Below are positions 1 to 64,000 of a DNA stretch of 64,000 nucleotides, piece after piece; the stretch's first letter is position 1, and every line of letters starts with the position of its first letter. The translations under genes and the position numbers were made by a program. The DNA is from Limnospira fusiformis SAG 85.79 (GTDB lineage Bacteria; Cyanobacteriota; Cyanobacteriia; Cyanobacteriales; Microcoleaceae): positions 6,019,363 through 6,083,362 of the forward strand of contig NZ_CP051185.1 of assembly GCF_012516315.1 (NCBI RefSeq), written 5' to 3'. The notes under the pieces are model-generated. The model did not search any database and was not told the origin of the DNA. It worked only from the letters and a program-made list of their open reading frames with translations.

Positions 1-12
1 AGCTTTTTGGGG

Positions 13-273
13 TTAATCCTGACCATAAAGCATTTCCCATGATTTATCCGCAATTTGCTCTTGTATCGGTGCCACCCAAGATTCAACCTCCTCCACGATA
101 TCCTGACGATAGAGGAAATCGTTAAAGCTCTTGTGGTAAATACTGTACAGTGGTTTTTCACCCGGTTTCCTTTGAATGCGGAGAAACTGCGACCACTCAT
201 CGAGTATCCCCTGCACCGTCAGCGAAATTTCTCCCGCCAATTGCGACAGTAACCGACAAGAAATCGGCTTAGT
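13..273 (-). pseudogene. C-terminal relic of a NACHT-type STAND NTPase
   Basis: The reverse strand encodes about 86 codons matching the C-terminus of the NACHT protein at 14471-16270: both share a DEW..FL stretch, the motif YSIYHKSF.DFL and an ending of the type W..LYG. Homology continues upstream of the first methionine (240) to a KPISC-like segment near 270, where an in-frame stop appears exactly as the 46-bp repeat array begins. The Walker motifs and N-terminal domain are missing. I read it as the truncated tail of a paralogous NACHT gene cut off by the array. Whether residual translation from 240 occurs cannot be told. Confidence 0.75.
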
Positions 274-815
274 TTATAGTAAGTTGGCAGGTGCGATCGC
301 TTTACACAACAGACTCGGACTCTAGTAGGTTGGGTGGAGCGATCGCGAAACCCAACACAGTCGGCTAGGCTGGGGGTGATTAAGTTTTTGTGGGGTTTCC
401 TGGGTTCACATAACCTACTCCTGGTGCGATCGCTTTACACAACACAGTCGGACTCTAGTAGGTTGGCTGGTGCGATCGCTTTACACAACACACTCGGACT
501 CTAGTAGGTTGGCTGGTGCGATCGCTTTACACAACACAGTCGGACTCTAGTAGGTTGGCTGGTGCGATCGCTTTACACAAAACATTCGGACTCTAGTAGG
601 TTGGCTGGTGCGATCGCTTTACACAACACAGTCGGATTCTAGTAGGTTGGCTGGTGCGATCGCTTTACACAAAACAGTCGGACTCTAGTAGGTTGGCAGG
701 TGCGATCGCTTTACACAAAACATTCGGCTAGGCTGGGGGTAATTAAGTTTTTGTGGAGTTTACGGAGTTCACATAACCTACTCCTGGTGCGATCGCTCTG
801 GGTTCATATAACCTT
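274..815. repeat. 46-bp HIP1-bearing tandem array, copy 1
   Basis: Units of 46 bp (starts at 425, 471, 517, 563 and so on) contain TGCGATCGCTTTACACAA, then ACTCTAGTAGGTTGG. They alternate with longer units carrying GCGATCGCGAAACCCAACA and a TGGGGTTTCCTGGGTTCA arm. Every short unit carries one HIP1 octamer. No plausible coding frame runs through it. Related arrays lie at 3498-3957, 8555-9357, 11660-11775 and 14113-14470. Confidence 0.95.
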
Positions 816-857
816 GGCTATAGTGAATTTAAGCGTAATTATTCAAGGGGAAATTGT

Positions 858-968
858 ATGACCGGAAAACCACTAGAAATCGAGGGAATTTGGGAAGAAA
901 TTGTCAGCCATTCCGATGCCTTAGCAGGATGCCAAGTGCGGGTGACAGTTCTGCTCTATAAAACTTAA
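858..968 (+). pseudogene. 5' fragment of a VapB-type antitoxin gene
   Basis: A 36-codon frame opens with MTGKPLEIEG.WEEI and continues to QVRVTVL, the N-terminal signature I associate with cyanobacterial VapB-like antitoxins that precede PIN toxins. A purine-rich AAGGGGAAATT lies just upstream. The frame ends a few codons after VRVTVL, where a TnpB element begins. The matching 3' half lies at about 2265-2447, beyond that element, so the gene is split by insertion. Family assignment is from recognition of the pattern, not from a search. Confidence 0.6.
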
Positions 969-2156
969 ACAAAACCGGACATAGCCGGATATTGATGTTT
1001 ATTTCTGGCTTCGTCCGGGACTGTCGGCAGCACCCCGTCCACAAGTGTAATCGTCTGAACCAGGCGATTTTTCTAAATTTATACTGGCGTTCAAATCTCT
1101 ATCAATCTTCAGGCCACAGTTTGGACATTCAAAAGTCCGACGGACTAGGGGCATTTTTTGACGATAACCGCAATTAGAACACAGTTGACTGGATGGATAA
1201 AATCTATCCGCAATAATCAACTTTGAACCATAACGTTCTGCCTTGTAACCTAGTTGACGACGGAACTCATAAAATGAAGCATCAGCGATAGAACCCGCCA
1301 AACAATGATTTTTCAGCATACCTGACACATTCAAATCTTCAATGACTACTTGGCTGTGGTTCTTAGCCAAGAAAGTAGTTATTTTATGAATCGTGTCCCG
1401 CCGAATGTTTGCTACTCTTTGATGTAGCTTTTGAACTTTTAAGAGACATTTGGCCCAATTTTTCGAGCCTTTGACTTTGCGACTTAAATGACGTTGTAAT
1501 CGAGCTAGTTTTTGGGTGGCTGCTTTATAAGCCTTGGGATTAGAGAATTGGGTCCCATCGGAGCAAGTCGCCAAATTGTTAATTCCTAGGTCAACCCCGA
1601 TTCTCTCTCGATATTTCGGTGTAATTTCTGGCGTGATTTCTACGAAAAAGCTAATATACCAGTCACCTGCTTGGCGCGTTAGGGTGACTTTCTTAACCCA
1701 ACTTTCGGGTTGTGCCTCAAATGTAGAAACCCAGCCCACAAAAGGCAGCTTATGGCGAGTTCCTGACAACTTGAATGGTTTGCCACAATTGTCAAGGGTA
1801 AAGCTATCATGGTGGCCTTTCTTCTTAAATTTAGGATAACTGCTTATTCCTTTGAAGAAGCGCTTAAAGGCATCCCCTAGATTAATGAAGGCATATTGAT
1901 AAACTCTAGAAGACAATTCGGACATCCAAGGATATTGAGGTTTCACATAATTCGTAAAAACCTTTTTGATGGAGTTGACGTTAGGCTTGAGTCCCTCTTG
2001 ATAAGCTGACATCCATAAGTGTAATCCCCAATTGAACACAAATCGAGCATACCCCGCGTGTTTGGCCATCAAGGTGGCTTGACGGTCATTGAGTTTTAGT
2101 TTTGTCCGGAAAGCTTTGTAAGGCATGATTGGATTTTACCATGAAGAATCCAACTT
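969..2156 (-). mobile_element. IS200/IS605-type element carrying only tnpB
   Basis: The element consists of a full-length tnpB on the minus strand with subterminal hairpins. The left-end hairpin just upstream of tnpB pairs TTGGATT (2129-2135) with AATCCAA (2147-2153). Near the opposite end CCGG..CCGG pairs around position 977-990. No tnpA HUH transposase is present, so movement would need one in trans. It separates the two halves of a vapB-like gene. The exact ends are uncertain: about 110 bp (2157-2264) between the hairpin and recognisable vapB sequence is unassigned. Confidence 0.75.
999..2126 (-). CDS. tnpB: TnpB RNA-guided nuclease (IS200/IS605 family)
   Basis: A 375-residue protein with the complete TnpB layout: an N-terminal helical region starting MPYKAFRTKLKLN, the RuvC-like catalytic residues in GVDLGINNLA (Asp), VVIEDLNVSGM (Glu) and DRDLNASIN (Asp), and a zinc ribbon CSNCG...CPNCG between the last two. 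TnpB proteins are programmable DNA nucleases that use an RNA made from the 3' end of their own gene and the adjacent element end. No frameshift or missing catalytic residue is visible, so it may be active. It stands alone without tnpA. The guide portion of its RNA would derive from flanking sequence below position 969, the vapB remnant. Confidence 0.93.
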   Translation of the reverse strand: MPYKAFRTKLKLNDRQATLMAKHAGYARFVFNWGLHLWMSAYQEGLKPNVNSIKKVFTNYVKPQYPWMSELSSRVYQYAFINLGDAFKRFFKGISSYPKFKKKGHHDSFTLDNCGKPFKLSGTRHKLPFVGWVSTFEAQPESWVKKVTLTRQAGDWYISFFVEITPEITPKYRERIGVDLGINNLATCSDGTQFSNPKAYKAATQKLARLQRHLSRKVKGSKNWAKCLLKVQKLHQRVANIRRDTIHKITTFLAKNHSQVVIEDLNVSGMLKNHCLAGSIADASFYEFRRQLGYKAERYGSKLIIADRFYPSSQLCSNCGYRQKMPLVRRTFECPNCGLKIDRDLNASINLEKSPGSDDYTCGRGAADSPGRSQK

Positions 2157-2264
2157 GATGAGTATGTCGTCAGGGAAATTTGGCATGGTCTGGGGTTTGA
2201 CCGTATACTCATTATTGAGTTGCGAATCTTTTGGGGTATTGTACCTTATTGTCCTAAGATATAA

Positions 2265-2447
2265 AGCAAATCTTGGATTAAATTCTTGCTCTCTCGCCCA
2301 CCCCAGTCCCCATCTCCAGACAACTCTGCCCCCTTTCGTCCGGCTGGCGATCGCTCTTTACTGAGACACGCCGGAACTTGGTCTGGTGATGACCTGGAGG
2401 ATTGTCTAAACATGGTTTATGAGACTCGTCAGCCTCTGGAGTTTTAA
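2265..2447 (+). pseudogene. 3' fragment of the same VapB-type antitoxin gene
   Basis: The forward frame is open from 2265 and encodes a proline/serine-rich stretch, then LLRHAGTWSGDDLEDC, followed by a VYETR..LEF ending. The GTW.GDD and VYETR signatures are typical of the C-terminus of VapB-like antitoxins paired with PIN toxins. The stop TAA at 2445-2447 overlaps an ATG at 2447 in TAATG, the usual translational coupling to vapC. Together with 858-968 it would form one antitoxin of ordinary length if the intervening element were removed. Confidence 0.65.
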
Positions 2448-2593
2448 TGGTGTATCTGCTAGATACAAACGCCTGTAGCCGCGTGATTCAGGGAGATTTA
2501 ACCGCGCCATCAACTCGATGGTTTAAGTGGGGGAATGGCAATCTGACAATTCTTGGTTCAGTTGTGCCAATGATATCCCGCCTTCTGTTTTGA
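2447..2593 (+). pseudogene. 5' stub of a VapC-type PIN toxin
   Basis: Starting in the TAATG overlap, the frame begins MVYLLDTNACSRVI, the strand with the first PIN-domain aspartate (LLDTN). Resemblance to PIN domains is lost after roughly 18 codons, and the frame ends at 2593 after 48 codons. From about 2510 the sequence is antisense to the 3' end of the Phd-like antitoxin gene, so the toxin body has been deleted and joined to the neighbouring module. No catalytic quartet is possible. Confidence 0.6.
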
Positions 2594-2999
2594 GTCTAAT
2601 TCGCGATTCTGTTAACATCTCGATAAAACTAGGATTCAAACTCAGACTCGCGGTTTCTAGATCCGCATCCCGAATCGGAATCAGGACAGCAGTGGCTTGA
2701 GCGTCAACGGTGATGATGATTGGTCGATCGCTCATCTGTTGGATATAATCAGCAAGCGATCGCCCGGAATGAACAGCCTCAACCCTGAACTCGCCGCCAT
2801 TGGCTTCGAGATGTCCGGCGGCTTTAGCGATAAACTCAGGATGAGAATTAAAACTGTGGGTCAATTCATCAGCTAACCGAATCGACATTAGCGCCGCTTG
2901 AGGTTGTTCGTCAACTGTGATGATCAAAGGTTGGCGATCGAGGGTTGCCATATATTCGGTTAACGGGGCTGTAGCTTGCGATAAATTAAGAGTCTTCAT
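2523..2999 (-). CDS. Phd/YefM-like antitoxin with two tandem Phd domains
   Basis: A 158-residue protein from the ATG at 2999; an upstream in-frame start at 3074 lies deep inside the toxin gene and is unlikely. Two homologous halves are seen: one near residues 15-58 (LTEYM...QPLIITVDEQPQAALMSIR) and one near 82-126 (LADYI...RPIIITVDAQATAVLIPIR). Each resembles the DNA-binding half of a Phd antitoxin. The gene overlaps the relE-like toxin by 14 nt and follows it, the reverse of the usual antitoxin-first order. It would neutralise the toxin and autoregulate the pair. The duplication in one chain is unusual. Confidence 0.75.
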   Translation of the reverse strand: MKTLNLSQATAPLTEYMATLDRQPLIITVDEQPQAALMSIRLADELTHSFNSHPEFIAKAAGHLEANGGEFRVEAVHSGRSLADYIQQMSDRPIIITVDAQATAVLIPIRDADLETASLSLNPSFIEMLTESRIRLKTEGGISLAQLNQELSDCHSPT

Positions 3000-3300
3000 C
3001 TGTTTCCTCCCATAAGCGATCGCCGAATCTAACTTGATTTCTGTCCTTGATGCCAACCGCCAAAATTTCCACAATAGCCTCCGGCTCTTCCTCTACATCA
3101 TAGTACACACGCAACTGCCCAATCCGCAATTCCCAAGATGCCAAGGGATTAGGACGCATTAGCTTCCGGTTGCGGGTTTCCACAGTAGGTTGACTGGTGA
3201 GTTGTTGAGAAATCCCTTCGAGTACCATACTCCGTTGTCGCGCCGTCAACTCCCGGATCTGGTCGGCAGCGGTTGGCGAGATAATAACTTGATACGGCAA
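2986..3300 (-). CDS. RelE/ParE-superfamily toxin
   Basis: A 104-residue basic protein beginning MPYQVIISPTAADQIREL, with the fold pattern of RelE-type toxins: an N-terminal strand and helix, then a central R..ELRIG.LRVYYDVEEE segment and a C-terminal strand EILAVGIKDRNQV. RelE toxins cleave mRNA on the ribosome and ParE relatives poison gyrase; the sequence does not decide between them. It lies directly upstream of, and overlaps by 14 nt, the double-Phd antitoxin, so the two form a coupled toxin-antitoxin operon. Confidence 0.8.
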   Translation of the reverse strand: MPYQVIISPTAADQIRELTARQRSMVLEGISQQLTSQPTVETRNRKLMRPNPLASWELRIGQLRVYYDVEEEPEAIVEILAVGIKDRNQVRFGDRLWEETDEDS

Positions 3301-3479
3301 AGTTTAACCTCCTGCTGATGTGACAAAATAATATTGGCTATTCTCTCCCGTAACAGGCAGTTTACGCTTGCTTTATCGACTGATTTCAGACTTCCGGTTT
3401 TCTTTGGTGACTGTTTTGCATTGTGACCTTTGGCTTTCCATTCCTTGCAAATGTAGAAAATGAACTCCGCCCAAGACAT
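3246..3479 (-). other. unrecognised open frame, possibly a gene remnant
   Basis: A reverse frame from an ATG at 3479 starts MSWAEFIFYICKEWKAKG and includes a segment of the form SVNCLLRERIANI. It looks protein-like, but the frame runs 55 nt into the relE-like gene, so its natural 3' end has been lost. I recognise no family. The upstream side abuts the repeat array at 3498. It may be noise or the remains of a gene replaced by the toxin module. Confidence 0.25.
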
Positions 3480-3497
3480 CTCCCACCACAACCATTT

Positions 3498-3957
3498 ATA
3501 GTAGGTTGGGTGGAGCGATCGCTTTACACAACACACTCTGACTCTAGTAGGTTGGCTGGTGCGATCGCTTTACACAACACACTCTGACTCTAGTAGGTTG
3601 GCAGGTGCGATCGCTTTACACAACACAGTCGGACTCTAGTAGGTTGGCAGGTGCGATCGCTTTACACAACACACTCTGACTCTAGTAGGTTGGCAGGTGC
3701 GATCGCTTTACACAACACAGTCGGACTCTAGTAGGTTGGGTGGAGCGATCGCGAAACCCAACACATTCGGCTAGGCTGGGAGTGGTTAAGTTTTGGTCGG
3801 GTTTCCTGGGTTCACATAACCTACTCCTGGTGCGATCGCTTTACACAACAGACTCGGACTCTAGTAGGTTGGGTGGAGCGATCGCGAAACCCAACACAGT
3901 CGGCTAGGCTGGGAGTGGTTAAGTTTTGGTGGGGTTTCCTGGGTTCACCCAACCTAC
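3498..3957. repeat. 46-bp HIP1-bearing tandem array, copy 2
   Basis: The same 46-bp units as at 274-815, with TGCGATCGCTTTACACAA cores at a 46-bp step, followed by two long units. The last long unit (3864-3957) is a compact fold-back element with perfect 12-bp inverted ends. The array lies between the relE-like and mntA modules and shows no coding frame. Confidence 0.95.
3864..3957. repeat. 94-bp fold-back (MITE-like) unit with perfect inverted ends
   Basis: The unit begins GTAGGTTGGGTG (3864-3875) and ends with its exact reverse complement CACCCAACCTAC (3946-3957). Inside is HIP1 followed by GAAACCCAACAC, which forms a second, shorter inverted pair with the left arm. It appears to be the intact ancestral form from which the decayed 46-bp units derive. 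No target duplication can be recognised. Confidence 0.7.
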
Positions 3958-3980
3958 TCCTAATGCTATAATTAGCTTAA

Positions 3981-4115
3981 ATGGCTCAACTGTTTAAAAC
4001 CGGGCGTTTGACGGTGGGCTATGTCAGTAAATCGGCATATATGCCCCTCCCTGCTTTTCAGCCAATTCTGAAACAGCAAGATATCCCGCTTGACTCTCAG
4101 GATGAGGTTAAATGA
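3981..4115 (+). CDS. small unrecognised protein coupled to mntA
   Basis: A 44-codon frame starts MAQLFKTGRLTVGYVSK and ends at a TGA (4113-4115) that overlaps the ATG of the nucleotidyltransferase in ATGA, the classic sign of translational coupling. I do not recognise the product. It may be the surviving tail of a longer gene, since the array ends only about 20 bp upstream of its start. The overlap is the main argument that it is translated. Confidence 0.45.
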   Translation: MAQLFKTGRLTVGYVSKSAYMPLPAFQPILKQQDIPLDSQDEVK

Positions 4116-4450
4116 CTACCAAAATAAGCGATCGCCAAATTTATGCTCGCCTAGGAATTACCCCTCAACAACTGGCTGAATTTTGCCAACGTTGGCAGAT
4201 AGTTGAACTTGCCCTATTTGGATCCATTCTCCGAGATGACTTTAACGCCAATAGTGACGTAGATATTTTAGTCACCTTTCAGCCTAATCACTCTTGGGGT
4301 TTAGAGTTTATTCAAATGCGAGAACAACTCTCTACTCTTTTTAATCGTCCTGTTGATCTCATCACCCAACAAAGTATTCTCAATAGTCATAATGTTCTCC
4401 GTCGCCAGAGCATCCTCAATTCAGCAGAGGTCATCTATGGCCAAGGATAA
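4112..4450 (+). CDS. mntA: MntA-type nucleotidyltransferase (antitoxin)
   Basis: A 112-residue minimal nucleotidyltransferase with the signature GSILRDD...NSDVDILV near residues 37-53, that is GSx..DxD. MntA proteins silence the HEPN toxin HepT by transferring AMP to a tyrosine in its RX4HXY motif. It overlaps a small upstream frame (ATGA) and overlaps the hepT start at 4437 by 14 nt, the standard layout of the pair. Length and motifs are normal, so the gene looks intact although its partner is broken. Confidence 0.85.
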   Translation: MTTKISDRQIYARLGITPQQLAEFCQRWQIVELALFGSILRDDFNANSDVDILVTFQPNHSWGLEFIQMREQLSTLFNRPVDLITQQSILNSHNVLRRQSILNSAEVIYGQG

Positions 4451-4676
4451 ACAGGCATTAATAGATATTCTAAAGGCTATCCAGCAGATTATTAGTTATG
4501 TTGAGGATATCAAAAAAGAAGACTTGCAACAAGATGATGAAAAACAGGCGGCTATTTTATATAGGATTATTATTGTTGGGGAAGCAACTAAACGATTATC
4601 CCCTGAATTTCGTCAACAATACCCCATGATTCCTTGGCGGGAAATGGCGGGTCTACGAGATGTGGCATGGCATTAG
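4437..4676 (+). pseudogene. hepT: HepT-type HEPN toxin, truncated at its active site
   Basis: From ATG 4437 the product starts MAKDKQALIDILKAIQQI and contains the HEPN helix VGEATKRLSPEF.. followed by MAGLRDV. In intact HepT the next residues complete the RX4HXY motif, commonly read as RDVLIHDY. Here R-D-V is followed by A-W-H and a stop at 4676, giving 79 residues instead of about 110. The break coincides with the edge of an IS630 element, and no continuation is seen beyond that element. The catalytic His-X-Tyr and the AMP-acceptor tyrosine are therefore absent and the toxin should be inactive. Confidence 0.8.
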
Positions 4677-5622
4677 TCAAGGTGGTTAGGACGCAGCTTT
4701 GAGAACGGAATCCATGGCATCATGGAGAGAATCAAACTGCTCACGTGCAGTGGCGAATACGGGCTTTCAGCCACGACCAACATTTCTCTATCTTGTTGAG
4801 GTCTGGCGAATAAGGCGGTAGATAGAGTAAACGGCATTGAGCTGCCTCCACCAGTTCAGCAATCCGTCCCCCTTTATGAAACGTTGCATTGTCCAATACT
4901 AGAGTCTGACCTGGCTTCAATGTTGGAATTAAGATGAACTCCAACCACAACTCAAACACTGTCCGATGACAACAACCCTCAAAGCTAAAGGGAGCTAAGA
5001 GTTGTTGATGACACCATGCGGCTATCATACTTACCCTGCCCTGCCTCTTCCCTGATTTGAGTGCATGGAAGCGTTTTCCTTCCTCGCAGTAACCATAAGG
5101 GTAATCCGAGTCCTGACTATTCATGCCGGCTTCATCGAGGTAGACCACTTCTTCCGGCTCCATCTGTTCAATCTGAGCCATAAACTCCTCTCGCTGTTGC
5201 TCATCACGTTCTTGGTAGCCGTAAGTTTTTTTTCTGGTGAAGCCAATTTTCTTCAAGGCTCTGGATATGGTGCGAGGAGAGATGTCGTCATCCCAAAGTT
5301 CAGCCATTTGAGCTGCTGTTTTGTCGCCATGCTCTTGGGCAAAAGCCTTGAATTTTTGCCAGTCGGTAATTTTGTGGTTATTGCCAGGTCGGTGATGAGG
5401 TTTAGGGAGGAAGTCTCCGGTCTGTGCTTTTCTTTGCAGCCAGAGATTAATGGTGTTCCTGCTGACATGGAAAACTTGACTGGCTTCGGTTTTGGGCATA
5501 CCGTCTAGTTCAATGGCATCAATCACTTTTTGTCTGAGGTCGTAACTATAGGGGGCTGGCATTTTTGGTCTTCTTAGTCATCTCGTCCTCTCCATTATAC
5601 GTCCTAAGTGTTCTGTCTTGTG
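4668..5622 (-). mobile_element. IS630-family insertion sequence
   Basis: About 0.95 kb carrying one transposase gene. Imperfect inverted ends are visible: CAAGGTGGTTAGGACG near 4675-4691 and, on the opposite strand, CAGAACACTTAGGACG near 5595-5612, sharing TTAGGACG. IS630 elements insert at TA and duplicate it, and TA dinucleotides occur at both edges, but the exact borders are not certain. Insertion cut hepT. Confidence 0.7.
4741..5562 (-). CDS. IS630-family DDE transposase
   Basis: A 273-residue transposase with an N-terminal helix-turn-helix (KTEASQVFHVSRNTINLWL) and the DDE catalytic residues in VYLDEAGM (Asp), LVLDNATFHK (Asp) and DLNKIEKCWSW (Glu). It performs cut-and-paste movement of the element at TA sites. 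The annotated frame stops at 4741 after RIRHC, but the +1 frame continues REQFDSLHDAMD and ends at TAA 4686, the expected family C-terminus. Either a one-base frameshift has removed the tail or frameshifting restores it. All catalytic residues precede the shift. Confidence 0.85.
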   Translation of the reverse strand: MPAPYSYDLRQKVIDAIELDGMPKTEASQVFHVSRNTINLWLQRKAQTGDFLPKPHHRPGNNHKITDWQKFKAFAQEHGDKTAAQMAELWDDDISPRTISRALKKIGFTRKKTYGYQERDEQQREEFMAQIEQMEPEEVVYLDEAGMNSQDSDYPYGYCEEGKRFHALKSGKRQGRVSMIAAWCHQQLLAPFSFEGCCHRTVFELWLEFILIPTLKPGQTLVLDNATFHKGGRIAELVEAAQCRLLYLPPYSPDLNKIEKCWSWLKARIRHCT

Positions 5623-6044
5623 CTATAGCTCAGATTCGATGGCCTGGTCTTACCCCCTAAAGTTTCGTCGTTCTCAACCGGTGGGCGATAACGTACAAAA
5701 TCAATACCGGCCGTCAGTGGCTGCTGGCGATAATGTACAGAATCAATACCGGCCGTCAGTGGCTGCTGGCGATAATGTACAGAATCAATCCCGGCTGTCA
5801 ATGGCTTATGATTATCAATCTAAAGTTTCCTCTGTTCTGTCCGGGGCTTCTGTCCGCTCTGTTCCTTCTACTGCCGGTGCTGGGAATGGTCAGGGGCGTA
5901 AACCAAAATCGTGGAGAACTCATGGTATAAAAGGCTAAACGGAGTTGCTTTAGTTAAGGTGAGTCTGTCGATTAACAGAATTGCTCTCTTGACATTCCCC
6001 AAAATTGCGGGCATCTTATAAAAGAACACTTAGAGATTTCAACA
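5623..6044. other. intergenic region with three 42-bp direct repeats
   Basis: Three near-identical 42-bp units start at about 5685, 5727 and 5769, each with GGCGATAATGTACAGAATCA and CCGGCCGTCAGTG. A 106-codon frame crosses them, but a reverse frame of similar quality also exists and neither looks like a known protein. From 5806 a short frame begins MIINLKFPLFCPGLLS and is strongly hydrophobic, like a signal peptide, but stops within 41 codons; it may be a gene-start remnant. No confident gene. Confidence 0.6.
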
Positions 6045-7181
6045 ATGGTTAAGAGTGAACATCGTGATGACCCGATGTCATCCCTTCAATCGCGAAAAAA
6101 ATTTTTAGAACTCGACTTGTTAAGAGTCCTAGCTATTGCTTTGGTTATCTCCAGCCATGCAACGGCTTATCTAGGTTGGTCTCCTCATATTAACCAACTG
6201 ATGAAATTCCCGGGATCTATTGGTGTGGGTCTGTTTCTCTATCTGTCAGGATTTCTTTGTCAACGCTCTCAAAACAATAATCAGTCTAATCAGACCAGAT
6301 GGGAAGTTCTTCAGAAAAGACTTGTTCGGATTTTCCCTCTTTACTGGTTATCTCTTCTTGCTTTTATTGTAATATTTCATTTTCTGTCAATTTTTCATAA
6401 TTTCGATTTTTCTCCATTACCCACTACGGTAATAGCTCACTTTTTAGGTCTACATCTAGTTCTAAGAAGTAGTTACGTTTCTAGGAGCCCAACTCTCTGG
6501 TATATTGGTGGTTTGGTAATCTACTATTTACTTTTTAGTCTAATGAGCAAATTGAACTTTAAAAAGTTTTTGGCTCTAAACATATTACTTTTTGTATCGG
6601 CGATTTTGCTGAAAATATTTTTCAAGAATCAATCAATCCATATTATTGATAACAGGCTTATCATGAATTATCCTATTTTCTTAACAGGCGTGATTGTAGG
6701 TAAATTTGATCCAAATTTTTTGTTTTTAAGACGCTACATTAGATTGACTCTGTTTTTGTCTCTAACTGCTTCTTTACTTTTTAGGATTTTTTATGGACAG
6801 AATCTAATTGGGACTCACACTTTTTTGATTGATTGGCAGGACATAAAATTTTATTTGTACATTTTTGTATGGACAATATTTTTTCTGAATTTGGGGATAC
6901 TCGTAACTCCATTAATGCTAAAAGCATCTAAGAAAATTGAGTATTTTGCGACGATTAGTTATGCTATATACCTATTTCATAGACCGATTTATGGACTAAT
7001 CTATGGGTTACTTTTGAGCCTAGATTTAGGGTCAAAAACAATCAGAACTATTATGTTTCCACTTGCTACACTTCTACTAATAATCGCCTCACAGTATATC
7101 ACGAGTTTTGATATTAATGTTCTCCAACCTAAAGCAACCCAGGTAATGAGAAAGCTCTTCCCTAAAACAGCCACGAAGTGA
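6045..7181 (+). CDS. acyltransferase family 3 integral membrane protein
   Basis: A 378-residue protein with about ten predicted membrane segments. The first, LDLLRVLAIALVISSHAT near residues 25-42, has the arginine and histidine placement of the acyltransferase-3 (OafA/WecH/NodX) family, which O-acetylates surface sugars, lipopolysaccharide or other membrane-exposed glycans. The acceptor cannot be told. The gene is clearly AT-richer than its neighbours, which hints at transfer. An alternative start at 6075 (MSSLQS) would remove a short polar leader. It stands alone, without glycosyltransferase neighbours. Confidence 0.75.
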   Translation: MVKSEHRDDPMSSLQSRKKFLELDLLRVLAIALVISSHATAYLGWSPHINQLMKFPGSIGVGLFLYLSGFLCQRSQNNNQSNQTRWEVLQKRLVRIFPLYWLSLLAFIVIFHFLSIFHNFDFSPLPTTVIAHFLGLHLVLRSSYVSRSPTLWYIGGLVIYYLLFSLMSKLNFKKFLALNILLFVSAILLKIFFKNQSIHIIDNRLIMNYPIFLTGVIVGKFDPNFLFLRRYIRLTLFLSLTASLLFRIFYGQNLIGTHTFLIDWQDIKFYLYIFVWTIFFLNLGILVTPLMLKASKKIEYFATISYAIYLFHRPIYGLIYGLLLSLDLGSKTIRTIMFPLATLLLIIASQYITSFDINVLQPKATQVMRKLFPKTATK

Positions 7182-7233
7182 GCGACCGTCTTCTAGGGAT
7201 AGGTAAGACCTATGTGAATATTTTACACGCCGC
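7182..7233. repeat. 52-bp direct repeat, left copy
   Basis: Begins GCGACCGTCTTCTAGGGATA and ends TATTTTACACGCCGC. It matches 7640-7691 at all but about five positions. It starts immediately at the stop codon of the acyltransferase gene and precedes the small membrane-protein gene. Confidence 0.9.
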
Positions 7234-7287
7234 TTATTGAACATCTCTACATAATATAATAGTATTTGTAGAGTTTCTAATAAACTA

Positions 7288-7506
7288 ATGGCAGAACCGA
7301 AGAAAATCGGCATGATAATTTTAGGTATCATGTTTACACTTGTTCTCTTGAGTGGGATTTGGGAGATGTGGAGTGTATATCAATTTGAGAGTCGGCCAAC
7401 AAATATTGAAAGAGAAGCAGCTAAGTGGTTAAGAAATATGGAAAGAGAGAGAGAGAGAACCGAAAGACTTAGGCAGGAATACAGGGAAAGGCAGGAAGCG
7501 CAATGA
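7288..7506 (+). CDS. small single-span membrane protein with charged tail
   Basis: 72 residues: a short polar start (MAEPKKIG), one hydrophobic helix near residues 8-25 (MIILGIMFTLVLLSGIWEMW), then a highly charged helical tail rich in Arg and Glu (residues 45-72) likely to be a coiled or extended helix in the cytoplasm. I recognise no family. It lies between two 52-bp direct repeats, as if part of a small duplicated or mobile cassette. Translation is plausible but unproven. Confidence 0.5.
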   Translation: MAEPKKIGMIILGIMFTLVLLSGIWEMWSVYQFESRPTNIEREAAKWLRNMERERERTERLRQEYRERQEAQ

Positions 7507-7886
7507 GCTGGTTTTTAAATCTTCTTTGCCCCAAAAGTGGAAAGCGATCGCTTTTCGGGTTGAATACCTAGTGCCTTGTCTTGTCGTCACCAGGCGGCGC
7601 AGTTGTTTTGAGAAGACGATCGCCTATTCGGAGAAGTGGGCGACCGTCTACTAAGGATAGGTGAGACCTATGGGAATATTTTACACGCCGCCGGTCTAAA
7701 GTGAAAGTAGTTGCAGTTTGACGATTGGGGAATGGGGAGAGGCGATCGCGCTTGTGGTCGCCTCTTTTTTGGGCGGTTCACCGGTGACAGGAGAGGTTGT
7801 TGAGGCGGCGAGTCTTGGGGAGGTAAAACAAAATTAAGCACTCTGATTGTGCTCATAACAGAAATAAGACTCATTTTATTATTGGA
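7507..7886. other. intergenic region containing the second 52-bp direct repeat
   Basis: Holds the right copy of the direct repeat (7640-7691). A hairpin-forming GGCGATCGCGCTTGTGGTCG / GCCTCTTTTTT region lies at about 7740-7772; its T-run would favour plus-strand termination. No coding frame of merit is seen. Confidence 0.6.
7640..7691. repeat. 52-bp direct repeat, right copy
   Basis: Begins GCGACCGTCTACTAAGGATA and ends TATTTTACACGCCGC, in the same orientation as 7182-7233, 458 bp away. Confidence 0.9.
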
Positions 7887-8204
7887 GTGTTAAATAAATC
7901 GAGGCAAAACACTCTAATGATTTACATGATTTTAGATAGACCATACTGCAAAATTGGTTTCTCCAAACACCCCCAAAAAAGACTAAAACAATTACAGACT
8001 GGGAACCCTCGCCGATTAATATTATTGGCAGTATGTAACTTGCCTAATAGTTTTGAAAAAGAATTTCATCGTTTTTTTAAAAAATATAAATTCAATAATG
8101 AATGGTTTTTGATTCCACCCAATGAACTTGACTGCATTCTATTTGTATTGAAACTCATGGAAAATCAAGGGATTCAGTTAAAGTTGCCATTAGATGATTG
8201 CTAA
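7887..8204 (+). CDS. GIY-YIG-like (T5orf172/Mug113 type) protein
   Basis: 105 residues; the second methionine at 7917 (MIYMILDRPYCKIGFSK) gives a better fit to the family start. The IYMI...YCKIGFSK stretch, the R..LQTGNPRRL segment and the later EKEFHRFF..Y...EWF pattern match the compact GIY-YIG nuclease-like domain called T5orf172 or Mug113, found in phages and mobile islands. The substrate is unknown. It is AT-rich, short and isolated, consistent with an acquired gene. The assignment is by motif recognition. Confidence 0.65.
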   Translation: MLNKSRQNTLMIYMILDRPYCKIGFSKHPQKRLKQLQTGNPRRLILLAVCNLPNSFEKEFHRFFKKYKFNNEWFLIPPNELDCILFVLKLMENQGIQLKLPLDDC

Positions 8205-8205
8205 T

Positions 8206-8554
8206 CTAAAAAATCATCTTTCCCGTTCTAATGTTGTTAACTGATGGGGGATTGCGGTTGCCTTGGGAATACTTAGGCGATCGCATCCCGTCAGGTTGGC
8301 TGGTTTTAAGGCTCCGCTGAGTGGGTGAGTTGGCTGGTTTTAGAGGTAGGGCGATCGCATCTCCGACGGCTAACTGTAGAAGGTAGGTTGCCAAAAAGTT
8401 TCCCAGGTTTCCATTTTCCAGTAGGTGAGTTGAGAGGTAAGGCGATCGCATTTCCCAAAGATTTGACACTCTACGGCCTTCGGCCTTACTGGTTGACTGG
8501 TGAAAAGGATAGCGGGCGGTACACACCACTTATCGTAATGCACCACGCAGGGTC
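8206..8554. other. intergenic spacer with degenerate short repeats
   Basis: Contains repeated GTTGGCTGGTTTTA (about 8294 and 8330) and several GGCGATCGCAT copies. Frames crossing it on either strand have the composition of repeats rather than protein. No gene is supported. Confidence 0.6.
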
Positions 8555-9357
8555 CCGCAGTCGGCTAGGCTGGGAGTGGTTAAGTTTTGGTCGGGTTTCC
8601 TGGGTTCACATAACCTACTCCTGGTGCGATCGCTTTACACAACACAGTCGGACTCTAGTAGGTTGGCTGGTGCGATCGCTTTACACAACACAGTCGGACT
8701 CTAGTAGGTTGGGTGGAGCGATCGCGAAACCCAACACAGTCGGCTAGGCTGGGGGTGATTAAGTTTTTGTGGGGTTTCCTGGGTTCACATAACCTACTCC
8801 TGGTGCGATCGCTTTACACAACACACTCGGACTCTAGTAGGTTGGCAGGTGCGATCGCTTTACACAACACACTCGGACTCTAGTAGGTTGGGTGGAGCGA
8901 TCGCTTTACACAAAACACTCGGACTCTAGTAGGTTGGCAGGTGCGATCGCTTTACACAACACAGTCGGACTCTAGTAGGTTGGCAGGTGCGATCGCTTTA
9001 CACAACACAGTCGGACTCTAGTAGGTTGGCAGGTGCGATCGCTTTACACAACACACTCTGACTCTAGTAGGTTGGCAGGTGCGATCGCTTTACACAACAC
9101 ACTCTGACTCTAGTAGGTTGGGTGGAGCGATCGCGAAACCCAACACATTCGGCTAGGCTGGGAGTGGTTAAGTTTTGGTCGGGTTTCCTGGGTTCACATA
9201 ACCTACTCCTGGTGCGATCGCTTTACACAACACACTCGGACTCTAGTAGGTTGGCTGGTGCGATCGCTTTACACAACACAGTCGGCTAGGCTGGGAGTCG
9301 TTAAGTTTTGGTGGAGTTTCCTGGGTTCACATAACCTACTCCTGGTATGATCGCTCT
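8555..9357. repeat. 46-bp HIP1-bearing tandem array, copy 3
   Basis: The longest copy of the array: many 46-bp units with TGCGATCGCTTTACACAA, interspersed with long units carrying GTCGGCTAGGCTGGGAGTGG and the GGGTTTCCTGGGTTCACATA arm. It lies directly downstream of the WD40 gene ending at 9411. Confidence 0.95.
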
Positions 9358-9410
9358 CCTAATATGTGGGGTTTCCTGCTACTAATTCCGCCACTCAGAA
9401 ACCCCCTTTC

Positions 9411-11633
9411 TCAACCCCTCAACCCCTCCAACCGCAGGAAATGCACCACCCCCGCCTCATCCCCCGCCGCCACCGTCACCCCATCCGGTGCAACCGCACA
9501 GGAAGACATCGCACCATCCCCGGTAAAGGTGGCTAACTCTTTCCCCGTCTCCAAATCCCACAGTTTCAGGGTGTAATCCCTGGATGCCGAGACCGCTCGT
9601 TTCCCGTCGGGGGCGATCGCTACTCCCCCTACCCAGCTACTATGCCCGGTGAGGGTAGCCAGTTCCGTCCCCGTCTCCAAATCCCACAGTTTCAGGGTGT
9701 TATCATAGGATGCCGAGACCGCTCGTTTCCCGTCCGGGGCGATCGCTACTGCATTTACCCCGCCACTATGCCCGGTGAGGGTAGCCAGTTCCGTCCCCGT
9801 CTCCAAATCCCACAGTTTCAGGGTGTTATCATCCGATGCCGAGACGGCTCGTTTCCTGCCGGGGGCGATCGCTACTGCTAGTACCTGGCCACTATGCCCG
9901 GTGAGGGTAGCCAGTTCCGTCCCCGTCTCCAAATCCCACAGTTTCAGGGTTTCATCCTCCGATGCCGAGACCGCTCGTTTCCCGTCCGGGGCGATCGCTA
10001 CTGCTGTTACCCTGCTACTATGCCCGGTGAGGGTAGCCAGTTCCGTCCCCCTCTCCAAATCCCACAGTTTCAGGGTTTTATCATAGGATGCCGAGACCGC
10101 TCGTTTCCCGTCCGGGGCGATCGCTACTGCTCTTACCCCGCCACTATGCCCGGTGAGGGTAGCCAGTTCCGTCCCCGTCTCCAAATCCCACAGTTTCAGG
10201 GTGTTATCCCTGGATGCCGAGACCGCTCGTTTCCCGTCCGGGGCGATCGCTACTGCATTTACCCAGCGACTATGCCCGGTGAGGGTAGCCAGTTCCGTCC
10301 CCGTCTCCAAATCCCACAGTTTCAGGGTTTTATCATCGGATGCCGAGACCGCTCGTTTCCCGTCGGGGGCGATCGCTACTGCATTTACCGGGTCACTATG
10401 CCCTGTGAGGGTAGCCAGTTCCGTCCCCGTCTCCAAATCCCACAGTTTCAGGGTTTCATCCCACGATGCCGAGACCGCTCGTTTCCCGTCGGGGGCGATC
10501 GCTACTGCATTTACCCACCAACTATGTCCGCTGAGGGTAGCCAGTTCCGTCCCCGTCTCCAAATCCCACAGTTTCAGGGTGTTATCCCCCGATGCCGAGA
10601 CCGCTCGTTTCCCGTCCGGGGCGATCGCTACTGCATTTACCCCGCTACTATGCCCGGTGAGGGTAGCCAGTTCCGTCCCCGTCTCCAAATCCCACAGTTT
10701 CAGGGTGTTATCCTCTGAACCGAACAACGAGCCGGATGCCGAGACCGCTCGTTTCCCGTCCGGGGCGATCGCTACTGCCCATACCGTGTTACTATGCCCG
10801 GTGAGGGTAGCCAGTTCCGTCCCCGTCTCCAAATCCCACAGTTTCAGGGTGTTATCATCCGATGCCGAGACGGCTCGTTTCCCGTCGGGGGCGATCGCTA
10901 CTGCCATTACCCAGCCACTATGCCCGGTGAGGGTGGCCAGTTCCGTCCCCGTCTCCAAATCCCACAGTTTCAGGGTGTTATCATCGGATGCCGAGACGGC
11001 TCGTTTCCCGTCCGGGGCGATCGCTACTGCATTTACCCAGTCACTATGCCCGGTGAGGGTAGCCAGTTCCGTCCCCGTCTCCAAATCCCACAGTTTCAGG
11101 GTGTCATCCCAGGATGCCGAGACGGCTCGTTTCCCGTCCGGGGCGATCGCTACTGCTAGTACCTCGCCACTATGCCCTGTGAGGGTGCGAATTAGTGGCC
11201 CGCCGGGAGGGGTGAGATTAGCTGTGAGAGGACAAAACCAGGGTTTTCCACGCCATTGTTTTCCCTGTTCCAGTAAAGCCACAATTTCTGGATTCTCAAA
11301 GGACAGCAACCGCCCCCAAAGCTGCCCCGCCAGTTGGGTTGTATCCGAGGCTAAAATATGAGCCGATAGCCGCAACGTCCCCGCGATTAATTGCAGGGTT
11401 TCCGTCTGTTCCGGGTTCAGCAAGACATCCGAACTCATCGCCAAATCGTAATCTTCTATTAACGCTTGCACCCCGCACTCCGCCAGTTTTGCCTGCATAA
11501 AGTCAAAATCCGTCAGCACTTGGTGCAGCCGTGCAGTTTGGGCGGTGTTAACGAGATGCTTAGGGATTTCTTCTAAGGCATAGCGCCGCTTTTCTGGATA
11601 TAATTTGTTGAGCCGTTCAATAAAGCTGGTCAT
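9411..11633 (-). CDS. WD40 sensor protein of a STAND system (14 blades)
   Basis: 740 residues. Residues 1-140 resemble the helical linker that follows NACHT/NB-ARC domains in STAND proteins (RRYALEEIPKHLVN, ARLHQVLTDFDFMQAKL). Then come 13 almost identical 42-residue WD40 repeats (GHS..V.AVAIAPDGKRAVSAS.D.TLKLWDLETG) and one divergent final repeat, 14 blades in all, fitting two seven-blade propellers. Differences among repeats cluster at the residues after GHS, after V, and on either side of the Asp before TLKLWD. Repeat 4 carries a six-residue insertion (GSLFGSE). The gene has no NTPase of its own and follows a paralogue and a NACHT gene on the same strand; it likely senses a ligand for that NTPase. 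Confidence 0.9.
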   Translation of the reverse strand: MTSFIERLNKLYPEKRRYALEEIPKHLVNTAQTARLHQVLTDFDFMQAKLAECGVQALIEDYDLAMSSDVLLNPEQTETLQLIAGTLRLSAHILASDTTQLAGQLWGRLLSFENPEIVALLEQGKQWRGKPWFCPLTANLTPPGGPLIRTLTGHSGEVLAVAIAPDGKRAVSASWDDTLKLWDLETGTELATLTGHSDWVNAVAIAPDGKRAVSASDDNTLKLWDLETGTELATLTGHSGWVMAVAIAPDGKRAVSASDDNTLKLWDLETGTELATLTGHSNTVWAVAIAPDGKRAVSASGSLFGSEDNTLKLWDLETGTELATLTGHSSGVNAVAIAPDGKRAVSASGDNTLKLWDLETGTELATLSGHSWWVNAVAIAPDGKRAVSASWDETLKLWDLETGTELATLTGHSDPVNAVAIAPDGKRAVSASDDKTLKLWDLETGTELATLTGHSRWVNAVAIAPDGKRAVSASRDNTLKLWDLETGTELATLTGHSGGVRAVAIAPDGKRAVSASYDKTLKLWDLERGTELATLTGHSSRVTAVAIAPDGKRAVSASEDETLKLWDLETGTELATLTGHSGQVLAVAIAPGRKRAVSASDDNTLKLWDLETGTELATLTGHSGGVNAVAIAPDGKRAVSASYDNTLKLWDLETGTELATLTGHSSWVGGVAIAPDGKRAVSASRDYTLKLWDLETGKELATFTGDGAMSSCAVAPDGVTVAAGDEAGVVHFLRLEGLRG

Positions 11634-11659
11634 AATTCATGGGTGGAAATAGAACAATT

Positions 11660-11775
11660 TATAGTAGGTTGGATTTCGCGATCGCTTTACACAACACAGT
11701 CGGCTAGGCTGGGAGTGGTTAAGTTTTGGTGGAGTTTCCTGGGTTCACATAACCTACTCCTGGTACGATCGCTCT
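11660..11775. repeat. single long repeat unit between the two WD40 genes
   Basis: One long array unit: GTAGGTTGGATTTCGCGATC, then GTCGGCTAGGCTGGGAGTGG and the GGAGTTTCCTGGGTTCACAT arm. The flanks of this copy (CTCCTAATATGTGGGGTTTC and the downstream gene end) recur at 9356-9411, so the duplication unit comprised a WD40 gene plus adjoining repeat. Confidence 0.9.
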
Positions 11776-11828
11776 CCTAATATGTGGGGTTTCCTGCTAC
11801 TAATTCGGCAACTCAGAAACCCCCTTTC

Positions 11829-14087
11829 TCAACCCCTCAACCCCTCCAACCGCAGAAAATGCACCACCCCTGAACTATCCCCCGCCGCCACCGTCACCCC
11901 ATCCGGTGCAACCGCACAGGAAAGCATCACACCATCCCCGGTAAAGGTGGCTAACTCTTTCCCCGTCTCCAAATCCCACAGTTTCAGGGTTTTATCATCG
12001 GATGCCGAGACCGCTCGTTTCCCGTCCGGGGCGATCGCTACTGCATTTACCCCGCCACTATGCCCTGTGAGGGTAGCCAGTTCCGTCCCCGTCTCCAAAT
12101 CCCACAGTTTCAGGGTTTTATCCCTGGATGCCGAGACGGCTCGTTTCCCGTCGGGGGCGATCGCTACTGCCCATACCGTGTCACTATGCCCGGTGAGGGT
12201 AGCCAGTTCCGTCCCCGTCTCCAAATCCCACAGTTTCAGGGTTTTATCATCCGATGCCGAGACGGCTCGTTTCCCGTCGGGGGCGATCGCTACTGCATTT
12301 ACCCCGCTACTATGCCCGGTGAGGGTAGCCAGTTCCGTCCCCGTCTCCAAATCCCACAGTTTCAGGGTGTTATCCTCTGAACCGAACAACGAGCCGGATG
12401 CCGAGACCGCTCGTTTCCCGTCGGGGGCGATCGCTACTGCATTTACCCCGCTACTATGCCCGGTGAGGGTAGCCAGTTCCGTCCCCGTCTCCAAATCCCA
12501 CAGTTTCAGGGTGTTATCCTCTGAACCGAACAACGAGCCGGATGCCGAGACCGCTCGTTTCCCGTCCGGGGCGATCGCTACTGCCATTACCCAGCTACTA
12601 TGCCCGGTGAGGGTAGCCAGTTCCCTCCCCGTCTCCAAATCCCACAGTTTCAGGGTGTTATCAAAGGATGCCGAGACGGCTCGTTTCCCGTCGGGGGCGA
12701 TCGCTACTGCATTTACCCCGCTACTATGCCCGGTGAGGGTAGCCAGTTCCGTCCCCGTCTCCAAATCCCACAGTTTCAGGGTTTTATCCTTAGATGCCGA
12801 GACCGCTCGTTTCCCGTCCGGGGCGATCGCTACTGCCATTACCCAGCTACTATGCCCGGTGAGGGTAGCCAGTTCCGTCCCCGTCTCCAAATCCCACAGT
12901 TTCAGGGTTTTATCCACTGATGCCGAGACCGCTCGTTTCCCGTCGGGGGCGATCGCTACTGCCATTACCCAGCTACTATGCCCGGTGAGGGTAGCCAGTT
13001 CCGTCCCCGTCTCCAAATCCCACAGTTTCAGGGTTTTATCCACTGATGCCGAGACCGCTCGTTTCCCGTCGGGGGCGATCGCTACTGCATTTACCCCGCT
13101 ACTATGCCCGGTGAGGGTAGCCAGTTCCGTCCCCGTCTCCAAATCCCACAGTTTCAGGGTGTTATCCTCTGAACCGAACAACGAGCCGGATGCCGAGACC
13201 GCTCGTTTCCCGTCCGGGGCGATCGCTACTGCATTTACCGGGCCACTATGCCCTCTGAGGGTAGCCAGTTCCGTCCCCGTCTCCAAATCCCACAGTTTCA
13301 GGGTGTTATCAAAGGATGCCGAGACGGCTCGTTTCCCGTCGGGGGCGATCGCTACTGCTAGTACCCAGCTACTATGCCCGGTGAGGGTAGCCAGTTCCGT
13401 CCCGGTCTCCAAATCCCACAGTTTCAGGGTGTCATCCCAGGATGCCGAGACCGCTCGTTTCCCGTCCGGGGCGATCGCTACTGCTCTTACCTCGTCACTA
13501 TGCCCGGTGAGGGTAGCCAGTTCCGTCCCCGTCTCCAAATCCCACAGTTTCAGGGTGTTATCCCCCGATGCTGAGACGGCTCGTTTCCCGTCGGGAGCGA
13601 TCGCTACTGCATTTACCTCGTCACTATGCCCGGTGAGGGTGCGAATTAGTGGCCCCCCTGGAGGGGTGAGATTAGCTGTGAGGGGACGAAACCAGGGTTT
13701 TTTCTGGGCTTGTTTCGCCTGTTCCAATAAAGCCACAATTTCTGGATGATCAAAAGACTGCAACCGCCCCAGAAGTTGCCCCGCTAGTTGGGTCTTATCC
13801 GGTTCTAAAATATGAGTCGATAGCCGCAACGTCCCCGCGATTAATTGCAGGGTTTCCGTCTGTTCCGGGTTCAGCAAGACATCCGAACTCATCGCCAAAT
13901 CGTAATCTTCTATTAACGCTTGCACCCCGCACTCCGCCAGTTTTGCCTGCATAAAGTCAAAATCCGTCAGCAATTGGTGCAGCCGTGCAGTTTGGGCGGT
14001 GTTAACGAGATGCTTAGGGATTTCTTCTAAGGCATAGCGCCGCTTTTCTGGATATAATTTGTTGAGCCGTTCAATAAAGCTGGTCAT
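11829..14087 (-). CDS. WD40 sensor protein of a STAND system, tandem paralogue (14 blades)
   Basis: 752 residues, nearly identical to the protein encoded at 9411-11633 over the 140-residue helical N-terminus and the last 40 residues. It too has 13 near-identical WD40 repeats plus one divergent terminal repeat, but the order of variable residues differs and the GSLFGSE insertion occurs in three repeats (4, 9 and 10) instead of one. Blade number is conserved although blade content is not, which suggests constraint to two closed propellers with shuffled surfaces. It is the first WD40 gene after the NACHT gene, separated from it by 384 bp of repeat array. Confidence 0.9.
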   Translation of the reverse strand: MTSFIERLNKLYPEKRRYALEEIPKHLVNTAQTARLHQLLTDFDFMQAKLAECGVQALIEDYDLAMSSDVLLNPEQTETLQLIAGTLRLSTHILEPDKTQLAGQLLGRLQSFDHPEIVALLEQAKQAQKKPWFRPLTANLTPPGGPLIRTLTGHSDEVNAVAIAPDGKRAVSASGDNTLKLWDLETGTELATLTGHSDEVRAVAIAPDGKRAVSASWDDTLKLWDLETGTELATLTGHSSWVLAVAIAPDGKRAVSASFDNTLKLWDLETGTELATLRGHSGPVNAVAIAPDGKRAVSASGSLFGSEDNTLKLWDLETGTELATLTGHSSGVNAVAIAPDGKRAVSASVDKTLKLWDLETGTELATLTGHSSWVMAVAIAPDGKRAVSASVDKTLKLWDLETGTELATLTGHSSWVMAVAIAPDGKRAVSASKDKTLKLWDLETGTELATLTGHSSGVNAVAIAPDGKRAVSASFDNTLKLWDLETGRELATLTGHSSWVMAVAIAPDGKRAVSASGSLFGSEDNTLKLWDLETGTELATLTGHSSGVNAVAIAPDGKRAVSASGSLFGSEDNTLKLWDLETGTELATLTGHSSGVNAVAIAPDGKRAVSASDDKTLKLWDLETGTELATLTGHSDTVWAVAIAPDGKRAVSASRDKTLKLWDLETGTELATLTGHSGGVNAVAIAPDGKRAVSASDDKTLKLWDLETGKELATFTGDGVMLSCAVAPDGVTVAAGDSSGVVHFLRLEGLRG

Positions 14088-14112
14088 AATTCATGGGTGG
14101 AAATAGAACAAT

Positions 14113-14470
14113 TTATAGTAGGTTGGGTGGAGCGATCGCGAAACCCAACACAGTCGGCTAGGCTGGGGGTGATTAAGTTTTTGTGGGGTTTCCTGGGTTC
14201 ACCAAACCTACTCCTAATGCGATCGCTCTAATATGTTGGGTTTCCTGGGTTCACCAAACCTACTCCTAATGCGATCGCTCTAATATGTTGGGTTTCCTGG
14301 GTTCACCAAACCTACTCCTAATGCGATCGCTCTAATATGTTGGGTTTCCTGGGTTCACCAAACCTACTCCTAATGCGATCGCTCTAATATGTTGGGTTTC
14401 CTGGGTTCACCAAACCTACTCCTAATGCGATCGCTCTAATATGTTGGGTTTCCTGGGTTCACATAACCTA
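14113..14470. repeat. 52-bp HIP1-bearing tandem array between NACHT and WD40 genes
   Basis: After one long unit (14118-14220) there are five 52-bp units starting at 14229, 14281, 14333, 14385 and 14437 (TAATATGTTGGGTTTCCTGG ... ATGCGATCGC). The array's edge supplies the stop codon of the NACHT gene, so it abuts that reading frame directly. Confidence 0.95.
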
Positions 14471-16270
14471 CTAATTCTCATCTGAACCATACAAACCCGC
14501 CCACAAATTATCAACGATCGCCTGTTCAATATCCCGCAAAGATATCCCCGCTTTTTGTACCGTTCGCTTCTTGAATAAAAAGTCCTGAAAACTCTTGTGG
14601 TAAATACTATAAACCTCATTATCCTCGACAATTCGATGGCGCAAAAACTGCTCCCATTCATCCAAAACATCCTGCACCGTTAACGGGTCTTCCTCCGCAA
14701 AATCCGCCAACAAATCGCAGGACACAGGTTTACAAGTTTTTGACAACAAATAGATGATTTTCAACTTCGTCCGAGGTAACGGCTTGGTCACCATTCCCAT
14801 ACGCCGCCAATGTTGCTCATAATATTGTTCCAAACCCTTGGGCAAATTTGCCAAGTTCAAATCGGCATATCTCCCCTTCTCAATGTCATTCAGAACATAC
14901 TTTAAATACATGAAATTGCTTTCGCTATTCTCTGCCAAAAAGTCGATAAATTCCGCCTCTGTCACTCCTTGGGCAGTCAGCCAGCGTTGGATAGGTTCCC
15001 GTTGACAGCGATACCGAATAAACCGTCGGATATCTTCTAAATTGGCTTGATAATATTTATCGGACATCATATCAAACTCCTGCTGTGGTGCCGACACTAC
15101 CAAAGGTAACAACTCCGGGCGTTTGGTGAGGATAAAATAAACCCCCCTGGGTAAATTTTCGGGCAGATAAAGCACATTTGCCCTCGAATTTTGGGTGCTT
15201 AAATCTACTTCATCCAAGGCATCCACGGCAATCACTAAACGGTCAGTTTTTGCCGCCGCTTCCGTTAATAACTTGCTTAAAAAATTGCCATTGCGGGTAT
15301 TATCAGGATGCAGGGGTAAGTCATAAGCTAACCCATACCTTGTCATCAGTTGCTCGCAAATATTTTTCAGGAAATCTTCCGTGCTGGTGCGGTTTTCTGA
15401 CAGGATATTAAAATAAGCCAAACATCCCGTTTGCTGCACATATCGCGCTAACAACGCGCTCTTACCCACGCCGGGGTCGGCTTCTATGATAAAATAACCA
15501 TTGGCTTGTCTTCGGCAAAATTCCTCAATGGCATTAAAGACGAATTCCCTCCCCAAAAACTCCTGGGTTTTTTCCTCAATAAAAGCGGCAAAATCTGCGG
15601 GAACGGCGGCAGTCCCTTTTAAGGTTTTCAGCAATTGATTAAACCGTTCATCTAACCCCTGACAAGAGGCGATAAATGTATCCACTCCCTCATCAATTCT
15701 CCCCCGAATTTGCTGGAGTTCCTGGTCGATATTCCCCACTTTCCCGCTAATGTCGGTCAGAATATCGTGGGTTAAGGTATTAAAAACTACCTGATTATAT
15801 TTTATTTCTAAGCGGAAATAATGCACTAATCCGGGTAAATATAAGTTGCGAAATGTGTTCAGCAACACGGGGGGCGCTTCCCTTAGCCACTGGTGTTCGG
15901 CTTCTAGCCGCTGCATCAATTTAGTCTGAATTGCCTTCAGTTCACTGCCTTGCCAACTTCCCTCACTGCCTTGGGGCTGTTCCCCTTCAACGATTATTAA
16001 GATTTGTTGCCCATCCTGCTTAATCTGGTCAATTCGTGCTATAATTAAGGGTTGATTACGCTTCCATTCCGGTGTTTTCTCACAGCAGCCACAAATATCA
16101 TTTAGGATGCGCTCATGGGCTGTTAGCAGTGCTTTTTCAATGTCATGATTACGTTCCCCAGCCTTACGCTGCGCCCACTTATGACATTCGGAACCGACGA
16201 CTCCCAACCCAGCACTAGCAAATAATGACAACATCTCAACAATCATGGTTTTACACCCCATCCCACACAT
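14471..16270 (-). CDS. NACHT-type STAND NTPase, lacking a fused sensor
   Basis: 599 residues (a start at 16246, MIVEML, is an alternative). Residues 1-230 form a helical N-terminal region of unknown role, with cysteines and a hydrophobic start. The NTPase follows: Walker A ADPGVGKSALLARY near 263-276 and Walker B RLVIAVDALDEVD near 340, then the winged-helix-like part ending YSIYHKSFQDFL and LWAGLYG. STAND ATPases oligomerise when a C-terminal sensor binds a trigger. Here the chain ends exactly at a repeat array, and the WD40 sensors with the expected linker follow as separate genes. It therefore looks like the NTPase half of a split NACHT-WD40 protein. No effector domain is recognised. Confidence 0.85.
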   Translation of the reverse strand: MCGMGCKTMIVEMLSLFASAGLGVVGSECHKWAQRKAGERNHDIEKALLTAHERILNDICGCCEKTPEWKRNQPLIIARIDQIKQDGQQILIIVEGEQPQGSEGSWQGSELKAIQTKLMQRLEAEHQWLREAPPVLLNTFRNLYLPGLVHYFRLEIKYNQVVFNTLTHDILTDISGKVGNIDQELQQIRGRIDEGVDTFIASCQGLDERFNQLLKTLKGTAAVPADFAAFIEEKTQEFLGREFVFNAIEEFCRRQANGYFIIEADPGVGKSALLARYVQQTGCLAYFNILSENRTSTEDFLKNICEQLMTRYGLAYDLPLHPDNTRNGNFLSKLLTEAAAKTDRLVIAVDALDEVDLSTQNSRANVLYLPENLPRGVYFILTKRPELLPLVVSAPQQEFDMMSDKYYQANLEDIRRFIRYRCQREPIQRWLTAQGVTEAEFIDFLAENSESNFMYLKYVLNDIEKGRYADLNLANLPKGLEQYYEQHWRRMGMVTKPLPRTKLKIIYLLSKTCKPVSCDLLADFAEEDPLTVQDVLDEWEQFLRHRIVEDNEVYSIYHKSFQDFLFKKRTVQKAGISLRDIEQAIVDNLWAGLYGSDEN

Positions 16271-16516
16271 CGGAGTTATTAATTAACATTGTAGCGGATT
16301 TCCCCCACGCAGTCAACGGCACGGCGACTAGATTATTGACAATCCCCCACCTGGGAAAAAGGGGGTTTTTGATGGTATAATTGGCGGGAGGTAAATATCA
16401 GTAGGGTGCGTGATAACCGGGATTTATGGGGGGAATATAAACACCATTTCCTCGGACGCACGGCGACTAATTACTGACCATCAATTACTAGGAATAAAGG
16501 GGGTTTCCGGGTGTGA

Positions 16517-17731
16517 TTATCGGCGGCGGGAACGACTCCGGGAACCAGACCGACTCCCGGAACTAGACCGACTCCGGGTAACTGTAGAAGGAAGACTTCT
16601 ATAGTTGGCTTTGACCCGCCTTTGGCGATAAAGAATAATTGTCTCGGGTTCTTCGGGTTCCATTTCTTCTGCTACCATTGAGGATGAGGTGGCTGATTGT
16701 TCGGTTTCCACGGGGTCTACTTCCAAGGTGGCGCGGATATCTCGGGCGAGATTAAATGCCAATTGCTTGAGGGCGGGTTCTTGGCTGTGGTTCAATAATT
16801 CGGCAGCTTTGCTGAAGTCGGCGGCGGCTTTTTCCAGGTGGTCGAGTTGATAATGAATTAACCCCCTATCTAAGTAGGCATTCGCTCGATTTGGGTCTAG
16901 GTCGATCGCTTTATTGTAATCGGTCAAAGCCTCTTCAAACCTCCCTAATTGCAGGTATTCTTCCCCGCGAAAATAGTATGGTTCAGGGCTTGACGAATTC
17001 ACCCGAATTGCTGTAGTATAATTGGAGAGGGCTGATTGGTGGCTGTCCATGGCTGCGTAGGCAAAACCTCGATTTAGGTAAGCCTCCATCAGGGCGGGAT
17101 TCAGTTCTACAGCCTGACTGAGAGTGACGATCGCAGCACTATAATTCCCGGCTTGGATTTTCTCCATGCCCCGATTGTTCAATTCTACCGCCTGGTGCGA
17201 TCGCATGACATATTGGCTCACCACCGCCAGATTGTCCCGATATTCTTTCAGTTTCCCCTGGGCTTCTGCAAAGGTGGAGGAGTGCTGGGGGATGCTTTCC
17301 AATTGGGCGATCGTCTGCTGCCATTTGCGTTGCGCCTCTTCCCAAACCGCAGGGGGGTGGGGGGGGTTCTGCACGAGTTGCGAGGCGGACATGGCTCGCG
17401 TGATGGCTTCCTGGTAATTTTGGCGGGCTTTTTGTTCGGGTTCCAGCTTTTGTTGAACAACCTGTAACTGGGAACGTAAAAAAGTCAGTTCTTCCAACTC
17501 GGACTGTCTGGGAAATTTCGGGGCATTTTCTAGGCGTGCGATCGCCCCTTGTAGGTGGTCATGAGCGGCAGAAAGACTATCGTAACCGGAGAGGGTTTCC
17601 ACCGCCCCCACGGAGTCTGTCAACAGTCGGGCTTGTGCGATCGCCTCCTGCTGCTGTTGTTTCACCCAGACCCCTGCACCCGCGACGATGGCGATCGCGA
17701 TCGATACACCCAAAACAGTTCGGTTTGCCAT
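16517..17731 (-). CDS. membrane-anchored TPR protein with Arg/Ser-rich tail
   Basis: 404 residues. A hydrophobic N-terminal helix (residues 5-22, VLGVSIAIAIVAGAGVWV) anchors it. Residues 30-170 look coiled-coil. TPR units lie about 180-330 (AVELNNRGMEKIQAGNY..., GFAYAAMDSHQSALSNY..., GEEYLQLGRFEEALTDY..., GLIHYQLDHLEKAAADF). The last 20 residues are almost only Arg, Ser and Gly. TPRs mediate protein-protein contacts; the partner is unknown. The basic tail is encoded by short CGGGAACCAGACCGACTCC-like repeats and may have expanded by slippage. Confidence 0.75.
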   Translation of the reverse strand: MANRTVLGVSIAIAIVAGAGVWVKQQQQEAIAQARLLTDSVGAVETLSGYDSLSAAHDHLQGAIARLENAPKFPRQSELEELTFLRSQLQVVQQKLEPEQKARQNYQEAITRAMSASQLVQNPPHPPAVWEEAQRKWQQTIAQLESIPQHSSTFAEAQGKLKEYRDNLAVVSQYVMRSHQAVELNNRGMEKIQAGNYSAAIVTLSQAVELNPALMEAYLNRGFAYAAMDSHQSALSNYTTAIRVNSSSPEPYYFRGEEYLQLGRFEEALTDYNKAIDLDPNRANAYLDRGLIHYQLDHLEKAAADFSKAAELLNHSQEPALKQLAFNLARDIRATLEVDPVETEQSATSSSMVAEEMEPEEPETIILYRQRRVKANYRSLPSTVTRSRSSSGSRSGSRSRSRRR

Positions 17732-17906
17732 GATATGATACCCCTACTATATGTCAATCCTACCATATCGGTTGTCCAGTAAGTCCCACCCCGAAATTGG
17801 GTAGAAAATCGACCGCCATTAATGATGGGGAAATCATGATTAATTGGATATATGATGGATTTGGTGCGTCAGTGACCCGACGAATCTTACCCAACTATCA
17901 TCAATA

Positions 17907-18518
17907 ATGGCTAAAGTCTCCCAAGAAGAACTAATTAAAGCAGCGATCGCAGGGGTTGCCGTGATCACCTTTCCCACAGACACAGTACCCGCCTTAGCAG
18001 CCCGTCCAGACAAGGCTGAAGCCATTTTTCAGACCAAACAACGCCCCCCCGATAAACCATTAATTTTGATGGGGGCTACAGCCGAAAGTCTATGGCAGTT
18101 TGTAGATAGCCTAGCCTGGGAATTAGAATGCTGGCAGCAAATCGCCCGTCAGTATTGGCCAGGAGCCTTAACCCTAGTGTTACCAGCATCTTCAGCAGTT
18201 CCCCCAGCCGTTAATCCCACCGATCCAACCACCATTGGTTTACGGGTTCCTAAGTGTGAAATTGCCCTAGAAATCCTCAAACGTACTGGCCCACTGGCTA
18301 CCACTAGCGCTAATCTTTCGGGACAACCACCCCTATTAACCACGGCTGATATAGATAGGCAGTTTCCAGAAGTTCTGACCTTAAAGGACGCTCCCCCAGA
18401 GTCAGGGTCTGCCATTCCCTCAACAGTAGTGCGGTGGACAAAAAACGGAGATTGGGAAATACTGAGGAGGGGTGGGGTAGAGTTTGTCAGCCCCTTGCCC
18501 AAATCCAGATTTAAATAG
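17907..18518 (+). CDS. Sua5/YciO/YrdC-family threonylcarbamoyl-AMP synthase
   Basis: 203 residues with the YrdC fold: ITFPTDTVPALAA near residues 22-34, KQRPPDKPLILM near 45-56 and GPLATTSANLSGQP near 128-141, which bind ATP, threonine and bicarbonate in TsaC/Sua5. The enzyme makes threonylcarbamoyl-AMP for the t6A modification of tRNAs reading ANN codons. The short form without a Sua5 C-terminal domain matches TsaC/YrdC length. It is convergent with nothing and is followed after about 80 bp by a kinase-like gene on the same strand. Confidence 0.88.
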   Translation: MAKVSQEELIKAAIAGVAVITFPTDTVPALAARPDKAEAIFQTKQRPPDKPLILMGATAESLWQFVDSLAWELECWQQIARQYWPGALTLVLPASSAVPPAVNPTDPTTIGLRVPKCEIALEILKRTGPLATTSANLSGQPPLLTTADIDRQFPEVLTLKDAPPESGSAIPSTVVRWTKNGDWEILRRGGVEFVSPLPKSRFK

Positions 18519-18600
18519 CATATATCAACCAGCCAGAGTATGTCACAATTCAAGGGGGAGTGCTGTTGTTAGACTGATCTCAACTAATCGTGACAAACTC

Positions 18601-19566
18601 ATGGGCTGGAATGAATTTATCTATTTGGGTGCAGGGCTGGGACTGGGTTGGTGGCTAGGTCAGCGCCAACTTTCCGGGGGGGGAATGAAACTCATGACCC
18701 CAAAACCGCCTTTGGCGAAAACTTCCCGATCGCCATTACCAGAGTCGGGGACCGGAGAATTGGATGCTATTAGCGATCCACAGGTGGCAGCCTTAGCCGA
18801 AAAATTGCAGCAGACGCGATTGGCTTATCATTTAGCCGTAGAAATGGCTCAGTTTAAGGCGGGTTTTTTAGCCCGTACCTCCCACGAGTTGCGATCGCCC
18901 CTAAATAGCATCATCGGCTTTTTACAGTTAATCCTTGCCGACCTATGCGAAAATCCACAAGAGGAAAGGGATTTTATCCAACAAGCCCATGATGCCACCC
19001 TGCGGATGATAGCGTTAATGGATGAGGTGATTATGGTGGCTAAAACCGAATATGGTAGCCAACAGATGAACCTGCAACCCCTGAAACTGGCTGAAATGTT
19101 GGCGGAGGTGGAACAACTCACCCACTTACAAGCGGCTAACCGCAGCATCCGCCTATCAATTATTCCCCCCGATCCGCAGGTATATGTAATTGGCGATCGC
19201 CCTCGCCTCAAGCAAGTTTTACTCAGTCTGGTCGATGGTGCGATCGCTGGGATGGAGTCTGGGAAGGTCCAAGTTTCCACCCACGTCGCCTCAGAGTCTG
19301 GCTATGTTCACATTTGGATTGATGACCAACGCCCCATCAGCGCCTGGAGTGAGTCCTGGGATTTACTCGAGTCTACCCTAAAATCCCCAGCCAGCAACAG
19401 CACCAACATTGACCCAACTGATATAGCCCTTTCGCCGGGGATGCGTCTATTAATGAATCAGACCCTATTGGGGTTGATGAATGGGCGCTTAGACGTGGTA
19501 GCAGTGCCGCCAGATTCAGAAAACAGAAATTTCACCCGCACTCAATGTTCCCTTCCCCTGGGCTGA
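18601..19566 (+). CDS. histidine-kinase-like protein with degenerate ATPase domain
   Basis: 321 residues from ATG 18601; a frame open from 18484 overlaps the previous gene and is not credible as the start. After a membrane-associated N-terminus (FIYLGAGLGLGWWLGQ), a HisKA dimerisation helix with the phospho-acceptor motif SHELRSPLNSIIGF lies near 98-111. The C-terminal half has the outline of a HATPase domain, but the N-box Asn is replaced (LVDGAIAG where LVDNAI is usual) and no DxGxG is found (DDQRP instead). It may be a phosphorylatable scaffold or pseudokinase rather than an active sensor kinase. No regulator is adjacent. Confidence 0.8.
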   Translation: MGWNEFIYLGAGLGLGWWLGQRQLSGGGMKLMTPKPPLAKTSRSPLPESGTGELDAISDPQVAALAEKLQQTRLAYHLAVEMAQFKAGFLARTSHELRSPLNSIIGFLQLILADLCENPQEERDFIQQAHDATLRMIALMDEVIMVAKTEYGSQQMNLQPLKLAEMLAEVEQLTHLQAANRSIRLSIIPPDPQVYVIGDRPRLKQVLLSLVDGAIAGMESGKVQVSTHVASESGYVHIWIDDQRPISAWSESWDLLESTLKSPASNSTNIDPTDIALSPGMRLLMNQTLLGLMNGRLDVVAVPPDSENRNFTRTQCSLPLG

Positions 19567-19637
19567 TTTTTAGCAATTACAGCTTAATGCGATCGCGATC
19601 GTTGGCGGGGGGGATGGGCTATCGGTGATTGAGGGAC

Positions 19638-20522
19638 TCAACTGAGAAGAGTGCCGCCAATCATACCAGCCAGCAAAATCCAACCGATGATCACATTATC
19701 ACGGAACATTTTGCCGTAAATCTCCCGAGAAATCTCTGGGTTTCGCAGTTGCCAATACTGACGCGCCCATAGAATCACCACTATAGCTAAAGCCAGCCAA
19801 GAAACAGGGTGCAGGTGCATTTGTAAGTCTACCCCCAACATCAAAGCCGCTGTACCCAGGAAAAATAAACCCACCGCATTCGGTGCAAAGTCCCCAAAAA
19901 ATAGGGCGCTGGAGTTGATGCCCAATCGGCGATCGTCTTCGCGATCGCTCATAGCATAAACCGTATCAAACCCCAAGGTCCATAATACCGTCGCCCCCCA
20001 TAGTAAACCCGTAGAGGCTTCTAGGCTACCATTGGCAGCACTCCAGCTAATTAAAACCGCAAATCCCCAGGCGATCGACAAAACCAATTGAGGGACTGGA
20101 AACACCCGTTTAGCTAAGGGATAGCAGATAATCACCGGAACCGCCGCCACAGACAACCAGAAACTGAGGGGATTAAGATATAGCGCCAACCCGAAAGCAC
20201 AAGCAAACGCCACCAACCCCACCACAACACCAGTTTTAATCGTGAGGGCGCGACTCGCCAAGGGACGGTTACGGGTTCTTTCCACTTCCGGGTCAATGTT
20301 TCTATCCCATAAATCATTGACCACACAGCCAGCCGCACTGGTGGCTAGGCTACCAAAGACAATCACCAAAATCAGAGTTAAAGGCGGGGTTCCCCCTGTC
20401 GCTAAAAATATCGCCCAGAGGGCTGGAATCATTAAGATTAACCGTCCCGCTGGCTTATCCCACCGCAGCAGACGGACAACACTTAGCCAGGTAGGTTGTG
20501 GTTGATTCGCTTCTGTCACCAT
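19638..20522 (-). CDS. UbiA-family 4-hydroxybenzoate polyprenyltransferase
   Basis: 294 residues, eight to nine membrane helices. The two metal and diphosphate-binding motifs are present: NDLWDRNIDPEVERTRNRP near residues 68-86 and YAMSDREDDRRLG near 190. UbiA enzymes attach a polyprenyl chain to an aromatic acceptor; in cyanobacteria this member serves plastoquinone synthesis with 4-hydroxybenzoate. Length and motifs are normal. It is transcribed away from the TPR gene at 20922, leaving a 400-bp divergent region. Confidence 0.88.
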   Translation of the reverse strand: MVTEANQPQPTWLSVVRLLRWDKPAGRLILMIPALWAIFLATGGTPPLTLILVIVFGSLATSAAGCVVNDLWDRNIDPEVERTRNRPLASRALTIKTGVVVGLVAFACAFGLALYLNPLSFWLSVAAVPVIICYPLAKRVFPVPQLVLSIAWGFAVLISWSAANGSLEASTGLLWGATVLWTLGFDTVYAMSDREDDRRLGINSSALFFGDFAPNAVGLFFLGTAALMLGVDLQMHLHPVSWLALAIVVILWARQYWQLRNPEISREIYGKMFRDNVIIGWILLAGMIGGTLLS

Positions 20523-20921
20523 TATTATTTAAACCGCTCCAAAGCCAATTTTAATTAACATCGGGTAAATATTCCCTATCAAAAAATATAATTGCAGCCT
20601 TGAGGGTTGTCTCGGCTTGGCTACAGACCCCGAACTTGATGCGATCGCCTTTTGAGATATGTTGAGTATTTGTTCCGGATTTCTCCGTGTTCCAGTGCTT
20701 TATTTGTTCAGGCGGCTTGCTGACTGACTGTCCTCGTTTTCCGCCCTTTAGCTGACTTCATTCTGGCGGGGTGCGCGGATCTTCAGAGCTAATTAAGAAT
20801 TATTCTTGCATATTGGGCGACTGATGGTATAAAAAAGAAGACTCGCTCTCGTTTTTTCCCTCACTGGGGGTCAAGTGGGGTCGGTCCAATCGCTTATTCA
20901 TACTCACACTGATAATAAACC
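20523..20921. other. divergent intergenic region with a possible promoter
   Basis: The 400 bp between ubiA and the secreted TPR gene hold no coding frame. A candidate sigma-70 promoter for the TPR gene has TTGCAT at 20807-20812 and TATAAA at 20828-20833, spacing 15 bp, slightly short. An AAGAAGACTCGCTCTCGTTT segment follows. Nothing else is recognised. Confidence 0.35.
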
Positions 20922-22034
20922 GTGTTCAAGACAACTAAACTACTGGTTAGCAATGTTTTACTGGCGATCGCTGCCACTGTGTTTGTAGTTCCTGCCGTGG
21001 CACAACCTCCCCAGATTTTAGCTCAAGCCACCTCCCAGGCGAACATCAATCAACTTAATGACCTGCTCCAAAAGGGGCGAGATCTCGTTAATAGTGGCAA
21101 TATGGATGAAGCCCTCAATGTTTACCTTCAAGCCGTCCAGCTAGACAGCAGTGATGCTAAAATATATTCGGCTCTCGCCTATGTACAGGCCTTGCGGGGA
21201 GACTTTGAGGCGGCTGCTAAATTTTATCGGGACGCTATTACCCTCGATCCTCAAAATGCAGATTTTTACTACGGTTTGGGTTATACCCTAGCCCGGTTGC
21301 AAGACTACCCAGCAGCAGCACAAGCCTATCGGCGCGCTACCCAATTACAGAGAGATAACATTAATGCTCACCTGGGGTTAGCAGCCAGTTTATTTAGACA
21401 GCAAGACTATAGGGGAGCCATTCAAGCCTATCAAGCCGCCCTGGCTTTGGAACCTAATAGCTGGGAAGCTAACGCATCTATGGGAATGGCTTGGTTAAGA
21501 CAAGGAAATGCTTCCCAATCTCTACAATTTCTACAACAGGCGATGGAGTTGGCTCCTAATCAGCCTAATATTTATCTGAAACTGGGTATAGCTTATTTGG
21601 AACAAGGCGATCGCACCGCCGCCCTCGATGCTTTTCAAGAGGCGGCGCGACTGTCTCCTTTTAATGGTGAAATTCAGTTCCAAATTGGGGAAATATTCCG
21701 CCTTCAAGAGAATTTTGAGGGTGCGATGCAAGCCTATCAACAAGCCTTAGCTATGGAACCGGATCTAGTGGCAGCTAATATGGCGATCGGTGAAATTCAG
21801 CTAAGATTAAGAGACTATATTGGTGCGATCGTCAGTTTCCGACGCGCCGCCGATCGCTTTGCTGACCAACCATCAGTTCACTATTATTTAGGTCTAGCCC
21901 TGAAAGAACGCGGAGGTCGAGAACCCCAGGCGATCGCCTCCTTTAGAAAAGCCCGCGAACTCTATGAGAAACAAGGCGATCGTGAAGGTGTCAGACAAGC
22001 CGAAGCCGCCTTGAGAGAACTCGAAGCTAATTAA
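20922..22034 (+). CDS. exported TPR-repeat protein
   Basis: 370 residues from a GTG start at 20922. A signal peptide is evident (KLLVSNVLLAIAATVFVVPAVAQ). About eight 34-residue TPR units follow from residue 40 (for example GRDLVNSGNMDEALNVYLQA, GYTLARLQDYPAAAQAYRRA), with an unstructured-looking end. It probably works as a periplasmic protein-interaction scaffold. A promoter candidate lies 90 bp upstream. Confidence 0.82.
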   Translation: MFKTTKLLVSNVLLAIAATVFVVPAVAQPPQILAQATSQANINQLNDLLQKGRDLVNSGNMDEALNVYLQAVQLDSSDAKIYSALAYVQALRGDFEAAAKFYRDAITLDPQNADFYYGLGYTLARLQDYPAAAQAYRRATQLQRDNINAHLGLAASLFRQQDYRGAIQAYQAALALEPNSWEANASMGMAWLRQGNASQSLQFLQQAMELAPNQPNIYLKLGIAYLEQGDRTAALDAFQEAARLSPFNGEIQFQIGEIFRLQENFEGAMQAYQQALAMEPDLVAANMAIGEIQLRLRDYIGAIVSFRRAADRFADQPSVHYYLGLALKERGGREPQAIASFRKARELYEKQGDREGVRQAEAALRELEAN

Positions 22035-22197
22035 CTGGAATTCCCAACCCAGGTAGGAGCCTAAGCGTCCCTACCTGTTGTATATGGTTGACTAATTCTG
22101 AGCTAATTAGTTATGATCATCCCATGGGATCGGAACCGAACAATGATTGCCACGGTCAAATGTAATAATTAGTTTTAGTTTTTGGTGAGGAAGCATC

Positions 22198-22824
22198 ATG
22201 GGTAAACTGAATAATCTTCAACAGCTATCCGAAAAAGTAGCACTAGCCAGCCTAGGAATTGGGATGTTGCTAGTGGGAGGACAACAGCCTTTAATGGCAT
22301 CAAGTCCAACTGCTGAACCAACCCTTTCTGCTAGTGGTTCAGCACCGCGTATTTATCCTTACCAAAGTCTTTTGAATCCTGATGTACCTCCCCTCGATGA
22401 CCCTTCCAAATTTTTACCCCTCGGAGAACAACAAGCACAACTAAAATTAGTTCTCCGTTTGGGAGAACGTCGGGTTTATGTATATCGAGGTGAGAGTCAA
22501 ATAGCAAGCTATCCCGTAGCCGTAGGAAAACCCGGTTGGGAGACTCCCACCGGAACTTTCCAAGTTACTGAAAAAGTCGAAAATCCTCAGTGGCAAAATC
22601 CCTGGACAGGAGAAGTGCGCCCCGCCGGACCAAATAGCGCCCTAGGTTTGCGCTGGATTGGATTTTGGCATGATGGCAAGGATGCGATAGGATTTCATGG
22701 AACCCCGACAGTCAACTCCATTGGACAGGCGGCTTCTCATGGTTGCGTTCGGATGCGGAATGAGGATATAGTGGCGCTATTTGAAAAGGTGGAAATGGGG
22801 ACTGTGGTTATGGTGCTTCCCTAG
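22198..22824 (+). CDS. L,D-transpeptidase (YkuD family)
   Basis: 208 residues with an N-terminal hydrophobic export segment (VALASLGIGMLLVGGQQ). The YkuD domain covers about residues 78-205 and ends with the catalytic signature FHGTP...ASHGCVRMRNEDI, containing the nucleophilic Cys and the two His. Such enzymes form 3-3 peptidoglycan cross-links or attach proteins to the wall in the periplasm. The start is preceded by GGTGAGGAAGC, a good ribosome-binding site. Confidence 0.9.
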   Translation: MGKLNNLQQLSEKVALASLGIGMLLVGGQQPLMASSPTAEPTLSASGSAPRIYPYQSLLNPDVPPLDDPSKFLPLGEQQAQLKLVLRLGERRVYVYRGESQIASYPVAVGKPGWETPTGTFQVTEKVENPQWQNPWTGEVRPAGPNSALGLRWIGFWHDGKDAIGFHGTPTVNSIGQAASHGCVRMRNEDIVALFEKVEMGTVVMVLP

Positions 22825-22938
22825 GCTAGTTTCGGGATCTTCCCTAGTTCCGGCAGCGGGTTGCTACTCCAAACGGAAACCGACCGCCCCCCAGGGGGAA
22901 GTCGGTAAGAGTTAGGATCAACAATGGAACTGTGGGAT

Positions 22939-23058
22939 TTATTTTTTCATAAAGGCTTGGGCTTGACTGATCGCCGCACTACCGATTTTAAACAAAGCCC
23001 AGCCGCCAGCAACGATCAACGGTAACAAAACCACAACAATCCGAAGATCCAAATCCAT
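22939..23058 (-). CDS. psbY: photosystem II protein Y
   Basis: A 39-residue protein starting MDLDLRIVVVLLPLIVAGGW and continuing ALFKIGSAAI, the single-helix signature of PsbY, a small manganese-related subunit at the edge of photosystem II near cytochrome b559. An excellent Shine-Dalgarno (AGGAGGAG) lies 6-8 nt upstream of the ATG. The length is typical of cyanobacterial PsbY. It is divergent from rbfA. Confidence 0.92.
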   Translation of the reverse strand: MDLDLRIVVVLLPLIVAGGWALFKIGSAAISQAQAFMKK

Positions 23059-23373
23059 TTGCTCTCCTCCTGAATTTTTAAAGAAATCTTTATATTCCTA
23101 TTTGTACCGCATTTTTGCCAATGCCTCAAGGGGTTAGCCAGTAATTATCATTTTAGTCAAAACCTGTTCCAGTCCACAAAGCCCTGTTTGACATCCTCAG
23201 ATCTCAAACGATCGCCTTCTCCGTCGCAATTGATAGAACTGATGTAAACTTAGATTTAGGCATAATTTCAGAATCAGACCACCAGGAGTTGATCCCAGAG
23301 GAGACTAATGCCTCGAAAATTGCCTGATTCTGTCGATGTGCATAATTGATCTATGCTTGAGGGGGTAATGGTC

Positions 23374-23787
23374 ATGGCTACAGATCGTCGCGTTTCCCGC
23401 GTGGCTTCACTGATTAAACGGGAGGTTAGCCAAGTATTGCTCTACGACATCAAAGACGATCGCGTGGGAATTGGAATGGTCAGTATTACCGAAGTTGAAG
23501 TGTCCGGGGATTTGCAACACGCTAAAATTTTTGTGAGTATCTATGGGACCGAAGAAGCACGCCGCTCAACTATGGAAGGGTTGCGATCGGCAACTGGCTA
23601 TATTCGTTCCCATTTAGGAAAGCATATCCGTTTACGACGTACTCCAGAAGTGGTGTTTCTCGAAGATCGTTCCCTTGAACGTGGGGATAAAATTATTGAG
23701 CTGTTAAATCAGATTTCTCACGAACACAAAAACTCAGATACAGCCGGGGATACCACTCAGGAAGATGACCCGGAAGCACAACAGTAA
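23374..23787 (+). CDS. rbfA: ribosome-binding factor A
   Basis: 137 residues from ATG 23374 ([20 protein letters not shown]), which matches the family N-terminus and has GAGGGGGTAATGG upstream; an in-frame start at 23353 adds seven residues. The KH-like fold motifs are seen: [29 protein letters not shown] and RKTPE-like [11 protein letters not shown]. RbfA binds 16S rRNA and helps mature the 30S subunit, notably in the cold. A glycosidase gene follows after 25 bp and may be co-transcribed. Confidence 0.93.
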
Positions 23788-23812
23788 CTCACGCAAAGGT
23801 AATTCATAATCA

Positions 23813-25387
23813 ATGAGTGTACTCTCGTCCCAGGTGGCTCAAATGGTGGTCGTGCGTGCTAGTGGTCATCTGTTTGACCACCAAATTCGCTATCCGGCTT
23901 GGGAACCGGGACGCGATCGCCTCCAATACTGGTTACAGGAATTAGGGGTCGGTGGAGTCATTTTTGTTGATGGTAGCGCGGCGGAAATGGCTGCTAGAAC
24001 TAAATTGCTTCAGTCCTGGGCGAAAGTCCCCCTATTTTTGGCTGCGGATATTGAGGAGGGAGTAGGACAGCGTTTTGCTGGGGCGACTTGGTTTCCACCA
24101 CCAATGGCTTTGGGGTCGATCGCTAATCATAACCTAAGTCTGGCTGAGGATTATGCGGAAAAAATGGGGGCTATTACCGCCTCGGAGGCTCTGGCTATAG
24201 GCTTAAATTGGGTTCTGGGTCCGGTGGTGGATGTTAATAACAATCCTGATAATCCCGTGATTAATGTGCGCTCTTTTGGGGATAATCCAGAAACCGTTAG
24301 TAATTTAGCCAGCGCCTTTATCCGGGGTTGTCAAAAATACCCCGTCCTAACTACGGCGAAGCATTTTCCCGGTCATGGAGATACAGCCGTAGATTCCCAT
24401 ATTGAGTTACCAATGTTACCTCATTCGGCGGAGAGGTTGGCAAGGGTTGAGTTACCCCCCTTTCAAAGGGCGATCGCTGCTGGGGTTGATAGTGTCATGA
24501 GCGCTCACTTATTGATTCCGGCTTGGGATAGGGAACTACCTGCTACCTTATCCCCGAAAATTTTGACCGAAAAATTGCGACAGGAATTGTGCTTTGACGG
24601 GTTGATTGTTACTGATGCTTTGGTCATGGGGGCGATCGCCCGTGGTTACAGTTTAGCGAGTAGCTCCGTATTGGCAGTAAAGGCCGGGGCTGATATCCTA
24701 TTAATGCCTGAAGATCCCGAAGTCACTATTCGCGCCATAGTACAAGCCGTCGAAAATGGTGAGATTTCCCCAGAAAGGATAGCTGCTTCTTGCGATCGCA
24801 TCAATAAAGCCAAGGAGAAAATTTCTACCCGTCAGGTTTCTGACCTAAATTTGGATTCTTTATCGACTCCAATCGCTGTTGAAACTGTAAGTTTGATTTT
24901 GCAACAGTCCCAGGTTAGCCCCCGGTTAGACCTTCAGCCCCCCATAGCGCCACCAAACAATCTACAACCAGCCGAGTGGCGGAATTTGGTGATTGTCGAT
25001 GATTTGCTTTCCTGTCGGTTTCTGGGACATCATACCCCGGCGATCGCTTATCCCGCCAAATTGGGCTGGAAATTACAACTTATCGATCGCAATAGTGGGA
25101 CCAACCCAGCCGCCGAAACCGGATTTTCCCCCACTTTGCTACAGTTATTTATTCGCGGTAATCCTTTTGGCTGGACTGCTGGATTAACTGAAATAGCCAG
25201 GGTTTGGTTTAAAAAATTGTTAAAAACTGGGGAACTCAAGGCACTGGCGATTTATGGTAGTCCGTATACTCTCCAAGAGTTTTTGCCCGAAATTCCCGAT
25301 GATGTGCCATTCGTGTTTTCATACGGCCAAATTCCCCCAGCCCAGGCGATCGCCTTAGAAAGTCTCTTCCCGTGCGTCAAAGCATAA
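23813..25387 (+). CDS. glycoside hydrolase family 3 protein (beta-N-acetylhexosaminidase type)
   Basis: 524 residues. The catalytic TIM barrel (about 1-330) has the NagZ-type signature KHFPGHGDTAVDSH near residue 183, with the catalytic His and Asp, and the nucleophile in LIVTDALVMGAI near 265. NagZ-like enzymes remove N-acetylglucosamine from recycled peptidoglycan fragments. A further C-terminal domain of about 180 residues makes it longer than minimal NagZ and resembles two-domain cyanobacterial members. It follows rbfA at 25 bp on the same strand. Confidence 0.87.
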   Translation: MSVLSSQVAQMVVVRASGHLFDHQIRYPAWEPGRDRLQYWLQELGVGGVIFVDGSAAEMAARTKLLQSWAKVPLFLAADIEEGVGQRFAGATWFPPPMALGSIANHNLSLAEDYAEKMGAITASEALAIGLNWVLGPVVDVNNNPDNPVINVRSFGDNPETVSNLASAFIRGCQKYPVLTTAKHFPGHGDTAVDSHIELPMLPHSAERLARVELPPFQRAIAAGVDSVMSAHLLIPAWDRELPATLSPKILTEKLRQELCFDGLIVTDALVMGAIARGYSLASSSVLAVKAGADILLMPEDPEVTIRAIVQAVENGEISPERIAASCDRINKAKEKISTRQVSDLNLDSLSTPIAVETVSLILQQSQVSPRLDLQPPIAPPNNLQPAEWRNLVIVDDLLSCRFLGHHTPAIAYPAKLGWKLQLIDRNSGTNPAAETGFSPTLLQLFIRGNPFGWTAGLTEIARVWFKKLLKTGELKALAIYGSPYTLQEFLPEIPDDVPFVFSYGQIPPAQAIALESLFPCVKA

Positions 25388-25817
25388 AGCGTATCCTTTC
25401 CCCAATGGTTGATCCCGTGCGTGTGCACCCCACGCACATAATGAAAAATCTGTGCCATACTAAAACCGGGAAAACTAAATCAATGGTTTTTCCCGATTCC
25501 ATAGACTCTTGTTTATAGAATGTGTAGTTTTGGACTAATGGGCGCACTGGCTATCCTGTGGGTTATGGCTTCCGTAACCCACTAACCAGTATCATCTCCT
25601 AGGTCAGACAACTTGCTGATTTAATCAAGTCCACCGTCAAAACTGCCCAGAGTCCCCCAAATCCGGGAGATTAGTCGTTTTGATTATATTTATCAAAGTT
25701 TCCAGGTAAATTGTATTCACTTATACTGAAAAAAAACCCTTCCCTAAATCTCGATTTTGGATTATATTGATACCAATGCCAAAAATAATCAGGCAAGCAA
25801 CCCCATGAGGGCGAAAT
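25388..25817. other. intergenic region with two hairpins
   Basis: A hairpin GTGCGTG/CACGCAC (25417-25437), 30 bp after the hydrolase stop, could act in termination although it lacks a T-run. A second hairpin GTGGGTTA/TAACCCAC (25558-25582) has a nine-base loop. No coding frame is seen. The last 80 bp contain A-rich tracts preceding the DUF4327 gene. Confidence 0.5.
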
Positions 25818-26042
25818 ATGACTTACACCACCGTTCAATACTCACTTGACGTCATTAAAGACGAAGTACGCAATCTCCTACATAAAGGTATGATCAGCCG
25901 TCAGCAGCCGATCTATACATTGTGCCAGTACATTCCAGCTAGGGAGTGGGCTTGCATCGAGTACGAACTGGAGGCGTTTAACTTCCTCCTGCGTGACCGC
26001 ATAGGCGATCTGGTTGGCCGTGAAAAGTGGGACAACGACTAA
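25818..26042 (+). CDS. DUF4327 family protein
   Basis: 74 residues, starting MTYTTVQYSLDVIKDEVRNL and containing QPIYTLCQYIPAREW and FLLRDRIGDLVGRE.W. This matches my knowledge of DUF4327, a small soluble family restricted to cyanobacteria with no established function. Length is as expected. It lies alone between the hydrolase and thiC, with AGGGCGAAAT before the start. Confidence 0.8.
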   Translation: MTYTTVQYSLDVIKDEVRNLLHKGMISRQQPIYTLCQYIPAREWACIEYELEAFNFLLRDRIGDLVGREKWDND

Positions 26043-26291
26043 GGTTTAACTAGCTTTCGGGTACAATGTTAGAAATTTACGTCACAGTCCGACCTGGGAC
26101 TGAAAGTTGGGGCTCCCAGCCCTGCCCTACTGGGGCGACTTTAAATAAAAGATATAACCAGTGGGTGGTTTGACCGAAATTCCAAACCGCCCAGTTAGCA
26201 AGCGATTTTAAGATCCAATCCGGTTCAGGATAAATAAACCCAGACCGCCAATATAATCCCAAGGCGGAACAGGTTGGTTTACCCTAACCCG

Positions 26292-26323
26292 TAGCAGAGA
26301 CAAGTCATGGCTTGTCTCTGCTA
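26292..26323 (-). terminator. strong hairpin after thiC
   Basis: A perfect 13-bp stem, TAGCAGAGACAAG paired with CTTGTCTCTGCTA, around the six-base loop TCATGG. It lies 8 bp beyond the thiC stop, as a 3' end structure should. There is no T-run, so factor-independent termination is doubtful; it may protect the transcript end. Confidence 0.5.
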
Positions 26324-26330
26324 TCATTGA

Positions 26331-27734
<1,404 letters not shown>

Positions 27735-27740
27735 TTACAG

Positions 27741-27818
27741 CTTCCCTACGCCGGTACTAGCCGGACTCAGGTTCCAAGGGTGTCTCTCAGCCTGGACTTC
27801 GCAGGCACCCCTAGCTTG
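27741..27818 (-). promoter_or_regulatory. TPP riboswitch (THI element)
   Basis: Read on the minus strand the segment has the conserved order AGGGGTGCC, CTGAGA, ACCC, GAACCTGA, CCGG.TA.TACCGGCGTA and GGGAAG, the hallmarks of the THI-box aptamer. It lies about 25 bp upstream of the thiC start, consistent with control of translation initiation or termination by thiamine pyrophosphate. Confidence 0.96.
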
Positions 27819-27954
27819 ATGAATGTTTAGTTGATGATGTTAGCACTTATGTTGAGATTTGATCTAGGGTCTGTTAACAATTATTTATGTATTTTTCTGT
27901 AGAGTGCATCAGATTTGGCTATGGTCTGACGCACTCTAGGGGACTTCTGAAGGA

Positions 27955-28305
27955 CTAGAGGATTTTGGTTAGGGTAAGGTTGAGAATGCCATTATTGTAG
28001 TCTACTTGAACGCGATCGCGACAGACGCTTTGAGGGAGAGCGATCAGTTGACGAAAGGGAACTTGGGAATTATTAAGGGTTCCCGAAATGATGGCAGCTT
28101 CTCCGGTGATGAGAATGTCTAAATCATCTTCACATAAATCGGGAATGGTCATGTTGATCATCAGGTGATCGGGGCTGTCTTTAATGGCGATGATGGGTTG
28201 GAAATTACTGCCGCCATTGATGAGTTCATCTTCGCCATAAACTTGTTCGATGTTACGGCTAATTTCGGCAGATTTTTTAAATGTGTGTGAGAAGTCGATG
28301 ACCAT
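27955..28305 (-). CDS. Hsp20/alpha-crystallin family protein
   Basis: 116 residues. The alpha-crystallin domain spans about residues 35-116: KDSPDHLMINMTIPD, then EDDLDILITGEAAIISG, and a final strand DYNNGILNLTLTKIL with the A.Y.NGILxLTxxK-like ending. The N-terminal arm is short and the C-terminal I.I/V extension is missing, so it may form small oligomers rather than large ones. Hsp20s hold unfolding proteins during heat or oxidative stress. No CIRCE element is seen upstream. Confidence 0.75.
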   Translation of the reverse strand: MVIDFSHTFKKSAEISRNIEQVYGEDELINGGSNFQPIIAIKDSPDHLMINMTIPDLCEDDLDILITGEAAIISGTLNNSQVPFRQLIALPQSVCRDRVQVDYNNGILNLTLTKIL

Positions 28306-28608
28306 GGTTACAATTCCTAAAACGCGGTTTTATCTTCAGAAAACAGGATTTTTTGAGGTTGAAATACAGGGTTAAAAACCATAATTTCGGATGCGGAAAT
28401 TTCGGATTTTTAAAGTTTTTTGTCAACCGGATTTAACTGTTGTTAAACACCAAGTAAATCGGCATCTGGAATAGGGGGCTGTTTCTGCCAAAATCCTGTA
28501 TCCCCACGAGGCTCTTTGAGAACCTGCCGGGACTCAGTTGGTATGAGAATCAAAATTGATTCGCCTCCCCAAGGCTATGCCGATAATAGATGTTCAGATT
28601 AACTGAAT
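28306..28608. other. intergenic region, nothing recognised
   Basis: The 303 bp between the Hsp20 gene and the large low-complexity gene contain AT-rich stretches with repeated ATTTCGGAT (about 28383 and 28400), which may be promoter or operator DNA, but I see no defined motif, RNA or frame. Confidence 0.4.
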
Positions 28609-30876
28609 TTATGATGAAGATTCATCCATGGGAAGAGTTGGTGCTGATGTAGGACTCACGGTGCGTCCAACGATCGCCTTATGACTTTCCCGTGAAGAAA
28701 GCATTTCAACAGCGATCGCTTCTACCTGTATCTCCAAGGTGCCATAGATAATGTCGAGGTCAACCGTTGCTTCAATTTGATCGAAGCCGTTGGGTGAGAA
28801 CTCGGTAATCCAACGCGGCCCGTCTACAATATTGCGGGACTGCCGATCATATATCCATATTTTGACATATATGCGGGGCAAGTTGTCGGGGATTTGCACG
28901 CGAACTTTTAAAGACTTTCCGGCGGTAGGATTAACGGTGAGGATATCTAAAATCGGAACCGGAATTTCTTGGTCTTCGGGTATGACAGATGGTGTTGTGG
29001 TGCTACTCCCTCCTCTCAAGGTGCTATAAGGCCTCCCCATCCCTGAAAATGGCCTGCTAGAGGGGGGTTCGGTAGTCAACCCCTTCCCTTGGGGAAATAC
29101 CGCAGAATCCGCCCTGGTTTGGGGGAAGACAACAGGAGGTTCGAGGGATTCATAATCTACGACAATTTCCTCGGCTTCCAATTCTGTGACCAAGGGGCTG
29201 AATTCATAATTAGGTGGTGGGGTCTGATTCTCGTCTGGCACTAATGGTTCTGCTGGTGAGGAAACGGCTGTGTCATCAGAAGCTGAGGAAGATGCTTGTT
29301 TCATCCAGTGAGACAGATCTCGATCTTTGGCTAGGGAACTTAATCGACTCAAAAATCGCTCTTCTAAATTCAGATGAGGTAAAGCCTTTTTCGCTGCCGG
29401 GGAAGTGGCTGTGGAAGTATTGGTATGGGTCGCATCTGTTGGCTCTGGTGATGAGTCGATAGGGGTTTCTGGTGGGTCTGTATTGAGCAGGTCAGTATTG
29501 CTGTCTTCGTTGGGGTCTGTTTGACCGGCACCCTCCTCGGGTGTTTTGGCGACAGAACCCTCGGATGTAGAGGTGGCTAATGGTAGGGTAGGGGATGCTG
29601 GCGGTTTTGGGTTGACGAATGGAAGTGCGATCGCCTCTGAATTGGGACTCGAAGGGATGTTAAGGATATTAGACCAGGGGTGGGGTTCTGTCTGTGCTGT
29701 TGGATCAGCAGAGATAAAATTGCCAAAGCTGGGCAATTCTAGGGCAGTCTGAGGCTTACCTTGAGCATTTACAGGCTGGCTTTGTGTTTCTTTATTTACT
29801 ACGGCTAAGGGGGCTGGCTCCGCCGCTGGGAGTGGTATAAATGAATTTTCGACTAGGGGTTCGTTGGGTTGAGCGTCAATTTCTAGCTCCTCTGGTAATG
29901 GGTCTAAAAACTGTTCGACCAACATGGTGATATTGAAAGAATTGCGGACGGGGGGATGCTGATCACTGTAAAAAACGACCTCTCCCAAAACTAATCGGGT
30001 TTTGCATTCAAAGGGTACATAAATAGCTGCGGAAAATGGCACAGGTAAAACAGACTGTGGTACGGGTTGGCGAACATCATAGAGAATTTCGGAGGCTTGA
30101 GGCGATCGCAAACATATCTGTAATTGAGGATTAGAAACTACCATAGAGGTGATAGCTTCCATATAAGGGTCAGAGTCCGGGTCAGATTTAATCCTAATCT
30201 GTCCAGATAGTAAAACGGCGCTACCAAACTCGACCACATAGCTATGGCGTTCTAGGATAAGTTCTATGGAAATATCCTCTGCGGTCAAGTCTGCGGTTTC
30301 GTTTATGGCGACACTACTGCTTAGTTCCTGTGCGATCGCGGTTTCTTGGTTGGCTTCTGGCTGAGGTTCCCCAGGGTAGAGGTCTGTAAGATTAGAATCA
30401 CTGGTTTTTTCTGATGGTGTCGTGGGTGTCACCGACTCTAAATCCGTCTGTTGTGGTAGGCTATCTTGAATGGCTGACCCATCCTCCAATATTTCCTCAG
30501 AGTCAATCTCAGAGTCAATCTCAGTGTTGGCTAGTACCTGTAGTTTCATTGTGGCACGCCAAGTATTTCCTAAAAGTCCGGCTCTTAAATCTGGCGAACA
30601 GGAAAACTCCCAAATTCCGGGTTTGAGGCTAGTATAGGGGATTACGACCATTAAACCCTCTGAGTTCATATAACTTTTCAGGGTCTTAATGCGGCGCACT
30701 GGGGGGTCTTCGTCTATAGCGTCATAAACAATCCTAATTTCAATTTCCTGATCTTGATGGGACCCACGACAAACAATGCGATACCGACCTTCTAACACCT
30801 GAACATCAGGAGACTCCAGGGGTAGCCAAGTGTTATCCCCTTCCCGTTGTAGTAGGAATTCTAGGTTATCCATCAT
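28609..30876 (-). CDS. large low-complexity protein with beta-rich ends, unknown function
   Basis: About 755 residues from ATG 30876 (MMDNLEFLLQREGDNTWLPL); a start at 30906 adds ten residues. The N-terminal 120 residues (YRIVCRGSHQDQEIEIRIVY ... GIWEFSCSPDL) and the C-terminal 110 residues (PILDILTVNPTAGKSLKVRV, YVKIWIYDRQSRNIVDGPRW) look like beta-sandwich domains. The middle 350 residues are Pro, Thr, Ser and Glu rich and probably disordered. No signal peptide is seen. I do not recognise the family beyond its being typical of conserved cyanobacterial hypothetical proteins. Confidence 0.65.
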   Translation of the reverse strand: MMDNLEFLLQREGDNTWLPLESPDVQVLEGRYRIVCRGSHQDQEIEIRIVYDAIDEDPPVRRIKTLKSYMNSEGLMVVIPYTSLKPGIWEFSCSPDLRAGLLGNTWRATMKLQVLANTEIDSEIDSEEILEDGSAIQDSLPQQTDLESVTPTTPSEKTSDSNLTDLYPGEPQPEANQETAIAQELSSSVAINETADLTAEDISIELILERHSYVVEFGSAVLLSGQIRIKSDPDSDPYMEAITSMVVSNPQLQICLRSPQASEILYDVRQPVPQSVLPVPFSAAIYVPFECKTRLVLGEVVFYSDQHPPVRNSFNITMLVEQFLDPLPEELEIDAQPNEPLVENSFIPLPAAEPAPLAVVNKETQSQPVNAQGKPQTALELPSFGNFISADPTAQTEPHPWSNILNIPSSPNSEAIALPFVNPKPPASPTLPLATSTSEGSVAKTPEEGAGQTDPNEDSNTDLLNTDPPETPIDSSPEPTDATHTNTSTATSPAAKKALPHLNLEERFLSRLSSLAKDRDLSHWMKQASSSASDDTAVSSPAEPLVPDENQTPPPNYEFSPLVTELEAEEIVVDYESLEPPVVFPQTRADSAVFPQGKGLTTEPPSSRPFSGMGRPYSTLRGGSSTTTPSVIPEDQEIPVPILDILTVNPTAGKSLKVRVQIPDNLPRIYVKIWIYDRQSRNIVDGPRWITEFSPNGFDQIEATVDLDIIYGTLEIQVEAIAVEMLSSRESHKAIVGRTVSPTSAPTLPMDESSS

Positions 30877-30974
30877 TAGCACCTCTGCCAACATCCTGGG
30901 TATCATTTGCTGTTGAGACTAGCACTATGGGTGCTGTTGGTGATTATAGGTGCTTTTGGTGATTATAGGCGATC

Positions 30975-31290
30975 GCTTCAACCTAATCATACCAGGACAC
31001 TTTTTCCACGGGCAGTTTTTCCGCTTCAAAATCCGAAGGATACCATTTTAGATCTCGTTAGTTCGTAAGAGCTGGCTACTTGTTGCCATTGTTTCTGCGC
31101 GATCGCATATTTCGCTATCCAGAATGGTTCAATCGTCACTCGGTGCTGTGGTTTTTCTGTATGCAAAATTTTCCACATTTCCAGGTGAACCCATCAGAAA
31201 TCTTCCCCCAGGGATAAACACCATTTCTAGGGTGACTTCATCTCTCAGATTTTCTATGAAATTTTGGGCTTGACTTCCGCGACGACTCAT
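30975..31290 (-). pseudogene. formylglycine-generating-enzyme-like (FGE-sulfatase) pseudogene
   Basis: From ATG 31290 the frame reads MSRRGSQAQNFIENL, then LEMVFIPGGRFLMGSPGN, the start of the SUMF1/FGE fold. It stops at 31129, but the next frame continues HRVTIEPFWIAKYAIAQKQW, and a third carries DLKWYPSDFEAEKLPVEKVS followed by WYD, all expected in that order in the family. At least two frameshifts are thus needed, and the C-terminal two-thirds is missing. The gene is dead. Such domains in cyanobacteria are often fused to STAND or caspase-like proteins. It abuts the 166-bp array. Confidence 0.75.
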
Positions 31291-31296
31291 TCTTAG

Positions 31297-33270
31297 TTGA
31301 GGAAAAAATCAAGCATATAGCCATGTTACCCCCACGGCTTCAATTATAGCGATCGCCATCCCGGTTGTCAACCCCCCACCCCTCTCGTCGCGCCGATTTT
31401 TTGTTAAGTTTTGTTAAGTTGAAGTTGGGGGGCTATGAATTGTGGCTTAACCTGAAGGTAGGTTGAGGAAAAAATCAAGCATATAGCCATGTTACCCCCA
31501 CGGCTTCAATTATAGCGATCGCCATCCCGGTTGTCAACCCCCCACCCCTCTCGTCGCGCCGATTTTTTTTTAAGTTTTGTTAAGTTGAAGTTGGGGGGCT
31601 ATGAATTGTGGCTTAACCTGAAGGTAGGTTGAGGAAAAAATCAAGCGTATAGCCATGTTACCCCCACGGTTTCAATTATAGCGATCGCCATCCCGGTTGT
31701 CAACCCCCCATCTCTCTCGTCGCGCCGATTTTTTGTTAAGTTTTGTTAAGTTGAAGTTGGGGGGCTATGAATTGTGGCTTAACCTGAAGGTAGGTTGAGG
31801 AAAAAATCAAGCGTATAGCCATGTTACCCCCACGGTTTCAATTATAGCGATCGCCATCCCGGTTGTCAACCCCTCATCTCTCTCGTCGCGCCGATTTTTT
31901 GTTAAGTTTTGTTAAGTTGAAGTTGGGGGGCTATGAATCGTGGCTTAACCTGAAGGTAGGTTGAGGAAAAAATCAAGCGTATAGCCATGTTACCCCCACG
32001 GCTTCAATTATAGCGATCGCCATCCCGGTTGTCAACCCCTCATCTCTCTCGTCGCGCCGATTTTTTGTTAAGTTTTGTTAAGTTGAAGTTGGGGGGCTAT
32101 GAATCGTGGCTTAACCTGAAGGTAGGTTGAGGAAAAAATCAAGCGTATAGCCATGTTACCCCCACGGCTTCAATTATAGCGATCGCCATCCCGGTTGTCA
32201 ACCCCTCATCTCTCTCGTCGCGCCGATTTTTTGTTAAGTTTTGTTAAGTTGAAGTTGGGGGGCTATGAATTGTGGCTTAACCTGAAGGTAGGTTGAGGAA
32301 AAAATCAAGCGTATAGCCATGTTACCCCCACGGTTTCAATTATAGCGATCGCCATCCCGGTTGTCAACCCCTCATCTCTCTCGTCGCGCCGATTTTTTTT
32401 TAAGTTTTGTTAAGTTGGGTGATACTTGGGGGGGCTATGAATCGTGGCTTTACCTGAAAGTAGGTTGAATAAAAAATCAAGCATATAGCCATGTTACCCC
32501 CACGGCTTCAATTATAGCGATCGCCATCCCGGTTGTCAACCCCTCATCTCTCTCGTCGCGCCGATTTTTTTTTAAGTTTTGTTAAGTTGGGTGATACTTG
32601 GGGGGGCTATGAATCGTGGCTTTACCTGAAAGTAGGTTGAATAAAAAATCAAGCATATAGCCATGTTACCCCCACGGCTTCAATTATAGCGATCGCCATC
32701 CCGGTTGTCAACCCCTCATCTCTCTCGTCGCGCCGCTTTTTTTGTTAAGTTTTGTTAAGTTGGGTGATACTTGGGGGGCTATGAATCGTGGCTTTACCTG
32801 AAAGTAGGTTGAATAAAAAATCAAGCGTATAGCCATGTTACCCCCACGGTTACAATTATAGCGATCGCCATCCCGGTTGTCAACCCCCCATCTCTCTCGT
32901 CGCGCCGATTTTTTTTTAAGTTTTGTTAAGTTGGGTGATACTTGGGGGGGCTATGAATCGTGGCTTAACCTGAAGGTAGGTTGAGGAAAAAATCAAGCAT
33001 ATAGCCATGTTACCCCCACGGCTTCAATTATAGCGATCGCCATCCCGGTTGTCAACCCCTCATCTCTCTCGTCGCGCCGATTTTTTGTTAAGTTTTGTTA
33101 AGTTGAAGTTGGGGGGCTATGAATCGTGGCTTAACCTGAAGGTAGGTTGAGGAAAAAATCAAGCATATAGCCATGTTACCCCCACGGTTTCAATTATAGC
33201 GATCGCCATCCCGGTTGTCAACCCCCCACCCCTCTCGTCGCGCCGATTTTTTTTTAAGTTTTGTTAAGTT
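31297..33270. repeat. tandem array of 12 non-coding 166/172-bp units
   Basis: Unit starts (TTGAGGAAAAAATCAAGC or TTGAATAAAAAATCAAGC) fall at 31297, 31463, 31629, 31795, 31961, 32127, 32293, 32465, 32637, 32809, 32981 and 33147, the last partial. Seven steps are 166 bp and four are 172 bp, the latter having GGGTGATACTT where the former have GAAGTT. Each unit contains one HIP1 site, a GGTTGTCAACC palindrome, a GTTAAGTT-TT-GTTAAGTT or near-identical direct repeat, and a potential long stem GGCTAT/ATAGCC flanked by G and C runs. No coding frame persists. The final unit runs into the 3' end of the Pepco-like gene. Confidence 0.97.
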
Positions 33271-33620
33271 TTGCGACGTTTAAACGTAAGTTTGATAGTC
33301 CCATGATCGAAGTTGTCACTACAGAGGCTAACTTCTCCGTTGCCATTAATTCTGACAGACAATTCCACCTGGTCAAGCTGCATGGGAGATTTTTGGGAGT
33401 TTCCAGAGGCTTGCTGCATTTGAAACGCTTGCTGTTCCGCTTGTAGAAATACATCACCAATTACTAATAAAAATTGACTCATATTTTGCTGCATTTTGTG
33501 CGCCGGGACTGCTACCCTGTGGGTCTGTGATTCTGTAGGAGTGTCAGGGGATGTTGAGGGGTTAGGGGAATCTTGGGTAATAATCCAGATACTTTTGGGA
33601 ATTTGGATAATTTCTGACAT
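33264..33620 (-). CDS. Pepco-domain-like protein
   Basis: 118 residues. Features are an early IPKSIWIITQD strand, a central helical segment (MSQFLLVIGDVFLQAEQQAF), then the strongly conserved-looking MQLDQVELSVRINGNGEVSL and a basic end GTIKLTFKRRK. This order matches my memory of Pepco, a small domain described in bacterial conflict systems with STAND or trypsin partners. No partner gene is intact nearby, though an FGE-like pseudogene lies across the array. The function is unknown. The C-terminal codons overlap the edge of the 166-bp array. Confidence 0.5.
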   Translation of the reverse strand: MSEIIQIPKSIWIITQDSPNPSTSPDTPTESQTHRVAVPAHKMQQNMSQFLLVIGDVFLQAEQQAFQMQQASGNSQKSPMQLDQVELSVRINGNGEVSLCSDNFDHGTIKLTFKRRKT

Positions 33621-33944
33621 AGACTAATGGGGGATGATGGTTAATTATTAACTTAATGTGATGATTGTAGCTTAAATATGGTGGTTGATGTCTAATGATT
33701 GAGATATGAAGAAGGAAGCCGAAAAGATTGAGTTTCACTAGGTTAATGGGTCTGGTGGGGGCGGTGCAATATATGCGATCGCATACAAGATAGACTTTCA
33801 CAAGGCGCGCCATGGCAAAAATATCACCGTGGGGAACATCTCCGATTTGGGAATATTTAACTATTTTGGGTGTCAAAAAAAAGCGTCAGAAAAATCTTAT
33901 ATCTCTGACGCAGGCTAATTGTTAATGTATGAAACCCACAACAT
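33621..33944. other. intergenic region carrying a minus-strand terminator
   Basis: Apart from the terminator at 33875-33911 the region shows no gene. A reverse frame crossing 33562-33876 overlaps the Pepco-like gene in another frame and has no protein-like features. AT-rich DNA near 33640-33700 may carry the promoter of the Pepco-like gene. Confidence 0.5.
33875..33911 (-). terminator. rho-independent terminator of the SLH gene
   Basis: On the minus strand GCGTCAGA pairs with TCTGACGC (33904-33911 with 33883-33890) and is followed by a run of eight T. It lies about 35 bp past the stop of the SLH-domain gene. Confidence 0.85.
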
Positions 33945-35111
33945 TTAACGAGTAACCAGGTAATCTGACTCGATAGGTTCAGCATCACCCGATCGCACTA
34001 ATACTTGATAAATCATGACAATAGCCTCTGCTTGACTGACGGACTGATGAGGATTAAAAGTATTGCGATCTGGATGACTGGCGACCAAACCCGCCTCAGT
34101 CGCCGCCGCCACTTGACCAATAGCCCAATCAGGAATTTGATCAGCATCGGAGTAAACTTTGAGAATTTCCTGGGGATTATTGGGGGTAGGTAAATCCAAA
34201 CCACTGACCAAAGCCACCACGACCTCTGTATGAGTCATTTCTTGATTAGGTTGGAAAACTTCCCCAGGATAACCCCGGAGAAAACCCATTTTGGTAGCTT
34301 CTTGGATCGCCTGATTAGCCCAATGGTCTTGCGGTAGATCCTGAAACTTAATATCAGGTTGAATTCTGTCAGTTTTGAGGGATTGTTGCAACTGATGAGC
34401 AAACTGTCCCCGACTCACTGGCTGATCTGGGTTAAATGTACCATCTTCTGCACCGATCGCCTGATTATGGTCAGCAAAATAAACTACAAAATCCCGCGCC
34501 CAGTGTTCCTCTGGTACATTAGCCAGTATAGTTGTAGCCGAATCTGGAGTTACAGCGGTCTGGGTGGGAGTGGTTTCTGGTGTTTCGGCGGTAGTTACAG
34601 GGGAACTGGGAACCTCTGAGGTTTCGGTGGGAGTAGGAGTTTCAGGGGGTGATGTAACCGCCGCCTCTGTGTCTGTGGTCGTGGTTGTTTCGGCTTCTGT
34701 TGTGGGTGATGAAAATAAGGGGAGAGTAGCCGGAGTTGACTCGGTGGTGGGAGAGGCTATTTGTAAACCTTCCAAGTTTAGCCAGCTTAGTGTCAATCCT
34801 GTAGATTCGCTGCTGACTGTATCTGAAGGTCCAGACTTAGACTCTGGGGTGTATGAGGAAGAGATTATAGAGGTTGTGCTGGAGGATGCTTGACGGACTA
34901 TATCAGAGACATTGATTAAACTCCGATGATCTGAGATAGTTTCGGGTTTAGCTGAGAGTAAGCTAAAGCTGCTTTTGGGTTCGATCTTCCCAAATACCCA
35001 AAAGAAGACAAACCCCATAGTTGCGATCGCCAAAATAATCGCCAGCCATTCCTCCATAGTTGGGGGTGATTGTTTCCGTGGCTGTAAATCAGCCCGATCT
35101 GATTCTGACAT
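33945..35111 (-). CDS. membrane-anchored S-layer-homology (SLH) domain protein
   Basis: 388 residues from ATG 35111 (MSESDRADLQPRK); a start at 35171 would add 20 residues. A transmembrane helix (EEWLAIILAIATMGFVFFWV) near residues 22-41 is followed by a Thr/Pro/Glu-rich linker of about 150 residues. Three SLH-like units then follow (EEHWARDFVVYFADHNQAIG, DHWANQAIQEATKMGFLRGY, DWAIGQVAAATEAGLVA). SLH domains bind cell-wall polymers, so it probably links inner membrane and wall. It is bounded by terminators on both sides, so it is a single transcription unit. Confidence 0.82.
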   Translation of the reverse strand: MSESDRADLQPRKQSPPTMEEWLAIILAIATMGFVFFWVFGKIEPKSSFSLLSAKPETISDHRSLINVSDIVRQASSSTTSIISSSYTPESKSGPSDTVSSESTGLTLSWLNLEGLQIASPTTESTPATLPLFSSPTTEAETTTTTDTEAAVTSPPETPTPTETSEVPSSPVTTAETPETTPTQTAVTPDSATTILANVPEEHWARDFVVYFADHNQAIGAEDGTFNPDQPVSRGQFAHQLQQSLKTDRIQPDIKFQDLPQDHWANQAIQEATKMGFLRGYPGEVFQPNQEMTHTEVVVALVSGLDLPTPNNPQEILKVYSDADQIPDWAIGQVAAATEAGLVASHPDRNTFNPHQSVSQAEAIVMIYQVLVRSGDAEPIESDYLVTR

Positions 35112-35173
35112 AGGAATTTTTTGCTCTTGAACATTCCCCTCAAGGTTAACTGTTCTCGATGACCATGACAATC

Positions 35174-35210
35174 AAAAAAAAGGGTGGCAGTTGAAATTTG
35201 GTTGCCACCC
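35174..35210 (-). terminator. rho-independent terminator of the C-terminal protease gene
   Basis: On the minus strand GGGTGGCA pairs with TGCCACCC around a 13-base loop, followed by eight T. It lies directly after the protease stop at 35218. Confidence 0.9.
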
Positions 35211-35217
35211 TGATAGA

Positions 35218-36501
35218 TTAGTTAACTGCCATGGGATGAGACAAATCACCATTAAGAACTAAGATCGCCTTAGCATAGCCAGGATCTTGGTGAGTTCCAA
35301 TCAAATTGGGATCACTAGCTAGTTGCTTTTTCTCTAACTGAGTCAATTCGATGGAAATATCGGGGGTGACACCTTTCTGGCTGATGTCTGTACCGTTAGG
35401 GGTATAATAGTGGGCGATGGTGACAGCCAAGCCGGAACCATCAGATAAGGAAAAGACGGACTGTACCAGGGCTTTACCAAAAGTCCGAGTTCCCATAACC
35501 ATAGCCCGCTTGTTGTCCTGCATTGCTCCTGCCAAAATTTCACTAGCACTGGCTGAGTTATCATCAACTAGGACAACGGTGGGTAAGTCAGTTAAGGCTG
35601 TATGATTGGCGCGGATTTCCTGACTTTTACCGTGGCGATCGATTGTACTAACGATCGCTCCTGAGTCTACCCACATCCTAGCGATATCAATGCTGCTGCG
35701 TAACAGTCCCCCAGGATTTCCGCGTAAATCTAAGACAAATCCATCTACATTTTGAGCCAGGAGTTCTTTAATAGCTTGTTGCATCTGTTCAGCCGCATGG
35801 GAGTTAAACTCCTGTAGTTGAATGTAACCAATCTGGCGATCGCCTTCTGTATTGAGGCGATAGCGGACGGCTTCTAGTTCAATGCGAGCGCGGGTAAGGG
35901 TCAGGTCAAATTGTTGAGCTTCATCGCGACTGATGGTTAAAGTGATGGAAGTTCCCACCCGACCCCGAATTTTCTCGGCTGCTTTTTCTACGGTCATCCC
36001 TTGGGTAGACTCGCCATCAATGGCTAAAATGCGATCGCCTGATTGGATTCCCGCTTCCATGGCTGGGGAATTTTTAATAGGATTAACTACTGTAATTTGG
36101 CGAGTTTTCTCATCCAAAGTCAGTTGCATTCCCACCCCAGAAAGTTCTCCCGCTGTTTGATTGGTGAGGCGTTCATACTGCTTAGGATCGAGAAATCGGG
36201 TATATGGATCGTTGAGTTTTTCTAAGGCGTTACGCAGTTCTGTATATGCTTCTTCTGGAGAGGAATATTCTTTACTGAGAAGCTGTTGTCGAACTTCCAG
36301 CCAGTCGATCCGGTTGAAACTGGGGTCTACATATTCTCGATTAACAATCTGCCAAGCCTCGTCAATGACGGCTTTCGGACTATTTTTTAAGGTAGCATTT
36401 ACTGAACCACTGAGCCCTGGAATCGTTAAAGCGGAAATGGTGACTATGGCTCCACTTAAAACGGCGCGCAAGGGGGAAAAAGGTCTAGTAGCTTGATTCA
36501 T
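35218..36501 (-). CDS. carboxyl-terminal processing protease (S41 family)
   Basis: 427 residues with an N-terminal export signal (AVLSGAIVTISALTIPGLSG), a PDZ domain near 105-190 (GVGMQLTLDEKTRQITVVNP ... SGDRILAIDG) and the S41 peptidase core. The catalytic Ser is in VDDNSASASEILAGA and the Lys in RTFGKALVQSV. Family members trim C-termini of periplasmic or lumenal proteins; CtpA matures the D1 protein of photosystem II. Which paralogue this is (CtpA, B or C) cannot be fixed here. Confidence 0.9.
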   Translation of the reverse strand: MNQATRPFSPLRAVLSGAIVTISALTIPGLSGSVNATLKNSPKAVIDEAWQIVNREYVDPSFNRIDWLEVRQQLLSKEYSSPEEAYTELRNALEKLNDPYTRFLDPKQYERLTNQTAGELSGVGMQLTLDEKTRQITVVNPIKNSPAMEAGIQSGDRILAIDGESTQGMTVEKAAEKIRGRVGTSITLTISRDEAQQFDLTLTRARIELEAVRYRLNTEGDRQIGYIQLQEFNSHAAEQMQQAIKELLAQNVDGFVLDLRGNPGGLLRSSIDIARMWVDSGAIVSTIDRHGKSQEIRANHTALTDLPTVVLVDDNSASASEILAGAMQDNKRAMVMGTRTFGKALVQSVFSLSDGSGLAVTIAHYYTPNGTDISQKGVTPDISIELTQLEKKQLASDPNLIGTHQDPGYAKAILVLNGDLSHPMAVN

Positions 36502-36825
36502 CTAATCTTCCTCTGGCTGGATTCTCTGGCTGGATGCCTAAATGATATTTTTATAGGGTAGCAAAAGCAATCCCTATACAGTTGACATTAAATAATAGTC
36601 GATAGCTTTAAAATACACCTGGGAAGGTATGTTAAAAGTCAGCTATCATAAGGCTGTTGTCCAGGTATTATACCCGGATGGTGTGATCATGATACTGGAT
36701 TTGATGATGATACCGAACTCCGGGAGCGATTGTGTGTCTGAAGACATTATACAAGCATAATTTATCTATTGTCATCTTTTTGTACAATAAGTTTTAGGGA
36801 AATTTTAGATTTGGGGGAACCTCCC
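36502..36825. other. divergent intergenic region, nothing recognised
   Basis: It separates the protease gene from the plus-strand membrane-protein gene. It contains a small hairpin around CCAGGTATTATACCCGG (36660-36676), a near-perfect palindrome that could be an operator or promoter element. No gene is seen. Confidence 0.4.
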
Positions 36826-37644
36826 ATGTCATCTTTGGCTGTGAAACGGTTTGAGGGTCTTTTTCCAGTGGCGATCGCGGTTGTCGCCCTGGGTGCTATC
36901 ATTGGGGTGCAAATCTATGCACCGGGTGGGGCTAGGTTGGGCGATCGTTTTTCTGAAGAAAACGGTCTGCAGTTGACCCAATTGGAAGCCGAAAGGCAGG
37001 AGCAGAGACTGGCTGCTAATCTGGAGATTGTCAAAAATTTACCCACTTTAGGCTTTGATAACCTCCTTGCTAATTGGGTATTTCTGAACTTTCTCCAGTA
37101 TTTCGGAGATTTGGAAGCGCGGAATTTGACGGGTTTTCAACTCAATGACAATTTTTTTGATGTGATTTCCCGCCTCGACCCTAGATGGATAGATATGTAC
37201 TTATTTTTATCTACCGCTGTTGGTTATTACCAAGCTCAACCCGAACTTTCCGTAGAATTGATGCGGCGGGGAACTGAGGCGCTGTCTCCAGAATTCCCCG
37301 GTGCTTGGCGATTATGGCGGTTAAAGTCTCTTGATGAACTATTACTCCTGGGCGACATTCCAGCAGCCATAGAATCCCTAGAAACCGCCTCTGAGTGGGC
37401 GCAAGCTAGTGGATATGAGCCAGTAGCAACCCTATTTCGGGATGCGGCTAACACGCTCCGGGACAATCCCGATAGTGTGCCGATACGCATTAACGCCTGG
37501 CTAACAGTATACTCGCAAACCATGGATACTTTGGTTAGGGAGAGAGCGCTAACGGAACTGGAAGCGTTGGGGGTGGAAATACAGGAGGGAGAGGACGGAG
37601 AGTTACGATTTTTTGTTCCCCCACGACCGGAGCCGGAAAATTAA
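36826..37644 (+). CDS. membrane-anchored hypothetical protein
   Basis: 272 residues from ATG 36826, which has GGGGGAACCTCCC upstream; the frame is open from 36769. One N-terminal membrane helix (LFPVAIAVVALGAIIGVQIY) is followed by a mostly helical soluble region (FDNLLANWVFLNFLQYFGD, FDVISRLDPRWIDMYLFLST, GAWRLWRLKSLDELLLLGD). The pattern resembles helical-repeat proteins, and I recall similar conserved hypothetical proteins across cyanobacteria, but the function is unknown. It converges with the response-regulator gene 16 bp away. Confidence 0.7.
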   Translation: MSSLAVKRFEGLFPVAIAVVALGAIIGVQIYAPGGARLGDRFSEENGLQLTQLEAERQEQRLAANLEIVKNLPTLGFDNLLANWVFLNFLQYFGDLEARNLTGFQLNDNFFDVISRLDPRWIDMYLFLSTAVGYYQAQPELSVELMRRGTEALSPEFPGAWRLWRLKSLDELLLLGDIPAAIESLETASEWAQASGYEPVATLFRDAANTLRDNPDSVPIRINAWLTVYSQTMDTLVRERALTELEALGVEIQEGEDGELRFFVPPRPEPEN

Positions 37645-37659
37645 GCACTTGTTGAGGTG

Positions 37660-38361
37660 TTAGGGGTTGTCCTCGAATTTGTAGCCAACTCCTGTTACAG
37701 TTTTGATGAAGGTGGGATGAGATGGGTCGGGCTCAACTTTTTTCCGTAGTCTAGCTACATGGGTATCAACTACTCGCTCATCCCCAAAAAAGTCATCTCC
37801 CCATAATTTATCGATTAATTGGGTACGACTCCACACGCGACCGGGATAACTTAGAAAGGTGGCTAATAAGTTAAATTCTAAGGTGGTCAGGTCTAAAGGT
37901 TCGGTATTACCATGGTTTTGAAAGTTGGCTTTCCTTTGGTCAATATCAACGGTAAAATGAGCGGTTTGGTAGGTTTGGGTCTGTCCTCCCTGGCGGAGAC
38001 TGCGACGCAATAAAGCTCTAACTCTGGCTACTAATTCCCTAGGACTAAAAGGCTTGACCATATAATCGTCGGCTCCGGTAGACAGACCGACTATGCGATC
38101 GATTTCTTCTCCCTTGGCGGTTAACATTAAAATGTACGGGTCTTTTTGTCCGGGTTGTTGACGAATACGAGCGCAGACTTCTAAACCGTCTAAACCGGGA
38201 AGCATTAGATCGAGAATAATTACATCTGGTCGTTGTTGTTGAAATATCTCTAATGCGCTTAATCCATTCTGGCTAATTTGACAGGAAAATCCTTCCGCCT
38301 CTAAAGTCCGACGGATAAGGAGAGCAATTTCTGGTTCATCTTCGACAATTAAAATATTCAT
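37660..38361 (-). CDS. OmpR/PhoB-family response regulator
   Basis: 233 residues. The receiver domain (1-120) has the acidic pair VEDEPE, the phospho-acceptor Asp in VIILDLMLPG and the Lys in DDYMVKPFSP. The winged-helix DNA-binding domain (140-230) ends GDERVVDTHVARLRKKVEPD and VTGVGYKFED. It would regulate transcription after phosphorylation. No histidine kinase is adjacent, so the cognate kinase is elsewhere. Confidence 0.92.
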   Translation of the reverse strand: MNILIVEDEPEIALLIRRTLEAEGFSCQISQNGLSALEIFQQQRPDVIILDLMLPGLDGLEVCARIRQQPGQKDPYILMLTAKGEEIDRIVGLSTGADDYMVKPFSPRELVARVRALLRRSLRQGGQTQTYQTAHFTVDIDQRKANFQNHGNTEPLDLTTLEFNLLATFLSYPGRVWSRTQLIDKLWGDDFFGDERVVDTHVARLRKKVEPDPSHPTFIKTVTGVGYKFEDNP

Positions 38362-38404
38362 AACTTACTCCGATATTGGCACAGTGGAAAGGTTACAATA
38401 CAGG

Positions 38405-39217
38405 TTACAGACTAGCCCGCCAAAACATATAAATTGAGAGTATTCCTAACAGTGTCCTAAAGGCTAAAGTGACAATGCGATCGGGTAATTTTGGTAAAAA
38501 TCTGGTGCTAATTTGTACTCCGACTAATCCTCCTAAGCCTAACATAAATCCCTGCCCCCACAGCACATTTCCCTGTATAGCGTGTCCGATACAAGCGGAA
38601 GCAGCAGTAATAATAATTACCCCCAGGCTGGTCTGAATGGAGGCTTTAATGGTTTCCCCTAAGAGGAGAATTTGCAGGGGAACAATAATCACACCGCCCC
38701 CAACCCCAAAGAGTCCGGCTAGGAGTCCGGCGAGACTCCCGGTAATCATAAAGGCTAGGTATGGGTTAATGGTTTTTTCGGGCTGAGTAGAACCGGGGTT
38801 AAGTTGTTCATCTAGTTGCTTTTTGGCGATGATATCCTGGCGGACTTTGACTAAGTAAATATTCAAAAGCAGTAAACATCCAAAGCCGAATAACAACCAA
38901 GATGATGGTAATAAATCAGCAATATAAGACCCAAGTATGGCAGTAATTACGGCAGAAAATCCAATTGATATTACCCGCTTCACTCGCAAAAAACCCATCC
39001 GCCAATTTTGGATGCTTCCTGATATGGCGGTAATTAGTACCGAGAAAATACTGGTGGCTACTGCTTGATTACTCACATAGCCAAGGGTGACTAAAATAGG
39101 CACTAATACTGTGCCGCCTCCAATTCCTAAAAATCCGGCTAATATTCCAGCTAAGAGTCCGGCGAGGGCGAGGGTTAAAAGTTCTGTTGGGGATAAGGAT
39201 AAGAGTTCCAAAATCAT
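38405..39217 (-). CDS. TSUP (TauE/SafE) family membrane transporter
   Basis: 270 residues, about eight membrane helices in two homologous halves, each starting with a glycine-rich motif: LLAGILAGFLGIGGGTVLVP near 18 and LLAGLFGVGGGVIIVPLQIL near 165. The family exports sulfite, sulfoacetate and related anions. The start is 11 bp from the stop of the acetamidase gene on the same strand, so they likely share a transcript; the substrate link is not evident. Confidence 0.87.
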   Translation of the reverse strand: MILELLSLSPTELLTLALAGLLAGILAGFLGIGGGTVLVPILVTLGYVSNQAVATSIFSVLITAISGSIQNWRMGFLRVKRVISIGFSAVITAILGSYIADLLPSSWLLFGFGCLLLLNIYLVKVRQDIIAKKQLDEQLNPGSTQPEKTINPYLAFMITGSLAGLLAGLFGVGGGVIIVPLQILLLGETIKASIQTSLGVIIITAASACIGHAIQGNVLWGQGFMLGLGGLVGVQISTRFLPKLPDRIVTLAFRTLLGILSIYMFWRASL

Positions 39218-39227
39218 TAGTTAAGGA

Positions 39228-40199
39228 TTAGTTAAGGGGAAATTGGAAAGTTTCTGGTAAGATGGATTTGGCGATCGCACCATGAACCCCTTTTTGGGGG
39301 CTATTAACTACTTGGGTAATGCGGAAGTCAACCCCTAGGGAACAGAGAATATAGGCTTCTTCTGGGGAAATTCCTAGGATTTGCACTAATAGGTTAATGG
39401 TACGTTCTAGGGTAGACTGAAAGGCATCATCCAGGGTATGACCAAAACCCATGGTGATTATATCAGTTGCGGTTTCTGCTAGGGGGACATCTAGGGAACA
39501 GTTTTTGTGCAGAATAATTTTAATTGTGCCATTCATGGAAGTTTCGATCGCTGTGGTGTTGACTTCACCGCCTCCCTGGGCTGCGTGTCCGTCTCCCAGG
39601 GAAAATAGGCCACCGGGAACCAGTACGGGAAGGAAAATGCGCGACCCGGCTTGTAATTCTGGGTTGTCGATGTTTCCCCCATAGACTCCTGGAGGTATGG
39701 AAGACTGGGAGGTTTCGCTGGCGACTCCTAAAATTCCGAAAAATGGGCGCAGGGGAATTTTTACCCCACTTTGGGGGGGAAATTCGGCTAGATTTCGGGT
39801 AAGATCGAGGTTGATAAATCGCAATTTCGGCTGGCTAAATCGTTGCGGTAGGGCTCCCCAACCGGTTCTGATAGCATTAAACCCTACATTTAAACGGGGG
39901 TAAATTGACTCTAACTGGATTTCTAAAATATCTCCGGGTTGGGCATTTTCGATGTAAATGGGACCAGTGAGAAGGTGAGGACCAGGACCGACAATTCGTT
40001 CCGGCGACAGGCGGCGACAAAGTTCGATAAATTCTGGGGTCAAAAATCCTTCTGGGGCTTGATTATAAAGGTAATAGCCTGTGTAGGTTTCTACCTGAAT
40101 GCGATCGCCTGATGCGATGACTAAGGCTGGCTCTAGTTCCGGAGAAAAGCCTCCTACATGGGTGGTGTTTGCTGTGGCTTTCAGAGTATAATTAACCAT
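39228..40199 (-). CDS. acetamidase/formamidase family protein
   Basis: 323 residues with the FmdA/AmdA signatures GPIYIENAQPGDILEIQLES, GDGHAAQGGGEVNTTAIET and a metal-binding His context in FGHTLDDA. These zinc-dependent hydrolases release ammonia from formamide or acetamide. It is upstream of the TSUP gene by 10 bp on the same strand and divergent from the MscS gene with only 6 bp between start codons, so the promoters must lie within the coding regions. Confidence 0.85.
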   Translation of the reverse strand: MVNYTLKATANTTHVGGFSPELEPALVIASGDRIQVETYTGYYLYNQAPEGFLTPEFIELCRRLSPERIVGPGPHLLTGPIYIENAQPGDILEIQLESIYPRLNVGFNAIRTGWGALPQRFSQPKLRFINLDLTRNLAEFPPQSGVKIPLRPFFGILGVASETSQSSIPPGVYGGNIDNPELQAGSRIFLPVLVPGGLFSLGDGHAAQGGGEVNTTAIETSMNGTIKIILHKNCSLDVPLAETATDIITMGFGHTLDDAFQSTLERTINLLVQILGISPEEAYILCSLGVDFRITQVVNSPQKGVHGAIAKSILPETFQFPLN

Positions 40200-40205
40200 C
40201 TTAAT

Positions 40206-41666
40206 ATGAACATTATTCAGTATTTGATAGGGTTCTTTTGGGAGGCGTTCACTCGACCGATAAAGTTGGGTGAAATTTCTCTTTCTATTCAGTTAATTGT
40301 CACAGTTATTTTAGCTTTCGTTGCCGTTTTTTTTGTTTGTACCTTTCTGAGTAATTTACTCAAAGATAAGATTCTTGTCAAGTTAAAGTTTGATGAGGGT
40401 AGTCGAGAGGCGATCGCCACCATCTTCCGATACTTTACCATTACTATAGGCTGTTTACTCATTCCCCAAGCTGCCGGAATTGATATGAGTTCCTTTACTT
40501 TCCTGGCTGGTGGTTTAGGTATTGGTTTGGGTTTTGGTTTCCAGGGACTCGCCCAAAACTTTGTCAGTGGTTTAATTTTATTATTAGAAAGACCCATTAA
40601 AGTTGGCGATTATATTGAACTTGATAAATTGGAAGGAACTATTCGCAAAATCTCCATTAGGTCTACTGTAATTGTGACTAATGATGATATTTCGATTATT
40701 GTTCCCAATCAGATTTTAGTGAGCAATAAAATCATTAACTGGAGTCATGGGAATGTACTTAGCCGCATTCATATTCCGGTGCGAGTCGCCTATGGAAGTG
40801 ACCCAGTTTTAGTCACCGAAGTTTTGCTATCCGCCGCCCGCCAAGAACCGAGAGTATTACACCACCCAAAGCCACAGGTTTGGCTCAGAAATTTTGGCGA
40901 AAATTGTATTGATTTTGAATTGTTAGTTTGGATAGAACTTCCTAAAGCCAGGCTACCTATTCAAAGTTCTTTAAATTATATCATCCAGAGCAAACTGTAT
41001 CAAAATAATATCAACATTCCTATCGCCCAGCGAGACCTATGGATTAGAAATACTGAGGAACTTAAACAGGTATTTGCACCAATTATCGCTTCTTCCCAGT
41101 CTGCTAAAATAAAATCCGCCACTACCACTGAATATCAGGAATTAGAAAGGCAAAATATGTCCCTACAAGCATTATTAAGGAAGGTAGTTTATTTTGAGGG
41201 TCTGAGTGATTTAGCATTATTAGGGTTAATTGAAATGGGCTACCGAGAAACTTTCGCACCTCATCAATTTATTTTCCATGAAGATGATCCAGGTGATGCT
41301 TTTCATATCATCTTATCTGGGGTGGTAGAAATTTTGGCGGAAAGGGCTAATAAGCATATTCGTGATTTATCAGCGGGAGATTTTTTCGGGGAATTAGCAT
41401 TAATTATGGGGATACCTAGAACGGCGGCGGTAAGGGCTAAAGAAACCACTATTTTGTTTGTGGTTAGTCGTGATGTATTTCAGCGGTTTTTAGGGAGTTA
41501 TCCCCAGGTAGCAGACCAAATTGCCGAGAAAGTAGCTGAACGAAAAGAGGAGTTAGTACAACGTCAAAAAATGCTCCGAGAAATGGGTATTTTAGGGGAT
41601 GATGATTTAGATAATAATCCCTTAGTATGGATTAAACAACGCATGAAGTCTCTATTTGGTATTTGA
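40206..41666 (+). CDS. MscS channel with C-terminal cyclic-nucleotide-binding domain
   Basis: 486 residues from ATG 40206. Two N-terminal membrane helices precede the pore helix and beta domain of MscS (FTFLAGGLGIGLGFGFQGLA, then FVSGLILLLERPIKVGDYIE). Residues 345-460 form a cNMP-binding domain (DPGDAFHIILSGVVEILAER, GDFFGELALIMGIPRTAAVR with the GE..(x)n..R.AAVRA phosphate-binding cassette). Such channels in cyanobacteria are gated by cAMP or cGMP rather than mainly by tension. The first 50 nt share a tight divergent promoter zone with the acetamidase gene. Confidence 0.9.
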   Translation: MNIIQYLIGFFWEAFTRPIKLGEISLSIQLIVTVILAFVAVFFVCTFLSNLLKDKILVKLKFDEGSREAIATIFRYFTITIGCLLIPQAAGIDMSSFTFLAGGLGIGLGFGFQGLAQNFVSGLILLLERPIKVGDYIELDKLEGTIRKISIRSTVIVTNDDISIIVPNQILVSNKIINWSHGNVLSRIHIPVRVAYGSDPVLVTEVLLSAARQEPRVLHHPKPQVWLRNFGENCIDFELLVWIELPKARLPIQSSLNYIIQSKLYQNNINIPIAQRDLWIRNTEELKQVFAPIIASSQSAKIKSATTTEYQELERQNMSLQALLRKVVYFEGLSDLALLGLIEMGYRETFAPHQFIFHEDDPGDAFHIILSGVVEILAERANKHIRDLSAGDFFGELALIMGIPRTAAVRAKETTILFVVSRDVFQRFLGSYPQVADQIAEKVAERKEELVQRQKMLREMGILGDDDLDNNPLVWIKQRMKSLFGI

Positions 41667-41667
41667 G

Positions 41668-42060
41668 ATCAAAGTATCTGTAGGGGCGGGTTCACCGGGC
41701 TATATCATAGTCACAGATAAACCACATAAACCCGCCCTATCCCCGCCCTATCAAAGTATCTGTAGGGGCGGGTTCACCGGGCTATATCATAGTCACAGAT
41801 AAGCCATATAAACCCGCCCTATCCCCGCCCTATCAAAGTATCTGTAGGGGCGGGTTCACCGGGCTATATCATAGTCACAGATAAGCCATATAAACCCGCC
41901 CTATCCCCGCCAGATAAACCCGAAATATTCTAATTATCGGTGGGTGGGGGCGGGTTTATCAAAATTCCGGTGGGGAAGTTTCATTGACGGCAGAACCCGC
42001 CCCTACATTATCGGTGGGTGGGGGCGGGTTTATCAAAATTCCGGTGGGGAAGTTTCATTG
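41668..42060. repeat. REP-like arrays left of the RAYT gene (82-bp x3, 74-bp x2)
   Basis: Three 82-bp units start at 41670, 41752 and 41834 (CAAAGTATCTGTAGGGGCGG ... AAACCCGCCCTATCCC). Two 74-bp units start at 41938 and 42012 (CGGTGGGTGGGGGCGGGTTT ... GCAGAACCCGCCCCTAC). Both contain GGGCGGGTT paired with AACCCGCCC, giving stable hairpins. The last unit runs into the 3' end of the RAYT gene. Confidence 0.95.
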
Positions 42061-42593
42061 ACGGCGGAGGCGCGCCCCAACGGGGTGGTAATGTTTTGGG
42101 AAATGGGAAATTGATGGGATGGGTGCATTTCGTCTTGGTTCCAATTATAGGGATTATTGACGATATATTCTCGAATTTTTTGTAATGCGTTTTCGTCCCT
42201 AATTATATGTTCATAATATCCCCTTTGCCATACAGGAACTTTAGAAAGCGATCGCAATTGATTAATCCTACGGCTAGAAAAAGTTTTGAAACCTTGAACA
42301 ACTTTTGAGAGAGTATGGCTGTGGTCTGTTAAGATAATGATACCATGAATATGATTAGGCATAATCACAAAACTATCTAACTGAATTAAAGGGTAAACTC
42401 TGGTTAGGTTAAACCAATTGAATTTAACCACTTCACCATAACAGTTTAGCATTACAGTTTGGTCTTTAATTTCACCCAATAAGCATTGTTTATGATAAAT
42501 ACAAATTGTGACAAAGTATGCCCCCGGTTGACTGTAATCATATCCTCGAAGACGAATTGATTGGCGGTTATGAATATCAGGATTGTATTTCAT
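42033..42593 (-). CDS. REP-associated tyrosine transposase (RAYT, Y1 family)
   Basis: 186 residues. The HUH motif is in FVIMPNHIHGIIIL near residues 73-86 and the catalytic Tyr in KIREYIVNNPYNW near 140-152; YDYSQPGAYFVTICIYHKQ near the start is the usual first strand. RAYTs are single-copy relatives of the IS200 transposase that cut single-stranded REP palindromes. Here the gene is bracketed by GGGCGGGTT hairpin arrays, and its last 15 or so codons (PLGRASAVNETSPPEF) are repeat sequence. It looks active and probably maintains these repeats. Confidence 0.92.
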   Translation of the reverse strand: MKYNPDIHNRQSIRLRGYDYSQPGAYFVTICIYHKQCLLGEIKDQTVMLNCYGEVVKFNWFNLTRVYPLIQLDSFVIMPNHIHGIIILTDHSHTLSKVVQGFKTFSSRRINQLRSLSKVPVWQRGYYEHIIRDENALQKIREYIVNNPYNWNQDEMHPSHQFPISQNITTPLGRASAVNETSPPEF

Positions 42594-42604
42594 ATTGATA
42601 AACC

Positions 42605-43462
42605 ATCATTAATCATCTGTAGCGGCGTGTTCACGCCCGGTATATGGTAATTGGTAGGGGCGGGTTCACCGGGCTATATCATAGTCACAGATAAACCACA
42701 TAAACCCGCCCAATCAAAGTATCTGTAGGGGCGGGTTCACCAAACTATATCATAGTCACAGATAAGCCATATAAACCCGCCCTATCCCTGCCCAATCAAA
42801 GTATCTGTAGGGGGGCGGGTTCACCAAACTATATCATAGTCACAGATAAGCCATATAAACCCGCCCTATCCCTGCCCAATCAAAGTATCTGTAGGGGCGG
42901 GTTCACCAAACTATATCATAGTCACAGATAAGCCATATAAACCCGCCCTATCCCTGCCCAATCAAAGTATCTGTAGGGGCGGGTTCACCGGGCTATATCA
43001 TAGTCACAGATAAACTACATAAACCCGCCCTATCCCCGCCCAATCAAAGTATCTGTAGGGGCGGGTTCACCGGGCTATATCCTAGTCACAGATAAGCCAT
43101 ATAAACCCGCCCTATCCCCGCCAGATAAACCCGAAATATCCTAATTATCGGTGGGTGGGGGCGGGTTTAGTTAAATTCCGGTGGGGAAGTTTCATTGGCG
43201 GCAGAACCCGCCCCTACATTATCGGTGGGTGGGGGCGGGTTTAGTTAAATTCCGGTGGGGAAGTTTCATTGACGGCAGAACCCGCCCCTACATTATCGGT
43301 GGGTGGGGGCGGGTTTAGTTAAATTCCGGTGGGGAAGTTTCATTGGCGGCAGAACCCGCCCCTACGGCTTTTTCGGGTGGGGGCGGGTTTAGTTAAATTC
43401 CGGTGGGGAAGTTTCATTGACGGCAGAACCCGCCCCTACGGCTTTTTCGGGTGGGGGTGGTG
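42605..43462. repeat. REP-like arrays right of the RAYT gene (82-bp, then 74-bp units)
   Basis: About six 82-bp-type units (42650-43130) are followed by four to five 74-bp units (43149, 43223, 43297, 43371, 43445), in the same order as on the left side. Units vary mainly in the loop (CACCGGGCTATATC or CACCAAACTATATC). A first truncated unit has TTCACGCCCGGTATATGGTA, a variant also found alone at 51340-51468. Confidence 0.95.
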
Positions 43463-43536
43463 AAGTTTAATTAACTAGGGAATGGCAGGATTTTTGTGTG
43501 AACGATAATTGCTGTTTTTGATATGCTAAGTTAAGG

Positions 43537-46206
43537 CTATATTCCTAAAGTTTTAGCAATCCGATCGCGACTTTTGGCTAAATGTGCTATACTATAGGCA
43601 TCCAGACGATCGCTACGACGTTTAACTAGGTAGTCTAGGGATTCTTCTAACTGCTTAAACTGAAACCAGGCTAAGGTCTGTGCATCTTGGGGGGCGGGGG
43701 TATTTCCTAATACTATATCAGTCATTAAATCTAGATAAACTTGTTGTAGCGATCGACGCACCGGACCGATAGATATTTGTTTTTCGCTAGTCCATAGTTC
43801 CGACCAGATACTATTTGTTAGCATTTCCAATAATTCGGGTATGGTTAAAGCATTACCAGGAGAGGTTTTAAATTCCAAATCCCGCAACCGAGTTAACCTC
43901 GCCGGTGAAAGTAGTTCGGATAAAATGCGGTTTTGGACCCACCCAATGCGATCGCTAATAGGATAATCTAAGGAAGCAAAACGATTAGGATTTCCCCAAT
44001 CAGACCATCGAGAAGGAACTAAGCGATTTAACAGATTCGGAGAAAAATTAAAAGCATCTTCAGCAAATACATATTTGGCTAAAAGTTGCAAAGCCTCTCG
44101 TTGCTGAGTTACTGGAATCGGCTCTAAAGGTAAAGAACTGCCACTATTACCAATGCGGTAACGATGGAAAGACTGACCACCTATATATGGTATAGCATTA
44201 GCTGCATTATTAGCATAATAACTCAAAATTGTGTTAAAAGCTATCAGCAGTTGGTCAGATTCTTGGCTGCTAGGAAATGAACGAGTTTCTAACCTATCCC
44301 ATATATATTGGGCATTGTCTAATTGCCATTGGGAATAGCGTAACATATCACTACTAAGATCCCATGGTAGCGCCTCGGGGTCAAGAAAAATTCCCCATAC
44401 ATCCTCATCGGTTGCAAATGCTAGATCTGGCTCAGTTGCCCGTGCTACAATTTCCTGTAATTGGCGAGACTCTAAATAAGGTGTCATATCTAAAATGGGT
44501 TGATATCCATATTGAATCGCCCATTGATCATAAGCGCCTAAAACCACGGGAAAATAATCGCCCTGGGGTTGTCCTGGGGGGGCTAAATTCACTGGTAAAT
44601 AATCCATTACTGAGGCGGTCATTCCCCTAGTGCGGGTAATATCGCGATCGTTTAATTCCTCTGGTGTTAGCATGGTACTACCCCGGAAATTGTGTCTTAA
44701 ACCCAAAGTATGACCAATTTCATGGGCGGTTAAATAACGCAAATATTGATTAATATACTCATCTATAGAATCTTGGTGAAATCTAGGGTTAACGGACATG
44801 GCGATCGCACCAATAGCCAATTGGCGAGTAGATTCTACCTCAAAACAAAAATGCTCCAATGCTATTAAATATTCCTGATTATTAGGGGTGGGTTGTTGCC
44901 AATTTCGCCCTAATAAACCATCCTGACATTGTGCAGAACTACCCTCGACTAAAATTTCCTGTCTTTGTCGCAAGCTGTCAATGGCTTGACTTTCAATCAC
45001 CATATCTGCATCTAAAATTTGACCGGTTAAAGGGTTAACATGGGAAGGACCGTAACCACTGAAAGGCGAGTTAAAAGATGTAGACCAGCGAATGGTATTA
45101 TAACGGACATCGGCGGGATCCCAGGTAGCATTGTCCGGCATTTGTCGCACTTCGATCGCATTCATAAAACCCACCTTTTCAAAGGCTTTATTCCACATCA
45201 AAGCGCCTTCGGCAATAGCTTGACGGTATGCTAAAGGAATGGTATTTTCTAGCCAAAATACAATCGGTTCTACTGGTGCTGACAAGGGCGCACTAGGGAT
45301 TTGTTTTTGTAAATTCCATCGGTTAATATAGCGCACCATTGCCCCTGTTCGGGTAGGGTTAGAAACATCCCGATAAATCGTTGTAAAATAGCCGATTCGT
45401 TCATCAGCTAGGCGAGTGCGGTAGCTGTGATCATCAGGAAGGGCGAGAAAACTGTAACGAATTTTTAGGTTAAATGCACGCCTATCAGAAATAGCTGGGC
45501 TATGAGGTACTAGGTTTCTCCCCACGGCTGTAAACCCTAATACTGATGCGACTTCGACATTATTGGGAAATGCTTTGAGACCCGAAATATAGGATTTATC
45601 AGCATCAAAATTGTAGTTATTTTGTAAACTGAATAACAGTTGAGAAACGACTCCCGAAAATTCGTTATTTCCTACTAAAACTGGGCTGAAATCTACTAAA
45701 ATACTCTGTCTTTCAGGATGGGTAGCCATGACAGGTAGGGAGTATAAAACTGAATCCCTAAAAGCGCGGTCTATGGCTGCGGCCTGGGGTTCTTGGGGAT
45801 TGAACCGAAAGTTGATATTAGGAATTAATAATTCTATCCGGTTGGAAACAGAACGCAGTTTAAACAGGAAACTTCCTAAATCTTGACCACTCCAAAAGTT
45901 ACTATTTTCTAACCCAGACTCAAGGCTAATAAAACACAGAAAATTTTGCTCAAGCTGTTGGGGTTGAATTTCCAGATAAACCTGTCTAGTTTCGGGTTTG
46001 TGATAGAGAGTAAACAACCCGACCAATTGTTCTGTTCCCTGGATGATACCATCAAAATCGGCAGGTTGTGTCTGTTGCTGTGATATCTGAAATGGAGCGA
46101 TCGCCAAAGATTTGGGGATTTGTGCGATCGCTTTATTCCACCCCATTGTCACCATAACAAATGAGAGCAACAAAATTATCAGATATCGGCTTAATCTTCT
46201 CATCAA
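43537..46206 (-). CDS. exported zinc-dependent metalloprotease
   Basis: 889 residues with a signal peptide (YLIILLLSFVMVTMGWNKAI). The zincin motif lies in LTAHEIGHTLGLRHNFRG near residue 495, that is HExxHxxGxxH, a metzincin-type site. A proposed substrate-cleft segment precedes it (IRWSTSFNSPFSGYGPSHVN). This large architecture matches the DUF5117/DUF4953-type metalloproteases. It acts in the periplasm or outside the cell on unknown substrates. Its ATG overlaps the stop of the TerB-like gene in ATGA, indicating coupling. Confidence 0.85.
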   Translation of the reverse strand: MMRRLSRYLIILLLSFVMVTMGWNKAIAQIPKSLAIAPFQISQQQTQPADFDGIIQGTEQLVGLFTLYHKPETRQVYLEIQPQQLEQNFLCFISLESGLENSNFWSGQDLGSFLFKLRSVSNRIELLIPNINFRFNPQEPQAAAIDRAFRDSVLYSLPVMATHPERQSILVDFSPVLVGNNEFSGVVSQLLFSLQNNYNFDADKSYISGLKAFPNNVEVASVLGFTAVGRNLVPHSPAISDRRAFNLKIRYSFLALPDDHSYRTRLADERIGYFTTIYRDVSNPTRTGAMVRYINRWNLQKQIPSAPLSAPVEPIVFWLENTIPLAYRQAIAEGALMWNKAFEKVGFMNAIEVRQMPDNATWDPADVRYNTIRWSTSFNSPFSGYGPSHVNPLTGQILDADMVIESQAIDSLRQRQEILVEGSSAQCQDGLLGRNWQQPTPNNQEYLIALEHFCFEVESTRQLAIGAIAMSVNPRFHQDSIDEYINQYLRYLTAHEIGHTLGLRHNFRGSTMLTPEELNDRDITRTRGMTASVMDYLPVNLAPPGQPQGDYFPVVLGAYDQWAIQYGYQPILDMTPYLESRQLQEIVARATEPDLAFATDEDVWGIFLDPEALPWDLSSDMLRYSQWQLDNAQYIWDRLETRSFPSSQESDQLLIAFNTILSYYANNAANAIPYIGGQSFHRYRIGNSGSSLPLEPIPVTQQREALQLLAKYVFAEDAFNFSPNLLNRLVPSRWSDWGNPNRFASLDYPISDRIGWVQNRILSELLSPARLTRLRDLEFKTSPGNALTIPELLEMLTNSIWSELWTSEKQISIGPVRRSLQQVYLDLMTDIVLGNTPAPQDAQTLAWFQFKQLEESLDYLVKRRSDRLDAYSIAHLAKSRDRIAKTLGI

Positions 46207-46664
46207 CCATTAGGTGTTCTGAGATCGTATTGTTCTAACTTCTGCTCAAAAATCTCAGACGCTTGTTCAGCAGGTATATCCAACATTTGCCACAAATGGG
46301 TCAAAAACTCTCGTTCCTTAATAGACAAGACCCCATCAACTAATAACAAATCGCTAACTACTGTAAACACAGTTTCCTGAAGTTGTACAGGTAAAAACTC
46401 ACGAGCGATCGCCAACAGAGAGTAAGTCCCCTTGAGAGATAGTAACTCAAATAACTTTTCGACTAAATTAGTCAGCTTGGGCTGAGAATATCCGTTAAAC
46501 AGGGGAAGTTCCGACAATAAAACTATAATCCGTTCCCTTTCCTGGGCGCACAGATAGCCGTCAGCACAGATAGCACTAACTGCGATCGCCGCAAACGCCT
46601 CCGGGGTAGACAGAGAAATCCGCGTTTCATCCTGTCCTTTAAAGATTTTGTTGAGTATGCTCAT
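46203..46664 (-). CDS. TerB-like (tellurite-resistance domain) protein
   Basis: 153 residues from ATG 46664 (MSILNKIFKGQDETRIS); an in-frame start at 46730 lies inside a transposon remnant. It is an all-helical domain with the paired acidic motifs of TerB: AISAICADGYLCAQERERII-like near 33-50 and SDLLLVDGVLSIKEREFLTH near 110. TerB proteins are thought to bind metal near membranes and often accompany surface stress systems. It overlaps the downstream metalloprotease gene by 4 nt, so the two are translated together. Confidence 0.8.
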   Translation of the reverse strand: MSILNKIFKGQDETRISLSTPEAFAAIAVSAICADGYLCAQERERIIVLLSELPLFNGYSQPKLTNLVEKLFELLSLKGTYSLLAIAREFLPVQLQETVFTVVSDLLLVDGVLSIKEREFLTHLWQMLDIPAEQASEIFEQKLEQYDLRTPNG

Positions 46665-46669
46665 CAGAA

Positions 46670-47200
46670 ACCCACTGATACATTTACGCGACATTTTTCC
46701 GGTTGTTCCCGGACAATGCAACGATAGCACTATTACCCGTTAAGGTAACAGAGGCGGTATCCCGCAAAGCTTTTAGAAAGATTCCAAAAGCACCGTTCCA
46801 GTCCCGTGGTAGAGTGAACCCCCACTCAGGACATCGGAACACTTTTGAGCCACCTAGCTGGGAATGGACATGACCACAGTGAGTACAGGTTTTGCTGGTG
46901 TATTCTTCCGTCACATCTACAACTGTGGTTCCAGTTATTTCCCCTTGATGTCTCAGGGTTAGTTTGAATCGATAATGCGCCCATGTCAGCATGGCGCGGG
47001 CAGTCTTAGACCTGATTAGACGCTTCACCTTGGCAACCATATTGGAAGTCTCGAAGGGGGGCCAAAAAATCAGGCTGTGTTATGGGATGGCCAGGGATGC
47101 GACCCAATCAACTAAGGGGTTGAAGTCCTCACCGGGTAGTCCCCACGCCCATTTCAGCTCTATTTCATACCCGAAGGTCTCGCACCATACTTGGTATTAT
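46670..47200 (-). mobile_element. internally deleted tnpB element just upstream of terB-like gene
   Basis: The segment has the C-terminal third of a TnpB gene plus both outer non-coding parts. Its right end (GGAAAAATGTCGCGTAAAT) lies some 15 bp before the terB-like start; its left part runs to about 47200 with GGTCTCGCACC-type sequences also found at 51864-52205. It is a non-autonomous derivative of the IS200/IS605 group. Confidence 0.7.
46684..47040 (-). pseudogene. TnpB C-terminal remnant with damaged zinc ribbon
   Basis: 118 codons from MVAKVKRLIRSKTARAML. The zinc ribbon reads CTHCGHVHSQLGG then CPEWG, so its fourth ligand is Cys-to-Trp changed, and PRDWNGAFGIFLKALRD carries the last catalytic Asp region. 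The RuvC Asp and Glu sites and the whole N-terminus are missing, so there is no nuclease. A shorter deletion derivative of the same parent lies at 51864-52205. Confidence 0.85.
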
Positions 47201-47341
47201 ACCGTATTGCCGTAAAATGTTAACCTAATTTGAGATGAAATCATGCTCTCTCAACAACGAATAAAGGGTTCATTGTAACACAACTTAGATTTTACCATTG
47301 CCCCCTACCCCGTGATTCCCCCGGAGCAAGGAGCCTGTCCA

Positions 47342-47692
47342 TTATCGTGCGTTACCCCTAGGAAGAGTCAAACCCTCAGCGGCTGCTCGATATTCTTCCA
47401 CCGCTTCGCTAAAGTCAATAGGAAGCACAGCCACGACATTTTCATGGGGACGGGGAATAATTACCCAAGTTTCCAAAGCCCCCCCATATACCTTCTCTAC
47501 TGCTGCAATACCAGCATCCATAGCGGTTTTCACCTCGGAAACATCCCCTCGTATCATCACTGTAAACCGAGCGCTACCCGCCCGGATATAGCCCACCAGG
47601 GTGACACGACCCGCTTTAACCATTGCATCTGCTGCCGCTAAAATCCCTGGAAACCCCTTAGTTTCCAGTGCGCCCACTGCTTGTTGTGACAT
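47342..47692 (-). CDS. ccmK4: carboxysome shell hexamer protein, CcmK4-like
   Basis: 116 residues from ATG 47692 (MSQQAVGALETKGFPGILAA). A single BMC domain: AADAMVKAGRVTLVGYIRAG, then FTVMIRGDVSEVKTAMDAG. Hexamers tile the beta-carboxysome facets and their pores pass bicarbonate and RuBP. Following the ccmK3-like gene by 119 bp on the same strand, away from the main ccm operon, is the layout of the ccmK3-ccmK4 satellite locus. The 3 versus 4 naming rests on this order. Confidence 0.85.
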   Translation of the reverse strand: MSQQAVGALETKGFPGILAAADAMVKAGRVTLVGYIRAGSARFTVMIRGDVSEVKTAMDAGIAAVEKVYGGALETWVIIPRPHENVVAVLPIDFSEAVEEYRAAAEGLTLPRGNAR

Positions 47693-47811
47693 CAAAAACT
47701 CTCCTGAGTGAATAATAACCCGTCGCTGCACTTGAACTTGAGTCTAGCGACAATTGTTGACAAATTTACCAGAATATGCTATGTGTACATACTCTAAACC
47801 AGAGCGACCAG

Positions 47812-48120
47812 TTAGACTCGGAAGGGTTCGCTCTTGGGGGTATGGTGAATAGGAAGAACATCAACAATATTAGGCGGGGGGTTAGGAATGGTGTAGTGGG
47901 TAATAATTGTACACCCAAAGGTATTTTCCGCCGCTGCAATACCTGCCTCCATTGCGGGCTTAACTTCGGAAACTCCGCCCCGAATGGCAACCATAAACTC
48001 TCCCCGTTCTGCTAAATCAAAATATACTAAAGTCACCCGTCCAGCTTTAACCATTGCATCAGCCGCCGCCAGTACACCCGGAAAACCCAAGGTTTGAATT
48101 ACACCCACCGCCTCTGGCAT
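47812..48120 (-). CDS. ccmK3: carboxysome shell hexamer protein, CcmK3-like
   Basis: 102 residues with one BMC domain (MPEAVGVIQTLGFPGVLAAA, FMVAIRGGVSEVKPAMEAG). Relative to the CcmK4-like neighbour the pore-proximal segment differs (YFDLAERGE for YIRAGSAR), as expected for CcmK3, which assembles only together with CcmK4 as mixed hexamers. The spacing and strand suggest a shared transcript. It is divergent from asnS. Confidence 0.82.
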   Translation of the reverse strand: MPEAVGVIQTLGFPGVLAAADAMVKAGRVTLVYFDLAERGEFMVAIRGGVSEVKPAMEAGIAAAENTFGCTIITHYTIPNPPPNIVDVLPIHHTPKSEPFRV

Positions 48121-48314
48121 GGAATGTCTCCTCGCTCATTGATATTGCTCAAGCTAATTTTACGCCGAAAATAGCACTTAAACATACTATTGGTTTAGAA
48201 AACTTTAGGAACAGTGGACCGCCGAGTGATGATGGTTAACAGTAACCAGACCTCTGGTTCCCGATTCCCGATCGCTGGTATATATAAAATTAGATGGGTT
48301 AAGGGACAGACAAA

Positions 48315-49706
48315 ATGGCCAAAGGACGTATAGCGGAAATTTTGCGGACAGGTAAACCGGGTGAAGCGGTAACAGTTCAGGGTTGGGTGAGAACTAAACG
48401 GGAGCTGAAGGAGTTTACCTTTGTTGAGGTTAATGATGGGTCTTGTATGGCTAACCTTCAGGTAGTCCTCAACCCCGATTTAACTGATTATGCAGCAATT
48501 TTACGACAACTGAACACCGGCGCATCGGTGGAAGTGACGGGAGAAATTGTCTCCTCTCCTGCTAAAGGTCAACGTATTGAACTGAAGGCTGATACAGTAC
48601 AGGTCTATGGTGAGGCTGACCCTCAGACCTATGTTTTGCAGAAGAAGCGACACTCTTTTGAGTTCCTACGCACGATCGCCCATTTGCGATCGCGTACTAA
48701 CACCTATGGCGCAGTCTTTCGGGTTCGTAACGCCTGTGCGGCGGCGGTTCACCAATTTTTCCAAGAAAGAGGCTTTCTGTGGATACATACCCCTATTATC
48801 ACCGCCAGCGACTGCGAAGGCGCGGGAGAATTATTTTCCGTCACCAGTTTAGATCTCAATCATCTACCCCTCACGGAGACGAAAACTGTCGATTTCTCCC
48901 AAGACTTCTTTGGAAAACGCGCATTTCTTACCGTTAGCGGTCAACTCGAAGCTGAAATTATGGCTCTGGCTTTTGGTAATGTTTACACTTTTGGCCCCAC
49001 TTTTCGGGCGGAAAATTCTAATACTTCTCGCCACTTAGCCGAGTTCTGGATGATTGAACCAGAAATGGCTTTTTGTGACCTTGATGGTAATATGGATTTG
49101 GCTGAGGCTTTCCTTAAACATATCTTTAAGTCGGTTTTAGAACAATGTCCAGAAGACCTGGAATTTTTTAACCAAAGAATTGATAATTCCGTCTTGGCTA
49201 CGGCTGATAATATTATCAATAATGAATTTGAACGCATTACCTATACGGAGGCGATCGCACTACTAGAAAAAAGCGATCGCACCTTTGAATATCCCGTCAG
49301 TTGGGGCTTAGACCTACAATCCGAACATGAACGCTACCTAGCTGAAGAACTCTTTAAAAAACCCGTAATTGTGACCGACTACCCCCGTGAAATAAAAGCC
49401 TTTTATATGCGCCAAAACGACGACGAAAAAACCGTCCGCGCCATGGATGTTCTCGCCCCCAAAGTTGGCGAAATTATCGGCGGTTCTCAACGGGAAGAAC
49501 GCTTAGATATCCTCCAAAAACGTATGGAAGCCTTACAAATTAACCCCGATGAATTATGGTGGTATTTGGATTTGAGGCGCTATGGAACTGTTCCCCATGC
49601 GGGTTTTGGTTTAGGCTTTGAACGGGTAGTTCAGTTTATGACAGGGATGGCTAATATTCGTGATGTAATTCCTTTCCCACGCGCTCCCCAAACCATTGAT
49701 TTTTAA
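48315..49706 (+). CDS. asnS: asparaginyl-tRNA synthetase
   Basis: 463 residues. The N-terminal OB fold binds the anticodon ([20 protein letters not shown]). The class II core has motif 2 in [20 protein letters not shown] and motif 3 in [27 protein letters not shown] is the AsnRS-type flipping region. It charges tRNA-Asn with asparagine. Length and motifs are normal. AAGGGACAGACAAA lies upstream of the ATG. Confidence 0.97.
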
Positions 49707-50115
49707 AGAGTCATTTACAGGGGTGTGTCAGTTTTGAAGTATCCCGTCATCATGACTACAGCCTGTTCAGAAATGATCTGATCATCTCTCAAAGTCCCTC
49801 TCCCTCTCTGGGATCCAGATTTAGGGTGAGGGGAATGTATTAAGCGACTGGTGAACAAGCTGTATTTCACCGTCGCTGGCGCACCCTACTAATCAAAGTC
49901 CCTCTCCCTCTCTGGGATCCAGATTTAGGGTGAGGGGAATGTATTAAGCGACTGGTGAACAAGCTGTATTTCACCGTCGCTGGCGCACCCTACTAATCAA
50001 AGTCCCTCTCCCTCTCTGGGAGAGAGATATAGGGTGAGGGGAATGTATTAAGCGACTGGTGAACAAGCTGTATTTCACCGTCGCTGGCGCTACTAAATGT
50101 AATTAACAATATTGA
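49707..50115. repeat. three 104-bp tandem repeats in an intergenic region
   Basis: Units start at 49791, 49895 and 49999, each with AAAGTCCCTCTCCCTCTCTG, then AGGGTGAGGGGAATGTATTA and CGTCGCTGGCGCACCC. The CCCTC/GAGGG parts can pair as a hairpin. Two units have GGATCCAGATTT where the third has GGGAGAGAGATAT, the likely original palindrome. No frame is conserved. It differs from the other arrays in lacking HIP1. Confidence 0.95.
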
Positions 50116-51252
50116 TTATTTGGAATTAAAGTTAAATAGGGATTTTTGCAACAGTTTAATACCTTTGTTGGCTACATCTGAATAACTCAACTCTCCCGCA
50201 AATATGCGGCTCATAGTCGCTGTGGCTGAAGGTTTTTTGACAGCTATTTGATAACCTAATTGAGGAAAACGGTAAAATATTTGAGCTAATTTCTGAGCAA
50301 ACATCATCTGATTACCCCATTCCTCATTCATAACTTCTGTGTACTTATCTAAAGCATTAATATCCCCCCCTAGCGCTTGATTAATGGCTTCAGCCGCTTT
50401 TAAACCACTAAAAATAGATGGACGAATACCCTCAGCCGTAAATGGATCAACCACACAGGCGGCTTCTCCTGCTAAAACTGCATTTTGGGTATGTAATTTT
50501 TGTTGACCATCCCACAGAGAAATTGGATGTCCGCATTCAGTAGCATTATCTAAATTCAGGTTAAAAAATGTCGCATAATCTTCTAATATTCGTTTGAAAT
50601 TTTGTGCTTTGCGTTGTTTAGAAAAAGCTCCAGCCCCCAGAGAATAGCCGTCAGCTTTAGGGAAATTCCAGCCATAACCACTATTGACTAAACCAAATTC
50701 AAAATATGTCTTCATATCCACAGGTTTAGATGTCGGTATTTCTAATTCTAACGCCCCCGCTACCAGTTTCTTTTGTTTGGTAAATCCTAACCATTTGGCT
50801 AGAGGACCTTTAGCACCATCCGCACCAATTAAATAACGACCAGTGTAGGTATCTTCCGGGGTTTTAACTAACCAGCGATCGCTCTGAAATTCTATCCCCA
50901 GAACCTCGGTATTATCTCTAACTGTAGCCCCTTTACTGATAGCCTGTTTCAGAATAAAATAATCAAAAACCTCTCGCCTGACCATCCAAATCGGATTTAT
51001 TTTTAATTCCACCTCTATGGGTTCCGATTTATTCCAGGTATAATAAACCATAACAGTTTTCAGGGAAATTGCCGGAGAAAAATCGAAATCAAACCAATCC
51101 TGAACTATCGGAGAAACTCCACCCCCACAGGGTTTATATCGTGGCAAAATCGCCTTATCAATAACTAAAATCGAATGACCTTTTTTCGCCAAATGATAGG
51201 CTGCTGTGGCTCCCGCTGGACCTGAACCTACAATAATACAATCAAAAATCAT
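50116..51252 (-). CDS. geranylgeranyl-reductase-family FAD oxidoreductase
   Basis: 378 residues. The N-terminal dinucleotide fold is IIVGSGPAGATAAYHLAKKG, followed by LPRYKPCGGGVSP, the family's PxxKxCGG motif, and the second FAD motif GEAACVVDPFTAEGIRPSI near 275. ChlP-type members reduce geranylgeranyl groups for chlorophyll and tocopherol; this shorter relative may act on other isoprenoid lipids. The annotated length is slightly below ChlP. Confidence 0.82.
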   Translation of the reverse strand: MIFDCIIVGSGPAGATAAYHLAKKGHSILVIDKAILPRYKPCGGGVSPIVQDWFDFDFSPAISLKTVMVYYTWNKSEPIEVELKINPIWMVRREVFDYFILKQAISKGATVRDNTEVLGIEFQSDRWLVKTPEDTYTGRYLIGADGAKGPLAKWLGFTKQKKLVAGALELEIPTSKPVDMKTYFEFGLVNSGYGWNFPKADGYSLGAGAFSKQRKAQNFKRILEDYATFFNLNLDNATECGHPISLWDGQQKLHTQNAVLAGEAACVVDPFTAEGIRPSIFSGLKAAEAINQALGGDINALDKYTEVMNEEWGNQMMFAQKLAQIFYRFPQLGYQIAVKKPSATATMSRIFAGELSYSDVANKGIKLLQKSLFNFNSK

Positions 51253-51473
51253 TAATTTATCCTTAAAATTAAAAGCAGGGAATTAAAGATTAGTCGGTGT
51301 TTTGACAATCTTCTCCCCCTGCTGTCTAACTATATTAACCTGGGCGGATTTATATCGCCGAGATAGGGCGGGTTTATGATCACAGGTATATGGCGGGTTT
51401 ATGTGCATTCATCTGTTACTAGGATATACCGGGCGTGAACCCGCCCCTACCAATTACCATATACCCACATTGA
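51253..51473. other. intergenic region with a dispersed REP-like copy
   Basis: A degenerate copy of the GGGCGGGTT repeat family occupies about 51340-51468 (GATAGGGCGGGTTTATGATC ... GGGCGTGAACCCGCCCCTAC), including a CCATATAC end shared with the truncated unit at 42630-42650. It shows that these REP-like sequences also occur away from the RAYT gene. Nothing else is seen. Confidence 0.7.
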
Positions 51474-51851
51474 TTAAGGTTTCGGTTGGCGAACTGCTGG
51501 AGCCGCCGCCCCATAGTTGATCCGACACCCCACGTTAAAGATGCTTGAACCGCATTCTAAGGGTACTATTTGCTCATTGAGGATGGCGCTACAACTGACA
51601 TACTCATCGCCATTGGTATCTCTGATCATACACCTAATCGGAGTCGCTCCAGAACTCTTGGACCAAGCCTTCATCCCTAACTCCGCTACCATATGAGACC
51701 AAAAAAATGACAGGAAACCGATCGCCACTACTACGGACAGAACTATTCCTACTTTCAGTTGCCAACTATTGATAATTTTAAGGAATTTATCCTTGAGGCT
51801 ACTTACCGCCTCCACAGCATTATTACTGGTTTGCGTTGAATTATCTGTCAT
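51474..51851 (-). CDS. small membrane protein of unknown function
   Basis: 125 residues: a polar N-terminus, one hydrophobic helix (VGIVLSVVVAIGFLSFFW) near residues 34-51, then a soluble domain with four cysteines (IRCMIRD, YVSCSAIL, PLECGSS, VGCRINY) that could form two disulfides, suggesting it faces the periplasm. A Pro-rich end follows. No family is recognised. Its start lies about 15 bp after the end of a deleted tnpB element. Confidence 0.65.
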   Translation of the reverse strand: MTDNSTQTSNNAVEAVSSLKDKFLKIINSWQLKVGIVLSVVVAIGFLSFFWSHMVAELGMKAWSKSSGATPIRCMIRDTNGDEYVSCSAILNEQIVPLECGSSIFNVGCRINYGAAAPAVRQPKP

Positions 51852-51863
51852 TTGTCTATTCTG

Positions 51864-52205
51864 ATAGATTTACGCGACATTTTTCCGGTTCCGGACAATG
51901 CGACGATAGCACTGTTACCCGTTAAGGTAACAGAGGCGGTATCCCGCAAAGCTTTTAGAAAGATGATCCCAAAGCACTGTTTAGCTTGGTAGTCTCAGAC
52001 CTGATTTTTCGCTTCACCTCACTAGCCATATTGGAAGTCTCGAATTGGAGCCCAAAAATTAGGCTGTGTTATGTGGGATGGTCAGGGATGCGACCCAATC
52101 AACCAAGGGCTGGAAGTCCCACTAGGAGTTTATTTCAGGCATCTCAGCCCTATTTGGTCTCCTAAACGTCTCGCACCCATACTTGGTATGGTAGCGCATC
52201 GCCCT
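51864..52205 (-). mobile_element. short tnpB deletion derivative upstream of the small membrane-protein gene
   Basis: A second derivative of the same parent as 46670-47200. It has the identical end GGAAAAATGTCGCGTAAAT, the LKALRDTASVTLTGNSAIVA coding region (51885-51960), and the outer part (TTGGAAGTCTCGAATTGGAG, CGCACCCATACTTGGTATGG). A larger internal deletion joins a start MASEVKRKIRS directly to the tail. No protein is possible, but both ends are kept. Confidence 0.75.
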
Positions 52206-52254
52206 AATTGGTTCAACTAATCTGCGATTAAATTAAGCTCCCCCGTTAATATTA

Positions 52255-52480
52255 TTGCCAATTATGTTAAGTTTTGTTACAAATTGTCACGATCGCCATA
52301 GTAATGGGAGATAACTATTGACTTAGGGGGTTGGCTATGATACCATTTTAGATAATGGCAGGCACGACTAAAAAATTATTTAGGGATATATTTCCATTGT
52401 AAAGCGTAATACTCTAATGTTACCCCACATCCCCCCATCTTGTCAACCCCTTTAGGGGGGCGGGCCATTTTTTTTGAAAA
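52255..52480. promoter_or_regulatory. single-copy relative of the 166-bp array unit
   Basis: The segment carries the same landmarks in the same order as the array at 31297-33270: GTTAAGTTTTGTTA (52266-52279), then GGGGGTTGGCTATGA (52327-52341), then ATGTTACCCCACAT (52418-52431) and TTGTCAACCCC (52439-52449). Here the direct repeat is extended to three 8-mers at 10-bp steps: GTTAAGTT, GTTACAAA and GTCACGAT at 52266, 52276 and 52286. GTTACAAA repeats at this spacing resemble the HLR1 site of RpaB. The function is unknown. Confidence 0.45.
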
Positions 52481-52524
52481 TTTAGAGCATTAGAGGAATG
52501 GAATGGGGGCGATTGTGGCATTAA

Positions 52525-52929
52525 TTAGGGCTTTAACAAGCGAATAAATTCGAGGGGTAAGCCGTCAGCATCAGCAATAAAAGCGACCTCATAAACGCGG
52601 TTGCTGATTAGCTGTTGGGTAGGGGGAAGGAGAACCTTTAAAGAAGGGATGCGATCGCTCAAATGATGAATCCAAGTAGGTAAATCAGGAGTAATATCAG
52701 TCAAATCAAAAGAGAGATGATAGTAACCGACATAATGTTCATCTCCAAAGGGGTCAGGGGGTGGTGATGGTTCAGGAATTTGGATAAGTTCAAGGCGGCC
52801 CAAATCTCCTTGCATCCAACAGGCGAGGGTGTAGCCAGTAGTAAAGCGATCGGTGACGGAGAACCCCAACTGCTGATAAAAAGCGATCGCGCGATGAATA
52901 TCTGCGGTGCGAATAGAAGCATGGTGCAT
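52525..52929 (-). CDS. VOC (glyoxalase/dioxygenase) superfamily protein
   Basis: 134 residues from ATG 52929 (MHHASIRTADIHRAIAFYQQ), with GATGGGGATAATTT upstream; a TTG 33 bp earlier is less likely. Paired beta-alpha-beta-beta-beta modules are visible, with candidate metal ligands His near the N-terminus (MHHAS), His in GYYHLSFDL and Glu in LPLEFIRL. The reaction is not predictable. It starts 34 bp after the stop of the zinc-ribbon gene on the same strand. Confidence 0.8.
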   Translation of the reverse strand: MHHASIRTADIHRAIAFYQQLGFSVTDRFTTGYTLACWMQGDLGRLELIQIPEPSPPPDPFGDEHYVGYYHLSFDLTDITPDLPTWIHHLSDRIPSLKVLLPPTQQLISNRVYEVAFIADADGLPLEFIRLLKP

Positions 52930-52962
52930 GAAATTATCCCCATCTATTTCCATGAGCGCCAA

Positions 52963-53454
52963 TTAAGATAAGGAAGGGGAGAGCCCCTTTTCCTTTTCCA
53001 GACTAAAGTTAATGACATCCCAACAGGGTTCAACCTGTGGGGAGGGGCTAAACTCTACAGGAAGACCATAGAGACGAGGTTCCCCCACCTCAGACTGATC
53101 ACGCCAGGGGGTGTTACGTTCGAGATAAGAACTAATTAACTCCTGGTAACGCTGTGCGATGATGACTCGTGTGGCTCGATATCCTTGAGTATATAAGCGA
53201 TCGAGGGCTTCGTGTATTTCAAAGCGGATACCGTCAGGATGGGTATGCTGTCGATACCATTCATCCTCCCATAAACGCCATTGTCGCCCGGACTGAAGAT
53301 GTACCAATTCGCCAGTTTGAGGATCAGCTTCAAAAGCCCCATGTCGAGGACATAGGTAAGTATCCGTCAGGGTTAAAGCCGGGATTTTTTGGCGACAGTG
53401 AGGACAGCGAATCTCCGCCCCAAAAATAGGGTACTGCAAGGCAGAATTTATCAT
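52963..53454 (-). CDS. cyanobacterial conserved protein with zinc-ribbon start (TIGR02652-like)
   Basis: 163 residues. An N-terminal CPHCRQKIPALTL...YLCPRHG arrangement looks like a zinc ribbon, followed by FEADPQTGELVHLQSGRQWR and a helical part (IRFEIHEALDRLYTQGYRA). It resembles the conserved cyanobacterial family I know as TIGR02652, without assigned function. It is likely co-transcribed with the VOC gene downstream and is divergent from the gamma carbonic anhydrase gene. Confidence 0.7.
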   Translation of the reverse strand: MINSALQYPIFGAEIRCPHCRQKIPALTLTDTYLCPRHGAFEADPQTGELVHLQSGRQWRLWEDEWYRQHTHPDGIRFEIHEALDRLYTQGYRATRVIIAQRYQELISSYLERNTPWRDQSEVGEPRLYGLPVEFSPSPQVEPCWDVINFSLEKEKGLSPSLS

Positions 53455-53533
53455 GAAACCGTTTTCCGAGCCAGTAGTGGTCTATTATAGCGATGGGTTT
53501 TGTATATGTATCAATCAGCCATCAGTTTAAGCT

Positions 53534-54088
53534 ATGAACCTACCTGATCAAGCTCCCATTTGTCCAGCAGTCGGTCATTTTCCGCCACCGGATTTGTCTA
53601 AGGCTGCATTTGTCGCCCCAGGTGCGGTGGTGGTTGGTGATGTACAAGTGGGTTCAGGGGCGAGTATTTGGTATGCTGCGGTAGTGCGGGGGGATGTTGA
53701 ACGGATTATTATAGGCGATCGCACTAATATTCAAGATGGTGCTATTCTCCACGGCGACCCCGGATATATTACCCATTTAGAACATGATGTTACCGTAGGT
53801 CATCGAGCGGTGATCCATGCCGCCCATATTGAACCGGGAAGTTTAATCGGCATTGGGGCAATTATACTAGATGGGGTGCGAGTCGGTTTCGGTAGTATTA
53901 TCGGTGCGGGTTCTGTAGTGACCAAAGACGTACAACCGCGATCGCTAATGGTGGGAGTTCCGGCTAAACGTATCCGGGAAATTTCCGAAGCCGAAGTCAC
54001 AGAACTTATTGACCACGCCCAACGATACGAGAAACTGGCACGATTTCACGCTGGAGGTAGCACGGAGACCGGATTTGAACTAAAATAG
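53534..54088 (+). CDS. gamma-carbonic-anhydrase-family protein
   Basis: 184 residues forming a left-handed beta helix with hexapeptide repeats (APGAVVVGDVQVGSGASIWY). The three zinc His are in place: LHGDPGY, then ITHLEHDVTVGHRAVIHAAH. A C-terminal helix follows (LIDHAQRYEKLARFH). Homologues include the N-terminal domain of CcmM and the CaiE/YrdA group; activity as carbonic anhydrase is possible but not assured. No ccm genes are adjacent. Confidence 0.88.
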   Translation: MNLPDQAPICPAVGHFPPPDLSKAAFVAPGAVVVGDVQVGSGASIWYAAVVRGDVERIIIGDRTNIQDGAILHGDPGYITHLEHDVTVGHRAVIHAAHIEPGSLIGIGAIILDGVRVGFGSIIGAGSVVTKDVQPRSLMVGVPAKRIREISEAEVTELIDHAQRYEKLARFHAGGSTETGFELK

Positions 54089-54169
54089 GGACGCACTCTA
54101 AAAATTCCTTGGCTACCAGTTATCCCATGAGGGATGAAAATGTCGGAGAAATTGTTATGGCCGGGGTGG

Positions 54170-54345
54170 AAGGTGGAAAATCAGCTTGACACTCCCCGCT
54201 CTGAAGAGACGGGGATTCTTGGCTCACCGAGACCACTTAAACTAGATTCCTTGCGTCGTCTAGCCCAGAGGTGGGACTCTCCCCAAGCGTTACTTTCGGT
54301 ATGCCCTACCGTAGTTGCATTTCTGCCAATCCTGTTTAGATTGAA
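54170..54345 (-). pseudogene. C-terminal relic of an IS200/IS605-type TnpB
   Basis: The reverse strand reads FNLNRIGRNATTVGHTESNA, then WGESHLWARRRKE and GEPRIPVSSERGVSS before a stop, the tail I associate with IS891/IS1136-like TnpB proteins. The CCCCGTCTCTTCAGAGCGGG hairpin typical of the element's right end is present (54196-54215). The rest of the gene is missing. Confidence 0.6.
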
Positions 54346-54559
54346 GCAAATATACCTCAAAAACTGATTTGTCTAGTTCCTGTGAATCTTTTACCTGCTG
54401 CCAGGAGGAAGCTAGAACAATGCAGCCAAACCGCATAGATTCAATGGTCAAGGTTCAGTGTACGCCTTGAGGCAACAAGGTTTTTTAAGTGGTTGGTTAC
54501 CTGGCATGACTACAATCAGTGTAGCATTTATCTAGTAAGCGTGTAAAGTCAAACAGCGA

Positions 54560-54745
54560 TGTTGTTCGAGAGTTGATCAGGTCTTGGGCTGACGGGCACT
54601 AAAGTACCCGTGTCGCCTTTCATCCTTGCTCTCTTGAGACAAGGTTTTCATGCTCCAGTGTTGTTCGCATAACAACACCCTCAAGACCCGAAACATCCTA
54701 TCGGTACTATTGCATACCTGGCTGGAGTTGCTGGATGATAAGTAC
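54560..54745 (+). ncRNA. structured RNA candidate, HEARO/omega-RNA-like
   Basis: Consecutive stems on the plus strand: CGGGCAC/GTACCCG (54593-54610, one G-U), CCTTG/CAAGG (54624-54644), GTGTTGTT/AACAACAC with loop CGCAT (54658-54678), and CCGA/TCGG around AACATCCTA (about 54688-54704). The GTTGTTCGC..AACAAC hairpin followed by CCCTCAAGACCCGAAAC fits my memory of the HEARO consensus, the guide-bearing RNA of IscB/IsrB elements. A short frame after it (LLDDKYKLLGPARLFL) may be an IscB N-terminal stub. No nuclease gene follows. Confidence 0.45.
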
Positions 54746-54956
54746 AAGTTGCTAGGACCCGCAAGACTTTTTTTGGTGATTTACGGGCGTTAACCTGTTA
54801 CCTGTACTTAGACAGTTGGGAGGGCCTACTGACGTTTATCCTGCAAGGTTTAGAGCAGTTAGACATTCTACCCAATAGCAGTCGAATTTCTATAATGAGA
54901 ATGGCTGCGATCGTTTACAATAGGGTGATTGCTCAGTGGAAGCATTCCCAGATCTG

Positions 54957-55211
54957 ATGGAAAAAGATAAAGAATTTGCCGTTCATCAACAAGTTAGAGT
55001 GATTGCTCTACCGCCATATATCAAAACAGCGGAACCCATGCCGATTCTACGGCCTCCGAACGTGATCAAGTTAGGTGAAGTGGGGGTAGTTCTCGATCGC
55101 CGTCCTGGTGGTTACTGGGGCGTTAGATTCACCAAAGGTTCATTTTTAATAGAGAGCCAATATATTGAGGCAGTGGAAAACCCAGAGCCAGAAAGCAGGG
55201 TGTCTGACTGA
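54957..55211 (+). CDS. sipA: SipA, NblS-interacting regulatory protein (DUF3148)
   Basis: 84 residues from ATG 54957 (MEKDKEFAVHQQVRVIALPP); a GTG at 54936 would add seven residues not usual in the family. The SH3-like barrel signature is complete: PPYIKTAEPMPILRPPNVI, then GEVGVVLDRRPGGYWGVRF and GSFLIESQYIEAV. SipA binds the histidine kinase NblS (Hik33) and stimulates the high-light and stress pathway ending in RpaB. A 16-bp hairpin (55197-55217) overlaps its stop codon. Confidence 0.88.
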   Translation: MEKDKEFAVHQQVRVIALPPYIKTAEPMPILRPPNVIKLGEVGVVLDRRPGGYWGVRFTKGSFLIESQYIEAVENPEPESRVSD

Positions 55212-55217
55212 CACCCT
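55197..55217. terminator. hairpin at the convergent sipA / DUF1400 ends
   Basis: AGGGTGTC pairs with GACACCCT around TGACT, overlapping the sipA stop. There is no T-run; it may serve both converging genes. Confidence 0.45.
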
Positions 55218-55238
55218 GGGGATAAACCAACAGTCAAA

Positions 55239-55994
55239 TTACCACAGGCCTCTAATTGGACCAGGAGCCGGCGCTGGTGCCGGCGCTGGTGCGGGTACAG
55301 GCCGTGGCACTGGTGCAGGTGCAGGCCGTGGCGCGGGTGTTGGTGCGGGCCGTGGTTGTACAACACCAGCACCAGCACCTGGTAAATCAACTCGTTGAGC
55401 AGAACAGCCACCGACAATTCTTGTACCATCGGAGAACTGAGTCCCAAACTGTGAACCCTGTCTAAACAGAGATCCCAATTCGGTACTTACGCTCTGCATT
55501 TTAGCGACTGTTGCCGGAATATTGGCGACATCGACATACATTCCCGGCACAGGATAGTATTTCAGAAACTCCAAGAAAGAGATTTTGCCATCGTTGCTGA
55601 GGGCGTTAATCAGTCCAGCGCGAATAGCTTTGCCATTAGCAACTCGCCGATGGGTGCGTACAGTTGCACCAATTTCATCAGTTAGTTCTTGACCTGTGGG
55701 AGTGTAAATCATACAGGAAAATGGTACTAGGTCAAAGCCAATTTCTAAGCCCATCAATCCCCGCAGGGTGTCTGCCTGAATCCCGGAAGCACCGACAATC
55801 TGGCGAATAGTTTTAGTGGTCACTCCATCTCTGGTAAATGCCTCTAAATCACTGATGTTGATGGGAGCTTGGAAAGGTCCATAGGTGAGAATCACTCGCT
55901 CGGCGGCGATCGCACCAGTTTGAGCAAAAATTACACCAGCGATCGCTCCGAAAAACCATCCCGGACGCAAATTCTTCACACTTGGTAGTTTCAT
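55239..55994 (-). CDS. DUF1400-domain protein with Pro-Ala-rich tail
   Basis: 251 residues from ATG 55994, placed by GAGG six bases upstream. A signal peptide (GWFFGAIAGVIFAQTGAIAA) precedes a DUF1400-like region (ERVILTYGPFQAPINISDLE ... ISFLEFLKYYPVPGMYVDV). In cyanobacteria this domain is the N-terminal part of a predicted alpha/beta hydrolase family, but no hydrolase domain follows here. The last 45 residues are almost only Pro, Ala, Arg and Val in PAPAP-type repeats, encoded by GGTGCTGGCGCC-like tandem DNA. Confidence 0.75.
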   Translation of the reverse strand: MKLPSVKNLRPGWFFGAIAGVIFAQTGAIAAERVILTYGPFQAPINISDLEAFTRDGVTTKTIRQIVGASGIQADTLRGLMGLEIGFDLVPFSCMIYTPTGQELTDEIGATVRTHRRVANGKAIRAGLINALSNDGKISFLEFLKYYPVPGMYVDVANIPATVAKMQSVSTELGSLFRQGSQFGTQFSDGTRIVGGCSAQRVDLPGAGAGVVQPRPAPTPAPRPAPAPVPRPVPAPAPAPAPAPGPIRGLW

Positions 55995-56455
55995 GTAAAA
56001 CCTCACTTAAAAGAATGAAAACTGCCATTTCTCATAACAGATACACTTAACCCCAAAAATTGGGCAATAGTCGGAAGTATCTGAGTATTGCACAATCTTA
56101 AAAAGCAGACGTGGAGGTGTCTCTTAATGCTTTCAACATTAGGTTGAAAGCGGACTATTCTCATGTACAAATCGCCTTTTTTCAGCCAAAATTTACAGGC
56201 GATGCACTTTACGTCTACTACAGAACAGCTATGCTGCTATAGGCCTTGACGGTTCCGAGTGTATCAATAGTTGGGTATAATGTCAAGCATTTGGGTAAGA
56301 ATTTCCCAATAATAAACTAGCAGTCGGCAGGCCTTATGCACCACAATTTCGGATCCGGTTGCGGTTATAGTCAGCTTAAATGTAGTTGCCAAATTTCACA
56401 AGCTCGAAAACATTAATTTTTGCCAATCTGTTCCTAGTTCCCAGGATTTGAGGGG
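55995..56455. other. intergenic region, nothing recognised
   Basis: The 460 bp upstream of the DUF1400 gene and downstream of the PilC-like gene contain no frame above noise, tRNA or clear terminator. Some short inverted pairs (GGCCTTGACGG region near 56240, AGTCGGCAGGCC near 56322) are not convincing. Confidence 0.4.
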
Positions 56456-57400
56456 TTAACTAGGTAGCAAAATGAAGAGTGATTTCATGGCTTCTAGGCT
56501 GAGAATGGCTACTACTCCTCCCGCTGATAGGAGAGTCATGGGAATCAGAATCCTCTGTAGTAGACGCAGCGATCGCATTAGTTCCTGTTCATAGTATTGT
56601 TGAACATTATACAGGGCACCATCCAGATGTCCGGTTTCTTCGCCAGTGCGAATCAAATTGATAGCGATCGCTGGGAGTCGTTCCCGGAGACATTGGCTGA
56701 GAGTTTTTCCGGCAGGAATTTGTCCCAAGGCTACGGTTAAAGTTCCCCTCATCTGCGGACATGGAATGCGATCGCGCACCAATTCGATCGCCATGAGAAT
56801 TGGTAAGCCACATCTAATAGGCAATTCCAACTCAGCCAGATATAGCATGGAACGGGCGGTTTGAATACGACGGATAAAAGGTAGTCTGGGGATAAGTTTG
56901 TAGACCATAAACCCGACAACGCCGGCTATAAACATCCACAACAGCCAATCATTTAGGTTAGCCTCATGGGTGTATAAGATAGTCGCCAGTAGCAACAGAA
57001 GACTGAAAGCAGTAGTCGCAGCAGCTATGGTCACAGAACGATAAAAATTTTGTCGGTGGGTCTGCTGTTTTTCAATTTCAGCCAGTTGTAACAACATTTC
57101 GGGTAGTGCGCCGCTGGTGGCTGCTATATCCAGCAAACTAGCAGTCCACCAGTCAAATATCCGAGGGGCTCGTCTGAAAGCGACAGATAAATCTTCCCCA
57201 CGACCGAGAGATTTAATCACTTTCCCCAGGTAACGACCAAGCCGAGGATTGCTTTTTTTGGCGATTACTATCAAACTTTGATAGACTGTTAAACCAGATT
57301 CCAACAGCACTGCCAGTTTAGTATATAGTTGGGCTTTTTCCTGGGGGGTCATAGGGCATGGGTGCAAGGAATTAGGAACTGAGCCATTAATTTCGGCCAT
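56456..57400 (-). CDS. type II secretion system F / PilC-like membrane protein
   Basis: 314 residues with two T2SSF domains: residues 22-140 (LYTKLAVLLESGLTVYQSLI, then the helix at AATTAFSLLLLLATILY) and 185-314 (LYLAELELPIRCGLPILMAI, LIRTGEETGHLDGALYNVQQ). Three membrane segments are expected. Such proteins form the inner-membrane platform of type IV pili or T2SS. It is isolated from pilB/pilT, so it may be an accessory paralogue. It follows a TPR gene by 20 bp on the same strand, a pairing that hints at shared function. Confidence 0.82.
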   Translation of the reverse strand: MAEINGSVPNSLHPCPMTPQEKAQLYTKLAVLLESGLTVYQSLIVIAKKSNPRLGRYLGKVIKSLGRGEDLSVAFRRAPRIFDWWTASLLDIAATSGALPEMLLQLAEIEKQQTHRQNFYRSVTIAAATTAFSLLLLLATILYTHEANLNDWLLWMFIAGVVGFMVYKLIPRLPFIRRIQTARSMLYLAELELPIRCGLPILMAIELVRDRIPCPQMRGTLTVALGQIPAGKTLSQCLRERLPAIAINLIRTGEETGHLDGALYNVQQYYEQELMRSLRLLQRILIPMTLLSAGGVVAILSLEAMKSLFILLPS

Positions 57401-57419
57401 GGGGGTGGCTCGTTGGGGG

Positions 57420-59180
57420 TTACATATCTACGAGTTTGCGCCTGACTCGTTCTCGGTGAGCGATAATTGGTGATGGTTGGGGTTGTTCGCTGAGTTCTAG
57501 GGCGATCCCATAGGAATTAAAAGCCTCTTGATATAGGGCAATTTGCTCGAAGGCTTGGCCGCGTCTGACCCATGCTTCCCAGTAGTCGGGTTTGATTTTG
57601 ATCAGTCGGTCATAAGCAGCGATCGCATCTTGATAGCGATCGAGTTTTTCCAAGATCGCCCCTTGTTCTAACCAAATTTGGTAATTGTCTGGCCAAATAG
57701 CGATCGCCTCAGAAAAAGCATCCACCGCCTGCACATATTGTCCCAAACGAGCTAAAACCTGTCCCAGTTTCACCCAGGCTTGAAAGTTATCAGGTTTTTG
57801 GCGAACCAATTTCCGATAAGCCATGACTGCTTCTTCATCTCGTTTAAGTAGTTCCAATGCCATACCCCGCTGTAGTCCCACTTGGTCTGCTAGTTCGAGG
57901 GTTAAAACAGTAGTTTGAATTACTTTATCGTAAGCCTTCAGCGCATCCTCATAGCGTCCTAATCTTTCTAAGGTCAATCCCCGCTGGTTCCAAGCCTCGA
58001 GGAAGTTTGGTTGTACTTGCAGGGCATTATCGCAGGCAATTATGGCTTCTGGGTAACGCCGCAACTGAAATAAAGCGACTGCGCGACCTAACCAGGCTTC
58101 GGGAAAGTTAGAATTGAGTTGAGTAGCGCGGTCAAAAGAAGCGATCGCGGATTTATATTCTTTTAAATCCAGTAAAGTTTGACCCCGACCTATCCAAATA
58201 GCTGGGGACTCCGGGTTAATTTCCAAAGCCCGATCTAGGCTAAGTAAAGCAGTTTTCGGCCACCCCGATTTCAGAGCCATACCTTTATAAAACCAGGCTT
58301 CGTAATCGTTGGGTTGCAGTTGGATCACTTGGTCATAACAGGCGATCGCATCATTGTAGCGATGTAATTTTTGTAAGGCAATCCCCCGATTAAAAATAGC
58401 CTTGAAGCTCGCTGGTTGCAGTTCTAAGGCTTTATCGTAGGAAGCGATCGCATCGACATAACGATGCTGACTCATCAGCATTTCCCCACGATGAAACCAG
58501 GCTTCATAGTTAGCCGGTTCCAGTTTGACCGCCCGATCTAATGATGCCACGGCTTCACTATAGCGATCGTCATTCATCAAAGCATTACCCTGGTGATACC
58601 ATAGAGCCGAAATATTTGGTTTAATTTCGATCGCCCGTTTATAGGAAGCGGCCGCCGCCTCAAATTGTAGGGATGCTTCCAAAGCCAAACCCCTCTCATA
58701 CCAGGCTTCAAAGTTATTGGGTTCCATAGTTAAAGCCTTGTCAAAAGAGGCGATCGCTTCTTCATAGCGTTCTAACTTCGATAGAGTCATGCCTCTAAAC
58801 GTCCACGGCCAATAATTTCTCGGACGCAATTTAATAGCCCTATCATAGGCCCCCAGTGCCTGTTTATACTGTTTCAACTTTCGTAATGTATTACCCAAGC
58901 GCAACCAAGCCGCCCACGAATCAGGCTTTAACTTAACCGCGATCTGATAATGTATCAGAGCCTGATCATATCGCTCCCGTTTATATAAACGATTCCCCTG
59001 GTTATACTCCCGAAATGCTTTAAATATATTGAATATCCCCCAGTTCCCGGCTTGATCTTGTTCCGCCCCAACAGAATCACCCTCACCAGCGGATGTCTGA
59101 GATGTTTCAGCAGGGGTAGTTACAGGCGCAGGCTGCTGGTTTAACTGTTCATCTGTGTTCAGCAACGTCTCTTTCCTCAC
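57420..59180 (-). CDS. large TPR-repeat protein
   Basis: 586 residues. After a polar Gln/Thr-rich start (1-50) there are about 15 TPR units from residue 55 to the end (for example GNTLRKLKQYKQALGAYDRA, GLTLERLGRYEDALKAYDKV, GAILEKLDRYQDAIAAYDRL). Trp substitutions in many units (AWYERG, AWFHRG, AWNQRG) are a cyanobacterial style. No membrane segment or catalytic domain. It is presumably a scaffold, possibly for the T2SSF protein encoded 20 bp downstream. Confidence 0.85.
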   Translation of the reverse strand: MRKETLLNTDEQLNQQPAPVTTPAETSQTSAGEGDSVGAEQDQAGNWGIFNIFKAFREYNQGNRLYKRERYDQALIHYQIAVKLKPDSWAAWLRLGNTLRKLKQYKQALGAYDRAIKLRPRNYWPWTFRGMTLSKLERYEEAIASFDKALTMEPNNFEAWYERGLALEASLQFEAAAASYKRAIEIKPNISALWYHQGNALMNDDRYSEAVASLDRAVKLEPANYEAWFHRGEMLMSQHRYVDAIASYDKALELQPASFKAIFNRGIALQKLHRYNDAIACYDQVIQLQPNDYEAWFYKGMALKSGWPKTALLSLDRALEINPESPAIWIGRGQTLLDLKEYKSAIASFDRATQLNSNFPEAWLGRAVALFQLRRYPEAIIACDNALQVQPNFLEAWNQRGLTLERLGRYEDALKAYDKVIQTTVLTLELADQVGLQRGMALELLKRDEEAVMAYRKLVRQKPDNFQAWVKLGQVLARLGQYVQAVDAFSEAIAIWPDNYQIWLEQGAILEKLDRYQDAIAAYDRLIKIKPDYWEAWVRRGQAFEQIALYQEAFNSYGIALELSEQPQPSPIIAHRERVRRKLVDM

Positions 59181-59697
59181 CGTGGCTTGATTTTGACTTT
59201 ACCCACCCCGGTTAGACAGGGCTTTTTTGACTTTCAGATATCTTGCCAGTTTACCAGAATTGATACTCCGGCGGTGAACCAAACATCATCAACCAAGTTT
59301 TCCCAGGTTAGATCGCCATACTTGGGCTTTAATTCACAAAAAAGTTTCCTTGTCAATGCCTAAATCATCAGTAAAAGTTATATTGTTTATAGACTTGATT
59401 TATAGTTGTGATCTAAATCATAGCCAAAATCTGAAAATGTAAGGCAAGATCATTGATGGGAGAACGGAGGATATCCAAAGCCAATGGCAATATTTAACCG
59501 TCAATAACCCACCACTAAATGGGAGTACCGATTCTAGTGGGGGCTTGAAATAGCCCTAGTTGGACTGATCAAGCTAGGAAATGCGATCGCTAACCATTGC
59601 GGATTAGTTGTCAACAAGATTGAAGATCCAGTGTACAGCAAAAAGTATACTAACTGGTGGCGATCGCCATCTGTATTCCTATTCGAGGGATTTAATC
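59181..59697. other. divergent intergenic region, nothing recognised
   Basis: About 515 bp separate the TPR gene from the nitrogenase-C-domain gene. A forward frame from 59608 only extends the downstream gene and begins with TTG. The DNA is AT-rich near 59340-59440 (GTTATATTGTTTATAGACTT) and may carry promoters. No RNA or protein is recognised. Confidence 0.4.
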
Positions 59698-60045
59698 ATG
59701 AATTGGGCAAACCATACTATGCCCCGTCTGCACCTTGCTAGTTGGGTTAAAAATCATTCACACCACCATTTTCACCCATCATTTTCGCCCCTTCAACCTC
59801 TGCGACAGTGGCTGAACCAGATACAAGTCAAAAATCCGAAAACCGCCCGATTGCTATGTAGTTTAATTCCGACTCAATGCCCCTTTGAGCGAGATATTAA
59901 ATTTGGCGATCGCACTATTTTTCACATTCCGCCCTTATGCAAACTCAATCCGGTTTATGAAGAATTAGTCAGTTTACGTTTTCGCGCTTTATGCTATCTG
60001 GCTGATGAATGTGGCGAGGATATCACCGCTTATCTGGGAGGCTAA
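59698..60045 (+). CDS. Mo-dependent nitrogenase C-terminal-domain protein
   Basis: 115 residues from ATG 59698 (MNWANHTMPRLHLASWVKNH). The domain signature is PLRQWLNQIQVKNPKTARLL, CPFERDIKFGDRTIFHIPPL and RFRALCYLADECGED, which matches the family named for the C-terminus of some nitrogenase molybdenum-iron proteins. Free-standing copies occur in many cyanobacteria, including non-fixers, so it is no evidence of nitrogen fixation here. The function is unknown. Confidence 0.8.
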   Translation: MNWANHTMPRLHLASWVKNHSHHHFHPSFSPLQPLRQWLNQIQVKNPKTARLLCSLIPTQCPFERDIKFGDRTIFHIPPLCKLNPVYEELVSLRFRALCYLADECGEDITAYLGG

Positions 60046-60091
60046 AATCAGATGAAATGGTGAACCGCCAGATCAGAGTTTAATGGTTGAC

Positions 60092-60148
60092 GATTAACCC
60101 CCATCCCCCTACAACCCCTAGGTTGGAGGAGATGGGGGATTGTTAATC
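60092..60148 (+). terminator. long interrupted hairpin after the nitrogenase-C-domain gene
   Basis: GATTAACCCCCATC (60092-60105) pairs with GATGGGGG (60131-60138) and GTTAATC (60142-60148), with ATT bulged. The stem is about 15 bp around a 25-base loop and lies 47 bp past the stop. No T-run follows, so efficiency is uncertain. Confidence 0.5.
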
Positions 60149-60323
60149 AAAATTAACCCCCAAAAAGATGGGCAAAAAGCATGGTGTTAATTAACTAAAA
60201 TCAGCCTCAGCTTTCCGAAAACGGCAAATTGGCAGGTTGAGCAAATTATCAAGTGGAAAGGTGAACTACGGAACGCCATAAGCGCGATTGATTGCCAGTG
60301 GTAGTTAACCAATTGTCTCTACT

Positions 60324-60770
60324 TTACTGATCTAATTCCGCATAGTGAGACTCTGATAATTCAGGTTTATCTGCGGTCCTATGGTTAGGGTGTAACCAGA
60401 CAATTTGACGCTGGCGGGGGTCTATTCGGTTGCCATTTTCTTGCATAATATTTTGAGCTTGTTGAGGGTCAAAATAGCGACTAAACTCCTCTTGATGTTG
60501 TTGGACCCTGGCTTCAGTCATATTAACTTCCGCCTCAATTTCTCGCCATTTATCATGGACGATGCGTTGATTAGGCACAATTTGGACCAGTGCTGCTACT
60601 GCGAATGCAGATAATGTGAAATTTGTCAATATTTTCGCCGTAGTTTCTAATGCGATCGCCCTATGATGTCGATGGGCGCGAGGTCGGACTCGAACTTGAG
60701 AACGACGACGCAAGCGGCGGGGAGACTGCTGTGGTTTTTGAGGTGGTGTAGGAGGTTTAATCGCGTACAT
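60324..60770 (-). CDS. small membrane protein with basic N-terminus (slr1601-like)
   Basis: 148 residues. A strongly basic, Arg/His/Pro-rich start (residues 1-40) precedes one membrane helix (ILTNFTLSAFAVAALVQIVP) and a coiled-coil-like charged region (VHDKWREIEAEVNMTEARVQ). The end (IVWLHPN) looks conserved-like. It resembles the cyanobacterial conserved family that includes slr1601, by memory only. The function is unknown. Confidence 0.6.
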   Translation of the reverse strand: MYAIKPPTPPQKPQQSPRRLRRRSQVRVRPRAHRHHRAIALETTAKILTNFTLSAFAVAALVQIVPNQRIVHDKWREIEAEVNMTEARVQQHQEEFSRYFDPQQAQNIMQENGNRIDPRQRQIVWLHPNHRTADKPELSESHYAELDQ

Positions 60771-61013
60771 GATCGTCGTCTCAGTATATTTTTATCATCG
60801 AGTCTGATGCGAAGGCAAGTTGTCAGGCTGGTAGCCCGGTTGATGCGAATGCGCCAACGGTAACCCGCAGCACTATAAATAAAAAGACCCCGACAGTCAA
60901 GCCTAGTGATAGAGACTAATTTACTGCATTATGCAGCAATTGTCTCCATTACGATCGCTTTTCTGTCGAAGTCCGGCTATTGTCCCTAGAGACAAGGAAT
61001 ATAGGGATCGATT

Positions 61014-61109
61014 CTATTTATAAAGTTCGGTGGAAAGACGGAATGCCAAAATACCGGGGATCAATGCAATTACCAAAGCGACAAAAACTTGGGTATCGGT
61101 TAGAGACAT
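61014..61109 (-). CDS. psaM: photosystem I reaction centre subunit XII
   Basis: 31 residues from ATG 61109 ([20 protein letters not shown]), ending [10 protein letters not shown], which is the PsaM sequence pattern throughout. The reading frame is open for another 51 codons upstream, but GGAGTTTCTTT lies just before 61109 and the family is always about 31 residues. PsaM is a single-helix subunit near PsaI/PsaB that stabilises photosystem I trimers. Confidence 0.96.
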
Positions 61110-61301
61110 AATAAAGAAACTCCTTGGATCTGAATTTGATCTTGATTGTTGACTAATTTGAACTAATCTGGGTCGGTTGGGAAGAGTTTGTAACAAGTTT
61201 AAACAAAATGTTACGGTTTTTCGGGAAGCTGGGGACAACCGATCGCGATCGGTACTACCCACAGGCGCTGGCGATCGCCATTGATGTCCCCAACACCGAT
61301 G

Positions 61302-61751
61302 CTATTCTACCAGCCAGGACTTGAGGCTAGGTTCCCAACTTACCAATTCCTCGTCCTTAAACCAGAGAGCGATTTCTTTTTGCGCGGTTTCTGGTGCGTC
61401 TGACCCATGAATTAAGTTGCGACCAACACTAATCCCAAAATCTCCCCGCAGGGTTCCCGGTTCAGCATTCAGGGGGTTAGTAGCGCCGATAATCTTCCTA
61501 GCAGAGGCGATGACACCTTCCCCTTCCCAGACCATTGCTACTAAAGGACCGGAAATGATGAAAGAAACCAGATCATTGAAAAATGGTCTTTCTTTGTGGA
61601 CATCATAATGTTGTTCAGCCAGTTGGCGGCTGGCTTTCATAATTTTTAAACCCACGAGGGTAAAGCCTTTGGCTTCAAAGCGTTTGATAATCTCGCCGAT
61701 GAGTCCCCGTTGAACACCATCAGGCTTAATAGCTAGAAATGTGCGTTCCAA
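61302..61751 (-). CDS. ndk: nucleoside diphosphate kinase
   Basis: 149 residues, the standard length. The catalytic His lies in [15 protein letters not shown] near residue 115; [20 protein letters not shown] is the N-terminal signature, including the nucleotide-binding Lys. The enzyme transfers phosphate from ATP to other nucleoside diphosphates. It is upstream of psaM by 190 bp on the same strand and divergent from modBC. Confidence 0.97.
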
Positions 61752-61881
61752 GCCTAATCTCCTGTTGTTAGCAAATGTCTACAGGAATCAGATTAACTCA
61801 TTTTGAGTCACTGCCATGATTTAATTGGCTGTTCAATTTACTGAAGCTAGGGGGAGGTAATCGTTGGCATAGTTCCTGTCA

Positions 61882-63816
61882 ATGGTGTATAGTGCCATTG
61901 TCCCTGAATCTATAACTCCCCAAATGCGATCGGACTTATCTCCTATTTGGATTTCCTTAAAAATCTCGATACTGGCTACAGCTATAACTTTGATCGGGGG
62001 AGTTTGGGCGGCTTATAAATTGCATAGTTATCAAGGTAAAGGGAAATCCTTAATTGAAAGTATTTTAATTTCTCCGCTGATTTTGCCTCCGACAGTGGTG
62101 GGATTTATTTTGCTGCGAATTTTCGGGGATAGAGGCTTATTAAGCGGGTTGTTAGCTATCCTCAATATCAATATTGTATTTACTTGGTATGCGGGCATTA
62201 TTGCGGCTACTGTTGTGACTTTTCCCCTCATTTATAAAACTTCCTGTGGGGCTTTTGAGCAAATAGATAGCAATTTGTTAGTTTCCGCCCGCATTTTAGG
62301 GGCTTCGGAACTCAAGGTTTTTGTACGAGTAGCGTTTCCTCTGGCTTTTCCTGGTATTATTTCTGGGGCGACTTTAGCTTTTGCTAGGGGACTGGGAGAG
62401 TTTGGGGCAACTATGATGTTGGCTGGCAATATTCCGGGAGTTACTCAAACTATTCCTTTGGCGATTTATTCAGCGGTACAAGCTGGGGAAATTCAGGAAG
62501 CCTGGATGTGGTCAGGGGTGATTTTATCAATTTCTTTGTCAGCAATTACTTTGGCTAATTTAGGGATTAAATGGCAGCGATCGCCTCAAAAATCTCCGGG
62601 GGTTAATCCTCCTCATCTCCAGATTAAACGAGCCACTAATTTTAGCATATATCCGGCAGAAGGCACGGGTTTACAAGTCAATATTTATCAACAACTTCCG
62701 GATTTTGGATTACAGGTAAAATTTTCTGGCTATCGCGAAGAACCCCTAGGGATTTTGGGTGCATCTGGTACGGGCAAAAGTATGATTTTAAGATGTATTG
62801 TCGGGGTGGAAACTCCCAGGAGTGGCACGATAGTTTTAAACGGGAAAGTGCTATTTGATTCTACCCAGCAAATCAATATTCCGAGTAGCGATCGCCGGGT
62901 GGGTTTTTTGGCTCAAAATTACGCCCTATTTCCCCATTTAACTGTAGCGGAAAATATCGCCTTTGGTTTATCAGACCAACTCTCCCAGACTCAAATAAAG
63001 ATGAAGGTTGAGGAACAATTAATCAGGGTGAAACTTCCTGGTATAGGGAACCGTTATCCTCATCAACTCTCAGGGGGACAACAACAGCGAGTCGCCTTAG
63101 CAAGGGCTTTAGTAGTGGAACCAGAAATTTTACTGTTAGATGAACCATTTTCTGCCCTAGATAGCCACATTCGATATCAAATGGAACAGGAACTTATCCA
63201 AATACTAGAAACCTATGCGGGGGTGACATTATTTGTGACCCATAACCGTTCAGAAGCCTATCGTATTTGTCCTCGGTTATTAGTCATTAATCAGGGACGG
63301 GTGGAAGCATTTGGTTCCACCCAAGATATTTTTGATCACCCCCCTACTTTATCAAGCGCGCAACTGACAGGATGCAAAAATTTTTCACGGGTGGTGAGAA
63401 TTTCTGAACGGGTGATAAAAAGCCTTGACTGGGGGTGTAACTTAGAATTATCAAAGCCGCTTCCCCAGGGATTAACTCATGTGGGAATTAGGGCTTATCA
63501 GGTTGGGGAAAACCTAAGTTTATGGTCAGAAACCGACCCACCAGGAGAAAAAAATATCTTTCCTTGCTGGGTAGTTTTTACGATAAAATCCCCGAAACAA
63601 ATTAGCCTTTATATTAAGTTAAATAGTCCCCCAAATCACGCCCAAGATTATCACCTGCAAGCTGATATTTCTAAGGCTAAATGGCAGAAACTTAATAACC
63701 ATGAATTTCCTGGGCAAATTACCCTGGCGGCTGACCAACTTTTGCCACTGGTAACCCCTGATGATTATGATGTCATGTTATCAGGGGATATGCTGAATAA
63801 CAGAGGATTAAGCTGA
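61882..63816 (+). CDS. modBC: fused molybdate ABC transporter, permease plus ATPase
   Basis: 644 residues combining two subunits. Residues 20-230 form the ModB permease with about five helices and the EAA-like loop (VSARILGASELKVFVRVAFP). The ModC ATPase follows: Walker A GASGTGKS near 295, signature LSGGQQQRVALARAL, Walker B ILLLDEPFSALD. The last 150 residues resemble a TOBE-like regulatory region. The fusion is common in cyanobacteria. A ModA binding protein is not in the window. An alternative start at 61924 would be closer to ModB's usual length. The stop is 2 bp from the convergent next gene. Confidence 0.92.
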   Translation: MVYSAIVPESITPQMRSDLSPIWISLKISILATAITLIGGVWAAYKLHSYQGKGKSLIESILISPLILPPTVVGFILLRIFGDRGLLSGLLAILNINIVFTWYAGIIAATVVTFPLIYKTSCGAFEQIDSNLLVSARILGASELKVFVRVAFPLAFPGIISGATLAFARGLGEFGATMMLAGNIPGVTQTIPLAIYSAVQAGEIQEAWMWSGVILSISLSAITLANLGIKWQRSPQKSPGVNPPHLQIKRATNFSIYPAEGTGLQVNIYQQLPDFGLQVKFSGYREEPLGILGASGTGKSMILRCIVGVETPRSGTIVLNGKVLFDSTQQINIPSSDRRVGFLAQNYALFPHLTVAENIAFGLSDQLSQTQIKMKVEEQLIRVKLPGIGNRYPHQLSGGQQQRVALARALVVEPEILLLDEPFSALDSHIRYQMEQELIQILETYAGVTLFVTHNRSEAYRICPRLLVINQGRVEAFGSTQDIFDHPPTLSSAQLTGCKNFSRVVRISERVIKSLDWGCNLELSKPLPQGLTHVGIRAYQVGENLSLWSETDPPGEKNIFPCWVVFTIKSPKQISLYIKLNSPPNHAQDYHLQADISKAKWQKLNNHEFPGQITLAADQLLPLVTPDDYDVMLSGDMLNNRGLS

Positions 63817-63818
63817 TA

Positions 63819-64000
63819 TTAATACCGCATAAATTCGGGACTACCCAAGAAAATTGCACCCTGTAAATTGGGGGGACTTTCGGCTAAAATTTGGCGAGTT
63901 TGGGGAGATAATAAAACTCCTAAAGTTTCTTCTAGCTGCTTGACATCAACTGGGTTTCCTTTATGGAGTAATCCCCCCGCCAAGGGGACGGCTAAACTAC
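63819..64000 (-). CDS. partial gene, C-terminal 60 codons, unrecognised
   Basis: The reverse frame enters at the window edge and ends TAA at 63819, reading SLAVPLAGGLLHKGNPVDVK, then LEETLGVLLSPQTRQIL and GAIFLGSPEFMRY. It is strongly protein-like and open across the whole 182 bp, so it is the 3' end of a gene continuing beyond 64000. I do not recognise the family. It converges on modBC with a 2-bp gap and no room for separate terminators. Confidence 0.7.
   Translation of the reverse strand, partial: SLAVPLAGGLLHKGNPVDVKQLEETLGVLLSPQTRQILAESPPNLQGAIFLGSPEFMRY

What the first reader, a model, noticed from the sequence alone, without database searches (positions are those of the whole stretch)
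31297..33270. Twelve-unit 166/172-bp non-coding tandem array with conserved stem and phased direct repeats
Seen: 12 units at steps of 166 (seven) or 172 (four) bp. All contain HIP1, the palindrome GGTTGTCAACC, a GTTAAGTT direct repeat at one helical turn, and a potential stem GGCTAT/ATAGCC with adjoining G and C runs enclosing AACCT/AGGTT. Changes between units fall mainly in loops and at the 6-bp length switch. Known: no repeat family I can name fits. Inference: it is a protein-binding or titration array, or a set of tandem small RNA units.
Basis: partly seen in the sequence, partly recalled or inferred. Interest (0 to 1): 0.75.

Follow-up and report, generated by a model that had tools for sequence, protein, structure and literature searches.

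The report
Twelve-copy promoter repeat, possible small RNA
The array in this spirulina genome is a row of twelve copies of a tiny transcription unit, each with a perfect promoter and the same RNA start; it belongs to a repeat family not listed in Rfam that has spread to a hundred or more copies in relatives such as Okeania and Trichodesmium.

Summary
The array is real: 12 units at 31296-33270, seven steps of 166 bp and four of 172. On the minus strand every unit carries a perfect sigma-70 promoter (TTGACA-N17-TATAAT). These are 12 of only 34 such sites in the 6.4-Mb genome. Each is followed at the predicted start by a conserved ~40-nt sequence, GTGGGGGTAACATGGCTATAYGCTTGATTTTTT.... The 'palindrome' is the -35 box, HIP1 lies in the promoter spacer, and the proposed stem has no support. 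It is absent from 28 genomes of one sister genus, from phages and plasmids, and matches no Rfam family. It has no ORF, supported RNA fold, terminator or shared neighbour gene, and avoids divergent gene pairs. Best reading: tandemly amplified stand-alone transcription units making non-coding RNAs with a common 5' end, organised like (not related to) the 12-copy NsiR1 array. A selfish promoter-carrying repeat is nearly as likely. No RNA data were available.

The parts
31296..33270 (-). whole array: 12 tandem promoter-leader units, transcribed leftwards (minus strand)
31296..31461 (-). unit 1: promoter 31343-31371, predicted start 31335, conserved leader 31296-31335
   Evidence: perfect TTGACA-N17-TATAAT; leader match; start position inferred
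31462..31627 (-). unit 2: promoter 31509-31537, predicted start 31501
31628..31793 (-). unit 3: promoter 31675-31703, predicted start 31667
31794..31959 (-). unit 4: promoter 31841-31869, predicted start 31833
31960..32125 (-). unit 5: promoter 32007-32035, predicted start 31999
32126..32291 (-). unit 6: promoter 32173-32201, predicted start 32165
32292..32463 (-). unit 7 (172 bp): promoter 32339-32367, predicted start 32331
32464..32635 (-). unit 8 (172 bp): promoter 32511-32539, predicted start 32503
32636..32807 (-). unit 9 (172 bp): promoter 32683-32711, predicted start 32675
32808..32979 (-). unit 10 (172 bp): promoter 32855-32883, predicted start 32847
32980..33145 (-). unit 11: promoter 33027-33055, predicted start 33019
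33146..33270 (-). unit 12, the most upstream, truncated on its promoter-upstream side: promoter 33193-33221, predicted start 33185
31129..31290 (-). remnant of an FGE-sulfatase-domain gene directly downstream of the last promoter; the PCC 9108 copy matches Pfam FGE-sulfatase, the window copy is further truncated
   Evidence: sequence read by eye; Pfam PF03781 E=2.3e-13 for the PCC 9108 copy
33264..33620 (-). upstream neighbour gene, same strand, Pepco domain protein (118 aa); its stop lies at the edge of the array
   Evidence: Pfam PF24393 E=1.2e-18

Best explanation
The array is twelve tandem copies of a small stand-alone transcription unit read on the minus strand. Each unit has a consensus sigma-70 promoter from which transcription is predicted to start at GTGGGGG; the first ~40 nt of the RNA (GUGGGGGUAACAUGGCUAUAYGCUUGAUUUUUU...) are its conserved, unstructured, non-coding working part. 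The units belong to a dispersed family present at many chromosomal sites in this genome and its relatives; tandem amplification raises the dose of RNAs that share this 5' end, and the RNA most likely acts in trans by base pairing through that single-stranded 5' end. Shown: the promoters, the conserved leader, the family and its distribution, the excess conservation of promoter and leader, the lack of an ORF, of a supported fold and of a shared neighbour. Inferred: that the promoters are active, that the RNA is discrete, and that it acts by pairing.
For: Perfect promoters: 12 in the array against 0.01 expected in the window and 12 of 34 in the whole genome (1 for the reversed control pattern). 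Near-consensus promoters recur upstream of the leader in dispersed copies in Limnospira/PCC 9108 (10.9 of 12 matches, shuffled control 6.6) and in Planktothrix, Baaleninema and ESFC-1 (10.6 against 7.1). Promoter and leader are less changed than the rest of the unit. At an orthologous site in Hydrocoleum, Okeania and Trichodesmium the leader and promoter spacing stay while the upstream flank is unalignable. No ORF is conserved; some copies lose the ATG. No supported fold. Neighbour genes differ, and elements lie between convergent rather than divergent genes (40 against 5), as expected of independent units rather than promoters of neighbours. The layout matches the known 12-copy NsiR1 array, in which copies have individual promoters (PMC9045159).
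Against: No RNA data. No intrinsic terminator on the transcribed strand of the array, so a discrete small RNA is not predicted; transcripts could run through. Copy numbers from 1 to 100 or more per genome look more like an amplifying repeat than a regulatory RNA. In Okeania and Trichodesmium the promoter is weak by consensus (8.0 of 12 against 7.3 in shuffles). The constant TTGA-N8-TCAA dyad suggests a protein site. No target was identified.
Confidence: 0.42

Rival explanations
1. A selfish or neutral promoter-carrying dispersed repeat (like a MITE or other very small mobile element) that amplifies in tandem by unequal crossing-over and spreads between intergenic sites; the promoter is a by-product or helps its spread.
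For: Very uneven copy number (0 in 28 genomes of one genus, 1-6 in Planktothrix, 25 here, at or near the limit of 100 scored in several Okeania/Trichodesmium-group genomes). Varied neighbours and avoidance of divergent regions. Several Limnospira copies are flanked on both sides by TTGATTTTTTATTCAACA. Copy number differs between orthologous arrays (12 against 3).
Against: No inverted ends, target duplication or associated transposase seen. No clean empty site found. Promoter and leader are conserved at an orthologous site in three genera while flanks are not.
Confidence: 0.36
2. A protein-binding or titration array: the TTGA-N8-TCAA dyad just downstream of each promoter (and another upstream copy in several loci) is an operator, so the array multiplies a regulated promoter or soaks up a regulator.
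For: TGA and TCAA are invariant in 59 aligned copies, although the search pattern partly imposed this. In two copies (L030, L046) the centre is flipped (TGACGAAAAAATCA, TGACTAAAAAATCA) with the half-sites kept. Planktothrix copies form near-perfect palindromes such as TTGACTAATTAGTCAA.
Against: The dyad is imperfect in Limnospira and Okeania (TTGATTTTTTATTCAA). In the window array itself most units read TTGATTTTTTCCTCAA. The conserved leader also includes GGGG and GGCTATAC, which the dyad does not explain. No regulator is known.
Confidence: 0.14
3. A promoter amplifier for the downstream genes (the FGE remnant and the 765-aa gene at 28609-30906).
For: The array and both downstream reading frames are on the minus strand with no predicted terminator on that strand within 30900-33700. 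At some other loci the element lies 50-66 bp upstream of a gene in the same orientation, conserved over three genera for a phosphopantetheinyl-transferase-like gene.
Against: In most loci the gene downstream of the element points the other way (80 opposed to 46 same), and the gene next to the array is a broken remnant.
Confidence: 0.08

Closest known systems
NsiR1 (RF02399), heterocyst-specific sRNA encoded in 12 tandem copies in Nostoc PCC 7120
   Different: no match of the array to RF02399; this genome has a separate NsiR1 match elsewhere (L029 3469-3526); the NsiR1 model has a hairpin and U-tail, this family shows neither; sigma-70 consensus promoter rather than DIF1; many dispersed copies
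Very small dispersed or mobile repeats of bacteria (SDR elements of Nostoc, REP/REPIN, MITEs; from general knowledge)
   Same: short, intergenic, multi-copy, lineage-restricted, no coding capacity
   Different: no inverted terminal repeats or stable hairpin; carries a conserved promoter and transcript start; forms tandem arrays
CRISPR arrays
   Same: regularly spaced repeats in a cyanobacterium
   Different: the whole 166-bp unit is repeated, there are no variable spacers, and every unit has a promoter

Membership tests
NsiR1 (RF02399) | covariance-model match | tested here: not met
   no Rfam match up to E=10 in 31200-33400
NsiR1 (RF02399) | 3' hairpin followed by U-run | tested here: not met
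   no terminator-like site on the minus strand of the array; fold z-score -0.07
NsiR1 (RF02399) | tandem copies with individual promoters | tested here: met
   12 perfect promoters, one per unit; activity not tested
Any Rfam RNA family | match at gathering threshold | tested here: not met
   only a TPP riboswitch elsewhere in the window; dispersed copies unmatched
MITE / IS-derived element | terminal inverted repeats and target-site duplication | tested here: not met
   copies compared by eye show flanking direct, not inverted, repeats in Limnospira and none in Planktothrix
MITE / IS-derived element | precise empty site in a relative | tested here: inconclusive
   orthologous loci differ by wider rearrangement
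CRISPR array | short repeats with unique spacers | tested here: not met
   the whole unit repeats at 96%
Small-ORF / leader peptide repeat | conserved reading frame | tested here: not met
   ATG absent or frame broken in many copies
Trans-acting small RNA | discrete transcript with a target | not testable with these tools
   no transcriptome available

The most novel reading that the evidence does not exclude
A previously undescribed family of transcription units with a common 5' RNA tag has multiplied to a hundred or more copies in Okeania and Trichodesmium, in tandem arrays, and accounts for part of the unusually large non-coding transcriptome of Trichodesmium.
Probability: 0.3. Interest if true: 0.75.

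Novelty: new variant of a known kind. Interest (0 to 1): 0.6.

Why it matters
Trichodesmium is described as having 40% non-coding DNA, most of it transcribed, for reasons not well understood (PMC4649490). A single promoter-bearing repeat family shared with Okeania, Planktothrix and spirulina gives a concrete, searchable candidate for part of that. The 12-unit array also supplies a third of the perfect-consensus promoters of an industrially grown cyanobacterium, and an array whose copy number differs between relatives (12 against 3) is a natural dosage experiment.

Tried and rejected
Conserved micro-ORF (MAIRLIFYST from the ATG in the leader, or a GVxRLYA frame): rejected, because the ATG and frame break across copies. 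Reverse-strand protein-like signal in Okeania units: frames are not kept. RNA hairpin UUGAYUUUUURRUCAA: no covariation; 0 pairs predicted. NsiR1 membership: rejected. Transposase or shared neighbour gene: none found. Phage or plasmid origin: no matches. Empty insertion sites: searched at several Limnospira and Planktothrix loci, inconclusive. The primary transcriptome paper of Trichodesmium and the Arthrospira NIES-39 genome paper are not held in the library, so transcription starts could not be checked.

Full report
What is there. The window lies in G000, a 6,423,694-bp single-contig genome; the size and single closed chromosome fit the published Limnospira fusiformis genome of 6.42 Mb (PMC8085491), which is an inference. 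The array at 31296-33270 has twelve units, seven steps of 166 bp and four of 172 bp. HIP1 and GGTTGTCAACC are in every unit; the GTTAAGTT pair is intact in seven of twelve.

The other strand explains it. Read on the minus strand, every unit contains TTGACAACCGGGATGGCGATCGCTATAAT, a perfect sigma-70 promoter with a 17-bp spacer. The window holds 12 such sites, all in the array, against 0.01 expected. The whole genome holds 34, so the array has about a third; the reversed control pattern occurs once. Seven bases after the -10 box comes GTGGGGGTAACATGGCTATAYGCTTGATTTTTT, where the transcript is predicted to start. No terminator-like site was found on this strand.

A dispersed family. The first 39-54 bases of the unit (plus strand) recur elsewhere in the genome, often as small arrays with about 106-bp spacing, and in other genera. 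Aligned on the minus strand these copies share the promoter, its distance to the leader within a base or two in Limnospira, and the leader itself. A sequence-only model finds 26 copies in this genome at E<1e-7. One hit, in a Defluviitaleaceae bin (L124), is probably chance. In Okeania and Trichodesmium the copies form tandem arrays with a period mostly near 280 bp. Of 386 genomes sampled across the phylum, 6 match at E<=1e-4, one of them outside the family; viral contigs, phages and plasmids give none.

Signs of constraint. Within the array 3 of 69 promoter-plus-leader columns vary, against 21 of 104 others (p = 0.003); between the window and the PCC 9108 array 2 of 69 differ, against 25 of 104 (p = 8e-5). 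Tandem arrays homogenise, so the second figure carries more weight. At a phosphopantetheinyl-transferase-like gene in Hydrocoleum, Okeania and Trichodesmium the element is kept at the same place while the sequence upstream is not alignable. Promoters score 10.9 and 10.6 of 12 in the Limnospira and Planktothrix-type sets against 6.6 and 7.1 in shuffles, but only 8.0 against 7.3 in the Okeania/Trichodesmium set, where a conserved TTGCAT-N17-TATMAT-like arrangement is seen instead. The promoter finder picks the best site in a range, so the shuffled control is the fair baseline.

What it does not have. No conserved ORF: the ATG in the leader is lost in several copies and the reading frames break. 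No supported RNA structure: 0 predicted pairs on 59 aligned copies, and the only candidate hairpin does not covary; single units fold as shuffles do. No Rfam family. No common neighbour gene and no transposase. Elements are found between convergent genes 40 times and divergent genes 5 times; where flanking genes run the same way the two orientations are about equal (33 and 27), so the promoter is not usually aimed at a gene. Some of these sites are orthologous copies and are not independent.

How it most likely works. The best reading is that each unit is an independent transcription unit whose RNA begins with a shared unstructured ~40-nt 5' end, multiplied in tandem, like the NsiR1 array, where 12 copies have individual promoters (PMC9045159). 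It is not an NsiR1 member: this genome has a separate NsiR1 match next to another copy of the family (L029). The nearly equal rival is a promoter-carrying selfish repeat; uneven copy number and varied neighbours favour it, and the lack of ends, transposase and empty sites weakens it. A third reading, an operator array, draws on the constant TTGA-N8-TCAA dyad, whose centre is flipped in two copies. The scan pattern and the in-script patterns partly imposed this dyad, so its constancy is overstated for the Okeania set.

Limits. No transcriptome was available; transcription starts are inferred from promoter positions. Genomes were sampled one per species. Match counts at 100 are limits of the search.

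Noticed in passing
31129-31290 and 33264-33620, minus strand: The array separates a Pepco-domain gene from a remnant of an FGE-sulfatase gene, possibly the relic of an NTP-dependent conflict system (domain names from Pfam; the link to conflict systems is from general knowledge).
   Followed up: partly
L029 3469-3526 (own genome 4225469-4225526), minus strand: An NsiR1 (RF02399) match lies about 160 bp from, and divergent to, two dispersed copies of the repeat family.
   Followed up: partly
277-14472, 41668-43439, 49789-50090: Several other tandem arrays in the window: 46-bp and 52-bp units with HIP1, and 82-bp, 74-bp and 104-bp units; a 126-bp repeat at 9542-13640 looks like coding repeats.
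   Followed up: no
27726-27822, minus strand: TPP riboswitch, just upstream of a ThiC-like gene at 26331-27716 (gene name by resemblance).
   Followed up: no
L205 (own genome 4154500-4155700): At the site where PCC 9108 has two copies of the family, this genome has a different tandem repeat array (AAACCGGGTTTCT units with TTGACAAACTTATGGCGATCGC), suggesting one array replaced or overgrew the other.
   Followed up: partly
L026 3738-3955 and L206: Copies of the family lie about 150 bp upstream of a gene whose product reads like PsbI (by resemblance) in both Limnospira-group genomes.
   Followed up: no
Okeania/Trichodesmium units, e.g. L101, L090: The ~280-bp units also share two TTTTCATYTTSTGAAGCTYC-like motifs and an A-run followed by TCGGCGCG upstream of the promoter; the A-run plus GC-rich motif is also seen in Limnospira copies.
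   Followed up: partly
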